A stretch of DNA of 36,436 bases. Source: a virus. Position numbers and translations under genes: made by a program. This document shows positions 1 through 36,436 of this stretch, piece by piece. The notes under the pieces were generated by a model. That model made no database searches. It saw only the letters and a list, made by a program, of their open reading frames with translations, and had not been told where the DNA came from. Where the stretch lies: IMG/VR virus record IMGVR_UViG_3300042518_001245, positions 1 through 36,436 of that record; one strand, written 5' to 3'. Numbering within the stretch: the first letter of the stretch is position 1; every line of letters begins with the position of its first letter.

Positions 1-127
1 CAGGTGATTATGAAAACGCCCTAGCGTGTGCGGAAGCCATGAAAAACTTTCATTTTTACGACATGATTTTTGGCCATGGGTACCCAGAAGTTTCTTTCTT
101 TGCTGAAATTGACGGGGTGAAACTAAA
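1..127. repeat. Terminal direct repeat, left copy (circular overlap)
   Basis: Bases 1-127 are identical to bases 36310-36436. The copy lies inside the RecE-like exonuclease gene, and joining the two ends keeps that reading frame intact, so the molecule is circular or circularly permuted with a unit of about 36309 bp. A repeat of exactly 127 bases matches a k-mer size commonly used by de Bruijn assemblers, so it is probably an assembly overlap and not a biological terminal redundancy. Confidence 0.95.
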
Positions 128-494
128 GGCACGTCCTGATTGGGTGCAAGAATCAACGGGGCGAATGTTTGATCTAAAGACAACGACCGACGCAAGCCCT
201 GAAGCCTTCACTAAATCTGTTGGCAAATATGGTTACCATGTGCAGGCGTGTCTTGCAATAAGACTTTACGAAGCTTGTTATGGCAAGCCTTGCGATGATT
301 ACCTTTGGGTAGTGATTGAAAAAGAACCCCCTTATGCAATCACACTCAACAAAATGAGTCCAGAGATGCGTCTAAATGGCAACCTTAAACTCAACTTAGC
401 GATAGAAAAATATCAGAAATGTTTAGAGACGGGCATTTTTGAGGCGTACTCGCCAAGTATTAACGTCTTAGAGTTAAATCCGTGGAACTTATAG
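1..494 (+). CDS. RecE-like PD-(D/E)XK exonuclease (3' part; continues from 36009)
   Basis: This is the second part of a 264-residue protein whose start lies at 36009 at the other end of the record; the frame is continuous across the circular junction. The product resembles the C-terminal nuclease domain of exodeoxyribonuclease VIII (RecE, PDDEXK family), which resects one strand of duplex DNA and hands the 3' overhang to RecT. The catalytic pattern is visible: a Glu in the PEVSFF segment (about residue 130 of the whole protein), an Asp in KARPDW (147), and the D-x-K of FDLKTT (158-160). The gene stops 12 bases before recT, as in RecET operons. Confidence in the family is high; exact polarity and metal use are family knowledge, not seen here. 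Confidence 0.88.
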   Translation, partial: GDYENALACAEAMKNFHFYDMIFGHGYPEVSFFAEIDGVKLKARPDWVQESTGRMFDLKTTTDASPEAFTKSVGKYGYHVQACLAIRLYEACYGKPCDDYLWVVIEKEPPYAITLNKMSPEMRLNGNLKLNLAIEKYQKCLETGIFEAYSPSINVLELNPWNL

Positions 495-506
495 AAAGGT
501 TGAATT

Positions 507-1412
507 ATGACATTACCCACATCGGCCGAATTATTGGCACGAGGACAAAAGCAAGAGCCTATCCAGCAGGCGATTGTGAAAGCAGAAGAGCCGAACTTAA
601 AAGTTCAGTTCAAAAAAGCCGATCACCCTATTATAAAAGCTAATCTGTTTGGTCAAATGATTGAAAGCCAAGCGGATTCTCTTAAAAAAATCATGCCTAA
701 ACACATGACGATTGAACGGTTAAAAGAAATCACCGTGCTTCAACTAAAGCAAACACCAGCCTTGCTAAAGTGCGACTCTACATCACTCATGCAAGCCGTG
801 TATCAGGCAGGAGCCTTGGGGCTTGAGCCTTACAGTGCTATGGGGGAACTTTATATTTTACCTTATAACACAACCGCTCAAGTCATTATCGGCTACAAAG
901 GCTTGCGAAAGCTTGTGATGAATAGCGGTGAGGTGGCTTCTATAAACGCCCACGCCGTTTATGAGGAAGAAATTAAGCAAGGACGCTTTGAGTATTCGCA
1001 AGGCATCGAAACCATGCTTAAGCATTCGCCCCTCCTAAGTGGTGACAAGGGGGCTTTTGTGGGGGCTTACGCCGTCGCTAAGTTCAAGAATCCCGATATT
1101 GACCCAGTGGTTGAGTATATGAGCAAGGAAGATATTGAACACGTCAAGAAAAGCTCTAAAAGTGCAGGGGGTGCCGATTCTCCTTGGCAGAAACATTATG
1201 CTGAAATGGCACGAAAAACCGTCATCCGTCGCATTGTTAAGCAACTGCCCTTGAGCGTAATTCCTGACACATTGCGTAAGGCTCAAGAAATCGACAACGC
1301 ACAGCATGAAAACCGTCCGTATCACTTGGATATTGAGACAGGAGAGCTGGCTTATGATGCCTCACACCCTAGCCAAGCCGAACTCGATTTTTATGTTGAA
1401 GCAGACGCTTAA
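507..1412 (+). CDS. recT: RecT-family single-strand annealing protein
   Basis: This 301-residue protein has the features of the RecT family, which binds single-stranded DNA and anneals complementary strands during phage recombination. The central region (about residues 60-250) carries the typical sequence LKCDSTSLMQAVYQAGALGL, followed by YIL-PYNTTAQVIIGYKGL and a segment ending SPWQKHYAEMARKTVIRR. The start is supported by an AGAAAGGTT ribosome binding site about 7 bases upstream, a module reused before several genes of this operon. It follows the RecE-like exonuclease by 12 bases, so the two are surely one functional unit. A terminator-like hairpin lies 20 bases after its stop and may reduce transcription of downstream genes. 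Length and motif order fit intact RecT proteins. Confidence 0.93.
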   Translation: MTLPTSAELLARGQKQEPIQQAIVKAEEPNLKVQFKKADHPIIKANLFGQMIESQADSLKKIMPKHMTIERLKEITVLQLKQTPALLKCDSTSLMQAVYQAGALGLEPYSAMGELYILPYNTTAQVIIGYKGLRKLVMNSGEVASINAHAVYEEEIKQGRFEYSQGIETMLKHSPLLSGDKGAFVGAYAVAKFKNPDIDPVVEYMSKEDIEHVKKSSKSAGGADSPWQKHYAEMARKTVIRRIVKQLPLSVIPDTLRKAQEIDNAQHENRPYHLDIETGELAYDASHPSQAELDFYVEADA

Positions 1413-1431
1413 TTTAAGTTACACAGTAATC

Positions 1432-1458
1432 AAAAGCGGGTGTTCGCATCCGCTTTTT
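1432..1458 (+). terminator. Terminator or attenuator after recT
   Basis: The stem AAAAGCGG (1432-1439) pairs with CCGCTTTT (1450-1457) across a 10-base loop and runs into a short T tract. It sits between recT and the next small gene, so it may act as a partial terminator or attenuator within the operon. The T tract is short and is followed directly by AGGAG, the ribosome binding site of the next gene. Confidence 0.6.
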
Positions 1459-1475
1459 AGGAGAAAAGAAACACC

Positions 1476-1694
1476 ATGAACACCATGAACACCACGACAC
1501 CCACAAGCCCACGAGAGCGACAACTGGAAAGCTTGCTTGCCATTGCCTCCACAATCGCCCACGCCAAGCGAGAGCTTGCCAAGATGAAGGCGGACATCAA
1601 AGAACAGCAGTACATCATTAAACGTCTTGAGGACGACCACAGGGAGCAATTAGACAAGATTGAAAGCGGACAGTTGACGCTAGGTTTAACTTAG
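1476..1694 (+). CDS. Small coiled-coil protein, function unknown
   Basis: This is a 72-residue hydrophilic protein. After a Thr/Pro-rich start, residues about 12-65 form a probable long helix with heptad character (for example LAKMKADIKEQQYIIKRLEDD). Two in-frame ATGs occur close together in a short ACCATGAAC tandem repeat (1476 and 1485), so the start could be either; AGGAG at 1459-1463 fits the first loosely. It lies between recT and the DUF1376 protein, a place where phages often keep small accessory proteins of recombination. I do not recognise a family. Confidence that it is coding rests on position and the codon-like structure; the minus-strand ORFs over it look like shadows. Confidence 0.6.
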   Translation: MNTMNTTTPTSPRERQLESLLAIASTIAHAKRELAKMKADIKEQQYIIKRLEDDHREQLDKIESGQLTLGLT

Positions 1695-1706
1695 AAAGGT
1701 TAAAGT

Positions 1707-2579
1707 ATGGCAAACAAAAACAGTCCGTACATGCCGTTTTTCTACGAAGACTTTTTTAACGCTACGTTGCATCTTAGCGACAGCAAAGCTTTGCTTTACT
1801 TAAAGATGATCACTTGGCAGTTCCGAAGTAAAGAACCTTTTAAGAACGAAGTACATGCTCGAAAAGCATTAGGGCTTCCACCTTATAAAGATAAAATTAT
1901 TTTAGAACTTTTTAGTAACTTTTTTATAAAAACTGATAAAGGTTTTATACAAAAAAGAACATTTGAGGTCATCGACTTTGTGGACTCAAAGTCAACTATA
2001 GCAAGGGAAAACGCTAACAAGCGTTGGAAAAAAAATAATGCGGACGCATTGCTAGAAAAGAAAGTAAAAGAAATAAATACCCCCAACCCCCTTTTAGGGG
2101 GCTTTCCTCGAAAAAATGGTTTAAATGAGGAAGAAAAAAGCGTTTGCGACCAAGGATTTAAAGCTTTTTGGGATGTTTATCCGCTTAAAATTAGCAAGGC
2201 ACAAGCGATTGAAAAATACGCCAAAGCCCTAGCATTTACCGATGACAAAACGATTTTGGAAGGTGCGAAAAAGTACGCCGTTTGGTGCGAAAAGCAGGCA
2301 GAACAGGCGAAAAAGCAGAAGAAACCTGCTACGACACCGCTCAAGGCGTCGTCTTGGCTTTTTCATAAACGCTGGGAAGACGAGCTGGAGCCTAGCAAAA
2401 CCGTCCCCAAAACGCACCTAGAAACCATTTTAGAGGCTAAAATGGTGAAGGACATCACAACAGGCAAGACCTACAAGCCCAGTGATGCCAAGCATGAAAG
2501 GCGGTTTGATAGTGATGAGTTGATGTTCCCTTGTGGGGAGCGAGTTGATGTAAAATTTTTAAGAAAGGTTGAAGGATGA
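1707..2579 (+). CDS. DUF1376 (YdaU-like) phage replication-type protein
   Basis: This 290-residue protein begins with a region (about residues 5-100, starting SPYMPFFYEDFF...LHLSDSKALLYLKM) matching the pattern of DUF1376/YdaU proteins found in prophages next to replication genes. The family has a winged-helix-like N-terminus and is often placed where an O-type replication initiator would sit. After a Lys-rich linker, residues about 145-235 resemble the C-terminal part of phage replication proteins (FKAFWDVYPLK...AIEKYAKAL...TTPLKASSWL), a pattern also common in DnaT- or O-like proteins. The start has the operon's AGAAAGGTT ribosome binding site. It overlaps the next gene by ATGA. A role in loading host replication proteins is inference; no helicase or polymerase gene is present in the genome. 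Confidence 0.7.
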   Translation: MANKNSPYMPFFYEDFFNATLHLSDSKALLYLKMITWQFRSKEPFKNEVHARKALGLPPYKDKIILELFSNFFIKTDKGFIQKRTFEVIDFVDSKSTIARENANKRWKKNNADALLEKKVKEINTPNPLLGGFPRKNGLNEEEKSVCDQGFKAFWDVYPLKISKAQAIEKYAKALAFTDDKTILEGAKKYAVWCEKQAEQAKKQKKPATTPLKASSWLFHKRWEDELEPSKTVPKTHLETILEAKMVKDITTGKTYKPSDAKHERRFDSDELMFPCGERVDVKFLRKVEG

Positions 2580-2854
2580 AACCCAACAAACAAGAGGTGC
2601 TAGCGTGTCTCCATGCGTTCCTCGCCTCTAATAAATGGACGGCAATAGGCAGGAAAAAGGTGGTCGTCTACAAGGCATTTTTCTACGATATAGAGCAGAA
2701 AGTCACCTTGCCCCCAATGGACAGCAAAGCGATTGACAGCAAGGCGGAAAGTCAGATGCAGATCGCCATTGTCAAGCTGGCGGACTTGTACAACATGACG
2801 TTTCTGCGGTTTGTGGATGAGTTGAAACGATTCAAGAAAGGCAGTGACGCATGA
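2576..2854 (+). CDS. Hypothetical protein, 92 aa
   Basis: A small, basic, soluble protein with no transmembrane segment and no motif I can name. The start ATG overlaps the stop of the DUF1376 gene (ATGA) and an AGAAAGGTTGAA ribosome binding site precedes it, so translation is probably coupled. It overlaps the next gene in the same way. The C-terminal half (AESQMQIAIVKLADLYNMTFLRFVDE) is predicted helical. Function unknown; the setting suggests DNA metabolism or its control. Confidence 0.65.
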   Translation: MKPNKQEVLACLHAFLASNKWTAIGRKKVVVYKAFFYDIEQKVTLPPMDSKAIDSKAESQMQIAIVKLADLYNMTFLRFVDELKRFKKGSDA

Positions 2855-3102
2855 CCTACGAATTATTTTTAACAGACACGCCACACGCTAAAGGTAACGG
2901 GTTTTGGACGCAAAGTTTGGAACCATTTGAATTAGTGGAAAGCGAGTACAAAGGCTTCCAAGGAATAGGGCAAAGCGGAGAGGAACGGTTCGCATTCGCT
3001 GAACATTACCAAGCCCACCACGCCATAGAAACCCTCAATAGCCAGCTAGAAGCGTACCGAAGCAAACAGTTAAGCTTGATCATTAAGGAAAAAACGCGAT
3101 GA
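2851..3102 (+). CDS. Hypothetical protein, 83 aa
   Basis: A small soluble protein of unknown family, coupled at both ends by ATGA overlaps with its neighbours. The N-terminal half is rich in aromatic residues (GFWTQSLEPFELVE), and the C-terminal half is probably helical. Nothing in it points to an enzyme. The tight packing within the early operon is the main support for it being real. Confidence 0.6.
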   Translation: MTYELFLTDTPHAKGNGFWTQSLEPFELVESEYKGFQGIGQSGEERFAFAEHYQAHHAIETLNSQLEAYRSKQLSLIIKEKTR

Positions 3103-3326
3103 AGATTAAAATCAGAGAAATGGCACTCACACGCAAAGGCTGGAGCCTTTACAAGCTGGCAGAAGAGCTAGGCATCAACAAGCCGACCGTGTACGGCTGG
3201 CAAAAGGGACACGCCCAGCCAAACACTAGAAACATGGATAAGCTTTGCAGTGTACTTGATTGCACAATGGACGATCTGTTTGAAGCGGAGCCAGTGGAGG
3301 TGCGGGCATGCACCCAAATCAACTAA
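3099..3326 (+). CDS. XRE-family helix-turn-helix regulator, 75 aa
   Basis: A short DNA-binding protein with a Cro/C1-type helix-turn-helix over residues about 5-62: WSLYKLAEELGINKPTVYGW is the two-helix core, followed by the KGHAQPNTRNMDKLCSVLDCTMDDLF portion usual in XRE proteins. It lacks any protease or dimerisation domain, so it resembles Cro or a small repressor more than a full CI. The start overlaps the previous stop (ATGA). Its C-terminus overlaps the LuxR-type gene by 19 bases. Which operators it binds is not visible; the AAACAAG heptamers at 30908-30992 are one candidate, as inference only. Confidence 0.8.
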   Translation: MKIKIREMALTRKGWSLYKLAEELGINKPTVYGWQKGHAQPNTRNMDKLCSVLDCTMDDLFEAEPVEVRACTQIN

Positions 3327-3544
3327 CTAAAAAAGAGATGCAAATCCTTAAAATGATTGGCGTGGGCAAAACACCGCATGAAATTGCAAACAAGCTCACA
3401 ATCACACACACGACGGTTAGATGCCACTTAACGACAATCTACCAAAAACTAGGCGTTCACGACCGCACGAATGCCTGTTTGTATGCGTTAAAAAGCGGAA
3501 TTGTATCACTAGACGACTTGGAGCCACTAGAATTATGGTTTTAG
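3308..3544 (+). CDS. Stand-alone LuxR/GerE-type HTH protein, 78 aa
   Basis: The protein is essentially a single GerE helix-turn-helix domain: LTKKEMQILKMIGVGKTPHEIANKLTI is followed by THTTVRCHLTTIYQKLGVHDRTNA, the standard recognition helix pattern of LuxR-type activators. There is no receiver or ligand-binding domain. It begins inside the upstream XRE gene, with GGAGGTG about 6 bases before the ATG, and its end overlaps the following small gene. A pair of adjacent XRE and LuxR HTH proteins suggests combined transcriptional control of phage genes, for example late activation; that role is inferred. Confidence 0.8.
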   Translation: MHPNQLTKKEMQILKMIGVGKTPHEIANKLTITHTTVRCHLTTIYQKLGVHDRTNACLYALKSGIVSLDDLEPLELWF

Positions 3545-3717
3545 ACCTCAAAGACCCCCAAATCCGCCAAGACATCAAGGAGATCGTGATTGAAGCCCTT
3601 GAGGAGCGAGAGACTAAACGCCTAAATCAACGCCTTAAAGAGAACTTGGCAAGCTTTGAGACATGCAAAGCGTCGATTTTTTACCTAGATGAGCCAATAA
3701 AGAAAGGGAAAGAATGA
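3535..3717 (+). CDS. Hypothetical protein, 60 aa
   Basis: The ATG at 3535 sits inside the end of the LuxR-type gene (stop 3542-3544), and the product ends by overlapping the next start. An upstream ATG at 3421 in the same frame would add 38 residues that merely read through the HTH gene in another frame, so the short form is preferred. The protein is highly charged and mainly helical (DIKEIVIEALEERETKRLNQR). No family recognised; it could be an excisionase-sized or other small regulatory protein. Confidence 0.55.
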   Translation: MVLDLKDPQIRQDIKEIVIEALEERETKRLNQRLKENLASFETCKASIFYLDEPIKKGKE

Positions 3718-4142
3718 TGACAACCGAAATGATCCAAGTAGATTTTGATACAGCACTAGAACGTAAGCTTAAACCTTGTAAAGGCGCTTTAGATAGAAGC
3801 CTAGCATTGGCTTTAGGTGTGAAGGGAAGTGGTGCTTATTGGTCAAGGAAGCGCTCGGGGGGCGCCGAACTTCCCGAGTATATCGCAGCTAATTATTTGA
3901 CACCTTATATTTCAGAAGAACAAAGGTTAAAGCTACTGGAGACGGTAGTTTACACCGATAAAGACGGTGAAGTTTTAGAGGGTGTATCTGCAAATTTATT
4001 AGTTGAAATATGTGATATTTGGCAAAAAGCTGATAAAAAAGGCGCTTTAGATAGAATGCCTAATGCTAAAAAAGCAGCACATAATGCCTACATTATTTTT
4101 AAGGGTGTCGCTCATGAAAGAAAGGAAACGAATGATGACTAA
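3714..4142 (+). CDS. Truncated P63C-type (antirepressor-like) protein
   Basis: The 142 residues match the N-terminal half of phage P63C proteins: a segment LPEYIAANYLTPYISEEQ, then an LEGVSANLLVEICDIWQKADKKGAL stretch that parallels the family's Y-x-A-x-x-LPEVC-x-VYLKARDEGAL, then a helix ending FKGVAH. In full-length relatives this helix leads into the conserved GIIALIDEATGYQ segment and the P63C domain. Here it is replaced by ERKETNDD and a stop. P63C proteins occur with KilA-N/BRO-type phage regulators. The start has AAGGGAAAG upstream and overlaps the previous stop; the end overlaps the DUF551 gene. Either a real short form or a decayed gene; the clean operon coupling favours a maintained short protein. 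Confidence 0.6.
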   Translation: MMTTEMIQVDFDTALERKLKPCKGALDRSLALALGVKGSGAYWSRKRSGGAELPEYIAANYLTPYISEEQRLKLLETVVYTDKDGEVLEGVSANLLVEICDIWQKADKKGALDRMPNAKKAAHNAYIIFKGVAHERKETNDD

Positions 4143-4515
4143 CTTAATGCACCAGCTCCAAGCGTGGGCGGATGATGGGCGGTATGATTGGGAGAATGGT
4201 ACGTTTAATTCAGAAGGGATTGAAGAGTTCTTTGAGCCTAAAATGCTCGACCCTTTTTCTATTGACATTACTTGGGGCTTTACTACAAAACTCGTCCTCG
4301 ACGGCACAATCCAAGTGTGGCGACCTGTGAAGCATTACAAGCCTACAGGGCAAGTTCTGTGCCTCACAGCATCGAAAGCTAAGCCCTATTTTGTGGCTAG
4401 ACCATATCAAGCCCCTGATAGTGGACAGTGGGTATTTGATAGCGTTGAGTTGCAAAGAGTCGTTTCTTTTACCCACTGGCAACCCTTGCCACAACCACCG
4501 CAGGAGGTGAAATAA
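4132..4515 (+). CDS. DUF551-domain protein
   Basis: A 127-residue protein whose C-terminal 30 residues (GQWVFDSVELQRVV then FTHWQPLPQPPQE) match the end of DUF551, a small domain found on many phage early proteins, typically ending THWMPLPEPP. Two adjacent ATGs (4132 and 4135) follow AAAGGAAA; an upstream in-frame ATG at 4114 is possible but lacks a better site. The N-terminal part (residues 1-60) is not recognised. It overlaps the truncated P63C gene by 11 bases and the next gene by one base (TAATG). DUF551 has no assigned biochemical function. Confidence 0.65.
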   Translation: MMTNLMHQLQAWADDGRYDWENGTFNSEGIEEFFEPKMLDPFSIDITWGFTTKLVLDGTIQVWRPVKHYKPTGQVLCLTASKAKPYFVARPYQAPDSGQWVFDSVELQRVVSFTHWQPLPQPPQEVK

Positions 4516-4778
4516 TGCAAGAAATAATTACCGAAATACTGGAAAGTCACGGCTTTCCTACGAAGAACGTAAAGGAACTTGTGGCAAATCTTGAGAAGTG
4601 GGAACTTGACAACCTAATAGCTCTCACAGTCATCACAAGCGACACAGAGATTAGAGGGTATTCTATAGGCAATCTCTTTGACTCATTAGGCGAAGTACCC
4701 CCTATATTTGGTCAAGCGTGGCGTTACTGCTCACTAGGCTCCGAGCTGGTGGCACGCTTGAAAGGCGGTGAAGGGTGA
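4515..4778 (+). CDS. Hypothetical protein, 87 aa
   Basis: A small acidic soluble protein of unknown family. The start shares one base with the upstream stop (TAATG), with GCAGGAGGTG just before it as a strong ribosome binding site. The gene ends in the AAAGGCGGTGA element that recurs at the ends of the next two genes, so its C-terminus reads KGGEG. No recognisable motif. Confidence 0.6.
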   Translation: MQEIITEILESHGFPTKNVKELVANLEKWELDNLIALTVITSDTEIRGYSIGNLFDSLGEVPPIFGQAWRYCSLGSELVARLKGGEG

Positions 4779-5062
4779 GACGCAGAAATGATTATGTCAA
4801 ATGCTTGGCTAAAGTGTTAGAACTAGGCGTTTTAATGAATACCCCTATTAAAGAATGGGAAGCTAAAAAGAAAAAACGAAAAGATCCCTCCATCCCTATT
4901 TTTGTTCCTATTGGGATTCGTGGGTACAATCTATTAAATATCAAGCACATTAAATACCTAACATCCACCAAGACGCTAATATGCACATTTGACGGAGACT
5001 CCTTTGAAGAAAAAATACCATTTGAAGAAGCCCTTGAAATACTAAAGAAAGGCGGTGAGTGA
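4775..5062 (+). CDS. Hypothetical protein, 95 aa (GTG start)
   Basis: The likely start is GTG at 4775, overlapping the upstream stop and preceded by AAAGGCGGTGA. A later ATG lies at residue 21 (MNTPIKEWEAKK). The protein is strongly basic in its first half (KKKKRKDPSIPIF) and has a small beta-like segment (LICTFDGDSFEEKIPFEEALEIL). It may be a small DNA-associated protein, but no family is recognised. Ends in the repeated KGGE element. Confidence 0.55.
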   Translation: MRRRNDYVKCLAKVLELGVLMNTPIKEWEAKKKKRKDPSIPIFVPIGIRGYNLLNIKHIKYLTSTKTLICTFDGDSFEEKIPFEEALEILKKGGE

Positions 5063-5247
5063 TGAATAAAGCACGACGATTTTTAGGACTATTTTCTACT
5101 TCTGTACTCTTGGCTTGTGTGGGAAGTGAGTTTGGACGATGGTCTGCTTGTCTTCTGACAACCAAGCCGTTTTTATGGGTGCTTGTTGGTTTGGGAATAT
5201 GGATGATGTGGGGAATGTTTATGAGTGACAAGAAAGGCGGTGAGTGA
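5062..5247 (+). CDS. Small membrane protein, about 61 aa
   Basis: The start is ATG at 5062, sharing one base with the previous stop; GTG at 5059 is an alternative three bases upstream. Two hydrophobic segments are visible, FLGLFSTSVLLACVG near the N-terminus and FLWVLVGLGIWMMWGMFM near the C-terminus, so it probably crosses the inner membrane twice. It lies among early accessory genes, not a lysis cluster, and could serve superinfection exclusion or be a moron-like protein; that is speculation from location and topology. Ends in KGGE. Confidence 0.5.
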   Translation: MNKARRFLGLFSTSVLLACVGSEFGRWSACLLTTKPFLWVLVGLGIWMMWGMFMSDKKGGE

Positions 5248-5507
5248 TGATTACAGTAAATGCTCAAGTTTCCGATGGTGCTGGTAATGTGTATCAGTTA
5301 AATGAAAACATTCCTGAACACCGTGCATATATTCAGTGTTGCATGAGAGAGGAAGCTCTTCGTAAAACATATGAAATTTTAAAAAAGGATACTCGCCCGT
5401 GGGAGAAAAACTATGAACTGGAGCGTATCGGCAGAGAACTAAGGGACTGTCATGCCGAATCAAGAAAAGCACTTGGTGAATGTTTTGATGAGTACAAGGA
5501 AACCTAA
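5247..5507 (+). CDS. Hypothetical protein, about 86 aa
   Basis: Last gene of the plus-strand early block. The start is ATG at 5247 (GTG at 5244 is an alternative), again preceded by the AAAGGCGGTGA element. The protein begins with a possible beta-strand segment (ITVNAQVSDGAGNVYQLN) and continues as a charged helix; three of its four cysteines lie in a CC-M and a RDCHAESRKALGEC context. No family recognised. It converges on the minus-strand amidase 43 bases further on. Confidence 0.55.
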   Translation: MITVNAQVSDGAGNVYQLNENIPEHRAYIQCCMREEALRKTYEILKKDTRPWEKNYELERIGRELRDCHAESRKALGECFDEYKET

Positions 5508-5526
5508 TACCCCCACGTCCGCAGAT

Positions 5527-5543
5527 CGTGACAATTTGTCACG
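5527..5543. other. 17-base perfect palindrome between convergent genes
   Basis: CGTGACAATTTGTCACG is an inverted repeat of two 8-base arms around a central T. It lies in the short gap between the plus-strand early operon and the minus-strand amidase. No T tract follows on either strand, so a classical intrinsic terminator is unlikely. It may be a protein binding site or a weak bidirectional hairpin. Confidence 0.6.
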
Positions 5544-5550
5544 GACTCGC

Positions 5551-6042
5551 CTAAGGATTTACCATGTACCACTTAACTTTCGTGCGAATCCAATCGCCCA
5601 CCTCGTGAGGCTTGAGCTGTGGCTCCCACGGTATGCTGTTGATGTCAATCTTGCCAGCAGAATCCGTCCCCTTGTGCTTCAAGCCAAACTCATAGTGCGT
5701 GTAAACGGTATCCTCATTTATGGGGATGCCGTTTTCTTTGCAGAATTGAGCCACGAACTTAAGACACGCCTCAAGGCTTTTCTGTGTAAACGTACCGCCC
5801 TTGTACCCTTTGAAGGCTCCACACACGGCGACACCCAACGTCCAACTATTCCCTCCGCCACAATGTTGAGCGTAAGAAAAGTTATTGCCGACTTGCCGAG
5901 CGTTGGCTTCAGGGGGAAATTGCCCCTTCACACAATCGCCGTCATCCTCAAAGATGAAGTGATAATGCTTGCGATCAATGGCGTTGGCTTTGAGTCCGCC
6001 CGCCGTCCAGTGAATACACACACGTTTGAGTTTAGCGTTCAT
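5551..6042 (-). CDS. N-acetylmuramoyl-L-alanine amidase (endolysin)
   Basis: A 163-residue, single-domain Amidase_2-type enzyme, which cleaves the bond between N-acetylmuramic acid and L-alanine in peptidoglycan. The first zinc histidine is in IHWTAGG (His11), followed by HYHFIF (His28); VYTHYEF and the KIDIN segment supply the later histidine and aspartate positions. In family terms the final Asp usually sits in K-x-D-P-G, here K-I-D-I-N. There is no signal peptide or cell wall binding domain, typical of Gram-negative phage lysins. The start overlaps the stop of the 58-residue gene upstream. The 197-residue plus-strand ORF covering it is a shadow. This is one of three wall hydrolases in the genome. 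Confidence 0.85.
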   Translation of the reverse strand: MNAKLKRVCIHWTAGGLKANAIDRKHYHFIFEDDGDCVKGQFPPEANARQVGNNFSYAQHCGGGNSWTLGVAVCGAFKGYKGGTFTQKSLEACLKFVAQFCKENGIPINEDTVYTHYEFGLKHKGTDSAGKIDINSIPWEPQLKPHEVGDWIRTKVKWYMVNP

Positions 6043-6215
6043 TGAGGTGTCCTTTCATACTGGTGAACCGTGTTGCCTTCGACCCAATAGCGAGGGCGTG
6101 GGGTGCGTTGAACGACTCGATTTTCTCGAGGGGTTGCCTGTGCTGGCATCAAACCACCAATGAAAAACAAGGTGATTGAGATACCAAACATAATAAGGCA
6201 GGGTGTAAAGTTCAT
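6039..6215 (-). CDS. 58-aa protein with signal peptide or membrane anchor, coupled to amidase
   Basis: A short gene read from 6215 down to 6039. A perfect AGGAGG lies 5 bases before its ATG and its stop overlaps the amidase start (ATGA). The product starts MNFTPCLIMFGISITLFFIGG, a hydrophobic segment ending LMPAQA, which could be a type I signal peptide cleavage site or a membrane anchor, followed by about 30 basic polar residues (TPRENRVVQRTPRPRYW). There is no lipobox cysteine at the cleavage region, so it is not an obvious Rz1-type outer membrane spanin. Placement directly before the endolysin suggests a lysis accessory or holin role. No homologue recognised. Confidence 0.6.
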   Translation of the reverse strand: MNFTPCLIMFGISITLFFIGGLMPAQATPRENRVVQRTPRPRYWVEGNTVHQYERTPQ

Positions 6216-6225
6216 AACATCCTCC

Positions 6226-6256
6226 TAAAGAAAAGGGGGCTAGGTCAAACCCCCTA
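6226..6256 (-). terminator. Intrinsic terminator within the minus-strand lysis block
   Basis: Read on the minus strand, AGGGGG (6255-6250) pairs with CCCCCT (6239-6234) and is followed by TTTTCTTT. It lies between the EF-hand gene and the 58-residue/amidase pair, so most transcripts from upstream should end before the amidase unless terminated read-through is allowed. Confidence 0.7.
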
Positions 6257-6276
6257 GGTTTCTCTACATGCTAAAA

Positions 6277-6519
6277 CTAAAAGAGTTCCTGAAAGCCTTT
6301 GACGAAATGAGGCAAGGCTTTTAAAATCCTATCCAAGCCGAAATGTTTCTCGAGCGGGTCGGGGATGATCTGTGAGACGGCTTGAGTGACTTCTTCGACA
6401 TCTATCTTGCCGTCGTCGTTTTTATCGGCAAAGGGGCGAATCTGCGTGGCAAGCCAAGCAATCAAACGAACACGCTTAGACGTATCAATCCCCTTCTTAA
6501 TCAAATCAATAAAAGACAT
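6277..6519 (-). CDS. Small EF-hand protein, 80 aa
   Basis: The 80-residue product carries one canonical EF-hand loop at residues 32-43 (DKNDDGKIDVEE), with Asp1, Asn3, Asp5, Gly6, Ile8 and Glu12 all in place, so calcium binding is likely. It is flanked by helices; the N-terminal part (residues 1-30) is amphipathic with a short hydrophobic stretch (VRLIAWLATQI). There is no clear signal peptide. The ribosome binding site AAGGAG lies 7 bases before ATG. It follows the TM/coiled-coil gene by only 3 bases and precedes a terminator, so the two form a pair. EF-hand proteins this small are unusual in phages. It may be a structural or lysis-timing protein; the role is unknown. Confidence 0.75.
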   Translation of the reverse strand: MSFIDLIKKGIDTSKRVRLIAWLATQIRPFADKNDDGKIDVEEVTQAVSQIIPDPLEKHFGLDRILKALPHFVKGFQELF

Positions 6520-6522
6520 AAT

Positions 6523-6918
6523 CTACTCCTTCTTTTGCTCTGGGATTAAATGTTGTTTTAATTCCCCGGTATTGTTTATTTTGAAACCTTCGTGCAAGCC
6601 CCTTAAAAATCCAACCTGTTGCATTACTTCTGCAAATTGTGCCTGCATGTTTTTATACTCCAGATCATGGGACTTTTTACACTCTTTGATTTCTCCATGA
6701 AGACGTTGGTTTTCAGCTTCACAGTCTTTTTGTTGCTTCTCGAAACGTTTTAGCCACTCTTTTTCACGTTCTGCTGAAGTAGATTCACGTTCAGTGGCCT
6801 TAGCCTCCGAACGATCAAGCCACTGCTTAAAGTAAGTGGCCAACCAAACCAAGCAAATAACCACAATGACCAAACCTGCGACAGGTGAAGTTAAAACTTG
6901 TAAGTTAAGTAAATCCAT
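6523..6918 (-). CDS. Membrane-anchored coiled-coil protein (i-spanin-like or holin-like)
   Basis: The product is 131 residues when started at ATG 6918, which shares a base with the upstream stop (TAATG); a longer form from 6963 would overlap the upstream gene. Residues about 7-28 (LTSPVAGLVIVVICLVWLATYF) form one transmembrane helix. Residues about 32-105 are a charged coiled coil (EREKEWLKRFEKQQKDCEAENQRLHGEIKE is the pattern). One N-terminal TM plus a periplasmic coiled coil is the layout of Rz-type inner membrane spanins and of some haemolysin XhlA-like proteins. The neighbouring lysis genes favour a spanin-type role, but no Rz1 partner is apparent. Confidence 0.6.
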   Translation of the reverse strand: MDLLNLQVLTSPVAGLVIVVICLVWLATYFKQWLDRSEAKATERESTSAEREKEWLKRFEKQQKDCEAENQRLHGEIKECKKSHDLEYKNMQAQFAEVMQQVGFLRGLHEGFKINNTGELKQHLIPEQKKE

Positions 6919-8441
6919 TAGCTCATGGCCTCTTGTGCGAGAATGTCCGCCCCTACATCGCAAGGCGTCCCCGCTTGGGTCGTGATCGCTAAAGTCAAAA
7001 TGTCGGATCTATCCCCCTTCAAGTTGTTGAAGAGCTGAAAGAGGAAAGCCAAATCAATATCTTGTAAGCCTGAACCACCTGCGGGCAAAGTGAACTTAAA
7101 CACCTTCTCTCCACCAGTCATGGCTGTAGCCGCCACGTCCCTTTCGGCAAACGAAAAAGCAGAACCGACCGAGGTTAATGGCGTCCAAGATGCCCCTGTC
7201 AACACAATCGGCGAAGTGGGTGTACTTAAATAAAGCTCACATTGAGCCAGTGCGGAAGCTGAAATCATCATGCGACGAGGTAAAATTTGCCCTCTGTTGA
7301 TGATCCCAATCGTGTAGTTTTGACCCGCCACTGGAGCCACCGCCAAAGGCCCTTTCGTCACAACATCCTCAAGGGTTAAAACCCCTGTCGTGTTACTCAC
7401 GACACGAGCGGTATACATCACCCCGGCCACCACATAAGACACAAACTTACCGAGCCACTGGTTGACCGTCCACGGTGTACCCGTCGCCGTTAAGCTGGTG
7501 GTCGTCCCTGCGGTAATCGCTGAACTGGCTTGCGTGTATTCAATCGTCCCCATGTTTCTCATACGTAGGGACATAACAGGAAAGCGGGTTGTTGCTGCGG
7601 CGACCGTTCGACGAGGGCTACCTAACGCCATACCGTAAGCATAAGTGAAGCCTCTTTGATCATCAATACCACCGTCCACCGCCACCATGACGCCGTAGTG
7701 TGTCATTGAGTTTGTTGTAGCAACAGCTCCCAAGTTACGTTGCTCATAACGTACTGGTAAGTTACCTGTCCGCGACCACGCTTGTGTCGCCCCTACGCCC
7801 GAAGCATCAAAACTATTGCCTTGACCAAACTCGTGCAAGATAATCGGTTCACCCTTAAGCATAATACCCCAACGAATCGCCCCCGCCCCATACCACGCAT
7901 ACTCAATCCAAACCATTTGAATGCGTTCCCAGCGAATCCCTTCAATGATTCTACGGTCACCATTCCATTCCGTTATAGGTATTCTTCTGTCCGTAGGCAA
8001 GCCTTTGCCATCACTACGAATGACGACAAACATCCCATAAGGGTTGGTTGTCGTGGGGTTGCCCTGCTCAAAAAATACACCGTTAGAATCATCAAGAAAC
8101 CCGACACGTTGCACTTGGTTAGCTTGTGCGGTTCCAAAGTTTACAGCAGTTGCCATTGCCATGGTTTTGCCGGGCTGGTAACGATGATAAGGGCGGGACT
8201 GGCGAATCGTAATGTCCCCATTCGCCGTGGTTAAGTTTAAGTTGACGCCTCCTAATTTAGAGTTATGGGTAATTGTCCCACCTCCCGCAGTAAACTCTTC
8301 CCAGCGCAATGGTTGTTTGCCATACTCAAAGTCAGCATCGTAAATGTTACGAATTTGTGTGACTTTCATGCGTCCTAAAGCATCTCTTAGGCGTCTTGGC
8401 AATACTTCTTTTTCATTTACTTCGGCATTATAAATCGTCAT
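6918..8441 (-). CDS. Putative virion structural or appendage protein, 507 aa
   Basis: A 507-residue, glycine/threonine/alanine-rich protein without transmembrane segments or signal peptide. The composition, with many short beta-like segments (for example the region around residues 290-360 with repeated T/S/V/G-rich strands), suggests a phage structural beta-rich protein such as a tail appendage, receptor-binding or capsid decoration protein. Residues 150-240 contain aromatic-rich segments (WNGDRRIIEGIRWERIQMVW then YAWYGAGAIRWGIML). It is transcribed together with the 146-residue gene upstream and the lysis genes downstream, opposite to the main virion block, which is unusual. I do not recognise a family; the structural call is inference from composition and context. 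Confidence 0.5.
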   Translation of the reverse strand: MTIYNAEVNEKEVLPRRLRDALGRMKVTQIRNIYDADFEYGKQPLRWEEFTAGGGTITHNSKLGGVNLNLTTANGDITIRQSRPYHRYQPGKTMAMATAVNFGTAQANQVQRVGFLDDSNGVFFEQGNPTTTNPYGMFVVIRSDGKGLPTDRRIPITEWNGDRRIIEGIRWERIQMVWIEYAWYGAGAIRWGIMLKGEPIILHEFGQGNSFDASGVGATQAWSRTGNLPVRYEQRNLGAVATTNSMTHYGVMVAVDGGIDDQRGFTYAYGMALGSPRRTVAAATTRFPVMSLRMRNMGTIEYTQASSAITAGTTTSLTATGTPWTVNQWLGKFVSYVVAGVMYTARVVSNTTGVLTLEDVVTKGPLAVAPVAGQNYTIGIINRGQILPRRMMISASALAQCELYLSTPTSPIVLTGASWTPLTSVGSAFSFAERDVAATAMTGGEKVFKFTLPAGGSGLQDIDLAFLFQLFNNLKGDRSDILTLAITTQAGTPCDVGADILAQEAMS

Positions 8442-8454
8442 TGTGGCGGATCTC

Positions 8455-8895
8455 CTATAAGGGGTAAACTAAATCAAACCATTTTCTCGCAAGGGAAACA
8501 TCGACTTTAGGCATAAAAAACAGTTGCTCTAAAGGGGTCGTTGCCTTGTAAGGCACACCGTCCGCAATGGCATTTAAGGCAAAGGATACCTTGTCTTGGT
8601 AGTGGCTTTTCTTGGTGTCTGAAAGGGCGTTGAACTCCGCCTCAATCTGATCGTGAACGGCTTGACTGGCTTCAATGCGAGCGAGCTTTGCCGTAAACTC
8701 GTCTAGTAAATCTTCATCGAAAACGAGCGTGTCGCCGTCTCGTTTGATTCCGCCGAGTTTCGCTTTTGTAAAACCCGTTTCTTTGATAAAGGCTTTTAAA
8801 CTTGCCCCCTCATATAAAACATCTGCTAACGGGCGCTTATCTAAAACGCCCCACTTCTGCAAGTTATTGTAAGTGTTGTAAATGAAAAATGGCAT
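8455..8895 (-). CDS. Hypothetical protein, 146 aa, first gene of minus-strand late block
   Basis: The start at 8895 is supported by AGAAGGAGG 7 bases upstream; the longer reading frame to 8982 has no such site. The product is soluble and mainly helical (residues 55-105 rich in Asp, Glu, Lys and Ala: DEFTAKLARIEASQAVHDQIEAEFNALSD is the pattern, given here only in part as LARIEASQAVHDQ). It precedes the 507-residue structural-like protein by 13 bases and is probably co-expressed with it. No family recognised; a chaperone or small structural partner is possible. Confidence 0.55.
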   Translation of the reverse strand: MPFFIYNTYNNLQKWGVLDKRPLADVLYEGASLKAFIKETGFTKAKLGGIKRDGDTLVFDEDLLDEFTAKLARIEASQAVHDQIEAEFNALSDTKKSHYQDKVSFALNAIADGVPYKATTPLEQLFFMPKVDVSLARKWFDLVYPL

Positions 8896-8930
8896 GGCTA
8901 CCTCCTTCTGGATATGTTTAAAGTACCACT

Positions 8931-8973
8931 TGGGGCGTTTATGACTTAAACCCAAACGCCCCACGTCATAAAC
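8931..8973. promoter_or_regulatory. Two overlapping, mutually exclusive inverted repeats in divergent promoter region
   Basis: TGGGGCGTTT (8931-8940) can pair with AAACGCCCCA (8954-8963). GTTTATGAC (8937-8945) can pair with GTCATAAAC (8965-8973). The left arms share GTTT, so the two stems compete. The region separates the minus-strand late block from the plus-strand virion block, so it is the expected place for divergent late promoters or an activator site. I could not identify a convincing sigma70 -35/-10 pair for either side here. Confidence 0.6.
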
Positions 8974-8974
8974 T

Positions 8975-9005
8975 AAAAGCATCCCAGTAAATAAAGGATG
9001 CTTTT
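8975..9005 (+). promoter_or_regulatory. 10-bp hairpin enclosing the tail fibre ribosome binding site
   Basis: AAAAGCATCC (8975-8984) pairs perfectly with GGATGCTTTT (8996-9005) around an 11-base loop. The tail fibre ATG follows at 9006, and its Shine-Dalgarno (AAAGGA, 8993-8998) lies partly in the 3' arm. The structure also looks like an intrinsic terminator with a short T tract, so it may stop leader transcripts or mask translation initiation. Confidence 0.65.
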
Positions 9006-10994
9006 ATGGCACAGGATGATCTCGTCAGACTACATTCACTTGATTTTCAAGCAACAAAGACAATCGTATCGGAGCAAGTCAACGCAGAACTTGACCAGTT
9101 GATTTCAACAAGCAACAATAAAGCGAGCCGTGTAATCAATGAGACCATTCAATCATCTTGGGCGTTTCAAAAAGGGATTAACGTAGCATCTAGCTCCCCC
9201 ACCTCCTCCGCTGGTTCGTTTTGGTACGATCCACTTGCCAATAACTTTAAAGCCATCGTCGGTTCAAGCACCTACACCTTTACTGATGTCAACAGCTTTA
9301 TAGATGTCAATACTTATGGCACAGATGCCACGGCGTTTGTGAACGCCTTAACCGCAAATACGGACAAAATCATTCTTGTGCCAAACGGAACGTATAACCT
9401 AGCCCCCACGCTTGCACAAGTCCCCACGCTCCTTGGGGGGATTTCTCGCTTGCTTGCGTTAGGCGTTGTAAATATAACCTTGCCAGTGGGAAATGTGGCT
9501 TTATCAAGCGTGATCCCCATTGCGAACGCTTACCCCTCTAATATAGGGATTACAGGAGCCACGCCGATTGCGTTAAGTGGTGTTACGTGGCAAGCCACCA
9601 GTGGCAGTACAAAAAACTACAGTATTGTATTAAACGTGCCATCTACGACAGGACTGGCTGTAGGGCAACTCGCACGAGTAACCCCCACAGCAGGAACAGG
9701 GAGCTATCTCACCCTGCAAGGGGCTTGGTTGATTACCAATGTGGACACAGTTAATAGTCGTATTACGATTAGACACACCTTAACAGCAGGAAGCTTCCCC
9801 GCGTTCACCTTGGCTAACGCAACGATTTCGGTCAATACCAGCACGCTCACCTTTGCAGGCAGTTCGGGATTTTTGTTTAGTGTTGACGCTCCCCTTAAAG
9901 CGTTTTATCAAATTTCAATTGTGGGGGATTATAATCTTGCTAGTGCAACAGGCACAAGTAACACCTATGGCATTTATTCAACCGATACCGCAAATCTTAC
10001 ACTAGGAACAGCGGGACAAGCAGATTGCAGAATCAACATTCAAGGCTTTGGCGAGCATGGGCTTTATATGAAAGGGACTTCCGCAGGCACCATAGGCGGA
10101 GTCCACTCTACAGGCAACCGTCAATCTGGCGTTTATTCAGAAGGCGCAACGTTGACGGGTTCAAACATTGTCAGTGCTGGGAATGGATTAGATGCGACCG
10201 TTTTAACACAGGGAGGCGTAGACGCTTTAGCGAGTAGAGCCAACACTTTAGAGGGTAGAGCCACTGATTTAGAAGCGGTCGTTAACGGATACCTGAACGC
10301 CCCTGTTCCCACCTACGATTCAGCTCAACCCAAGCGAGTCAACTTCAATGGAGCCTTAACCGCAAGGACTCAAGACAACACGGCGAATATCGTCCTAAGT
10401 TCAGCCAGCCGAAACCTTGACCTTGCCACGAACGGAGCCAACGGACTAGCCGACGGCTTAACGGTTGCAAACAACACATGGTACTACGTTTACGCCTATT
10501 CGGGTGGTTACGTCGCTTCTACGACAAACGGAGCCAGCACCTTGACGATTGGTACAGTGGTTCAAAAGGTTGTGCAGTTACCTTTGACCTTGAGAACCGA
10601 CGGTTCTGCAAACATTCTGCCGTTTTATATGGTTTCTTGGGCGGGACGTAGTTCACATACACGTTATTCAACGCAATTAAATGGGGCTACAGCAGGTTTA
10701 ACTAGCAGTCCGACTTTAATCGGTTTAGTTTCAAGCGGTACTTATTCTGCGTTTTCACTTGCTTCTTTTGTCCCGCCACCGTCAAGAGTAGCCACGTTAT
10801 TTGCCTATTCAAGAGGTGGCGGTGCTGGTCTTCTCCGAACAACAGGGACTACAAACGAATACATCTACGATTTAGGTGGGGCAGTACTGTCAAGAGAATT
10901 AACTGTCCTCACTAATAGCAGTCAAAGTATTGATGCACGAGTCACAATCAATGGGTTTGACCTAGCCGTTACAGGCTACACAATCAACTTATAA
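9006..10994 (+). CDS. Tail fibre / tailspike with beta-helix region
   Basis: A 662-residue protein with the layout of podovirus fibres. An N-terminal helical segment (residues 1-60) is probably the virion-anchoring part. SFWYDP and the FIDVNTYGTDATAFVNAL...KIILVPNGTY stretch at about residues 95-130 match the entry to a pectate-lyase-like parallel beta helix. Rung-like repeats occur around residues 330-390 (INIQGFGEHGLYMKGTSAG, then GVHSTGNRQSGVYSEGA). A short coiled coil (LEGRATDLEAVV) precedes a beta-rich C-terminal domain that may bind the receptor. No intramolecular chaperone motif is recognised. The gene opens the plus-strand virion block, and its ribosome binding site sits in a hairpin. 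Depolymerase activity cannot be confirmed from sequence alone. Confidence 0.75.
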   Translation: MAQDDLVRLHSLDFQATKTIVSEQVNAELDQLISTSNNKASRVINETIQSSWAFQKGINVASSSPTSSAGSFWYDPLANNFKAIVGSSTYTFTDVNSFIDVNTYGTDATAFVNALTANTDKIILVPNGTYNLAPTLAQVPTLLGGISRLLALGVVNITLPVGNVALSSVIPIANAYPSNIGITGATPIALSGVTWQATSGSTKNYSIVLNVPSTTGLAVGQLARVTPTAGTGSYLTLQGAWLITNVDTVNSRITIRHTLTAGSFPAFTLANATISVNTSTLTFAGSSGFLFSVDAPLKAFYQISIVGDYNLASATGTSNTYGIYSTDTANLTLGTAGQADCRINIQGFGEHGLYMKGTSAGTIGGVHSTGNRQSGVYSEGATLTGSNIVSAGNGLDATVLTQGGVDALASRANTLEGRATDLEAVVNGYLNAPVPTYDSAQPKRVNFNGALTARTQDNTANIVLSSASRNLDLATNGANGLADGLTVANNTWYYVYAYSGGYVASTTNGASTLTIGTVVQKVVQLPLTLRTDGSANILPFYMVSWAGRSSHTRYSTQLNGATAGLTSSPTLIGLVSSGTYSAFSLASFVPPPSRVATLFAYSRGGGAGLLRTTGTTNEYIYDLGGAVLSRELTVLTNSSQSIDARVTINGFDLAVTGYTINL

Positions 10995-11004
10995 GGATTA
11001 CATT

Positions 11005-11376
11005 ATGCCGTTTTACGCATTCACTAATTTCAATGAAGAAAACGCCACCTACACAGGCTTTCGCATGGTGGAAGCAGACTGGGAACTAGGCGAAAACGAA
11101 ACGCTGGTTGAAGCGGATTCCCTCGACGGTTACAGTGAAGCAATACCCACTTTACCCAAGACACCTCTTCAAAAACTTCAAGAACTTACGGCTTTAATCG
11201 CCTCATTAGACTATGAGACGCAAGCGGATTTATCGGCATACACACCGCAGATTGCAACAGTTCTTTCAGCTGGGCAGGTTGAAGTCGCAAAAATCCTTGT
11301 TAACCGTATTTCAACGGATAACAAGCCACAACTTGAAGCTTTAAAAAACGCCGTCATAGCGATATTGGAGTCTTAA
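11005..11376 (+). CDS. Fibre-associated protein, 123 aa
   Basis: A small acidic protein located directly after the fibre gene with a 10-base gap. The first half is short-strand and acidic (MPFYAFTNFNEEN...FRMVEADWELGENETLV), similar in general style to proteins that cap or follow tail fibre genes; the second half is helical. A tail fibre assembly chaperone is a plausible role from position, but I do not see the conserved motifs of the Tfa/gp38 families. The stop is adjacent to the portal start. Confidence 0.55.
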   Translation: MPFYAFTNFNEENATYTGFRMVEADWELGENETLVEADSLDGYSEAIPTLPKTPLQKLQELTALIASLDYETQADLSAYTPQIATVLSAGQVEVAKILVNRISTDNKPQLEALKNAVIAILES

Positions 11377-13392
11377 ATGGAACTCATTAGCAACGCCCCT
11401 ACCACGCAAGATTTAAACCTCACAGAAGACCAAACAAAAGAATTGGTGTCTTATATTGCGATGCAGTGGGACAAGGGCCAAAAGGAAAGAGAACCCTATA
11501 AAGAAAAATGGGACTTGGCAAAAGACGCCTACGAAGCCAAAGTGAAAGATGAAGAAAACCGCCGTAAGGTCTTTCGCTCCTCCGTTGCCTTGCCTTGGAC
11601 TTACACCGCCATTGAATCGTGGAAGTCTTTCTTAATCTCTCAAATGTGGGCGTATGACATCGAACGTTTTAATCTAAAGCCCGTGGCGGACGACGACACC
11701 AAAGGGTGCGACGTGATGCAGACCTTCCTTAATGTCAAGGTGGAAGAGGCTCAAATCTATTTTGCCCTAACCCAAGCCATCCACGATCTTAGTTTTGGGC
11801 ATTGCGTCCTAAAAGTGTCATGGCTGAAAGATGAAAGCACAAATAACGTCCATTATGAAAATATCAGCATGGAAGATTTCATGTTTTACCCGATTGTGGG
11901 CGATGTGAACAAAAGCACACGCATCCAACGCTTATGGATGTTTTACGAAGACTTAATTGCCACGCACGAACAACTAGGGGAAGACAGCCCTTACATCAAC
12001 CTTGACAAACTAGAACCTAAAGACAATGACAGCCAAGCCACGCCGATTGACTGGTCAAGCAAGGATTGCCACAAGCATCGTGAGGGCATCGAGATTAAAG
12101 AGGCTTGGATTCACCATGTACGCCTTAAGGCAGACGGCGGAAAGACCCTTAGAAACATCGTCGCCACCGTCGCAAAAGGGAAGCATCTTATCCGAATCGG
12201 TGCCAACACCTACCCACAAGGTAAAGCCCCTTTTATTCAAACGTGCCTCATCCAAGACGGACACAATAACCTTGGCTGGGGCTTAACGTCTATGGCTCAA
12301 AAGGTGCAGTCCACCGCCAACGAGCTAATCAGTATGAGGCTTGATAACGTCAAAAAGACGCAGAACGCCATGTTTAAGTATGTGGAAGATCAAATCTTTG
12401 ACGCCAACAAGTTCATTTCGAGACCGGGGGCGTTGATTGAAGTGGGAACACTCGACAACCTCCAACCCATTGACTCTAATCCCCAAGTCTTGCAAAACTT
12501 GATTCAAGAAGTGGAAAGCCTCAAAAACGAATTTGAAGAAGCCACCATGCCTAGAAGCATCCGAGGGCAACTTGACCAAATCCAACGCACGGCGACAGAA
12601 TCAAACAACCTTCAACAAAACGCCTCCACCAGCATCACTCAACACGCCAAGCGGATTAACGAAAAGATTTTAAAGCCCTTGATTGAGTGGACGTATCTTT
12701 TAACGACCACACGACTTGAAGAAGACCCCGAGCTAAAGCTTCAAATGGCACGCATCACACAAAACACCCGAGTCCCCACAAGGGATGAGCAGGGCAATCC
12801 TGTTATGGATCCAAACAATCCTAAAGAAGTGCTGATGTACGAGAAAAAGGACGAAGAGCTAATCGCCGAACTTCCCAAGTTTTTACCCTTGTCTGAACTC
12901 GATGTTAAAATAATCGGCTATGAAAACCAACAACAACGAGACAAAAAAGCGTTTGCGTTCCAAAACTTCATGCCTTTATTCTTGCAATCTCCAGCGTCTA
13001 AATATGCCAACATCGACAATATGGCAGAAGAAAGCTTGGTTGCTATGGGGCTAGACCCTAAGACCTTGCTTGTGGACGACGAGAAACGCCGACAAGCCGA
13101 CCAAGCCGAGCAGGCGACCGCCCAAGCCCAGCAGGACGCACAGAATCAAATCGCTATGTTGAACATCGACATTCAGAAGAAGGCGTTAGAAATTCAGCAG
13201 ATGCAAGTTCAGATGAAAAATCAAACAGACACCCAAAAAATACAGAATGATTTTGCCGTGAACTTGTTAAAGATTGAGTTAGAAGAACAAAAGGCACAAG
13301 TGGACGTGAACCTTGAGCCACAACAAGCCCAATTACAAGGAATGATGACTAATGCCAACACCCCTCCAACAGCTCCAATTGACCAAGCGTGA
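11377..13392 (+). CDS. Portal protein
   Basis: A 671-residue podovirus-type portal. The portal is the dodecameric vertex through which DNA enters and leaves the capsid. Typical elements are the N-terminal helical region ending in a segment on attaching the wing (KEREPYKEKWDLAKDAYEAK), the central stem and clip region with NELISMRLDNVKKTQNAMF (about residues 310-330), and an extended Gln/Lys-rich helical C-terminus (about residues 560-650, with QAEQATAQAQQDAQNQ) that could form a barrel as in P22-type portals. It follows the fibre genes and precedes scaffold and capsid, the expected order. The stop overlaps the next small gene by 41 bases. Family assignment rests on order and pattern and is fairly secure. 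Confidence 0.85.
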   Translation: MELISNAPTTQDLNLTEDQTKELVSYIAMQWDKGQKEREPYKEKWDLAKDAYEAKVKDEENRRKVFRSSVALPWTYTAIESWKSFLISQMWAYDIERFNLKPVADDDTKGCDVMQTFLNVKVEEAQIYFALTQAIHDLSFGHCVLKVSWLKDESTNNVHYENISMEDFMFYPIVGDVNKSTRIQRLWMFYEDLIATHEQLGEDSPYINLDKLEPKDNDSQATPIDWSSKDCHKHREGIEIKEAWIHHVRLKADGGKTLRNIVATVAKGKHLIRIGANTYPQGKAPFIQTCLIQDGHNNLGWGLTSMAQKVQSTANELISMRLDNVKKTQNAMFKYVEDQIFDANKFISRPGALIEVGTLDNLQPIDSNPQVLQNLIQEVESLKNEFEEATMPRSIRGQLDQIQRTATESNNLQQNASTSITQHAKRINEKILKPLIEWTYLLTTTRLEEDPELKLQMARITQNTRVPTRDEQGNPVMDPNNPKEVLMYEKKDEELIAELPKFLPLSELDVKIIGYENQQQRDKKAFAFQNFMPLFLQSPASKYANIDNMAEESLVAMGLDPKTLLVDDEKRRQADQAEQATAQAQQDAQNQIAMLNIDIQKKALEIQQMQVQMKNQTDTQKIQNDFAVNLLKIELEEQKAQVDVNLEPQQAQLQGMMTNANTPPTAPIDQA

Positions 13393-13636
13393 AATTGAAA
13401 GACTCCTTGATTTAAAAGACCACCCCAGCTGGAAAAACTTCGAGTCTTTCCTTGAGAATAGAATCAAAGCGTCACTCCCTACTGGTAACGCCATTTGTAG
13501 CCAAGACCACGCCTTACAATTCGCCTCACAATCTTTGTACGCTAAAGCCTTGCGTGACGTGCTAGAAGACCTAAACGCCCTAGATGCTAAGTTAAATACT
13601 ATCAATCAAGATATTGAAACGTTACAACAAATTTGA
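13352..13636 (+). CDS. Hypothetical protein, 94 aa, overlapping portal
   Basis: A small, mainly helical protein that starts 41 bases before the portal stop, with AAGGA upstream. Its N-terminal 45 residues and C-terminal 40 residues both look like helical, coiled-coil-prone segments (LTKREIERLLDLKDH and LEDLNALDAKLNTINQDIETL). The position between portal and scaffold suggests a head morphogenesis accessory, but no family is recognised. Confidence 0.6.
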   Translation: MPTPLQQLQLTKREIERLLDLKDHPSWKNFESFLENRIKASLPTGNAICSQDHALQFASQSLYAKALRDVLEDLNALDAKLNTINQDIETLQQI

Positions 13637-13654
13637 TTTTAAGGAAGTTGCTAA

Positions 13655-14560
13655 ATGAACCTTGAAAACGATAACGACCTCGACCTAGAAAGCGCCTTGA
13701 TGGACATTTTAAGTGAACATAGAGAAAGCTCACAGGAAGAAGTTGTCCCCAGTGCAGACCAATCAGAAGAAACGCCAAGCAAAAGCACCGAACCCCCAAG
13801 CGACGATGCCAAGCCACCTGTTTCTGATGAACCTGTTGACCCCGATAAATTACTTGAAGAGTTGAGTTTAAACGACCCAGCAATTCGTGACTATCTACGT
13901 CAACAACAACAGCCTGCACAGCCCTATCCTCCCCAAGCTTACGCCCCACAAGCGTATACTCCCCCAGTTCCGCAGTATGCTCCACAGCCCCCAACGTCCC
14001 AAAGTGTTAATGAATGGGAAAACTTTGATTTTACGGATCCGAATGCGATTGCTCAACTTGCTAAAGCACAAGTCCAAGAAGCGGTTCAGCCCCTCCTTGA
14101 AAAAGTCCAACAGCAAGAAGCACTTATTCAGCAACAGGCTCTTCAAGCCCAAGCAGAAATACTTCAAGAAACCGTATTTTCTCACGTGGAGCAAATAAAC
14201 CCCGACCTTGGCAAGTTGATTCGAGACACTAAGAGTCCTGAAGGCATAGCCCTTCAGAAATTAGGAGCCGAAGCCTACCTCACCGAGATCGAGAAGTACC
14301 CAAGACACCTTCACAATAACCCAGCGGTTATTCAGAATGTGACAAAAACCATGTTGAAAGACCCTATTGTCAAAGCTTTGACTGATGCGTTTACCGCAAC
14401 ACCCAAGCCAAAACAAGTGAGTCCAACACAAGGCTATGGCGGGACAGCTCCATCAAGTCAAACTAGCGAGTCAAGTCCCCACTTGGAACGCTACATGATT
14501 ACAGGGAACTCGGACGATATGGCAAAACATATTCAGTTTTCACTACAACGAGGTAATTAA
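13655..14560 (+). CDS. Scaffolding protein
   Basis: The 301-residue protein is acidic, low in complexity and mostly helical, as scaffolds are. Residues 1-75 are acidic (Glu/Asp/Ser-rich), residues about 88-115 are Pro/Gln/Tyr-rich (PQAYAPQAYTPPVPQYAP), residues 130-185 form a Gln-rich coiled coil (AQVQEAVQPLLEKVQQQEAL), and the C-terminus contains HLERYMITGNSDDMAKHIQ followed by a short basic tail, the part that in other scaffolds contacts the coat protein. It lies directly before the capsid gene, the standard place. No protease domain is visible, so it is a scaffold without self-cleavage. Confidence 0.8.
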   Translation: MNLENDNDLDLESALMDILSEHRESSQEEVVPSADQSEETPSKSTEPPSDDAKPPVSDEPVDPDKLLEELSLNDPAIRDYLRQQQQPAQPYPPQAYAPQAYTPPVPQYAPQPPTSQSVNEWENFDFTDPNAIAQLAKAQVQEAVQPLLEKVQQQEALIQQQALQAQAEILQETVFSHVEQINPDLGKLIRDTKSPEGIALQKLGAEAYLTEIEKYPRHLHNNPAVIQNVTKTMLKDPIVKALTDAFTATPKPKQVSPTQGYGGTAPSSQTSESSPHLERYMITGNSDDMAKHIQFSLQRGN

Positions 14561-14562
14561 CC

Positions 14563-15735
14563 ATGATTGCAACCGCAACCCTTGAAGCCCTATTGAAACA
14601 GATGAACACCACCATTAAAAGGGTGGGAGACCGCAAAACGCCTTTCCTTATGCGTTATTTGGACGAGCCTGCCAAAGTAAAACAACAGCAATTTTACTGG
14701 GCAGATGAATCCTTACGTGGCTATAAAGATGAATTGGTAACCGCCATTGCATCCACAGGAACCACGTCCGTCGTCGTTAAATCAGGTACGACGTTTGGCA
14801 GAAAACGCTACATTACCGATGCTGAAGCAAAGACGCATATCCGTGTTCGAGTCAACGGTGTAGACGAGATTATGAAAGTAAACGCCTACTCTGAAGGCAC
14901 GACGACCTCAACCTTGACCGTTGCCCGTGGCCAAAAAGGAACGTCGGCACTAGCGTCCATTCCTGCTGGGTCAGAAATCATCATTTTACCCGCAACCGCT
15001 GGAGACGGTGCGACGATTACAGGGGATCACGCCACTGTATCGTCCGAGTTTTGGAACTATGTTCAAGACTTCCACCGTGCTATCGGCTTGACGCATCGCC
15101 TTCAAAACATTGAAAGCGTAGACGATGAAGCAAGATTCGCCAAGCAACTTGCCAAAATGGGTGAAGAAGTGATGAAAGACGCTCAACACGCCTTTTTCCA
15201 CGAACAACGTGCAACAGGCACGGAAAACGGAAACCCCATCACATGGTCAGGTGGTTTGAACTGGTGGGCAAACAACTTTTCTAACTCCTTAGATCAAGGT
15301 GGCAAAGCCCTTAGCTTCAATATCCTTGACGACATCATGGACAACATGATTAACAACGGTGTAGATGTTCAAAACATGGATTTAATCGTCCCTGTTTCTC
15401 AACAACGTGTGTTAAACAACATGAAAGAAGCTCGTGTTGTGGGTGGCGGTACGAATCAAGGCGACAAAACAATTACGAACTTTGTCAATCGTTATGAGTT
15501 TAGCGACAAAGGGGTTTTCAATATCCTCTTGTCAACAGACTTATCGAAAGATGAAATCTACATTGTTGACAAAAGTCGTGTGTCGGTTCGCCCTATGGGT
15601 AAAGGACTCCAGTATGAAGCGGTAGACCTTGCCAAAACAGGTAAAAACGACCGTAAATACTTGGAAGTTTCTTTAGGTTTTGAAGTCCGCAATGGTCGTG
15701 AGACCTTGTTCCACTTGAAAAACTTGGCGAACTAA
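14563..15735 (+). CDS. Major capsid protein (SU10/DUF5309-type)
   Basis: The 390-residue product matches the SU10-like major capsid pattern (DUF5309, HK97 fold): an N-terminal LEALLKQMNTTIKRVGDRKTPFLMR segment, then WADESLRG, then a long helix VQDFHRAIGLTHRLQNIESVDDEARFAKQLAKMGEEVMKDAQ (given as a pattern; the spine-type helix). Residues about 80-140 (VRVNGVDEIMKVNAYSEGTTTSTLTV and GTSALASIPAGSEIII) form a beta-rich insertion that may protrude from the shell. Later come the DLIVPVSQQRVLNNM and VSLGFEVRNG segments. It follows the scaffold by 2 bases and is followed by a terminator-like hairpin. Good confidence from motif and position. Confidence 0.85.
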   Translation: MIATATLEALLKQMNTTIKRVGDRKTPFLMRYLDEPAKVKQQQFYWADESLRGYKDELVTAIASTGTTSVVVKSGTTFGRKRYITDAEAKTHIRVRVNGVDEIMKVNAYSEGTTTSTLTVARGQKGTSALASIPAGSEIIILPATAGDGATITGDHATVSSEFWNYVQDFHRAIGLTHRLQNIESVDDEARFAKQLAKMGEEVMKDAQHAFFHEQRATGTENGNPITWSGGLNWWANNFSNSLDQGGKALSFNILDDIMDNMINNGVDVQNMDLIVPVSQQRVLNNMKEARVVGGGTNQGDKTITNFVNRYEFSDKGVFNILLSTDLSKDEIYIVDKSRVSVRPMGKGLQYEAVDLAKTGKNDRKYLEVSLGFEVRNGRETLFHLKNLAN

Positions 15736-15741
15736 TCCACA

Positions 15742-15774
15742 AGGCACGGTGTAAAAAGCCGTGCCTCCCATTTT
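15742..15774 (+). terminator. Terminator-like hairpin after major capsid gene
   Basis: AGGCACGG (15742-15749) pairs with CCGTGCCT (15759-15766), followed by CCCATTTTA. It lies 7 bases past the capsid stop. The T tract is weak, so it may stabilise the capsid mRNA or partly terminate it while allowing read-through to decoration and tail genes. Confidence 0.65.
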
Positions 15775-15802
15775 ACCATGATTTAATTTAGGAGGGCATA
15801 CC

Positions 15803-16258
15803 ATGCCAGCATCACGTACCGTTCGAGACCCCGAACTTTTAGCCGTTGCCAACTTTTCAGGCATTACGGCGACGACCTTATTAAACTTTGTTGGAATCAA
15901 TGGATCGGTTGAGCCATCCGTTGACTTAGGCAACATTGATATTAGCTCCATTATTTTAGAAAGCGAAGTGACGGCAATTTCAGGAACCACTCCCACGTTG
16001 AGGGTGTCCACTAAAACGTCTAATAAACAAGCTATTGACGTCAACTCCGCCAATGCGTTGCAAGGCGACGGCTCCACACAGTTCCAAACGCCAGCTAACC
16101 AAACCGCCGTAGGAACGGTACAAGTAGGCTTGGCTCCACAGGCTTCAACTGGAGCAACCGCTAGCAATATCGGTAAATACTTGGGATTGCTTGCCACTGT
16201 TGGGGGAACTACCCCTGTAATCAGTGGACAAGTTCGCTTGTACATCAAAGGCAAATAA
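15803..16258 (+). CDS. Head decoration-type protein, 151 aa
   Basis: A 151-residue beta-rich protein with few charged residues and many Thr, Ser, Val and Gly. It starts with an extended segment (PASRTVRDPELLAVANFSGITATTLLNF) and continues as strands (VTAISGTTPTLRVSTKTSNKQAI, then TAVGTVQVGLAPQASTGATASNIGKYLGL). The composition and place right after the capsid suit a capsid decoration or head-stabilising protein. A GGAGG ribosome binding site lies before the ATG (15790-15794 region). No named family recognised. It is followed by a stronger intrinsic terminator. Confidence 0.65.
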   Translation: MPASRTVRDPELLAVANFSGITATTLLNFVGINGSVEPSVDLGNIDISSIILESEVTAISGTTPTLRVSTKTSNKQAIDVNSANALQGDGSTQFQTPANQTAVGTVQVGLAPQASTGATASNIGKYLGLLATVGGTTPVISGQVRLYIKGK

Positions 16259-16280
16259 CCCTAGCCCCCTTTCCTCTAAT

Positions 16281-16315
16281 AGCCTCCCTTCCCTACAGGG
16301 GGGAGGCTTCTTTTT
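16281..16315 (+). terminator. Intrinsic terminator after decoration gene
   Basis: AGCCTCCC (16281-16288) pairs with GGGAGGCT (16301-16308), followed by TCTTTTT. This is a good Rho-independent terminator in the gap between the decoration gene and the head-tail adaptor. Confidence 0.8.
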
Positions 16316-16328
16316 AAAAGGTGACCTT

Positions 16329-17012
16329 ATGGACTTTTTAACCCTTGTGAAAAAAGTGGGGAGCTTGACAGACGTAGAAACCAGCAGTCTTGTCACCCTC
16401 ACGAACCCCAGCAGGCAAATCGACCGCCTTAAAACGCACGTCAATAATGCGTATAATTTCGTATGGCTTGCCTTATTCCCGAAGAATGAAGACGCCGAAA
16501 GCTCAACCACGGTTTCAACGGTTGCAAATCAAGACTACATCAACATACCCTTTCCACAGGTGAACATGGTTGCCAATGGCAACAACGCCCCTTATCGCAT
16601 CTTGCCTTGGCTTGAGTTCGAGGTAAACTACAAGCGAAACGGCACGATTAACGAAACCCCAGTACTGTATGGCGAACCGAACGTTTGTAGCATTTATCAA
16701 AAACGACTTTACTTGTACCCCACGCCTGATAGTGCCTATTCGCTTACGGTACGTGGCAACCTAGATTTTACAGAGCTTTCCGCAGACAGCGACACCCCCC
16801 TATTGCAAGACCAGTTTCACATCGTGATTCAGATGTTCGCTATCGCAGAAGCCCTTAAATACCAAGGCGACCCCATGTTTCAGACCGCACAGGCGGACGC
16901 ACAGACTATGCTAGGCGTGGTTAGAAAGAATATGCGAGGCCATCAAGGGATGCCCCCCTCGATTATGACAGAAGAAGACTACGAGCTTGCCAATTACAGG
17001 ACTTTTTACTAA
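16329..17012 (+). CDS. Head-tail adaptor / head completion protein
   Basis: The start is ATG 16329, supported by AAAAGGTGA about 5 bases upstream; an in-frame start further left at 16224 would read back through the terminator. The 227-residue protein begins with a helix (MDFLTLVKKVGSLTDVETSSLVTLTN pattern), includes YNFVWLALFPKNEDA, an N-terminal alpha-helical feature seen in adaptor proteins that bind below the portal, then a beta-rich middle (residues 60-160), and a C-terminal helical region with IAEALKYQGDPMF. It lies between the decoration gene and the tail hub, the usual adaptor position (P22 gp4-like place). Its stop and the next start overlap by one base (TAATG). Assigned by position and secondary structure. 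Confidence 0.65.
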   Translation: MDFLTLVKKVGSLTDVETSSLVTLTNPSRQIDRLKTHVNNAYNFVWLALFPKNEDAESSTTVSTVANQDYINIPFPQVNMVANGNNAPYRILPWLEFEVNYKRNGTINETPVLYGEPNVCSIYQKRLYLYPTPDSAYSLTVRGNLDFTELSADSDTPLLQDQFHIVIQMFAIAEALKYQGDPMFQTAQADAQTMLGVVRKNMRGHQGMPPSIMTEEDYELANYRTFY

Positions 17013-18535
17013 TGCCTACAGCAACATACACCAATTTTGGCGGAGGCATTAACCGCAAAACGGTCGGTTCCTACTTGGTTCCCAAGGGTGAAGACGATTC
17101 CTTTATGTATGCTGAAAACATCAATAATATGAGAGTGGACTTAGGAAGCATTACCAAAGTCAACGGCTTTACGGCAGTCGCCAACCCTACCGCTGAAGCA
17201 AATGCAGGGCAGGGAATTTTTAGTTTTAAGGGCGAGTTAATTTCATGCTTCAACGGCAAAATTTACAAGGGCATCACCACGCCGACCCAAGTCAAAACAG
17301 GGGCCAGCACGACCGCCAAATGGACGGCAAGCAAGTTTAAAGACTTCCTTATTATGTGTAATGGTGTAGACAAGCCTGTAACATGGAACGGCACAACCGC
17401 AAGCGACATCACCATTATTGAAAACTCTACCCCTATATGGAATGACGCACGCCCTAAAGGATCCGCCGTATTCAGAAACCGCATCTTTTATTGGGGCGAC
17501 CCAGCCAACCCCGACACAATCTATACCCCACAACCTGAAACAATCGGCAACTTTGACAACACAAACAGCACCGTCGACTTTTTCGATGTAATGCCGGGCT
17601 ACGGCGGAGCCATTAAAGCCGTTGTTCCTTTTGCGGATGATATGCTTGTTATTTATAAAGAAAGTTGTATTTACTACCTATCAGGGAACGCCCCTTTTGG
17701 CTCCACAGGGGGAGAACCTTTTGCAATCAAACCTATTTCAGATGATGTGGGATGTGTAATAGACGGCGGTGTGGTGAAACTCAAAAACGAGCATTACTTC
17801 TTTTCAGAAGAAGGCTTGCGTAAATTGACCGTAACGCAGAATTACGGCAAAGTCGCCGTTGAACAACCCAACTATGTGATTCAAGACATCATCAACACGG
17901 TGAACTTCAACAACCAAACCGCCTTAGATAAAGCGACCTTAGTGTACGTTCCCAAAGACAACAACATCATCATTGGATTACCCACAGGCGCAAGCACTGA
18001 AAACAACCTTGTTTTGACCTACGACATCACCACAGGAGCAAACGCAAGACGTTCAGGGTGGAAACCCACGGCGATGTGTATTCATAAGCGTGACTTGTAC
18101 CACACCGACGTACTAGGGAACATCTATCAGCATACAGATACCGTGTTTAATAACAACGGCACGGCTTACAACGCCGAGTTTGAGTCTAAATGGATTGCAC
18201 ACGAAGGCTTGATGACGCTTAAGCGGTACAAGCAAGTTTTTATAGGCGTTGATCCCGGGTTTCAAGCTACATTGAATGTGCGTTGGTATGTATTAACCGA
18301 CGCCCAACCCACAGCCACGCTGGAGTCTATCGTTTTAAACGGCGGGGCGTTATGGGATTCTGCGCAGTGGGATGTGGCAACATGGAACGACGGAGGCAAT
18401 AGCCTAACGCCTATTGTCAACCTAGGTAAAGGTAAGGCGATTAAAATCATTCTATCGTGCAACAATGCCAACGAACCTATCGTGATTCGTTCGATTGATA
18501 TTGAATACGAGCTACTAAGCCGTAGAAGGGGCTAA
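17012..18535 (+). CDS. Tail hub / stabilisation protein (P22 gp10-like)
   Basis: A 507-residue beta-rich protein beginning with the pattern TYTNFGGGINRKTVGSYLVP, typical of podovirus tail nozzle or packaged-DNA stabilisation proteins, where an early GGIN/K motif is followed by a D-x-x-Y-AENINNMRVDLGSITKVNG segment. Later segments (FRNRIFYWGD, FADDMLVIYKESCIYYLSG, EHYFFSEEGLRKLTV) are repeated beta-propeller-like blades. Such proteins form the tail hub that closes the portal and carries the fibres. It lies after the adaptor with a one-base overlap and before the GNAT gene. Confidence is good for the family type; the partner fibres are not identified. Confidence 0.75.
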   Translation: MPTATYTNFGGGINRKTVGSYLVPKGEDDSFMYAENINNMRVDLGSITKVNGFTAVANPTAEANAGQGIFSFKGELISCFNGKIYKGITTPTQVKTGASTTAKWTASKFKDFLIMCNGVDKPVTWNGTTASDITIIENSTPIWNDARPKGSAVFRNRIFYWGDPANPDTIYTPQPETIGNFDNTNSTVDFFDVMPGYGGAIKAVVPFADDMLVIYKESCIYYLSGNAPFGSTGGEPFAIKPISDDVGCVIDGGVVKLKNEHYFFSEEGLRKLTVTQNYGKVAVEQPNYVIQDIINTVNFNNQTALDKATLVYVPKDNNIIIGLPTGASTENNLVLTYDITTGANARRSGWKPTAMCIHKRDLYHTDVLGNIYQHTDTVFNNNGTAYNAEFESKWIAHEGLMTLKRYKQVFIGVDPGFQATLNVRWYVLTDAQPTATLESIVLNGGALWDSAQWDVATWNDGGNSLTPIVNLGKGKAIKIILSCNNANEPIVIRSIDIEYELLSRRRG

Positions 18536-18536
18536 T

Positions 18537-19094
18537 ATGGAACAGCTTAAACTGGTGCCTATCAATTTCAACCAAGACGCTAATTTTGTGAACCAGTGCC
18601 TAAAAGCGTGCATTGAACACCTTGAACGCCACACAACAGACAACACCGTCTTAAGCGTGCTTTTCTTGGAAGAGCAAGCCCAAAAAGGCAACCTCCAAAT
18701 CTTCAAGGGCTTAGTCGATGATGTCCCAGTTGGCATGATGATTCTAAACCTATTCCCTAACAGTATCGCCGAAGTGCAAGCCGTGATGATTCCTGAAAAA
18801 CGCAAAGGATTTTCGCTTTCCCCAAGAGCCTTGATTTTCCTTAAAATGATGGCGGATTACGTCTTTAGAGACCTTGGCTTGTACAAACTTAAAGCCCTTG
18901 TAAGACGCATGAAGAAGAACCCAGCGGAAGTGATCGCCCGACGTGTTGGCTTTAAAAAGGAAGGCATCCTAAAAGGCGAATGGAACGGCTATACCGAACG
19001 AGGGGATGTTTTGATACTGGCTTATCTCAAGTCAGACTACGAAAAAGACAACGCCCCAAGCGGTATGATTATAGAAGAAATCAAGGAGTCCTAA
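18537..19094 (+). CDS. GNAT-like acetyltransferase in virion gene block
   Basis: The 185-residue protein resembles GNAT N-acetyltransferases, which use acetyl-CoA to acetylate an amine. The recognisable part is the C-terminal half: RPLIFLKMMADYVFRDLGLYKLKALVRRMKKNPAEVIARRVGFKKEGILKGEWN is the pattern, with key pieces FRDLGLYKLKALV, NPAEVIARRVGFKKEG and GDVLILAYL, all GNAT-like (neighbouring-strand, V/I-Q-x-R-less helix, then GF-x-x-EG). The acetyl-CoA P-loop between residues 90 and 105 reads PEKRKGFSLSP, weaker than R/Q-x-x-G-x-G/A. A GNAT at this position occurs in several podoviruses. Substrate unknown. Separated by 1 base from the tail hub and 3 bases from the next gene. Confidence 0.7.
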   Translation: MEQLKLVPINFNQDANFVNQCLKACIEHLERHTTDNTVLSVLFLEEQAQKGNLQIFKGLVDDVPVGMMILNLFPNSIAEVQAVMIPEKRKGFSLSPRALIFLKMMADYVFRDLGLYKLKALVRRMKKNPAEVIARRVGFKKEGILKGEWNGYTERGDVLILAYLKSDYEKDNAPSGMIIEEIKES

Positions 19095-19097
19095 ACC

Positions 19098-19808
19098 ATG
19101 GGAAAAGGCGGATCACCACAACCCCCAGTTCAACAAGCCCCCCAAGACCCAGCAGGGGAAATTTTACGTCAAGACGGCAAGACGCAAGTCCAACGCATTT
19201 ACGACCCAAGCAAAAAACAATTTACGACAGATGTCACAAGCGACCCCCAAGATTTACAAGTACAGGGTATCGCACGGCAAGGAATGCTCAACACCGCCAA
19301 CACCGCAGGCACGTTTGACACATCGAAAGCAGGGCTAGAGGCTTATCAAAACGCCTTAGCAGACCCCCAACGCCGAGCGGTAAATAGTGCCTACGACCAA
19401 GCCGAAGGCAACGCCATGTTAAACGCCAGCGGTAACGGCATGAGTCAATCCGCAGGCTTTGCCAACTATTTCGCCAAGCAACTTGCAGGGCAACGAGCCA
19501 AGGATTTAGCAGACGTGGAAAGCTCCGCCTTCTTAAATCGTGGGCAAGCTTTAAGTGCAGATATGGCTCCAAACACCGATTTATCAAACTACTACACCGC
19601 TATGTCACAAGGACAACAAGCCCAGCTACAAGGCTTAAACAGCCAAAACATTGCAGGGGCAGGCGTAGGCATCAACCAGTTACGCACGATGCAAGACTTG
19701 GAAAATTCACGGTTTAGCAATGCAATGAATACCTATAACGCCCGACCAGCACGACCTAAAAGCTTTGGTCAAAAATTATTAACTTACTCCACAGGCGGAG
19801 CGTTTTAA
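19098..19808 (+). CDS. Putative internal virion (ejection) protein, 236 aa
   Basis: A soluble helical protein, rich in Ala, Gln, Asn and Gly. It begins with a Gly/Pro-rich segment (MGKGGSPQPPVQQAPQDPAG) and continues as predicted helices (TGMLNTANTAG, AVNSAYDQAEGNAML, AKQLAGQRAKDLADVESSAF, NQLRTMQDLENSRFSNAMNTYNAR). This is the usual look of the small ejection proteins that podoviruses store in the capsid and send into the periplasm with DNA (P22 gp7/16/20-type place). It lies between GNAT and the next small ejection-type gene. Assignment by composition and order. Confidence 0.6.
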   Translation: MGKGGSPQPPVQQAPQDPAGEILRQDGKTQVQRIYDPSKKQFTTDVTSDPQDLQVQGIARQGMLNTANTAGTFDTSKAGLEAYQNALADPQRRAVNSAYDQAEGNAMLNASGNGMSQSAGFANYFAKQLAGQRAKDLADVESSAFLNRGQALSADMAPNTDLSNYYTAMSQGQQAQLQGLNSQNIAGAGVGINQLRTMQDLENSRFSNAMNTYNARPARPKSFGQKLLTYSTGGAF

Positions 19809-19823
19809 AAAGGAGTCTTTAAA

Positions 19824-20213
19824 ATGGCGATAGATCCCGCAACAATGATGATGATTGCACAACAAGTGCAAAAGATGAAGGACAAAGCAAACGAACCCGC
19901 TTCACCAGCAGGTTCAGGAGTCATGATGCCAACCCAAGTATTGGGCGGTGTGCCAAGCCCTAATGTTCAATCCCAACAGCCAATGTCACCTATGCGACAG
20001 GCAGGAATGGGAGCCTTACAGGGCTTCGCACAAGGCGGTTTAGGCGGTGCTTTAATCGGTGGCGGTGTGCCTTTAGTCCAAAACTACATGAACAATCGCA
20101 ACGAGCAACGCTTACAACAGCAAGCCCCCCCTATGTATTACAAGCCCACCGCCGAAGATGACAGCCCTTTTCGTCGTGCGATGATGCAACAGCTCCAAGC
20201 ACAAGGAAAATAA
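19824..20213 (+). CDS. Putative internal virion protein, 129 aa
   Basis: A short protein starting with a Met-rich helix (MAIDPATMMMIAQQVQKMKDKAN), then a Gly/Pro/Ser linker, then a Gly-rich hydrophobic segment (GMGALQGFAQGGLGGALIGGGVPL, pattern of a glycine zipper) at residues 55-80 and a charged C-terminus. The glycine zipper may insert in or cross a membrane during ejection. It lies 15 bases after the previous ejection-type gene. Family not recognised. Confidence 0.55.
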   Translation: MAIDPATMMMIAQQVQKMKDKANEPASPAGSGVMMPTQVLGGVPSPNVQSQQPMSPMRQAGMGALQGFAQGGLGGALIGGGVPLVQNYMNNRNEQRLQQQAPPMYYKPTAEDDSPFRRAMMQQLQAQGK

Positions 20214-20217
20214 AATC

Positions 20218-22041
20218 ATGGGTGCGAATCAAAACCAGCAAAACCAAGTTTATCAGATTGTGGCAGGAAACGGCTTGCAGACCGCCCCCTTTGGCTTGCC
20301 GATTGGAGAAAGTTACGACCCTACTAAAAAAGCCACGTTCGGACAGAAGCTCATGCAAGGATTGGGCTATGCAGGAGCGTTTGCTAAAGGATCTATGGAA
20401 AGCGGAACGCCTAGCTTATTAGGTGGACTAGGAGGACTTGGAAGCCAGTATAACCTTCAACAGTACAACCAAGCCCAGCTCAAACAACAGCAGGACGCCA
20501 TGGAGCGTGCGAGACAGGCGGAACTCCAACAGCAAGCAGAAAACCTGATGCTTGCCAACGAAGCACGGATCGCACAAGGCTTGCCACCGATTGACCCCAC
20601 ACAAGGCACTGGAGGCATGAGAACAAGCCCCGAAGACGTGAGATCAAACCTTACCTATGTAGGAAGTGCGTTAGGTAATCAAGCTATGGTAAACGAAACC
20701 CTTGGCAATGGATTTAATCCACAAGCAGGGGCGTTGTTGTCAGAAAGTTATATTACCGACCGTAACAGACAAATAAACAAAAACCTTACAAATATGGCAA
20801 CCCTTGGCAAAACATCAGAAGCCTTGACGGCAGGAGCCCAAGCAGGGGGCAACGTCAACACGGCAGGCGTCCCACAAAGTGCCATTACTCCAACAAGCAA
20901 CGGCGACCCATTCAGACAAGCCCTTGGCTTTGTCCGCAAGGCAGAAGGAGGCTATGCCAACAACCCAGCCGACAAGGGAGGAGCCACAAACCTAGGCATC
21001 ACCCAAGGGACTTACAATTCGTGGAGAAAGTCGAACAAGCTCCCCTCTAAAGACGTCAAGGACATCACAGAAGGCGAAGCGACCGCCATTTACAAGAAGA
21101 ACTATTGGGACGCAAGCGGAGCAGGCAAGCTAGCCAAGACAAACCCAGCCCTTGCACAGGTGCATTTTGACACCGCCGTCAATATGGGTGTAGGCAGAGC
21201 GTCACAACTCCTTAAGATGAGTGGACAAGATCCGAACAAGTACCTTGCCATTCGCCAACAAAAATACAACGAGTTTGCTCAAAACCCCTCACAAAAGCAA
21301 TTCTTAGAAGGGTGGACGAACCGAAACGAGAACTTAAAGAAATCCATTGCAGGCTTGCAACCCCAAGGCAAGGCTCCTAAATCCACCGTGGCACAGGGCA
21401 ACCCCCAAGCCCAAGGGCAGATTATGGGAAGCTTGAATGCGTACAATACCAGCCCACAGCTTCGCCGTGATGCGATACAAAACCCTTATCAAGTGGCTAT
21501 CGCAGACCCCGACGCTTTGATGCGTGGGTTTGGTGCAGGAGCCGACACGCAAAACGCCGTCAACAACACAAACTTGAACTACAGAGGGCAGAACATCCAG
21601 CAAGAGCAAAACAAGGTGTCTACCGCTTTAAATTATGCTCAACTTGCAGAATCCAAGCGACAGAATGATATTCAAGCACTGCAAGCCAAGACTAATGCGG
21701 AAGCCGTCGCCATGCAGAAAGCCCAAGAAGCCGAATCAAAAAGAGTGGGTCAGCTTGAGGCACAAAACACCAGGCTTACAGAAATCTTATCTAAGAAAGA
21801 CACCCCTCCTAAGCAGAGAGAGGCTATCCAAGCACAGATCGACAAGAACACCGCAACCCTTGGCACGATTCAAACAGGCTTGCCATTTAATCAGAACGGA
21901 CAGATTGACTTTTCAGGAGGCTGGGCTTCTCAACCGCAACCACAAGCCAAGGCTACCCCCAAACAGCAGGCTCCCAAGAGAGAGCAAGCCCCAGCACGAG
22001 TAAATCAAAAGTGGAATCCAAACACTAGAAAGTTTGAATAA
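20218..22041 (+). CDS. Ejection protein with GH108 peptidoglycan hydrolase domain
   Basis: A 607-residue protein. Residues about 230-385 form a glycoside hydrolase 108 domain, with catalytic Glu243 in the KAEGGYANNPADKGGAT pattern followed by NLGITQGTY, then a helical part including NYWDASGAGKLAKTNPALAQVHFDTAVNMGVGRASQ in pieces, matching the fold of GH108 lysozymes. The flanks are Gln/Ala-rich helices (residues 60-140 and 430-560). As it lies inside the ejection cassette and not near a holin, it is probably carried in the virion to open a local hole in the wall on infection. The gene shares a base with the next start (TAATG). Strong domain support; the virion placement is inference. Confidence 0.8.
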   Translation: MGANQNQQNQVYQIVAGNGLQTAPFGLPIGESYDPTKKATFGQKLMQGLGYAGAFAKGSMESGTPSLLGGLGGLGSQYNLQQYNQAQLKQQQDAMERARQAELQQQAENLMLANEARIAQGLPPIDPTQGTGGMRTSPEDVRSNLTYVGSALGNQAMVNETLGNGFNPQAGALLSESYITDRNRQINKNLTNMATLGKTSEALTAGAQAGGNVNTAGVPQSAITPTSNGDPFRQALGFVRKAEGGYANNPADKGGATNLGITQGTYNSWRKSNKLPSKDVKDITEGEATAIYKKNYWDASGAGKLAKTNPALAQVHFDTAVNMGVGRASQLLKMSGQDPNKYLAIRQQKYNEFAQNPSQKQFLEGWTNRNENLKKSIAGLQPQGKAPKSTVAQGNPQAQGQIMGSLNAYNTSPQLRRDAIQNPYQVAIADPDALMRGFGAGADTQNAVNNTNLNYRGQNIQQEQNKVSTALNYAQLAESKRQNDIQALQAKTNAEAVAMQKAQEAESKRVGQLEAQNTRLTEILSKKDTPPKQREAIQAQIDKNTATLGTIQTGLPFNQNGQIDFSGGWASQPQPQAKATPKQQAPKREQAPARVNQKWNPNTRKFE

Positions 22042-25000
22042 TGGTTTTATCATGGGAAGAATACACCAAAACCGACGGATTTCAAAACCTAAGCGTCGAA
22101 CATAAGAAGCTTGCAAGCGACCAGTATTTTCAACAAGTCGTCATGCCTAAACTTGGCAAGCAATACGACATCAAAAACCCAAATGTGTTAGCAGGGGCTT
22201 ATTCACAGTTTCAGCAAGAAGCCGTAAAGCCGACGCTCATAGATCCCCCAAACCAATTCCTTAAATCCCTTGGCAATAAATACGCCGAGCAGGCGACAGG
22301 CGGAATCATTGACACGCAAGAAGGCACGGACTGGCTAGGCTCAACAGCAGGGGCATTATTAGGCGGTGCAACAAACGTAGGGGCTGGAATGGCTATAGGC
22401 GGGGCAATCGGCTCCGTAGTGCCAGTTCTAGGAACCGCCGTAGGGGCTGGAATCGGTGGAACCCTAGGGGCAGTGGCAGGCGGATTCGGTCAAAGTTTGC
22501 GTGAACGCCAAAACGAGGGGAAAACTTTCGACCAGCTCGACGCAGGCGATTATGGACGTGCTATTTTAGAAGGCGGTATTAACGCCGTCCCAGTTGTGGG
22601 AATCGGAGCCAAGCCAATCACCAAACTAGCAACAGGGGCTTTATTTGATGCTGGCTTAAACGCAGGTGCCAACGCCCTAGGGCAACAGGTGCAAAAGGGC
22701 GAAATCGACGGCATGGAAGTGCTTCAACAAGGAGCCTTCGGTGCAGGCGGACACTTGGCAGGGGGCATTATTAACAAGTTCTTTCAAAAGCGAGCCTTAA
22801 AAGCCGAAGCACAAGCCCAAGCTCAAGAAGCCTTACAAGGTGTCGATGCGTCCCAAGTGGGTGTCTTGCCACAGGACGGCACGCCGAACGTCCGCACGGA
22901 TTTAACCGACGTCTTCCCCTATCAAGAAGACGCTCCCTTTGATGTGCAAGGCTTCAACCAAGACCGCACGGCACAGATTCAAACCGATTTACAAGCCAAG
23001 ATTCAAGAAGCCGTCACACTCAAAGCACAAGGGAGCCACAACGAGGCAAAACTTATTCGTGCCAGCCTTTCCAAGCAAATGAACACCCTAGCTAAAAATG
23101 ACGACCCCCTAGCCCGAGACTTTGCCAAAGCCCTAGACCAAATCGATACCCAAGCCAAAGCCTTAAAGCAGGGCAAGCCCCCGCAAGACATCATCCCTCA
23201 AGACTCTTTCGACCCCAACACGGCAGAAATAGGCGAAACACGCATCGACCCCAACACAGGCGAAACCGTCTATTATGGCGGTGAAATCACTAACAACCCC
23301 AACGCTCCAGACCTCCCCGACCCCTTCTTTACAGAAGAGCTTCAACGCCGTGAAAAAGTGAATACCCTTGAACCCATAGGAACACCAGTCAAGCCCAAGA
23401 TTCTTAAAGGCGACTTTGAAAAGGTGACGCTTAAAGACATTGAAGACGTGCTAGGCGATCAACTGGCACCGTCATCTAATGTGGGGCAGTCCTACGCCGT
23501 GGATACCCTTAAATCATTAGGCTACAAGGTTGATAAACTCAAAGCGTCTGCTAAAGGCGTGGATTCACGAGCAGGTGAAAACTATCGTGTGAAAGTGGCA
23601 GGAAAAAACATCATCTTTAAGGGGCAAGACCCATTCGCCACCGTTACCAATCGACTAAGCAAAGAACACGGCATCAACATTTCAAGCAGTATCGCCAAGC
23701 GTATTTCTAAAGACAAAAACTTCGACGCCTTGAACGAGCTTGTCTTGATGAACGACGATGAACTAGACCAGCAGTATTCAGAAGGACAAGGCACCGCAAG
23801 CCAAGCCTTCCAAGCCTTCCAAGAAAAACTTTCAGGCAACCAAGGGGCGGAACGTGATTTTCAAAGCAACAAGTCCTTTGCTATTCAGGAAGCCAAGACG
23901 CAGGAACTTCTCAACGACCTAGACAAAGCTCACACCCCCCAACACCTAGCGGAAATCGAACAGCGTTATCAAGACGTGCTAAATACCAGCATTTACCCCG
24001 AATACACGCAGGAAATCATCACCCCTAAACTTGAAGAAACCCAAGTGCTTATAGAAGGGTTTACGCCTTTAAATAAGGGCAAGCAAGAGCAGTTGAGAGC
24101 AAGGCTTGAACGTGACTTAAACCAAGCCCAAACACCCGAAGACATTGCCCGAGTGGCGGACGAGCTTTACAGCGACAACACCGCCAAAGCCCTAGTTGAT
24201 GAAGCCAGCTTTTACGAACCACTAGGGGCAAAACTACAGGAAGCCGAGGCACGAGTCAACGATCCGAACAGGGCAACCAGTGCAGAAAATGCACAAGTTC
24301 GTTCCAAAACGGAACCAACTGAACCCCTCCCCCTTAAAAAAGGAGGCACCGCCACATCACAAAGCGGAGCAGGCTCCCCACAAGCACGGCTCGACGGCAA
24401 GGCACAAGAGCTTGGCTATCAACACATCAAACACTTGATGCAGGGCTACAAAGCGATTGGCGGAGATCTCACACCAGCCAAGCTTAAAGCCGTGCTTGAA
24501 GCCAAGCCCGAACTTCAAGCCGTAGCGGATTCATTCAAGCCGTTGATAGGCAAGACTCACCCCGACGGAACGCCCAAGTATCCCGAAGAGATTGAGTTTC
24601 AAGAAGCCATGCGAGAAATCGCACGGACGCCTGAACGATACCTTGACTATGAAAGCGGTACAGGCAGACAGCAAAGCGTGAAGGAGCTTGCCAACAAAGC
24701 CCCTCAAGACTGGAACACTATCGAGCAAGTAAAGAAAGACCCAGCCTATGACTTGGCAAGCAACGCCACAAAAAAGCGTGTCGAGCTTATAGACCGCCTG
24801 ATGAAGCAACACAAAACCATGGACGTAGAAATCGCGACTGAAGGGGGCATGAGTGGCAAGGGTGGAGCCACCAACGCCATAGACGCCAAGAAACGGCAAA
24901 ACATCACCCCGTTGTCATTCGCCATTCACAACGACCAAATCGCCGTGAATGCGTACAACGCCGACGGACACTTTGCTAAGTATTACATCGACCTTGACCC

Positions 25001-25478
25001 ACGCCTTGTGAAGGAAGGGAAAGAGGCAAGCCGATTCTTAAACGACCCTGTAGAGTCCACCGCCCCCGAGTTCGTGGGAACCTACCCCAACGTGTACCGT
25101 GACGCAATCCCCTTCTTATTGGAAGACGTGCTAAACCGCAAGCCACGAGAAGAAGGCATCCTCACAAGCCAAGCCCGAGACGTGCTAGACACAGCAAGAG
25201 CGTTCAAGTCCAAGCTAAACAAGGAACAACAGCTCCAAATCAAGTACGGTGCGAACATTAAGGACATCAAGAAGATTCAACATGAGTTGATGAAGCTTAA
25301 CGCCCCCGAAAACGTCAAGAAATTGACGGATGCTATACTAAACAAGGCAGGCAACAAGAAAAAGCTCACAGCAAACGACATCATCGCCATTAAAAAGACG
25401 CTTGAGAAAGAGCCAACACTAAAGGCACTTAAAGGGATGTGCGACCTCTTCAAGCTTTCCACCGCAAATTTAGAATAA
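22041..25478 (+). CDS. Large ejection / internal virion protein, 1145 aa
   Basis: The largest protein of the genome. It opens with WEEYTKTDGFQNLSVEHKKLASDQYFQ, a pattern often seen at the N-terminus of podovirus internal virion proteins, and carries a long hydrophobic glycine-zipper stretch at about residues 95-155 (GALLGGATNVGAGMAIGGAI then GTAVGAGIGGTLGAVAGG), able to insert into a membrane. The rest is long, charged and helical with coiled-coil segments at about 245-350 and 590-760, and a mixed C-terminal domain with Ala/Lys-rich helices. No catalytic motif is recognised. It is expected to extend the tail channel across the cell envelope. Its gene follows the GH108 gene by a TAATG overlap. 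Confidence 0.7.
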   Translation: MVLSWEEYTKTDGFQNLSVEHKKLASDQYFQQVVMPKLGKQYDIKNPNVLAGAYSQFQQEAVKPTLIDPPNQFLKSLGNKYAEQATGGIIDTQEGTDWLGSTAGALLGGATNVGAGMAIGGAIGSVVPVLGTAVGAGIGGTLGAVAGGFGQSLRERQNEGKTFDQLDAGDYGRAILEGGINAVPVVGIGAKPITKLATGALFDAGLNAGANALGQQVQKGEIDGMEVLQQGAFGAGGHLAGGIINKFFQKRALKAEAQAQAQEALQGVDASQVGVLPQDGTPNVRTDLTDVFPYQEDAPFDVQGFNQDRTAQIQTDLQAKIQEAVTLKAQGSHNEAKLIRASLSKQMNTLAKNDDPLARDFAKALDQIDTQAKALKQGKPPQDIIPQDSFDPNTAEIGETRIDPNTGETVYYGGEITNNPNAPDLPDPFFTEELQRREKVNTLEPIGTPVKPKILKGDFEKVTLKDIEDVLGDQLAPSSNVGQSYAVDTLKSLGYKVDKLKASAKGVDSRAGENYRVKVAGKNIIFKGQDPFATVTNRLSKEHGINISSSIAKRISKDKNFDALNELVLMNDDELDQQYSEGQGTASQAFQAFQEKLSGNQGAERDFQSNKSFAIQEAKTQELLNDLDKAHTPQHLAEIEQRYQDVLNTSIYPEYTQEIITPKLEETQVLIEGFTPLNKGKQEQLRARLERDLNQAQTPEDIARVADELYSDNTAKALVDEASFYEPLGAKLQEAEARVNDPNRATSAENAQVRSKTEPTEPLPLKKGGTATSQSGAGSPQARLDGKAQELGYQHIKHLMQGYKAIGGDLTPAKLKAVLEAKPELQAVADSFKPLIGKTHPDGTPKYPEEIEFQEAMREIARTPERYLDYESGTGRQQSVKELANKAPQDWNTIEQVKKDPAYDLASNATKKRVELIDRLMKQHKTMDVEIATEGGMSGKGGATNAIDAKKRQNITPLSFAIHNDQIAVNAYNADGHFAKYYIDLDPRLVKEGKEASRFLNDPVESTAPEFVGTYPNVYRDAIPFLLEDVLNRKPREEGILTSQARDVLDTARAFKSKLNKEQQLQIKYGANIKDIKKIQHELMKLNAPENVKKLTDAILNKAGNKKKLTANDIIAIKKTLEKEPTLKALKGMCDLFKLSTANLE

Positions 25479-25488
25479 GGATACCCCC

Positions 25489-27072
25489 ATGACTGAATGT
25501 AGCCCCGAGTCCATTACAGGAGCCTTGACCGCCACGCTTGAAGCCGTGGGTGTTGATACCATGGAAGCCAAGCTAAGCATGAGCAAGGCACAAAAGCAGG
25601 GCTACACCGCCAAAATTGATGATCTGTTTGATGATGCCTTCCACGACGGAAGCCGACTAAGAGAAGGCGACGACAAGATTATTGACTGGATCGCAGGAAG
25701 CCGTGACAACTTCGACAAGCCAGCCACCAGTGCAGGGCGAGTGATTAACGGCACCAAGTCCTTATTTTACCAGTTTAGAAACGTAAGCCAGTCACTAGGG
25801 GAAGACGTGGTGCAACCCTTTCAAAAGATTATGGAGAAGATAAACGGCGAGTACAAAGACAATCCCGACGGACGCAAGATTTACACCGCCTTGATAAAAG
25901 ACAAAATCAAAGAGCTTGAAAACACACGCCCCGAATTGACAGATTCGCCAGCATGGAGCAGATACAGCAAATGGCTAAAGGACGGCGGAAGCCTGTATCA
26001 CACAGACCACCAAAACGTCTTGGCTAAAGGCGTGAATAACGTGGTGTCGAACATCATTACAGGTAACTTCAACGTGTTCGGCGGAAACTTAATCGAGATG
26101 ATGAAGGTTCCCGTTTTGTACGGAGGCGACGCACTAAAGACGATAAGCCACGCCACCAACTTCACCAAGCGAGACGACCTTGTGAAAGCAGGCGTGTTTC
26201 AAGAAACCGACATCCCCTTCAAAGAAAACCCAGCAGACCCCAAGGTATGGAACGCCCTAAGAAAAGCAAACTATAAAGGCTTACAAACTATACAAGACTT
26301 GACGTTTCTATTTGATGCCCCGATGAAGACGTGGGCGTATGAAGCAGGCAAAGCCAAAGGCGGACATGAGGAAGGGATGCGAGCCGTGCAACGCATCACC
26401 TTTGCCAACCGCCTTGCAGATCCTACTTTTATGCAGATTGACCCAGTGGGACGACTTGGCACACAATTAACGAACTACGGCATGGGAACGGTGCGTTTAT
26501 ACGGTAACTTGTGGCATGAAGTTGCCAGCTTTAAGCAAGACCCCGAACGGGCCAAGCAAGCCGTCGCAGGCTTAATCCTATACCACACATGGCTAGGCTT
26601 GAGTGCAGGCACTTTAAACGCCTTACAAGGGAAGGACTTCAACGAGGCGTTTCAAATAGGAGCCTCACAAGTCCCCCTTTTGTACGGTATCGCCGAAGCC
26701 ATAAGCCCCGAGCTACAGGAAAAGTCCGAACGCAACAAAGGGGCAGGAACTCAACTCACACAGGCGTCAGGTGTAGGACGTTTGTTTGTAGGGCTTGATA
26801 TTGCCAAGAAAACCGTAGACACAACAGGGAGATCACTCAAGAAAGCACACGAAGCCGTGATGAATGACGACCCAGAGACCGCCGTGCGTGAAGCGACACG
26901 AGCTTTAATCAAGTCATCAACGTTTATACCCAGCGTGACAGGTACTAAAGTAGGGCAAGGCGTAAGCGATTGGCTCCTTGATTGGAACGAGGGCGACTTT
27001 GAAGCCGACGAAGCAGGCAAGCAACTCTTAGGACGCACGACGCCGTTTTACAAGGATGAAGTCCAGCCCTAG
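25489..27072 (+). CDS. Internal virion protein, 527 aa
   Basis: The last gene of the plus-strand virion block. The protein is long and mainly helical. At residues 175-210 the segment VNNVVSNIITGNFNVFGGNLIEMMKVPVLYG (in pieces: VVSNIITGNFNVFGGNL then EMMKVPVLYG) is a hydrophobic stretch that could interact with a membrane. A second amphipathic region (TQLTNYGMGTVRLYGNLWHEV, then QAVAGLILYHTWLGLSAGTL) lies at about 330-390. The C-terminus (residues 440-527) is charged. Position after the other ejection genes suggests that it is a third large ejection protein. Its stop overlaps the stop of the convergent terminase large subunit by a shared CTAG. No family name is certain. Confidence 0.65.
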   Translation: MTECSPESITGALTATLEAVGVDTMEAKLSMSKAQKQGYTAKIDDLFDDAFHDGSRLREGDDKIIDWIAGSRDNFDKPATSAGRVINGTKSLFYQFRNVSQSLGEDVVQPFQKIMEKINGEYKDNPDGRKIYTALIKDKIKELENTRPELTDSPAWSRYSKWLKDGGSLYHTDHQNVLAKGVNNVVSNIITGNFNVFGGNLIEMMKVPVLYGGDALKTISHATNFTKRDDLVKAGVFQETDIPFKENPADPKVWNALRKANYKGLQTIQDLTFLFDAPMKTWAYEAGKAKGGHEEGMRAVQRITFANRLADPTFMQIDPVGRLGTQLTNYGMGTVRLYGNLWHEVASFKQDPERAKQAVAGLILYHTWLGLSAGTLNALQGKDFNEAFQIGASQVPLLYGIAEAISPELQEKSERNKGAGTQLTQASGVGRLFVGLDIAKKTVDTTGRSLKKAHEAVMNDDPETAVREATRALIKSSTFIPSVTGTKVGQGVSDWLLDWNEGDFEADEAGKQLLGRTTPFYKDEVQP

Positions 27073-28520
27073 ATGCTGAAATACAGCTCCTTTTGTTCAA
27101 AGGCTTTCTTTTTGATGACATCAATCTTCAAGGGTTCGTAATAGTCCACCATACAGCTTAAGGCGTCAAAGGCGTGATCCGAAAACCACTTTTGACTAGG
27201 GTCTCTTGCTATTTGAGCAGGCGAGGGCAAGTCGTAGTCGTTGCACCCTTCTTTAAAGCGTAGATTCTGAATACATTGAATCGTTCGCTTACAGCGTGGG
27301 TCGAGATACACAAACATTTCACCGTTCGCATTGCAGACCTTGGCTTTGAAGGACTCAATACGGCGACTAATGGCAGGGTTCCCCTTGTTTGTGGCGACTC
27401 TCACATTGTCGTGTCCGTATTCACGACGCAATAGGTTGAGCATCTTGGTATAGAGCGAATTGCGTTCATCCTTTGCCTTGTCTTCCACCGTAACGCCGAC
27501 GTGATTAAAGCCAGCCGACGCATCCCCATTGATGATGATGCCATGCTTGATTTTATCCTTGGGGAACTTCTCAATCAAGGCACGGCACATTTCGTCCACG
27601 TCTGTTTTTTCAAGGCACAGCTCATCAAAGGCGTGAAATTCGCCATTCACACGTTGCACAAAGACCCAACAGCAGGGGTCAAAGTTAAAATCGCAGGTGA
27701 CATGAAGGGGCAACTCCTCCCGATGCTTCAATTCCCTGATGTTGTTTTCGGTAAAGTTATTCACAACCAGCCCCCTTGTTAGGTTACAGTCCTCGCCAAG
27801 CACGAAGACCCTGAACATGTCTTCATCCATGGATTGACGCAGTGTTTCAATGAACGAGTACCCAATGTGTGGGTTTTCAATGGTAGACGCACGACGCTTT
27901 CTAAAGCAAACTTGCACCTTTTCGCCGTTGCGTGGATCGGTAACGGATGTAATCTTAAACGGCGTGTCAAACAGTTCAGCCATCCACCCACGCCGAGCTT
28001 CAGGGTTTGATGTAATAAAGATACGATGCACAGGGAGATTCCCTTGCCTTACACGTCCTATGACTTCAAGCAGGTGTCCCCTTGTCTTGAGTAGAGAACC
28101 TTCATCAACGTGTGCGAACGAGGCGTTGATTGAGCGAATCGATTGCGGATTATCCAATGAACGAAACAACAGTATCGCCCCATTCCAGCACTTGAACGTC
28201 ATCCTCATGTTGGAACGATTAAACGTGTAGTCGATGCCTTCCACAAGCCCGAAGTCATTTAAAAGCTTTTGATATGTGGGTATTGTGGCATCTCTTAGCA
28301 TGGAATAGGAAGGGGCACAGACAAGCCCAGTGACGGCATCCACCTTGTCGCACAATTCTTGGCAAAGCAGAAGACAGCCAAAAGCACCGGGCAAAGTTTT
28401 GCCACTACCATAGCCACCTTGCAAAAAGGCAACATCATGCCCTCCAGTGAAGCCGACAGGCAGTTCAAGCATCCACTTTTGAGCAGGCAACAGGGTAAAC
28501 TCAAAGACATCCTCATTCAT
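27069..28520 (-). CDS. terL: Terminase large subunit (TerL)
   Basis: A 483-residue packaging motor ATPase and nuclease. Walker A is GGYGSGKT (residues 35-42), Walker B is FAHVDEG with Asp139 and Glu140, and a coupling-type SNPE motif (FITSNPEARRG) follows. The C-terminal nuclease has acidic residues in CDFNFDP, NGDASAG and HAFDALSC, fitting the RNase H-like nuclease fold. The start is ATG 28520, in the sequence GAATGAGG overlapping the TerS stop by 8 bases with GGGGAGG upstream; the frame could be extended to 28541 but without a better site. The gene is on the opposite strand from portal and capsid. It converges with the virion block with a 4-base overlap of stops. Confidence 0.9.
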   Translation of the reverse strand: MNEDVFEFTLLPAQKWMLELPVGFTGGHDVAFLQGGYGSGKTLPGAFGCLLLCQELCDKVDAVTGLVCAPSYSMLRDATIPTYQKLLNDFGLVEGIDYTFNRSNMRMTFKCWNGAILLFRSLDNPQSIRSINASFAHVDEGSLLKTRGHLLEVIGRVRQGNLPVHRIFITSNPEARRGWMAELFDTPFKITSVTDPRNGEKVQVCFRKRRASTIENPHIGYSFIETLRQSMDEDMFRVFVLGEDCNLTRGLVVNNFTENNIRELKHREELPLHVTCDFNFDPCCWVFVQRVNGEFHAFDELCLEKTDVDEMCRALIEKFPKDKIKHGIIINGDASAGFNHVGVTVEDKAKDERNSLYTKMLNLLRREYGHDNVRVATNKGNPAISRRIESFKAKVCNANGEMFVYLDPRCKRTIQCIQNLRFKEGCNDYDLPSPAQIARDPSQKWFSDHAFDALSCMVDYYEPLKIDVIKKKAFEQKELYFSI

Positions 28521-28974
28521 CAAGCGTCGCCTCCCCTTCAAATTCGAGAGGAACCGACGCCACGTTTGATATGTTCAAATTATTGCAAATGACTTTCCTT
28601 GAGAGTGTTTCTTCAACGCCTATTTCAAGTTTATCTTTCCAACCGCACAGGTTTTTCATCTTGAAGATCCACACAATGGTGTTAAAGTTCTCAATCGCCC
28701 CATTCATGGCGTCGTTTGCAAGGTCTTCTAGGTAGTATTGAACGCAGGCGTCGCCTATCGCCTTGGCTTCTTTAAACTCCTCGTGCATCTTCATCCAGTT
28801 GTAAATTGTTTGCTTGCTTACACGGATTTTACCAGCAAATGCCTCTACAGAAAGCCCTTGTGCCATGTGGTTGATGAGCATCTCGCAGTATTTGACATCA
28901 TAACTGGTTGCCCTTGATTGTTTAGAGCCGAGAGGATGATGCACAATCTCTGTTTCATACTTTTGAGGCTCCAT
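28513..28974 (-). CDS. terS: Terminase small subunit (TerS)
   Basis: The 153-residue protein begins with a basic stretch, followed by a helix-turn-helix at about residues 25-65 (YCEMLINHMAQGLSVEAFAGKIRVSKQTIYNWMKMHEEF in pieces: LSVEAFAGKIRVSKQTIYNW), typical of small terminase subunits that recognise the packaging site. A helical oligomerisation region follows (KAIGDACVQYYLEDLANDAM) and a polar C-terminus. It starts with GAAGGTATTAA upstream of ATG 28974 and overlaps TerL. It is co-transcribed from the promoter at 29897-29925 together with the upstream pseudo-glycosyltransferase. Confidence 0.85.
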   Translation of the reverse strand: MEPQKYETEIVHHPLGSKQSRATSYDVKYCEMLINHMAQGLSVEAFAGKIRVSKQTIYNWMKMHEEFKEAKAIGDACVQYYLEDLANDAMNGAIENFNTIVWIFKMKNLCGWKDKLEIGVEETLSRKVICNNLNISNVASVPLEFEGEATLDE

Positions 28975-28990
28975 TTAATACCTTCACTTT

Positions 28991-29857
28991 TCAATCGGCA
29001 TTTAAACAGTAAGCAGGCATCCATTCCCCCGCCCACTTTTGCGGATTCAGTTCAAGGGCTTTTAGGTAAAAGACTTGTGCCTTCTTGTAATCACCAGTAA
29101 GATTACTCACCAGCTTAAGAATAGTATAGGCTTCGGGGCGTTCGGGATTGAGTTTACAGGCTTTTAACGCCCAGTATTTCGCACAGTACGTGGCTTCAAG
29201 GGTATTTTCAGAAAGGAAGGCAAGGCAGGCGTGGAGATATTGAGCATAGGCGACGTGTGCTTTTGATTCGTGAAATTGAGCCTTTGCTAAGTGCATCAAG
29301 GGCGAACGCTTAGGCGGTTCTAAGGACTGAATAGCCAGCGAGCAGGGGCGAGGATTCGGCGGATTCAAGAGCCGTTTACCCCAGTTGTTTTGAATTAAGC
29401 CATGCTCCCCCCAGTGGTGACAGCGTGCTTGAAATAAACGCAGTTCCGGCTTTGATGATACCCCTTGCTTGACTTGACAGACCCCCGACGTGGCTTCTAT
29501 GGCATTTAAGTCTTGCACCGCTTGCTTGAGTGCGACGCTATCAAAGAGAGGCGTTTCACCTTGCTTAAGATGCAAGACCCAACGACAGGAAAGTTGAGAG
29601 ATGCCAAGACTCAACAGAGCGTTTTCACTTAATGCCTTGCGACGCTCAAAGAGCAAATCCGCCCCAATATCACAGAGGGCGGACGATTCTTGCTTACTTA
29701 ACGGCTTGTTATGAATCACCACAAGCTGATGAACGGCGTTTAAAACATCAAGCGATTCTAGCCACTCAATAAGCCCTTTTCGCCACACTAAGACCAGCCC
29801 AATTCGTTTAAGGTTTCGTGCGTCCATGCACGCCTTAGGGTTAAGGTTCAGTGCCAT
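28991..29857 (-). CDS. Degenerate GT-A glycosyltransferase-like protein with C-terminal TPRs
   Basis: The 288-residue product has two parts. Residues about 15-130 parallel a family 2 glycosyltransferase: KRIGLVLVWRKGLIEWLESL fits the first strand and helix, VHQLVVIHNKPLS fits the second strand where the D-T-G-S-T-D of active enzymes is expected, and CRWVLHLKQGETPL fits the strand where D-A-D-E is expected. The key acidic residues are replaced (HNKPLS, LKQGE), so it is probably catalytically inactive. Residues about 205-275 contain tetratricopeptide-like repeats (YWALKACKLNPERPEAYTIL and GDYKKAQVFYLKALELNP). It is the first gene of the terminase operon, 16 bases before TerS. Role unknown; a scaffold, a nuclear-like TPR binder or a decayed enzyme are options. 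The GT reading is by eye and needs structural support. Confidence 0.5.
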   Translation of the reverse strand: MALNLNPKACMDARNLKRIGLVLVWRKGLIEWLESLDVLNAVHQLVVIHNKPLSKQESSALCDIGADLLFERRKALSENALLSLGISQLSCRWVLHLKQGETPLFDSVALKQAVQDLNAIEATSGVCQVKQGVSSKPELRLFQARCHHWGEHGLIQNNWGKRLLNPPNPRPCSLAIQSLEPPKRSPLMHLAKAQFHESKAHVAYAQYLHACLAFLSENTLEATYCAKYWALKACKLNPERPEAYTILKLVSNLTGDYKKAQVFYLKALELNPQKWAGEWMPAYCLNAD

Positions 29858-29896
29858 ATTCTATTTTTACCTCTCTCTTAAATCAATCCCACAATT

Positions 29897-29925
29897 AGTG
29901 TAGTACGCCTTTTTTATAGGGTCAA
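29897..29925 (-). promoter_or_regulatory. Sigma70-like promoter for the terminase operon
   Basis: Read on the minus strand, TTGACC (29925-29920) is followed after 17 bases by TACACT (29902-29897), an almost consensus -35/-10 pair. It would start transcription about 33 bases upstream of the pseudo-glycosyltransferase ATG. The stretch 29926-29990 is AT-rich with two TTGTAA copies near the -35 that could serve as an UP element or operator. Confidence 0.75.
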
Positions 29926-30004
29926 GTGAGTTTTGTAACAAATTGTAAACTACTACATTTATTTGTATACCATATTGCTGACATAAACAAAATGCTCACA
30001 ACAC

Positions 30005-30062
30005 AAAAGCCCCCCAAGGTTTTGTCCTGAAGGGCTTTGCAAAGAAAGGATGAAAACATCCT
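30005..30062 (-). terminator. Tandem terminators after the small membrane operon
   Basis: On the minus strand, the first hairpin is AGGATG-TTTT-CATCCT (30062-30047) followed by TTCTTTG. The second is AAAGCCC...GGGCTTTTG (about 30039-30005). Both lie past the end of the 129-residue gene, so transcription from 30773 to 30083 should stop here before reaching the terminase promoter. Confidence 0.7.
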
Positions 30063-30082
30063 AGCAGTTTTGAGGGGGTGTG

Positions 30083-30472
30083 TCAATCATAAAACCCAGA
30101 AGAAGCAGAATTTCGTCTTAATGACTTAGTAATTTCTTCTTGCCTTACCCTTTGTTGCTCCTGTTCAATCCGATCAAGTTGTTGTTTTTGTTGTTGTTGT
30201 TGTTGTTTTCGTTGTGACTCCTCAAACCAATCATCATTCGATGATGCAAGTGGAGACACTACGACTGGAGCTGATACAACTGGAGCAGGCTCACAAGTGG
30301 AGGTTGGCGTGGTGGGTAGCGACTCTACAAGTGCTTCAATGCTAATCAACTTCACTATAATGTCAGCAGTATCTGTAGACGTGGTTTCTCTAATATCCGC
30401 CAAGTACCACAAAAAACAGGCATTAAAAAGCAACTGAATAGTGATGCAGACAATCACAGTATTTTTATTCAT
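30083..30472 (-). CDS. Membrane-anchored Gln-rich protein, 129 aa
   Basis: A single N-terminal transmembrane or signal-anchor helix (VIVCITIQLLFNACFLWYL, residues 6-24) is followed by a Thr/Pro/Val-rich segment (residues 45-80, with VVSAPVVVSP) and a polar Gln/Arg/Glu C-terminus (residues 85-129, with QQQQQQKQQ from a repeated TTG/CAA tract). Topology resembles spanin-like or lysis accessory proteins: anchor, flexible linker, charged helix. No lipobox near the N-terminus that would suggest an outer membrane spanin; a Cys at residue 20 is not in a lipobox context. It overlaps the upstream membrane protein gene by 8 bases. Role unknown, possibly superinfection exclusion or lysis. Confidence 0.55.
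   Translation of the reverse strand: MNKNTVIVCITIQLLFNACFLWYLADIRETTSTDTADIIVKLISIEALVESLPTTPTSTCEPAPVVSAPVVVSPLASSNDDWFEESQRKQQQQQQKQQLDRIEQEQQRVRQEEITKSLRRNSASSGFYD
30178..30214. repeat. TTG (CAA) trinucleotide tract
   Basis: A near-continuous tract of TTG units with one TTTTTG and one TTTTCG interruption (about 30178-30214) encodes poly-glutamine in the 129-residue membrane protein. Such tracts can change length by slippage and so could alter the protein. Confidence 0.85.
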
Positions 30473-30773
30473 TGCTTAACCCTTTTTTAGATTTGTGTCT
30501 TTTTTGTTCAGCACTATACTGCCAACAAACAAGCCAAGCCCCAAACAATAAAAAACCCAGTATCGTTGTCCCATGTTCATCTCCAAACTGTTGATCAAGA
30601 ACAGTAACCACCCCCAAGAATGGCAATCCAATCCAAATAGGGGTTGTTATGACTGCAATACTTTCCCAAAAACGATCCTGTGAATAGCTTCGCTTTATAT
30701 AATAAAAAAAAGCAAAAGCAACGCACCCCAAAATCAAAAAGCAAACAACCGTTCCAAACATTGGCCAGTCCAT
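30465..30773 (-). CDS. Membrane protein with about three transmembrane helices, 102 aa
   Basis: Hydrophobic segments at about residues 4-25 (MFGTVVCFLILGCVAFAFFYY), 38-60 (AVITTPIWIGLPFLGVVTVL) and 68-86 (TTILGFLLFGAWLVCW) give probably three TM helices, with a basic C-terminus (RHKSKKG). A holin, exclusion protein or other membrane factor is possible. The start has AAAGGATTG upstream. It is the first gene after the promoter at 30933-30962 and overlaps the Gln-rich protein gene. Family unknown. Confidence 0.55.
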   Translation of the reverse strand: MDWPMFGTVVCFLILGCVAFAFFYYIKRSYSQDRFWESIAVITTPIWIGLPFLGVVTVLDQQFGDEHGTTILGFLLFGAWLVCWQYSAEQKRHKSKKGLSNE

Positions 30774-30908
30774 ATTTCAATCCTTTTTCCTCTACTCGGC
30801 ACGTCCAAGCCGTCCCATTATAACCGAATCCCATCACTTTCGCAAATGCCAGTGCCAAAAGTGCCAAAACTCAAACTCCTCCAAATGATGTATTCAACAA
30901 ATAAATGC

Positions 30909-30937
30909 TTGTTTTAAATAAACAAGCTTGTTAATAT
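30909..30937 (+). promoter_or_regulatory. Sigma70-like promoter, plus strand
   Basis: TTGTTT (30909-30914) and TAATAT (30932-30937) are separated by 17 bases. It would start transcription near 30944, giving a transcript ending at the terminator at 31046-31081. The -35 hexamer overlaps a CTTGTTT heptamer. Confidence 0.5.
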
Positions 30938-30962
30938 AGCTATATCGGTTGAAACAAGTCAA
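30933..30962 (-). promoter_or_regulatory. Sigma70-like promoter, minus strand, for the small membrane operon
   Basis: On the minus strand TTGACT (30962-30957) is followed after 18 bases by TATATT (30938-30933). It would drive the two membrane protein genes at 30773-30083. It overlaps the plus-strand promoter's -10 region, so the two should compete, and heptamers lie on both sides. Confidence 0.55.
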
Positions 30963-31081
30963 CCCAAATCTTTAAAAACGATTCCAAACAAGTTTTTTAT
31001 AGCCTTTGCTCCTTAGGGAGTAAGGAATTGTTTTTAAGATTTAAATCACCTGTCTACAAACGTTTACAGGTGACTTTTTTT
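30944..31081 (+). ncRNA. Candidate small RNA, about 138 nt
   Basis: This untranslated stretch lies between a plausible promoter and a strong intrinsic terminator. It can fold into a 5' hairpin GGTTGA-AACAAG-TCAACC (30947-30964), a nested hairpin CCTTtgCTCC-TTAG-GGAGtAAGG (31003-31025), and the terminator hairpin. There is no credible ORF. The 5' loop and the segment at 30986-30992 carry the AAACAAG heptamer. It could regulate lysogeny or the flanking genes in the manner of short phage immunity RNAs such as those of P4, but no sequence family is recognised and expression is unproven. Confidence 0.45.
31046..31081 (+). terminator. Intrinsic terminator of the candidate small RNA
   Basis: TCACCTGT (31046-31053) pairs with ACAGGTGA (31066-31073) across a 12-base loop and is followed by C and seven Ts (31074-31081). 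It is one of the strongest terminators in the genome and has no upstream plus-strand protein gene. Confidence 0.8.
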
Positions 31082-31119
31082 AAGCCGATATTGTTCTTAG
31101 CCAATTGAGATAAAAGCGA

Positions 31120-31203
31120 GGCTGGATGTGGCAACATCCAGCCCCACCAAGAGGAGATTGATGTCCCTCTTGGCTCAATGTACTAAAGAGACTAGCACAT
31201 TGA
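31120..31203. other. Three consecutive perfect hairpins downstream of integrase
   Basis: Hairpin 1: GGCTGGATGT-GGCA-ACATCCAGCC (31120-31143). Hairpin 2: CCAAGAGG, 11-base loop, CCTCTTGG (31147-31173). Hairpin 3: TCAATGT, 15-base loop, ACATTGA (31175-31203). Each stem is perfect and they are spaced by 1-3 bases. On the minus strand they form the 3' region of the integrase transcript, with hairpin 1 followed by TCGCTTTTATC, which could terminate it. On the plus strand hairpin 2 holds a ribosome binding site. The exact role is unclear. Confidence 0.7.
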
Positions 31204-31214
31204 CAATTTCATAA
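31161..31214 (+). CDS. Possible 17-aa leader peptide
   Basis: ATG at 31161 follows GAGGAG (31151-31156) by only 4 bases and encodes MSLLAQCTKETSTLTIS before TAA. The ribosome binding site and start codon lie within hairpin 2, and the end overlaps hairpin 3. It may be a leader peptide sensing translation or a chance ORF; a downstream plus-strand gene is lacking, so this is weak. Confidence 0.2.
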   Translation: MSLLAQCTKETSTLTIS

Positions 31215-31328
31215 AAAACTTTTGGTTGATTTTGGCAAAAAGTGTATCTAAAGCCTTGGCATTCGGCGTTTGAATGGGGGGCTTAAGAAAGAGATATTGC
31301 ATTTAAAAGGGCTTGAAAACAGGCTAAA

Positions 31329-32345
31329 TCAAAAGCAACTAGGCAAGGCTCTCACAAATCGCACTGCATCATGTGCATCGGCTTCAACGTAAAGCTGGGT
31401 CGTCTTTAGTGACGTATGCCCAAGCAGTACAGAAACCATCGTCAACGGTACATTGTGTTGTACCCATTGCGTCGCACAAGTTCGTCTTAAGTCATGAAAG
31501 TTAAGAGGAAACGGCACTAGCTTTCTTAACCGTCTTAGGGCAATTCTAGCCCCTTGATAGGTGAGATTGTTAAACAGTGTTTGACCTGTGGCGTGGAACT
31601 TCAGAGTCCACTCCAAAACAATCGCTTTCATTGATTCCGACAACACCGTGATGCGTGGCTTGTTACCCTTCCCTAATACCGATATTGTGCCTTGTTCAAA
31701 GTTTAAATGTTCAAGGCGAATCGCCAGTGCTTCGCTTATACGCAGACCACTGGTGAGCAGAAGACTTAGAAGCAGGCGCATCCTCTCTTTGTAAAAGGGG
31801 AGGGTGCAATGCTCATCTAAAGCTTTAAGCAGTTGTGAAACATCGTCTTGCTTGAGCTTATTTCGCTTAGCAGGGGTGAACCGTTTCGGACGCAAGCTTT
31901 CAATGCCACCTAGTGAAACGTTAAACCCTTGCGCATTAAGCCACTTGGCAAAGCAGATGAAGGCTTTGCGCATGTTGTCTTTCAAGGAATAATGACAGCC
32001 GTCGGCTCCGATATTGTCGAGAGCTTGCTTCAGCGTGTCTACGGTGAACGACTTCAACGACGGCACGACCTCGCTATGCTTCCAAAAAGAACGGATGAAC
32101 CCTTTGTAGCCCCGAATGGTTTTGGCACTGTACGGCTTAGGGTATCCCTTGCCAGTGCTTAAATCATCAAGCCATTGGTGCATCAAAGCATCAACTTCGT
32201 GTTCAGCTGGAAGATCAAGCATCCAAACATCTTTATCTTTGTAGCCTTTCACCTTGTGGGCCTTGTGCTTTCCTTGATAAATTTGTTTCTTCAAGGCAGG
32301 CATCGAGACCCCAAGAACAGCGGAAGCTTCTTTTAACGTAAGCAT
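31329..32345 (-). CDS. int: Tyrosine recombinase integrase with N-terminal HTH
   Basis: The 338-residue product catalyses site-specific insertion and excision. The catalytic residues of the tyrosine recombinase family are visible: Arg202 in TSGLRISEAL, Lys226 in LGKGNKPR, His284 and Arg287 in HDLRRT, His310 in LLGHTS and Tyr319 in TTQLYV. Residues about 60-165 form a core-binding SAM-like domain. Unusually, residues 1-40 (LTLKEASAVLGVSMPALKKQIYQGKHKAHKV) resemble an excisionase-like MerR/HTH_17 domain fused at the N-terminus. Start ATG 32345 follows AAAGGAG; an in-frame extension to 32447 lacks support. It lies beside the attP at 32474, with direct repeats between that could be arm sites. Confidence 0.92.
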   Translation of the reverse strand: MLTLKEASAVLGVSMPALKKQIYQGKHKAHKVKGYKDKDVWMLDLPAEHEVDALMHQWLDDLSTGKGYPKPYSAKTIRGYKGFIRSFWKHSEVVPSLKSFTVDTLKQALDNIGADGCHYSLKDNMRKAFICFAKWLNAQGFNVSLGGIESLRPKRFTPAKRNKLKQDDVSQLLKALDEHCTLPFYKERMRLLLSLLLTSGLRISEALAIRLEHLNFEQGTISVLGKGNKPRITVLSESMKAIVLEWTLKFHATGQTLFNNLTYQGARIALRRLRKLVPFPLNFHDLRRTCATQWVQHNVPLTMVSVLLGHTSLKTTQLYVEADAHDAVRFVRALPSCF

Positions 32346-32393
32346 GGTTTGCTCCTTTGTTTGAATAAACGAACAAAGGATCAAGCGATTGTT

Positions 32394-32442
32394 AATCGTT
32401 ACAAGAATCGTTACTTTTTGGTAAAGTTTCGGTTGTAAAGTT
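32394..32442. repeat. Direct repeats upstream of integrase (candidate arm-type sites)
   Basis: AATCGTTAC occurs at 32394-32402 and 32406-32414, start to start 12 bases. GTAAAGTT occurs at 32421-32428 and 32435-32442, start to start 14 bases. These spacings are near one helical turn and the repeats lie between int and the attP core, as expected for integrase or integration host factor sites. The GTAAAG motif recurs in the attP core. Confidence 0.55.
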
Positions 32443-32473
32443 GTCAAAGAACCTGTAGATCTAGTAAGGGATA

Positions 32474-32535
32474 TGGGCGCTCACGGGCTCGAACCGTGGA
32501 CCACCTGCGTGTAAAGCAGAGACACAATCTTTACA
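32474..32535 (-). other. attP: attP with the 3' part of tRNA-Val(UAC)
   Basis: On the minus strand, 32520-32474 reads as tRNA positions 27-73: anticodon stem TCTGC, loop TTTACAC with anticodon TAC (valine), stem GCAGG, variable TGGTC, T-arm CACGG-TTCGAGC-CCGTG, acceptor strand AGCGCCC and discriminator A, with no CCA. The 5' half is absent, so this is a phage attachment core that restores the host tRNA on integration. The likely crossover region is flanked by TGTAAAG (32510-32516) and its inverted copy CTTTACA (32529-32535), 12 bases apart, in the anticodon loop. Confidence 0.88.
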
Positions 32536-32586
32536 TTAAAGGCTTGAGCGGTGCGAAAGTATCGCTTGACATCACAAAACAAACAC

Positions 32587-32706
32587 AGGGGCTACGAAGC
32601 CCCTTTTCTCTTCGCCTTAGTGCTTGCGAGCCTTAAGGCGAGTAGAAGACTACTCGACAGGCATTTACATTGACCGCAGGGGTATTGAGAACCCCTGCTT
32701 TTCTTT
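32587..32706 (+). other. Hairpin cluster with two intrinsic terminators; possible small RNA
   Basis: First terminator: AGGGGCT-ACGA-AGCCCCT then TTTCTC (32587-32607). Then CGCCTTA (32613-32619) pairs with TAAGGCG (32634-32640) with GCT/AGC inside its loop, followed by GAGTAG-AAGA-CTACTC (32640-32655). Second terminator: GCAGGGGT-7 bases-ACCCCTGC then TTTTCTTT (32676-32706). No plus-strand gene lies upstream. A perfect -35 TTGACA occurs at about 32570 but without a convincing -10. It may insulate the lysogenic chromosome junction or encode a short RNA between the two terminators. Confidence 0.6.
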
Positions 32707-32816
32707 GAAAGGAAACTTACATCATGCCCTAACAATCAAGGCATCAAAGGAACCGCCCTTATGCCGACCAACTACCCTATGAAGCAAATTTTAGCAGTGG
32801 TGCTTGCTATGACAAA

Positions 32817-32840
32817 AAGCATCACGTCCTAAGCATGACG
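32817..32840. repeat. Direct repeat AAGCATSACG upstream of the plus-strand lysis block
   Basis: AAGCATCACG (32817-32826) and AAGCATGACG (32831-32840) differ by one base and are 14 bases apart start to start. They lie about 45 bases before the first gene of the block at 32886. The interval 32707-32885 holds no other supported feature besides the ribosome binding site AGAAGGAA. The pair may be an activator or operator site. Confidence 0.45.
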
Positions 32841-32885
32841 GAAGAGATAAACTGCTTATTTTTACCCATTTAGAAGGAACCCCCT

Positions 32886-33101
32886 ATGTCATCAATGAAT
32901 CCAATTATCTTCAACCCATGGGAGCCAAACAAACTCCCCCCCCCTAGTGTTCAGCGTAAAATCGACGCCAAGCATGGTGAAGATGCCATCGTAAGTGTGA
33001 ATGTGTCGATCCGTGATGAGAAAGCCAGCGACACGAAAGAAGTACTCCGTGAAACCTTGGCTTATTTAGACCGTGAGTTTGGAGGTAGCCACTATGCTTA
33101 A
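32886..33101 (+). CDS. Hypothetical protein, 71 aa
   Basis: First gene of the plus-strand block after attP, with AGAAGGAAC upstream of ATG. The N-terminal 25 residues are Pro/Asn-rich (NPIIFNPWEPNKLPPPSV), the rest is charged and probably helical at the C-terminus (KEVLRETLAYLDREF). No family recognised. It overlaps the next gene by 8 bases. Confidence 0.55.
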   Translation: MSSMNPIIFNPWEPNKLPPPSVQRKIDAKHGEDAIVSVNVSIRDEKASDTKEVLRETLAYLDREFGGSHYA

Positions 33102-33636
33102 CTGGTTCAAAAAAGACCCTTACGACCAAGGCTTTGAAGATGCGAAAGCTGTGTATACCTTCCTTTGTGAGCAAAGACCGCCCTATGAAGCTTTTAAAAC
33201 GGTAAGCGCACAGGTGAGGCTTTTTATTGATGAAAAGCTGAAACCTGAAAGAGAGATTGAAGGTTGGACTGGATTTTTGGTTAAAATCGCCCAGTCTTGG
33301 GTGCAGATTCCAGTCAATACCCCAGTCATCGACGCCGTGCCGATGCTTCAATTTGCTGGTGGTGTCACTCAACCTGAAAAACCCAGTGCGGACGGTTGGG
33401 AAATGGCGATGAATCTTTATGATGAGTTGACCAATTTAGACGACTTTTTGCCTCGTGATGCGATTAACTACATTCACAGCAACCGTCAAACGCTTTACGC
33501 CAAGCTTTCATGTGGTGAGAAATTGCGATTTAAGCAAGCTTTAAACAACATTGAAAGCAAATTCCCGTTTTTAGAAAAGATGTCATTGATTGAAGGCAAA
33601 GTGCCTGATAAGTACCCAGTGATTGAAGGCGTTTAA
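33094..33636 (+). CDS. Hypothetical protein, 180 aa
   Basis: The start is ATG 33094, supported by GGAGG 9 bases upstream; the longer frame to 33073 would overlap the upstream gene further. The protein is soluble, helical and moderately acidic, beginning NWFKKDPYDQGFEDAKAVYTFLCEQRPPYEAF. No signal peptide or membrane segment. Neither enzyme nor DNA-binding motif is recognised. It ends before a short AGGCG-TTTAA-CGCCT hairpin that spans its stop codon. Function unknown. Confidence 0.6.
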   Translation: MLNWFKKDPYDQGFEDAKAVYTFLCEQRPPYEAFKTVSAQVRLFIDEKLKPEREIEGWTGFLVKIAQSWVQIPVNTPVIDAVPMLQFAGGVTQPEKPSADGWEMAMNLYDELTNLDDFLPRDAINYIHSNRQTLYAKLSCGEKLRFKQALNNIESKFPFLEKMSLIEGKVPDKYPVIEGV

Positions 33637-33669
33637 CGCCTAGTTTACCGAATTAAGAAGGAATGAATT

Positions 33670-34068
33670 ATGAAAAACCAAGAAAAAAGCTCAAAGGACG
33701 CCCCTTTTAGATTCCATTTGAGCATTCAGCAGATGTTGTTTTTCGTGCCAACGGTTGCAATTGTGGGGGGTTTGCTTTTTACCTTACTTACCCATGTATT
33801 TAAGGAGCCAGTCGCACACGCTGAAATACAGGTGCAACATATCGCATCTTTTACACATCCGCCGATTGATCGCTTAGAGTTTGAAAAAGCAATGAGTAAC
33901 ACCTGTATCAGCCTTAACGCCTTTAATGCCCTAGCGGTAGAATACACTAAGCTAGGCTACGGCACAGCCCCTTCCTACCTTCAAATGTGTGGCAAGGAAG
34001 CCCCAGTTCCTGAACAAGCGAATAAGGGGGCAAAGCAAGAGCAGGGAAAGCCCCACGCTCAAGGATGA
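33670..34068 (+). CDS. Single-pass membrane protein, 132 aa, before endolysin
   Basis: A basic N-terminus (residues 1-18) is followed by one TM helix (QMLFFVPTVAIVGGLLFTLLTHVF, in pieces FFVPTVAIVGGLLFTLL, about residues 21-43). The periplasmic part has two cysteines (CISL and MCGKEAP) and a Lys/Gln-rich C-terminus. It overlaps the GH108 lysin by ATGA. Topology with an N-in anchor and a periplasmic domain suits a pinholin-associated protein or an i-spanin-like protein. The call is by context. Confidence 0.55.
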   Translation: MKNQEKSSKDAPFRFHLSIQQMLFFVPTVAIVGGLLFTLLTHVFKEPVAHAEIQVQHIASFTHPPIDRLEFEKAMSNTCISLNAFNALAVEYTKLGYGTAPSYLQMCGKEAPVPEQANKGAKQEQGKPHAQG

Positions 34069-34559
34069 GCAAAGAACCGACTAGGCTTAAGAAGCTGAAA
34101 GTCAAACGCTTGACCTTTGAGGTGGCAATGCATAGCGTCTTCAATAGTGAAGGCGGGTACTCAAACCACCCAAAGGATAGCGGAGGCGTTACCTACAAAG
34201 GCATATCAAGTGCTTTTTATAAAGAGCTTGTGAAAGACCACCCTAAGCGATACAGAAATGTATCTGTTACGAAGTTGACGCAAGCGGAAAGGCTTGCTAT
34301 TTATCGCAAGTGGTTTTGGGAAGCAAGCGGTGCGGATCGTATTCCAAACCCAGCTCTTGCCCTTCAAGTGTTTGACCATGCGGTTAATGCAAGCGTGTTT
34401 CGTGCCAATAAATTACTAAAGAACGGCAACACCACGCCTAAAATGTACCGCAACGCACGGCACACGGCGTATGAGAACGATCCAAACTGTGCCACGTTTT
34501 GTGACGGCTGGCATCCAAGGGTCGAGCGTGTTTATAAAAAAGGATTAGAACTAAGCTGA
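34065..34559 (+). CDS. GH108 endolysin (lysozyme-like)
   Basis: The 164-residue enzyme belongs to the glycoside hydrolase 108 family of phage lysins. The catalytic Glu29 lies in FNSEGGYSNHPKDSGG, then VTYKGISSAFY, and the C-terminal helical part includes YRKWFWEASGADRIPNPALALQVFDHAVNAS (in pieces: WFWEASGADRIPNPALALQV). It has no signal peptide or anchor, so it needs a holin or other membrane pore. A basic N-terminus (KEPTRLKKLKVKR) is notable and could help it bind the wall or membrane. It overlaps the upstream membrane protein (ATGA) and precedes the small holin-like protein by 14 bases. This is the second wall hydrolase acting at lysis, in addition to the amidase. Confidence 0.88.
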   Translation: MSKEPTRLKKLKVKRLTFEVAMHSVFNSEGGYSNHPKDSGGVTYKGISSAFYKELVKDHPKRYRNVSVTKLTQAERLAIYRKWFWEASGADRIPNPALALQVFDHAVNASVFRANKLLKNGNTTPKMYRNARHTAYENDPNCATFCDGWHPRVERVYKKGLELS

Positions 34560-34573
34560 AAGGAGCTTAACGG

Positions 34574-34798
34574 ATGATTGAATGGATACCAAACGCCTTG
34601 CTTATAGTGCAAAGCCACCTCCCTAAAATACCGACTAACATAGCCATTTATGGCGCTTGTGGCATTGTGCTACTTTTATTCGCAGTCGCCTTATACATTG
34701 CGTTTATCATGCCTTTACAGACATTACTTGAGCGCGAAAAGGAAGACGAAAGAATACGCTTGGAGATTTACGATAGGTCACTAAAAACCTACGACTAA
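34574..34798 (+). CDS. Holin-like small membrane protein, 74 aa
   Basis: A short protein with one long hydrophobic segment (IAIYGACGIVLLLFAVALYIAFIM, in pieces GIVLLLFAVALYIAFIM, about residues 23-46) and a charged C-terminus (LEREKEDERIRLEIYDRSLK). The size and topology fit a type III holin or antiholin-like protein placed next to an endolysin. Ribosome binding site AAAGGAG before ATG. It could also be an Rz-like short spanin. No named holin family recognised. Confidence 0.6.
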   Translation: MIEWIPNALLIVQSHLPKIPTNIAIYGACGIVLLLFAVALYIAFIMPLQTLLEREKEDERIRLEIYDRSLKTYD

Positions 34799-34812
34799 GA
34801 AAGGAATAGCCT

Positions 34813-35286
34813 ATGTTTGGATATGATTTACACTGGATAGAATGGGCGTGTGGCTCAATTTCAACGGCTTTATTCGCCGTGTGGATATGGAAACGGCAAG
34901 AAGACAAGAAGCCCAAGAAGATCGTCAACACCGACCCACCTTTAAAAGTGCCTGATGTCATCGTGACAATTCAGCAATACTTGGACGGCACAACCAAGAT
35001 ACAGGCAACCAACGCCTATAGCGTTGCCATTGTTGAGACTGGCAAGAACCACGTCATCGACACAGTGTTAAAAGAGGCTGGCTACCAACACATCCAACAG
35101 TACAAAATCGAGCCACCACAAGCCACGCTTGAGGCTAGCACGACACTTGAACCTGTAGCGGTGGAGGTGGAGCAATCCGAAGAGAAGAAGCTCCCCTACG
35201 AACCGAACGAGTACGTCGCCAAAATGCAGGGGAAAGCCCTCGACAAGCTCAACGAGCCGTTCGAGCCACACCCTGAAATTGTTTAA
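34813..35286 (+). CDS. Membrane-anchored protein, 157 aa, lysis cluster
   Basis: One hydrophobic segment near the N-terminus (IEWACGSISTALFAVWIW, residues 9-26) is followed by a charged linker (KRQEDKKPKKIVNTDPPLKVPD) and a periplasmic or cytoplasmic region with beta-like character, ending in a Pro/Glu-rich C-terminus. It may be an inner membrane lysis regulator or spanin-like protein. An AAAGGAATAG ribosome binding site precedes the ATG. It is the last gene before the terminator at 35303-35332. Confidence 0.55.
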   Translation: MFGYDLHWIEWACGSISTALFAVWIWKRQEDKKPKKIVNTDPPLKVPDVIVTIQQYLDGTTKIQATNAYSVAIVETGKNHVIDTVLKEAGYQHIQQYKIEPPQATLEASTTLEPVAVEVEQSEEKKLPYEPNEYVAKMQGKALDKLNEPFEPHPEIV

Positions 35287-35302
35287 TGGGAAAATGAAAC
35301 AT

Positions 35303-35332
35303 GGGGAGGATAAACCCCCTCCCCTTTATTTT
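35303..35332 (+). terminator. Intrinsic terminator after the plus-strand lysis cluster
   Basis: GGGGAGG (35303-35309) pairs with CCTCCCC (35318-35324), followed by TTTATTTT. It separates the lysis-like cluster from the XRE/recombination operon, so these have separate transcription units or read-through control. Confidence 0.8.
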
Positions 35333-35347
35333 GAAAGGTGGTGCTAA

Positions 35348-35542
35348 ATGGAACCTGATAGCGAATACCTTAAAAACATTCGTCTTGACTTGGGACTTTC
35401 TCAAAAAAAACTAGCAGAATATCTAGGTTACAGCCGAATCTATATTGCCCTTATTGAAACAGGCAAACGCCCACTCAGCAAAAACATTGAAGCCCAGCTA
35501 GATTTATTTTTTGATAATTTTGATAGAAAGGTCACAACATGA
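35348..35542 (+). CDS. XRE-family helix-turn-helix protein, 64 aa
   Basis: A minimal Cro/C1-type DNA-binding protein: residues 8-55 hold the HTH (LKNIRLDLGLSQKKLAEYLGYSRIYIALIETGKRPLSKNIEAQLDLFF in pieces: LGLSQKKLAEYLGYSRIYIA and IETGKRPLSKNIEA). It opens the operon for the cysteine-rich protein and RecE/RecT after a terminator, with AAAGGTGGTG before ATG, and overlaps the next gene by ATGA. It could be a repressor or Cro-like regulator of the early operon. It lacks a CI-type C-terminal domain. Confidence 0.75.
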   Translation: MEPDSEYLKNIRLDLGLSQKKLAEYLGYSRIYIALIETGKRPLSKNIEAQLDLFFDNFDRKVTT

Positions 35543-36012
35543 CTAACTGCGAATACTGCGGACACCCAGCCGTCCTTGAAGGCGACGGTATCCATGAAGA
35601 GCAAGGCTACGTTTGCACGAACTTCTGTAACCAAGAAACGCACGAATGCCCTTATGACGGCGACAGGTTAAAAGCGACTGGTGTAGGCGAGCTGACGTGC
35701 AACAAGTGCCACCGTGTTTTCGATGAAAACCTTAAAGTCAAAGAGGGTAACGCGCGACTAAGTGGGCGTGAACTTCACAGGGTTTTTCAGGCTTGTATCG
35801 ATGAGCAGGATTGCGATCCCTTCTTTGAGTGGGACGGCTTCACTATGCTTGCCTCTATTGCTGAAATCATCAAAGACCATGGTCACAGGGACGACTTCAA
35901 GCGTAAAAACGTCCGCATCCAATGGCGACACGAACCCGAGCCACACATGGAACTGCTAGGCAAAACGGCAGAGTGGCAGGACGTTTATAGCACGGCGGAG
36001 GTGGAAGGATGA
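35539..36012 (+). CDS. Cysteine-rich putative zinc-binding protein, 157 aa
   Basis: The N-terminal 55 residues carry CxxC-type pairs: CEYCGH at residues 4-9, CTNFC at about 26-30, HECPYD at about 35-40, and CNKC at about 54-57. These can form two zinc-binding knuckles, a common feature of nucleic acid-binding phage proteins. Residues 70-157 are charged and helical (LSGRELHRVFQACIDEQD and so on). The stop overlaps the RecE-like start (ATGA), and AGAAAGGTC precedes the ATG. A role linked with recombination or replication is likely from the operon; the family is not recognised. Confidence 0.65.
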   Translation: MTNCEYCGHPAVLEGDGIHEEQGYVCTNFCNQETHECPYDGDRLKATGVGELTCNKCHRVFDENLKVKEGNARLSGRELHRVFQACIDEQDCDPFFEWDGFTMLASIAEIIKDHGHRDDFKRKNVRIQWRHEPEPHMELLGKTAEWQDVYSTAEVEG

Positions 36013-36436
36013 ATAGCCCTATTATCAAAGATTTACCTATTGAAGAGTACCATTCCCCCGATTGCAAGTATACGAGTTCGACGTTTCTACGGACGCTTCA
36101 AACCAAAAGCCCGGCTCATGCACTGGCTGAAAAGAAGGCAGAAAAAAAAACTAAAAAGTGCTTTGAAATAGGGACTTTAATTCACACACTTATTTTAGAA
36201 CCTGAAACGTTTGAATCGCGATATGGCGTATTTGACGGCGATTTTCGGACAAAAGAAGCCAAAGAGATGAAAGCCGATTTTGATAGTCGAAATATAACCG
36301 TCATTAAAACAGGTGATTATGAAAACGCCCTAGCGTGTGCGGAAGCCATGAAAAACTTTCATTTTTACGACATGATTTTTGGCCATGGGTACCCAGAAGT
36401 TTCTTTCTTTGCTGAAATTGACGGGGTGAAACTAAA
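36009..36436 (+). CDS. RecE-like exonuclease, 5' part (continues at 1-494)
   Basis: ATG 36009 overlaps the upstream stop (ATGA). This part gives residues 1-142, with the N-terminal helical pattern KYTSSTFLRTLQTKSPAHAL, then CFEIGTLIHTLILEPE (the G-T-L-I-H-T-L-I-L motif near residues 55-65 is typical of RecE C-terminal nuclease domains), and DGDFRTKEAKEMKADF. The frame continues through the circular junction to the stop at 494, giving 264 residues. The 127-base overlap at the end of the record is counted twice if both ends are read. Confidence 0.88.
   Translation, partial: MNSPIIKDLPIEEYHSPDCKYTSSTFLRTLQTKSPAHALAEKKAEKKTKKCFEIGTLIHTLILEPETFESRYGVFDGDFRTKEAKEMKADFDSRNITVIKTGDYENALACAEAMKNFHFYDMIFGHGYPEVSFFAEIDGVKL
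36310..36436. repeat. Terminal direct repeat, right copy (circular overlap)
   Basis: Identical to 1-127. It falls within the RecE-like gene and confirms that the two ends join. Confidence 0.95.

Follow-up and report, generated by a model that had tools for sequence, protein, structure and literature searches.

Does the open reading frame (ORF) in front of the terminase genes of this phage encode a glycosyltransferase that has lost its active site, and, if so, what would such a protein do at this position? The ORF lies in a stretch of 36,436 nucleotides (hereafter the window) that belongs to a temperate tailed phage with an integrase, RecT, a portal-type protein (phrog_332), an SU10-like major capsid protein (MCP), and three peptidoglycan hydrolases. 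The first-pass annotation, which was made from the letters alone, placed the ORF at 28991-29857. This span is exact, but the gene reads from the minus strand, and across the interval the plus strand is riddled with stops. The ORF and its surroundings are as follows.

28991-29857, minus strand (29857→28991): ORF of 288 amino acids with an N-terminal GT-A-like half and a C-terminal TPR-like helical half, present in four contigs, dN/dS ~0.04
28513-28974, minus strand: terminase small subunit TerS (phrog_309, E=2e-13), which begins 16 nt past the ORF
27069-28541, minus strand: terminase large subunit TerL (PF04466, E=3e-11; phrog_2, E=3e-34)
29897-29925, minus strand: likely promoter of the ORF-TerS-TerL operon, TTGACC-17-TACACT in the window, from comparison with relatives
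30006-30038, minus strand: intrinsic terminator 5' of the operon, which closes off the preceding genes; the stem and T-run are conserved in relatives

The ORF is a real gene under strong purifying selection and not a chance reading frame. It was also found in three other IMG/VR contigs, at the same position before TerS-TerL and with 96% protein identity. dN/dS was 0.037-0.044 for the whole protein, which is near the value for TerL (0.021-0.036, about 0.02-0.04), and 0.028-0.058 for the two halves taken separately. Since both halves gave such low values, the N-terminal domain, which lacks the motifs described below, is itself under selection. Beyond these four near-identical copies, no relative was recovered by tblastn in phages and plasmids or by a scan of genome contigs, and an HMM search of kin collected on the basis of TerL detected no homologue of the ORF. 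Motif patterns that were widened and partly synthetic returned the same three contigs only. The scan of genome contigs for the MCP gave nothing, and the MCP alignment was poorly conserved.

The ORF is predicted to head the TerS-TerL transcription unit, and its position before TerS and then TerL had been correctly described. Co-transcription is suggested by the 16-nt gap, the upstream promoter and terminator, and the relatives with the same gene order; the likely start of TerL, judged from the sequence, is the ATG at 28520, which overlaps the end of TerS. The promoter had been ranked as the best in the stretch. It is backed by a comparison with the relative L004, the promoter of which (TTGACG-17-TATAAT) is nearer to the consensus than that of the window (TTGACC-17-TACACT, 29925-29897). 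However, the window promoter matches at 9 of 12 positions, whereas three other sites in the stretch reach 10 of 12.

The relative L013 has TerS, TerL, and gp22 in common with the window, but has no gene of this kind before TerS. Therefore, the terminase has no general need of the ORF. Recombination seems to have split the history of the operon, because TerL is much closer to L004 than the ORF is (dS of 0.19 vs 0.62; window 27069-28541 against L004/L007). The flanks of the ORF locus are mosaic. As a separate observation, a 143-amino acid mini-intein (PF14890, E=6e-10) is present inside the TerL Walker A motif (GGYG^SGKT) of the relatives L002 and L003, and its site is empty in the window and L004.

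L005:8136-8564 and L006:2867-3295: TerL mini-intein, the site of which is 28407/28408 in the window

The terminase operon and a lysis and tail-fibre-like block (5551-8982, minus strand) are opposite in direction to the head-tail block (9006-27072, plus strand).

The N-terminal half had been described as following the strand order of GT-A family 2 enzymes, with TPRs behind it. The proposed domains and sites are located as follows.

29378-29821, minus strand: proposed degenerate GT2 (GT-A) domain, residues 13-160, from hhalign and threading to 98 GT2-TPR proteins and from family-informed AF2
29696-29713, minus strand: HNKPLS, residues 49-54, at the position of the DTGS nucleotide-binding motif in alignments; invariant in four copies
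29618-29629, minus strand: SENA, residues 77-80, at the position of the (A)ARN motif in alignments; invariant in four copies
29555-29569, minus strand: LKQGE, residues 97-101, at the L/I-DxD-E position (metal/UDP-sugar binding) in alignments; invariant in four copies
29039-29200, minus strand: TPR-like helices, residues 220-273, with a TPR score confined to approximately 230-274; P=5e-5 in hhalign against the subfamily of short phage GT2-TPR proteins

No glycosyltransferase match for the ORF product or its halves was obtained in Pfam, NCBIfam, or PHROGs at E values up to 1-10, with TPR being the only match, and a PDB sequence search with the ORF product similarly found no glycosyltransferase in the N-terminal half, only TPR. 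A search for PF13704 across the record returned no match, and hmmsearch with the first GT2 HMM did not list the ORF at E<10. A generic GT2-TPR consensus written from family knowledge led to real members of the family, namely, plasmid and phage proteins and subsequently 80 viral loci. Against 98 GT2-TPR proteins, hhalign gave P values of 6e-4 for the whole product, 0.009 for the N-terminal half, and 2e-4 for the C-terminal half. The order was co-linear, with the N-terminal half falling onto the glycosyltransferase domain, the C-terminal half onto the TPR part, and the spacing matching. In local mode, the N-terminal half ranked 13th among 482 real proteins, which is weak; the global mode settled on an end-overlap path for the ORF and, thus, carries no information on the GT2 match.

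In semi-global threading of the N-terminal domain, scores as good were reached by 3 of 1200 real-protein decoys and 1 of 300 shuffles; in a second set of decoys, 11 of 1500 did as well. At the level of proteins, 16 of 1034 decoys scored as high as the domain, and approximately seven of these resemble other GT-A enzymes by eye. The specificity controls for threading (TerL profiles and a reversed GT2 profile) gave no signal. When the N-terminal half was exchanged and the C-terminal half kept, the ORF score on a broad profile was reached by 8 of 1200 real N-terminal segments and none of 400 shuffles; the corresponding counts on a narrow phage subfamily profile were 68 of 1200 and 12 of 400. Because the narrow-profile counts are weaker than the broad ones, support for GT2 depends on the profile chosen. 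An HMM of the short phage GT2-TPR proteins ranked the ORF first among 4599 ORFs (E=0.15), with hhalign placing the signal in the C-terminal half; the N-terminal half alone had no match to this subfamily profile by hhalign (P=0.25). Decoy p values were about 0.003-0.03 across the tests and about 0.003-0.01 for threading of the N-terminal domain, and are somewhat optimistic because the GT2-TPR family was picked after the resemblance had been seen. The GT-A strand order was thus recovered, with its spacing, by unsupervised profile alignment with negative controls; however, the support is moderate, and no family library shows GT-A. The ORF product probably descends from GT2-TPR proteins, and the first-pass annotation caught something real that no library flags.

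Structure prediction had been proposed as a check on the fold, and its outcome was mixed. The family-free AF2 model, built from the four copies, was of low confidence (pLDDT 49, pTM 0.36). Its strand and helix order was like that of the GT-A half, but its PDB matches were TPR structures. In Foldseek, its N-terminal half matched no GT-A fold, and the few non-TPR matches of the model included methyltransferases. The family-informed AF2 model was obtained by aligning the ORF product with 36 viral GT2-TPR proteins. For residues 21-120, its pLDDT averaged ~81, with block means of 68-88; a large part of the acceptor half (residues 122-137 and 150-183) was below 50. The best PDB matches of this model were SunS/ThuS, a partly circular test because the GT2 alignment carries the fold along. 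We consider this model to indicate compatibility with the GT-A fold, not proof of it.

In the C-terminal half, the plural "TPRs" was an overstatement. A single TPR-like stretch at residues ~230-274 was detected with E=5e-4, and its 20.3 bits are below the Pfam gathering score of 27.8; more helical sequence precedes it. The paired-helix fold of a TPR was found in this region, with the best-scoring helices of the family-free model at residues 220-270, TPR matches in PDB, and a pLDDT of 79-91 for residues 221-270 in the family-informed model.

The acidic residues expected at the nucleotide-sugar site had been reported as replaced, with HNKPLS and LKQGE quoted in their place. Both motifs are present at residues 49-54 and 97-101, and the acidic residues are absent at the aligned positions in all four copies. 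In the GT2-TPR alignments, DTGS is changed to HNKP, ARN to SENA, and DxD to KQG, identically in four of four copies, and no substitution between the copies falls inside HNKPLS, SENA, or LKQGE. The HE motif is absent from the ORF product in these alignments, and E101 is an acid retained just after the DxD position. If the ORF product is a GT-A protein, sugar transfer by the conventional metal-dependent mechanism should not be expected of it.

Phage contigs frequently carry intact GT2-TPR genes, often in virion modules. In L146/L147, such a gene is flanked by TerL and a collagen-like gene, with the L146 copy directly before TerL; in L174, it follows TerL; and in L122, its neighbors are a collagen-like gene and a large virion-protein-like gene. 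The GT2 loci L121 and L150 have virion genes in common with the window phage. Since intact copies occupy these places in other phages, a GT2-TPR gene near terminase or virion genes is not strange, whereas a dead one is. A search for the same gene order in other phages, which had also been proposed, gave the three near-identical contigs and the intact gene before TerL in L146. The earlier statement that no phage system like this has been described may hold for the dead version, and we found no literature on pseudo-glycosyltransferases in phage packaging; it does not extend to active GT2-TPR proteins, which occur in virion modules and once before TerL.

The phage GT2-TPR proteins of IMG/VR (L122, L132, L146, L152, and L162) are like the ORF product in length (~290-300 amino acids for the short ones) and domain order, but have intact DTGS and DxD, with identity of ~11-18% in a joint alignment. 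The peptide S-glycosyltransferases SunS/ThuS (PDB 7msp, 7msn, and 7msk) have a GT-A domain followed by TPR-like helices, as proposed for the ORF product, and SunS has a similar link to phages, being derived from the SPbeta prophage. However, these enzymes are active and have the nucleotide-sugar motifs that the ORF product does not, and identity in the fold alignment is ~10-14%. GmaR of Listeria (PDB 22ao) also resembles the ORF product in its N-terminal glycosyltransferase and TPRs, but differs in having an active glycosyltransferase domain and an extra C-terminal antirepressor domain (637 amino acids in total), and is cellular and unrelated to packaging. When the glycosyltransferase domain is removed, the remaining GmaR fragment has an affinity for MogR similar to that of the full protein (PMC9638930). 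GmaR is thus a precedent for a binding role of a GT-TPR protein that is independent of the glycosyltransferase domain.

We tentatively favor the reading that the ORF product is a catalytically dead GT2-TPR derivative that is still selected and acts by binding, although we would not call it probable. The annotation as a repurposed inactive enzyme agrees with the selection on a motif-less sequence, but no homologue beyond the four near-identical copies was found in the databases searched. The ancestor would have been a phage GT2-TPR glycosyltransferase with a GT-A domain and then TPR-like helices, as in the SunS/GmaR architecture. Sugar transfer may then have been lost and the protein retained for binding, with the TPR groove and the former acceptor surface keeping hold of the target protein of the ancestral enzyme, most simply a phage virion protein. 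Because the ORF would be made together with the terminase, we speculate that its late production may turn it into an assembly or packaging adaptor, a mechanism that we propose only weakly. A role in packaging in particular is doubtful. It is equally doubtful that a phage GT2-TPR enzyme, after losing its active site, became established in the first position of the terminase operon as a dedicated non-catalytic factor for assembly or packaging, i.e., a pseudoglycosyltransferase recruited into virion morphogenesis. Any direct part in DNA packaging is suggested only by the predicted transcription unit in common with the terminase, and the gene may about equally well be a simple passenger.

The passenger reading concerns the role of the ORF and overlaps with the readings of its ancestry: the gene, whatever its origin, would be a moron that only shares the terminase promoter and has no packaging role. 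We regard this as quite possible while leaning away from it. The lack of the gene before TerS in L013, the mosaic flanks, and the larger dS of the ORF than of TerL against L004 are in keeping with a passenger, whereas the strong selection on the ORF, its identical location in every copy, and the similarity of the 5' regions are not. Regarding ancestry, it is possible, though we incline against it, that the ORF product is an orphan protein of the alpha/beta type, with a TPR at its C terminus and no glycosyltransferase descent, which works through the TPR as an adaptor in virion assembly or in contacts with the host. The motif substitutions would then be meaningless because an active site never existed. 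The absence of glycosyltransferase family matches for the N-terminal half at any threshold, the poor family-free model with methyltransferases among its non-TPR matches, and an N-terminal significance of only ~1% against decoys point in this direction; the co-linear alignment of the two halves with GT2-TPR proteins, at corresponding spacing, and the negative specificity controls argue for descent. It is improbable that the ORF encodes a divergent, still active GT-A enzyme that would modify a virion or host-surface component by a DxD-independent mechanism. Strong purifying selection, the presence of active GT2-TPR genes within the virion modules of phages, and the acid retained at E101 are consistent with activity; however, DTGS, ARN, DxD, and HE are all gone together, and we can point to no other conserved cluster of acidic residues.

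Many GT2-TPR enzymes are encoded by phages, often within the virion gene block. If the ORF product is a dead GT2-TPR derivative, a copy that is selected without catalysis separates binding from sugar transfer, and could reveal what GT2-TPR proteins hold during assembly. If it touches the terminase, it would represent a new kind of packaging cofactor.

Collagen-like (G-x-y repeat) genes are repeated neighbors of GT2-TPR genes, in the viral loci L122 and L146 and the plasmid loci L093 and L097. This recurring proximity hints that collagen-like proteins may be the substrate of the neighboring GT2-TPR enzymes. In the tail module of the window, an ORF at 18537-19094, after the virion gene at 17012-18535, resembles a GNAT acetyltransferase by eye and has no Pfam match. 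The peptidoglycan hydrolases of this 36-kb phage comprise two GH108 domains and one amidase (20218-22041, 34065-34559, and 5551-6042), and one GH108 domain is within a 607-amino acid protein of the virion block.

Follow-up and report, generated by a model that had tools for sequence, protein, structure and literature searches.

The window, by which we mean the whole stretch of DNA that was analysed (36,436 nt), is a virus record from IMG/VR; it has a terminal repeat of 127 bp, which argues that the genome is probably complete and was assembled as a circle. No annotated phage record was similar to it at the DNA level; its portal resembles those of cyanobacterial phages, a weak hint on the host. 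Two overlapping, opposed promoters and a predicted non-coding RNA, referred to here as RNA1, lie between two small membrane-type genes, for whose products family searches gave no confident family, and the gene of a tyrosine integrase (int). The N-terminal segment of the integrase (31329-32345, minus) is weakly excisionase-like (HTH_17). The features of the locus are as follows.

27069-29857, minus strand: terminase genes and a TPR-like protein
30083-30773, minus strand: two small membrane-type genes, downstream of the promoter at 30845-30817
30817-30845, minus strand: membrane-gene promoter TTGCGA-17-TATAAT (CGGTTATAATGGG), conserved
30871-30907, plus strand: conserved DNA immediately upstream of the promoter, near-invariant in five homologues
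30920-30926, promoter spacer: invariant heptamer AAACAAG, at the same offset in all five homologues
30921-30932, promoter spacer: dyad AACAAGCTTGTT, imperfect in the relatives
30929-30937, plus strand: extended -10 of the rightward promoter, TG-T-TAATAT, with the TG present in all five homologues
30933-30962, minus strand: leftward promoter TTGACT-18-TATATT, predicted start 30926
30944-31081, plus strand: RNA1, a predicted non-coding RNA of ~138 nt, from its fold and five homologues
30947-30964, plus strand: RNA1 hairpin 1, GGUUGA-AACAAG-UCAACC, invariant in three homologues
30966-31042, plus strand: RNA1 hairpin 2, a long stem with a 5′ bulge containing AACAAG and an apical hairpin
31046-31081, plus strand: RNA1 hairpin 3 and a T7 tract, an intrinsic terminator
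31205-31105, minus strand: RNA2, three hairpins after the int stop codon, the last of them terminator-like
31329 to the ATG at 32345, minus strand: int, to the right of RNA1

Searches with the portal and TerL led to three related contigs (L003/L004, L002/L006 and L005). By DNA comparison, 30871-31896 is conserved in L004 and 30866-31333, in pieces, in L006; the contig of L005 had no match to the RNA1 region. A gapped pattern combining the hairpin 1 loop and the terminator gave two further homologues, L015 and L017. Two other hits, L016 and L018, were rejected on reading as chance matches to the pattern. Three of the five RNA1 homologues are nearly identical in the RNA, and the set therefore holds effectively three independent versions of stem 2. 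Only the window and the contig of L004 yielded an integrase, and the other three contigs may be fragments. At the L015 and L017 loci, no DNA similarity to the head genes of the window is seen and the proteins encoded on that side are different, which indicates that the module is retained as its surroundings are exchanged. The int product is only 74% identical to that of L004, against 96% for the nearby TPR protein.

The overlap of two divergent promoters, as described in the original prediction, was confirmed, and the same architecture is present in all five homologues. The leftward promoter, with TTGACT (30962-30957) and TATATT (30938-30933) separated by an 18-bp spacer, matches the consensus at 10 of 12 positions and heads the list of promoter-like sites between 29500 and 32500, in which a bare match proves little (11 sites found, 4.6 expected in shuffles). 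The rightward promoter, TTGTTT-17-TAATAT, matches at 7 of 12 positions, which is under the threshold of the scan, and its -10 is of the extended type, with TGT preceding the hexamer; the -35 hexamer is not conserved across the four relatives. The opposing -10 hexamers share five of six bases by overlap, and the starts, predicted rather than mapped at 30944 rightward and 30926 leftward, are 18 bp apart. In a crude sigma-70 scoring, with approximate weights that served only for comparing homologues, no minus-strand site outscored the minus -10 position in any of the five; on the plus strand, the plus -10 position came first in the four relatives and second in the window.

Among bacterial bidirectional promoters, 18 bp is the commonest separation of starts, and the sequences are pseudo-symmetrical (2026 study, PMC12825309). 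The site in the window shares with those described in E. coli and other bacteria by Warman, Grainger and colleagues (PMC12825309) the near-symmetric, overlapping, opposed -10 elements and the commonest spacing of starts, but it is predicted only, lies in a phage and has a structured, terminated RNA as one product. Judged from its sequence, the site looks like one bidirectional promoter of ordinary architecture, and the leftward transcript would be, at least in part, a by-product of the near-symmetric -10 sequence. The conserved DNA at 30871-30907 is a possible UP element or regulator site. The last codons of an ORF (TPPNDVFNK and stop) also fall in this segment; the ORF is intact only in L004, and its start codon is absent from the window. 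In L004, the ORF occupies 7058-7342 (minus) and encodes 94 aa; its last ten codons (TPPFDVFYK and stop) are the start of the conserved module, and nothing but this tail is left in the window, L006, L015 and L017.

The RNA expected from the rightward start is strongly structured. The stretch 30940-31086 folds at -45.9 kcal/mol (z -7.2), and none of 200 shuffles was as good; the folds of two homologues have z-scores of -5.8 and -5.2. When 1038 overlapping 140-nt stretches were scanned across the genome on both strands, RNA1 (plus, z -6.75) ranked second after RNA2 (minus, z -7.8), whereas the complement of the RNA1 stretch folded less well (z -3.6). The three-hairpin fold is common to all five homologues. 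RNAalifold on the three types found double-sided changes in 7 of 32 pairs, with two cells not pairing. The sequence of hairpin 2 differs among the window, L004 and L006 types, and when arms were swapped, each 5′ arm paired best with its own 3′ arm (for stem 2 of the window, -18.2 kcal/mol with its own arm vs -5.6 and -4.7 with foreign arms). In hairpin 3, the arms are UCACCUGU/ACAGGUGA vs UCACCUCU/AGAGGUGA in relatives, a compensatory change of G-C to C-G, and seven T follow directly, on the plus strand only. Hairpin 1 contains the -35 of the leftward promoter. L015 and L017 carry TCGACT instead of TTGACT at this position, which turns a U-A pair into U-G, paired in RNA1 and unpaired on the opposite strand. 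As hairpin 1 stays paired while the minus -35 is altered, the RNA appears to be held more tightly than the leftward promoter. The purpose of an apparent switch can in this way be read by comparison, from one base change that in two relatives spares the RNA hairpin and damages the opposing -35.

No ATG occurs in RNA1 in any of the five homologues, and the lengths of 138, 142 and 124 nt do not keep a frame. Against Rfam 15, no family scored above its gathering score, and a permissive search gave chance-level matches only; the near-hits (rivX, PyrR and others) were far under their gathering scores and were taken as chance. RNA1 thus combines a conserved structure with compensatory changes, an intrinsic terminator and no conserved frame, and on this comparative evidence it is very probably a real non-coding RNA gene. 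The homologues document the predicted fold, its compensatory changes, its strand asymmetry and its persistence in changing contexts; from them we infer transcription, the start sites and a non-coding action. That the plus promoter leads to a terminated RNA had been proposed before, and the structure of this RNA is well supported. It is not incidental, as that proposal implied, since selection preserved it.

The original prediction also had the minus promoter lead to the two membrane genes. It does lie upstream of them, but a separate conserved promoter at 30845-30817 belongs to these genes. In the window, 103 bp separate this promoter from the leftward start; in L004, L006 and L015 the distance is 576-1180 bp, and the stretch between them differs in sequence among the relatives. 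Measured from the module, it exceeds that of the window by ~1.1 kb in L004 and by 0.5 kb in L006. Short tandem repeats (TTTGCTAGAG and CCATAA types) occupy ~2030-2150 of L006, directly upstream of the module in the swapped stretch, and similar ones occur in L015 and L017. A minus-strand leader ORF (TTG at 30867, 90 aa) was set aside, as no frame is conserved and no family matched; its Shine-Dalgarno-like GGAGGAG is conserved.

The cluster of heptamers across the promoters holds up as noticed before, with four exact copies of AAACAAG (30908-, 30920+, 30952+ and 30986+) and one near-copy, TAACAAG at 30927-, with one mismatch. No other 7-mer has four copies within 85 bp in the window, barring a CAA-type simple repeat (30178-30207), and four copies of any non-trivial 7-mer arose in 0.45% of trials under a local Markov model; the genome-wide total of 15 AAACAAG is not in excess. 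Exact conservation in all four relatives is limited to the 30920 and 30952 copies, which are always 32 bp apart. The former corresponds to predicted nucleotides 1-7 of the leftward transcript, and the latter forms the loop of RNA1 hairpin 1.

This arrangement had suggested a phage switch, in which a repressor, perhaps an XRE protein, would act on the heptamers to choose between leftward transcription of membrane proteins and rightward transcription of the RNA. The clustering of heptamers beyond chance, the spacing of the two invariant copies by three helical turns (32 bp), the mutual exclusion built into overlapping promoters and the two XRE-type (HTH_3) proteins encoded in the window (3099 and 35348) would suit such a switch, although both XRE genes are far from the divergent promoters. 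Repeated short motifs spanning divergent promoters are indeed found in lambda-type CI/Cro systems. In contrast to these, the site has no repressor gene on either side, its neighbours being membrane proteins and int, and the earlier observation that a CI-like repressor is missing nearby extends to zero Peptidase_S24 matches in six records. Three of the five heptamers, that at 30908 among them, are not conserved, so the motifs are not kept as a set; the second invariant copy is accounted for by the hairpin 1 loop, the membrane genes have a promoter of their own that is remote in the relatives, and one of the products is an RNA. The layout, moreover, equals that of ordinary bidirectional promoters (PMC12825309). 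The site does not look like a CI/Cro-like lysis/lysogeny switch, the repressor-operator reading was dropped because the heptamers are unconserved as a set and no repressor is linked, and repressor control of this kind is unlikely.

We favour, as reasonably probable, a bidirectional promoter whose conserved purpose is RNA1, a stand-alone phage regulatory RNA most likely acting in trans, even though the plus promoter is weak by its hexamers and the minus promoter is stronger. A competitor on the RNA side is immunity or antisense control, in which RNA1 would pair with a phage transcript as P4 CI RNA, P1/P7 C4 RNA and OOP do. The missing CI-type repressor would fit, and UUUGCUCCUU in the apical hairpin (31004-31014) matches the int Shine-Dalgarno AAGGAGCAAA with 10 perfect nucleotides at 32348-32357 (minus), just before the int ATG. 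This match is confined to the window and lost in L004, and pairing with int was rejected as a candidate; RNA1 is kept in three contigs where no int was found, no other complementarity is conserved, and chance alone should yield about ten matches of 10 nt. Antisense control is therefore doubtful. The element might also act as DNA, with palindromes that form part of attP, of an origin of replication or of some other recombination site next to int. The adjacent integrase gene, the wealth of palindromes and the conservation of the neighbouring 31225-31333 speak for this, but the T7 tract and the G-U pairs are valid on a single strand only, the module is kept where no int was found, and compensatory changes in a freely drifting stem ill suit a sequence-specific integrase site, all of which makes a DNA element improbable.

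Hairpin 1, GGTTGAAAC, has what we take to be a resemblance to the end of many CRISPR repeats, so that an RNA anti-CRISPR (Racr) mimicking a repeat of the host was considered. Phages are known to carry solitary repeat RNAs (PMC10651486). The exact 18-mer, however, occurs once each in two genome contigs (L009 and L010) and, in the genomes scanned, never as an array, which is about the chance level (about seven chance hits are expected in the collection), and mimicry leaves the long stem 2 unexplained; we regard it as very improbable. A self-contained RNA toggle, in which the two transcripts of the promoter, excluding each other in time, would also pair with each other in trans and so make a switch that needs no repressor protein, is likewise given little credence. 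The predicted 5′ end of the leftward transcript, CUUGUUU, is the exact complement of AAACAAG in RNA1 hairpin 1. All five homologues preserve this match, but in AT-rich DNA a match of 7 nt carries only modest weight.

If RNA1 is a real non-coding RNA gene, action as a trans-acting regulator is the somewhat likelier case. In our working model, the overlapping -10 elements with starts 18 bp apart would drive expression of the ~138-nt RNA1, hairpins 1 and 3 would protect its ends, and the AACAA segments exposed in the hairpin 1 loop and the hairpin 2 bulge would act in trans by pairing with an mRNA or by binding an RNA-binding protein of the host; both the trans action and the role of these segments are guesses. 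A search of the phages' own genomes for complementarity to RNA1 gave no conserved target. The exposed AACAAG repeats and the U7 tail are features that RNA1 shares with Hfq-binding small RNAs (A-R-N motif, PMC4104026), and the AACAA(G) segments would fit an A-R-N type Hfq contact or a pairing seed, a resemblance that offers a lead. Small RNAs encoded by phages include VpdS of VP882, PreS and OOP of lambda, and sar and sas of P22 (review PMC12197685). RNA1 is like them in being short, with a predicted promoter of its own and an intrinsic terminator, but it has no sequence or family match and is not antisense to an annotated gene. A promoter curiosity has thus defined a candidate RNA family absent from Rfam, which related uncultured phages have kept through swaps of head genes, integrase and membrane genes. 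Parts retained through such gene swapping usually matter to the phage. If its trans action is true, RNA1 would join the small number of phage RNAs with a known effect on the expression of host or phage genes.

Two further conserved structures lie between RNA1 and int. RNA2 (z -7.85) is the best-folding stretch of the whole window, and comparison with L004 showed six double-changed pairs and none broken. It probably represents the 3′ terminus of the int transcript, does not belong to RNA1, and is possibly a second small RNA or retroregulator. The adjoining 31225-31333 is non-coding and conserved in all five homologues with or without int; it has three double-changed pairs, none broken, and its U-G pairs favour the plus strand. 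We consider it a candidate for a second plus-strand RNA or attP. Among the terminase genes, the large-subunit gene of L004 (9971-11878) has an in-frame insert of ~143 codons in Walker A, between GGYG and SGKT. The insert is absent from the copy in the window and recurs in L005, and it looks like a mini-intein.

Follow-up and report, generated by a model that had tools for sequence, protein, structure and literature searches.

Here we describe RNA1, a small RNA of 138 nucleotides predicted in a phage genome, which is almost certainly a real and conserved structured RNA and, judging by its sequence, is very probably transcribed as a discrete molecule. The best explanation of the evidence, which we put forward tentatively, is that RNA1 is an autonomous phage small-RNA gene whose main role is exerted in trans, most likely as a riboregulator. 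The window, by which we mean the whole stretch of DNA that was analysed, comprises 36,436 nucleotides (positions 1 to 36,436 of IMG/VR record IMGVR_UViG_3300042518_001245) and carries a 127-base terminal repeat, so it is probably a complete genome, circular or circularly permuted. Its gene content includes a terminase, RecT, an exonuclease, endolysins and a tyrosine integrase, and RNA1 lies in a non-coding stretch between leftward genes (to 30773) and the leftward integrase gene (31329-32447). The promoter region and the parts of the RNA are arranged as follows.

30873..30918, plus strand: upstream promoter region AAACTCCTCCA..TGATGTATTC.ACAAATAAATGCTT, conserved in five of five phages
30921..30932, no strand assigned: palindrome AACAAGCTTGTT, between the -35 and -10 positions, single copy in the window
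30929..30937, plus strand: extended -10 promoter TG-T-TAATAT with predicted start at 30944, inferred from sequence
30944..31081, plus strand: RNA1, predicted small RNA of 138 nt
30947..30964, plus strand: P1, the 5' hairpin GGUUGA-AACAAG-UCAACC, loop invariant
30966..31042, plus strand: domain closed by P2, a three-way junction enclosing P3 (30992-31003) and P4 (31006-31023)
31046..31081, plus strand: P5, intrinsic terminator hairpin UCACCUGU/ACAGGUGA (31046-31073) followed by seven U

The original prediction had placed a small RNA at 30944-31081, and these coordinates proved right to the base; the predicted start precedes the 5' hairpin by three bases, and the end is the last of seven T. The 5' hairpin, nested hairpin and strong terminator that it described are found at 30947-30964, 30966-31042 and 31046-31073 (with the seven T behind), and its count of about 138 non-coding bases agrees with the open reading frames that touch RNA1, all of which are short (22-27 codons). 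Its mention of "the only other terminator of this quality" does not stand, since several stronger terminator-like sites are nearby, for example 31148-31115 (minus strand), 30038-30006 (minus strand) and 32676-32698 (plus strand). The predicted RNA has a folding energy of -45.9 kcal/mol, whereas the mean over 200 dinucleotide shuffles is -22.0 +/- 3.4 and no shuffle folds as well (z -7.0); the minus strand of the same region folds less well (z -5.2). The homologues in L002 and L003 give z values of -5.7 and -6.0. Folding energy alone is not decisive, and relatives were therefore sought.

The comparison set consists of the window (G000) and four other IMG/VR phages (G001-G004), located by way of the integrase (L002, which corresponds to G001), the P1 hairpin (L003) and the block downstream of RNA1 (L007, L009). 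All four carry an RNA1 homologue in the corresponding position, and a search for a second copy found none, leaving one per genome in five of five phages. They fall into a long form (138 nt in the window, 142 nt in G001) and a short form (124 nt in G002-G004). A covariance model built from the 124-nt short form only recovers the long forms at 66-68 bits (E about 1e-13), with the window itself at 67.9 bits (E about 2e-13). MAFFT placed P2 wrongly when aligning the long with the short form, so the structural alignment was taken from this kind of model together with a hand-checked pair table. The five-phage model alignment has 41 pairs with 99.4% of cells paired and 11 of the 41 pairs changed on both sides, counts that lean towards structure because the alignment was fitted to the model and that come from only three clearly distinct sequence forms among the five phages; none of 500 shuffles scored as high, and slid versions of the alignment were at most 53% paired. 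The hand-checked comparison of the window with G001, which is independent of the model alignment, covers 38 pairs over all helices, 31 of them identical, two changed on one side, five changed on both sides and none broken. Some changes keep their pairs only as G-U, which assigns the RNA to the plus strand.

The P1 stem and its AACAAG loop are invariant across the five phages, save for one U-A to U-G change. P2 is 19 bp long in the window and 11 bp in the short form, its sequence is wholly different between the forms, and seven of the 11 comparable pairs are changed on both sides. In P5 a G-C to C-G swap between the forms keeps the pairing, and AACAA recurs in the P3 region. RNA1 thus has what is expected of an autonomous phage small RNA, namely a promoter and an intrinsic terminator conserved in five phages, only short open reading frames, and a structure conserved by compensatory change, which bears out its proposal as a candidate phage small RNA. 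Poor conservation of the stems across relatives, which the prediction had offered as a test against itself, was not what we found: the stems are kept, and with compensatory changes.

No Rfam 15 family matches RNA1 at the gathering threshold, in the window or in the relatives; the matches below threshold, of which the best was to rivX (22.8 bits against a threshold of 100, on the minus strand), were rejected as chance. A search of 50,697 phage records and 72,556 plasmids at blastn sensitivity gave nothing beyond one short chance match. Later scans of viral_contigs returned the same carriers only, an exact terminator-core pattern had no match there, and neither a RecT profile search nor the upstream promoter pattern nor a gapped P1-to-terminator pattern added any carrier. 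Two P1-hairpin matches in genome_contigs (L005, L006) come without the rest of RNA1 and were set aside as chance, as was a match to the RNA2 pattern (L008). The lack of any match in Rfam, phage records or plasmids suggests that RNA1 represents a new RNA family. The five phages carry two unrelated virion gene sets, yet have the RNA region and early genes in common. The terminase of the window is 99.7% identical to that of L003 while their RNA1 forms clearly differ, so the RNA region has recombined separately.

The promoter that the prediction named is plausible, with an extended -10 element conserved across the five phages as TG-T-TAATAT, TG-T-TATTAT or TG-T-TATTGT; it is not a consensus -35/-10 pair, its -35 is weak, and a simple promoter scan did not list the site. 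Conserved sequence reaches up to 75 bases upstream and ends at a sharp left edge, beyond which the neighbouring DNA is unrelated between the two groups. The 25-nt core of this upstream region is present, within viral_contigs, only in these five phages, and the region at 30873..30918 may be an activator site or an UP element. The palindrome AACAAGCTTGTT is a possible operator; a search for further operator copies found it to be the sole exact match in the window, with near matches at chance level. The motif AACAAG occurs in this palindrome, in P1 and in P3. At the other end of the RNA, no antiterminator fold rivalling P5 was found, and the 5' arm of P5 stays unpaired in truncated transcripts of four sequences. 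With no alternative upstream partner for this arm, the terminator should fold by default, and the competing antiterminator fold that characterises a transcription-attenuation riboswitch or leader was not found in RNA1.

A second structured RNA, RNA2, lies just downstream, followed by the early region; the two RNAs stand where early and late genes meet. These elements and the candidate regulators are given below.

31219..31325, plus strand: RNA2, a long bulged stem-loop with an abutting short stem-loop
RNA2 homologues: G001 32813-32933 (minus), G002 20088-20210 (plus), G003 15816-15938 (minus), G004 23778-23900 (plus)
31329..32447, minus strand: tyrosine integrase (PF00589, 4.7e-26)
31329-32560 in the window, 4189-4410 in L003, 12979-13224 in L009: variable slot
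32587..32698, plus strand: tandem terminator-like hairpins (32587-32604 and 32676-32698), 5' of the early operon
35303-35324, plus strand: terminator-like hairpin inside the early operon
3099-3326, 3308-3544 and 35348-35542, plus strand: regulator candidates (two Cro/C1-type and one LuxR-type HTH)

RNA2 is present once per genome and always downstream of RNA1 in the five phages, a search for a second copy having found none, and it is absent from Rfam. Five of its pairs show two-sided changes, 99.2% of cells are paired against at most 58% in slid controls, and one-sided changes to G-U place it on the plus strand. The gap between the RNA1 terminator and RNA2 is about 24 bases in the short form and 137 bases in the long form. 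By analogy, RNA2 is a possible put-like element.

Between RNA2 and the early-operon terminators is a slot of variable content, filled by the leftward integrase in two phages (the window and G001 only) and by differing small rightward ORFs in the others; no relative of the integrase was found in G003 or G004, and G002 gave weak chance matches only. In the integrase phages the order is thus RNA1, RNA2, integrase slot, tandem terminators and early operon. Both tandem hairpins also occur in L003, and their region is conserved in G001-G003. The hairpins ahead of the early operon (32587-32604 and 32676-32698) and the one within it (35303-35324) resemble intrinsic terminators and suggest phage antitermination. 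Pieces of tRNA 3' halves without an encoded CCA adjoin the start of the integrase (window 32470-32520; L002 about 4840-4880), and read as tRNA-Val(UAC) for the window and as tRNA-Arg(ACG) for G001. These are probably att cores with different targets and a clue to the host; when the host was sought by way of them, the matches, at 78-89%, were to tRNA genes of many bacteria and nothing else. Tandem ACCATT / GCTAG repeats lie 5' of RNA1 in short-form phages (L003 3500-3700) and resemble a repeat adjoining the G003 replication gene (about 8090-8160), so that they are possible origin iterons. G003 also has a 748-aa DNA methyltransferase-like ORF (22034-24280, L021), which by eye appears to be split by an intein-like segment.

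Acting in trans, RNA1 would work along the following lines. RNA polymerase would start at about 30944 and stop once the seven U are made; the product would be a stable RNA with hairpins shielding both of its ends. The invariant AACAAG loop of P1 would be offered to a base-pairing target or to an RNA-binding protein, with P2-P4 serving as a scaffold that can drift in sequence. The U-tailed P5 and the ARN-type AAC-AAG loops would presumably suit an Hfq-like chaperone. The best local candidate target, itself a weak one, would be the 5' end of a divergent membrane-protein mRNA that starts 120 bp away.

30796..30822, minus strand: divergent promoter TATAAT (30822-30817) and leader start of the membrane-protein genes, with the candidate P1 partner at 30811-30796

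The candidate pairing would join UCGGU-N5-CAAGU(C) of the small RNA to (G)GCUUG-N5-GCCGA of the mRNA. The divergent promoter and 5' leader (window 30773-30828, minus strand) are conserved in five of five phages, and the genes behind them differ. When translation starts were scanned with P1, the divergent leader ranked first in the window and in G002 and second in G003, ranks that come close to a single observation because the leaders are homologous. In four phages the pairing had shuffle p values of 0.003-0.05; in G004, where it is largely lost, the value was 0.43. Given homologous leaders and the testing of several segments, this pairing amounts to a lead, not a result. No RNA1 target was significant after allowing for the number tested, and a genome-wide duplex scan without accessibility was noisy and gave no common target. 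The 8-mers of the P1 loop have an 8-bp match in a small repressor gene (35385) in the window and G001, a gene that the G003 record does not show. The target is no less likely to be a host mRNA than the divergent leader. RNA1 also travels with the early region across phages of two unrelated virion modules. Counting against a role in trans, RNA1 is directly upstream of same-strand early genes in three of the phages, an arrangement that also fits a leader.

The main rival takes its force from RNA2: because RNA2 covaries in all five phages and lies ahead of the tandem terminators and the early operon, RNA1 may be the attenuated start of an RNA-gated early leader, which on balance we consider somewhat unlikely. 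The promoter at 30932 would then serve the early genes with P5 as a gate, infrequent or regulated read-through would make RNA2, which would act in cis on the polymerase, like put of HK022, and help it past the tandem terminators, and RNA1 would be a by-product or a second signal, comparable to lambda 6S RNA and the lambda late operon. In each of the five phages RNA1, RNA2 and the early operon run in one direction, RNA2 begins 24 nt past the terminator in the short form, terminators stand before the early genes and again inside the operon (35303-35324), and the window showed no consensus promoter in the stretch from RNA2 to the early genes; weak early promoters were possibly missed, however, and the scan had matches in G001-G004. 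RNA2 itself is under strong plus-strand structural selection and has two abutting stem-loops, as does putRNA (PMC9378689), although put measures about 70 nt against about 107 for RNA2. A put-like element could not act on P5, because P5 precedes it; P5 has no competing antiterminator fold, and in the window and G001 a 1.1-kb integrase gene in the opposite orientation stands between RNA2 and the operon. In a variant that joins both roles, RNA1 and RNA2 would form a protein-free early switch, in which the default terminator yields a trans-acting RNA1 and read-through yields a new put-like RNA2 that carries the polymerase past the tandem terminators and on to the early operon. We regard this combination as unlikely.

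The other rivals assign RNA1 to more familiar classes. As a prophage decoy for a host RNA-binding protein or RNA polymerase, RNA1 would make sense of the short invariant loop on a variable scaffold and of the AACAA repeated in the P3 region, but it matches neither 6S nor any other protein-binding family in Rfam, and we think this quite unlikely. The original prediction had suggested an immunity RNA of the P4 CI / C4 type, one that would pair with the early leader and force termination. A co-directional structured RNA 5' of an early operon with leader terminators fits that picture, and CUUCUCUACCCCUUU in the leader downstream is able to pair with about 13 of the 14 nt that make up the 3' arm of helix P4 in the short form. 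In the window and G001, however, the complementarity does not exceed chance, the best leader duplex being at -22.9 in the window against a shuffled mean of -23.1 and at -25.5 in G001 against -27.4. It is uneven in the other phages, of which G003 alone outdoes all 15 shuffles, through a different segment. Rfam C4 gives no match at E up to 10, and RNA1, although co-directional with the early operon, seems to have its own promoter and terminator instead of being cut from the target leader, so that the suggestion must be judged very unlikely. Its premise, that no CI protein is in evidence, holds in that the proteins scanned include no full-length CI with a peptidase domain, and fails in that two Cro/C1-type HTH proteins are encoded at 3099-3326 and 35348-35542, so that repressor candidates exist. 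A control role of some kind for RNA1 is possible. A type I antitoxin directed at the divergent small membrane proteins is highly improbable: the divergent neighbour does code for hydrophobic proteins and its leader is partly complementary to P1, but the divergent type I pairs already described are complementary over long stretches, whereas here there are about 6 + 5 bp around an internal loop of 5 x 5, a pairing that G004 has lost, and the neighbouring genes vary between phages and encode 100-220 aa. Hardly any credence can be given to a DNA element (an origin or operator cluster) or to chance hairpins, for which the AACAAG copies in the promoter palindrome, P1 and P3 and the upstream repeats of the short-form phages might speak, in the face of covariation, one-strand G-U changes, a seven-U terminator and a conserved promoter.

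On comparative sequence grounds RNA1 appears to form a new family of the general kind of phage small RNAs. A listing under CI/C4, type I antitoxin or riboswitch would be inappropriate, since defining features of these classes were looked for in it and not found. Phage small RNAs of varied function are known, such as PreS of lambda and VpdS of VP882 (PMC12197685). Like these, RNA1 is a short intergenic phage RNA, one with its own promoter and intrinsic terminator; unlike them in sequence and structure, it has an invariant 5' hairpin and a covarying three-way junction. IsrK of Gifsy-1 has a short isoform produced by termination, with read-through reaching an ORF and anrP (PMC4825925). RNA1 would share the terminated short form and possible downstream read-through, but the read-through would reach another structured RNA, and Rfam reports no similarity. 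With P4 CI and C4 it has in common the place of a structured non-coding RNA 5' of an early operon that runs in the same direction and has terminators in its leader, and it differs in lacking complementarity of the seqA/seqC type above chance, in having its own promoter and terminator, and in having no Rfam match. In the putRNA of HK022, two bulged stem-loops abut one another upstream of the terminators of the early genes (PMC9378689). The layout of RNA2, not that of RNA1, resembles this one; RNA2 differs in being longer, in occurring as one copy per genome and in lying behind a terminator.

Phage small RNAs outside enteric model hosts are almost unmapped, and in the present case comparative evidence alone defines a family absent from Rfam by its promoter, its invariant recognition loop and its drifting scaffold. 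RNA1 moves between phages with unrelated virion genes and is therefore a control or accessory module, not debris. With RNA2 just 3' of RNA1, RNA-based early control is directly testable in these phages, and if the protein-free switch were true, the choice between lysis and lysogeny would be set largely by RNA.

Follow-up and report, generated by a model that had tools for sequence, protein, structure and literature searches.

The 3' half of a tRNA-Val(UAC) gene as the probable attachment site of a Vampirovibrionales phage, and a possible change of integrase target between sister phages

The tRNA half and the adjoining integrase gene

The window, that is, the whole stretch of 36,436 nt analysed here (IMG/VR record IMGVR_UViG_3300042518_001245), is a complete phage genome, circularly closed or terminally redundant, with a direct terminal repeat of 127 bp (positions 1-127, pairing with 36310-36436). 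Its minus strand carries, from 32520 to 32474, positions 27-73 of tRNA-Val(UAC), comprising the anticodon stem-loop (TCTGC TTTACAC GCAGG, with the anticodon UAC at 32513-32511), the variable loop (TGGTC), the T arm (CACGG TTCGAGC CCGTG), the 3' acceptor strand (AGCGCCC), and the discriminator A at base 73. The perfect T arm, acceptor strand, and anticodon loop noticed in an earlier sequence-only reading are confirmed, as is the lack of a 5' half. ARAGORN detected no complete tRNA in the window, and the Rfam tRNA model gives the segment 21.9 bits, below the gathering score of 29, both as expected since only half of the gene is present. RNA folding of the segment is no better than that of shuffled sequences (z -0.42), again as expected for a half tRNA. 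Matches to the Rfam families HPnc0260 and mir-3524 at the att region were discarded, being far under their gathering scores.

A gene for a tyrosine integrase of 338 aa (31329-32345, minus strand), recognized from its domains and homology, begins 129 nt downstream of the tRNA end on the same strand. Its start, ATG 32345, was taken from homology with a sister phage (L002, see below), the start given by the ORF finder being TTG 32447. The protein consists of an excisionase-like HTH (residues 1-45), a core-binding region (46-150), and a catalytic domain (151-338) with the catalytic residues R202, H284, R287, H310, and Y319, and it matches Phage_integrase (PF00589, E 4.7e-26) from residue 164. Comparison of the integrase with phage and plasmid records returned remote tyrosine recombinases only, and the AlphaFold model (pLDDT 48) is too poor to be used for a search.

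The N-terminus of the integrase shows a weak similarity to HTH_17/excisionase (Pfam E 0.005 for the window, 7e-5 for a relative from genome G009) and sits where phage integrases have their arm-binding domain, which is its probable role here as well. An excisionase/MerR-like HTH is also fused to the N-terminus of the G009 prophage integrase. Judging from sequence, the fused HTH might combine the arm-binding and directionality roles. Two copies of GTAACG, at 32409-32414 and 32397-32402 (minus strand, 12-nt period), are likely candidates for the arm-type sites; the pair lies at equal distances from the tRNA end in the window and in L002.

The molecule that bears the integrase carries the tRNA without its 5' half, so the site is attP and not attL. 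The terminal repeat, which implies a closed or terminally redundant genome, further indicates that this attP is unoccupied. The att region matched nothing among phage records, and the exact 45-nt tRNA pattern is absent among the viral contigs searched. Among plasmids, the att region matched only short unannotated stretches on a few replicons (85% for the best-placed one), which are presumably tRNA genes.

Host tRNA genes, related prophages, and position of the crossover

A 39-nt probe spanning the anticodon to tRNA position 72 was compared with a collection of genomes from 84,980 species. An exact match occurred in a single genome, a Vampirovibrionales MAG (G001), within a tRNA-Val(UAC) gene on its contig CANGYO010000024.1. 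The phage and G001 genes are identical without interruption over positions 27-73 (47/47), up to the 3' end of the tRNA, and diverge on both sides. When up to two mismatches are allowed, 2 of the 382 genomes of the class are found, G001 and G009, the latter belonging to the same order and having one mismatch inside the probe. These matches bear out most of what the sequence-only reading had proposed: an attP of a phage integrating into tRNA-Val(UAC), a junction on the 5' border of the anticodon stem, and the use of the tRNA piece as a handle for finding the host. The gene ending in the 47-base segment exists, but not with the acceptor strand GGGCGCT that had been predicted, the G001 gene having GGGCGTT with a U6.G67 wobble.

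The attP of L002, a 3' half of tRNA-Arg(ACG), also matches G001 exactly, in this case from position 28. Two independent att sites thus indicate one host, and these exact matches tie an uncultured phage lineage to Vampirovibrionales. We consider it highly probable that the site serves as attP for a temperate tailed phage whose integrase targets the Vampirovibrionales tRNA-Val(UAC) gene. As such, the site is ordinary, a well-supported case of a kind already known. The tRNA-Val(UAC) site is empty in G001, and no lysogen of the window phage at this gene was found in the collections searched, in which few genomes of the order are represented.

Integrated relatives with attL and attR, for which the sequence-only reading had suggested looking, do occur, albeit in tRNA-Arg(CCG) and tRNA-Ala(UGC) and not in tRNA-Val. 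They were found by a whole-genome profile search, a peptide-pattern scan of genome contigs with an alignment of two integrases having given none, and they are distant (27-33% integrase identity), with attL carrying a restored tRNA and attR a 3' tRNA fragment. In G014, an element of 38.4 kb lies between a tRNA-Ala(UGC) gene, corresponding to attL (C1, 746212-746287), and an attR starting at tRNA position 29 (C1, 784600-784680), and it encodes a related integrase and a homologue of the 153-aa protein of the window. The attR and attL of G014 show two T-stem differences that compensate each other, and this phage appears to have swapped the host T stem for another functional version.

On contig C187 of G009, a complete tRNA-Arg(CCG) is directly followed by a prophage with 33% integrase and 32% TerL identity to the window. 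Its attR is on contig C188, where phage genes (SSB-like, AAA_24, Cro/CI-type repressor) are followed by 44 bp shared with the tRNA from position 31 and then by host flagellar genes (fliF, rod gene); the attL and attR contigs are unjoined in the assembly. The tRNA-Arg(CCG) site of G001 is empty, with a left flank 90.5% identical to that of G009; the right flank of the G009 attR has no match downstream of the G001 tRNA. A different layout is observed in G019, where an integrase element is flanked by two near-complete copies of tRNA-Val(CAC) (C230, 5363 and 23288) at a distance of 17.9 kb, a whole-tRNA duplication unlike the anticodon-loop type. We did not count this element as crossover evidence, because the tRNA copies have 70 nt in common and the crossover is not localised.

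Phages do carry tRNA genes, the window has no complete one, and the segment could in principle be a degraded or truncated phage tRNA gene that has lost its 5' half. This origin is scarcely credible, given that the 3' half is perfect, that it is the same as in the host gene, and that it immediately precedes the integrase gene. It would also not account for L002, where a different tRNA supplies the 3' half at this position and the junction falls at the same point, nor for the same layout in the prophage relatives.

An attachment site being the preferred reading, the crossover had initially been placed in a symmetric core formed by TGTAAAG (32535-32529 as read on the minus strand) and CTTTACA (32516-32510), two 7-nt arms that form a perfect inverted repeat around a spacer of 12 nt. 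If the two arms were the core-type sites, strand exchange would take place inside the spacer. Although the repeat is exact, such a repeat arises in 5.7% of sequences made by shuffling the bases of the 101-nt region, and 9% of the 101-nt windows of this contig contain one, a chance level of 6-9%. Furthermore, the anticodon loop coincides with CTTTACA and hence not with the spacer, and TGTAAAG is phage-specific and lies outside attB. The host tRNA, which reads AGTTGGTAGAGCG there, lacks the left arm and most of the spacer, and an identical core would thus be unavailable in attB. The L002 attP has neither arm, and the limits of identity in the related prophages, at positions 29 and 31, are a further argument against this core, which we regard as very improbable.

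The identity block of the window begins at the 5' anticodon stem and includes the anticodon loop. The left limits of att identity are positions 27 (window), 28 (L002), 29 (G014), and 31 (G009). Identity with the host tRNA bounds only the left limit of the crossover; on these sequences, strand exchange must occur within the anticodon loop or 3' of it. The earlier proposal of a crossover in the anticodon loop is supported, as one in the loop or beside it, by the attL and attR of the related prophages and not by the symmetric core. The probable strand-exchange core is CTGC-TTTACAC-GCAG (32505-32519, minus strand), as suggested by the sequence, the related prophages, and the model in PMC8371274, with the 7-bp loop TTTACAC (32515-32509) as overlap between the anticodon-stem arms. 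In the textbook arrangement, overlap and core are formed by a 7-bp loop and the stem arms on either side of it (PMC8371274), and by analogy the exact cut sites would lie at the edges of the loop.

In the mechanism that we propose, the integrase would recombine attP and the tRNA-Val(UAC) gene of the host by strand exchange across the anticodon loop, the two stem arms providing the core-type sites. The 5' half of the host gene and the 3' half from the phage, with its 47 identical bases, would then make up an intact tRNA-Val beside the integrase gene, and the displaced 3' half of the host gene would end up at the far border of the prophage.

Sister phages and the integrase target

The sister phage L002 (IMGVR_UViG_3300034272_002360) is collinear with the window, with 86-92% DNA identity over many stretches, including most structural genes, and a TerL that is 99% identical. 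The TerL of the L002 phage and L049 (L048; L049:2867-3289) has an in-frame insert of about 143 aa in Walker A (GGYG, then C...VNHN, then SGKT), which looks like a mini-intein and is missing from the TerL of the window (27069-28541) and of a third sister phage, L050.

The two genomes differ from 31866 to 32736 (at most 70% identity per 60-column block), a segment that comprises attP, the leader of the integrase gene, and the DNA-binding half of the integrase. At 31865 and below, in the catalytic half, identity jumps to 80-98%; this position corresponds to about codon 160 of the integrase, the boundary of the catalytic domain. Protein identity is 73% in the HTH, 50% in the core-binding region, and 88% in the catalytic domain. 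Fourfold sites are identical at 9 of 33 (27%) for residues 1-150 and at 63 of 83 (76%) for residues 151-338, a contrast with a Fisher p of 1.8e-6 when sites are taken as independent. The saturation of synonymous divergence in one half only argues for recombination within the integrase gene and not merely for faster protein evolution.

We tend to favour retargeting through a recombination event at the point where the DNA-binding part of the integrase meets the catalytic part. From the comparison of these two integrase-bearing genomes, this event would have swapped the DNA-binding half, the leader, and attP between Val-UAC and Arg-ACG types. The target would have changed through parts that differ together in L002, with the catalytic half held in common. 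Conservation in tyrosine recombinases is generally lower in the N-terminal than in the catalytic part (PMC8371274), and since only two genomes have both parts for comparison, ordinary divergence, with the DNA-binding half evolving faster under selection and no recombination inside the gene, also deserves consideration. Nevertheless, selection on specificity should spare synonymous positions, whose identity falls from 76% to 27% at the boundary, and the non-coding leader and attP segment has diverged as well, which makes this explanation rather unlikely.

Retargeting by recombination, the reading that we prefer, can be set beside the phage L050 (IMGVR_UViG_3300035680_000102), which is 88% identical over 11.9 kb. 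Because its attP and integrase gene are missing at the syntenic place, the integration module behaves as a cassette. A small coiled-coil-like ORF (1243-1679) occupies that place in L050.

The interest of this locus lies in the proposed natural chimeric switch and the link to the host, the att site itself being ordinary. The sister pair offers a natural test case for a change of integrase target, with a common catalytic half, a different DNA-binding half, and a different tRNA. How such changes evolve is described as still unclear (PMC8371274), and our literature search for natural intragenic integrase recombination retargeting a phage gave nothing decisive.

Comparison with known systems

The window shares several features with phages and islands whose tyrosine integrases target tRNA genes: an attP that contains the tRNA from its anticodon stem to its 3' end, an integrase gene adjoining attP, the expected restoration of the tRNA on integration, and a 7-bp anticodon loop with flanking stems that fits the core. 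The general model of crossover in the anticodon loop of tRNA genes is given in PMC8371274, which cites Campbell 2003 and Williams 2002. The window differs from this model by its target, the tRNA-Val(UAC) of Vampirovibrionales, and by the excisionase-like HTH at the N-terminus of its integrase. The PhiMa05-like prophages of Vampirovibrio (PMC13157829) belong to the same non-photosynthetic cyanobacterial class; they are set apart by their description as a jumbo-phage lineage with no recognizable integrase (PMC13157829).

Target diversification among related integrases is already known from lambda and HK022 and from the archaeal pT26-2 family (PMC8371274). In the pT26-2 family of Thermococcales and Methanococcales, related integrases are likewise spread over several tRNA genes (Badel et al., cited in PMC8371274). 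The Thermococcales members are suicidal plasmid integrases with att inside the integrase gene, whereas the phage of the window is temperate, with att outside the gene.

Lambda and HK022 resemble our sister pair in that their integrases are closely related but differ in core specificity, and work with laboratory chimeras showed how specificity can change (Yagil, Dorgai and Weisberg, cited in PMC8371274). In the window and L002, by comparison, the chimera-like junction is a natural one, located at the boundary between the core-binding and catalytic domains, with attP changing along with the target from one tRNA gene to another.
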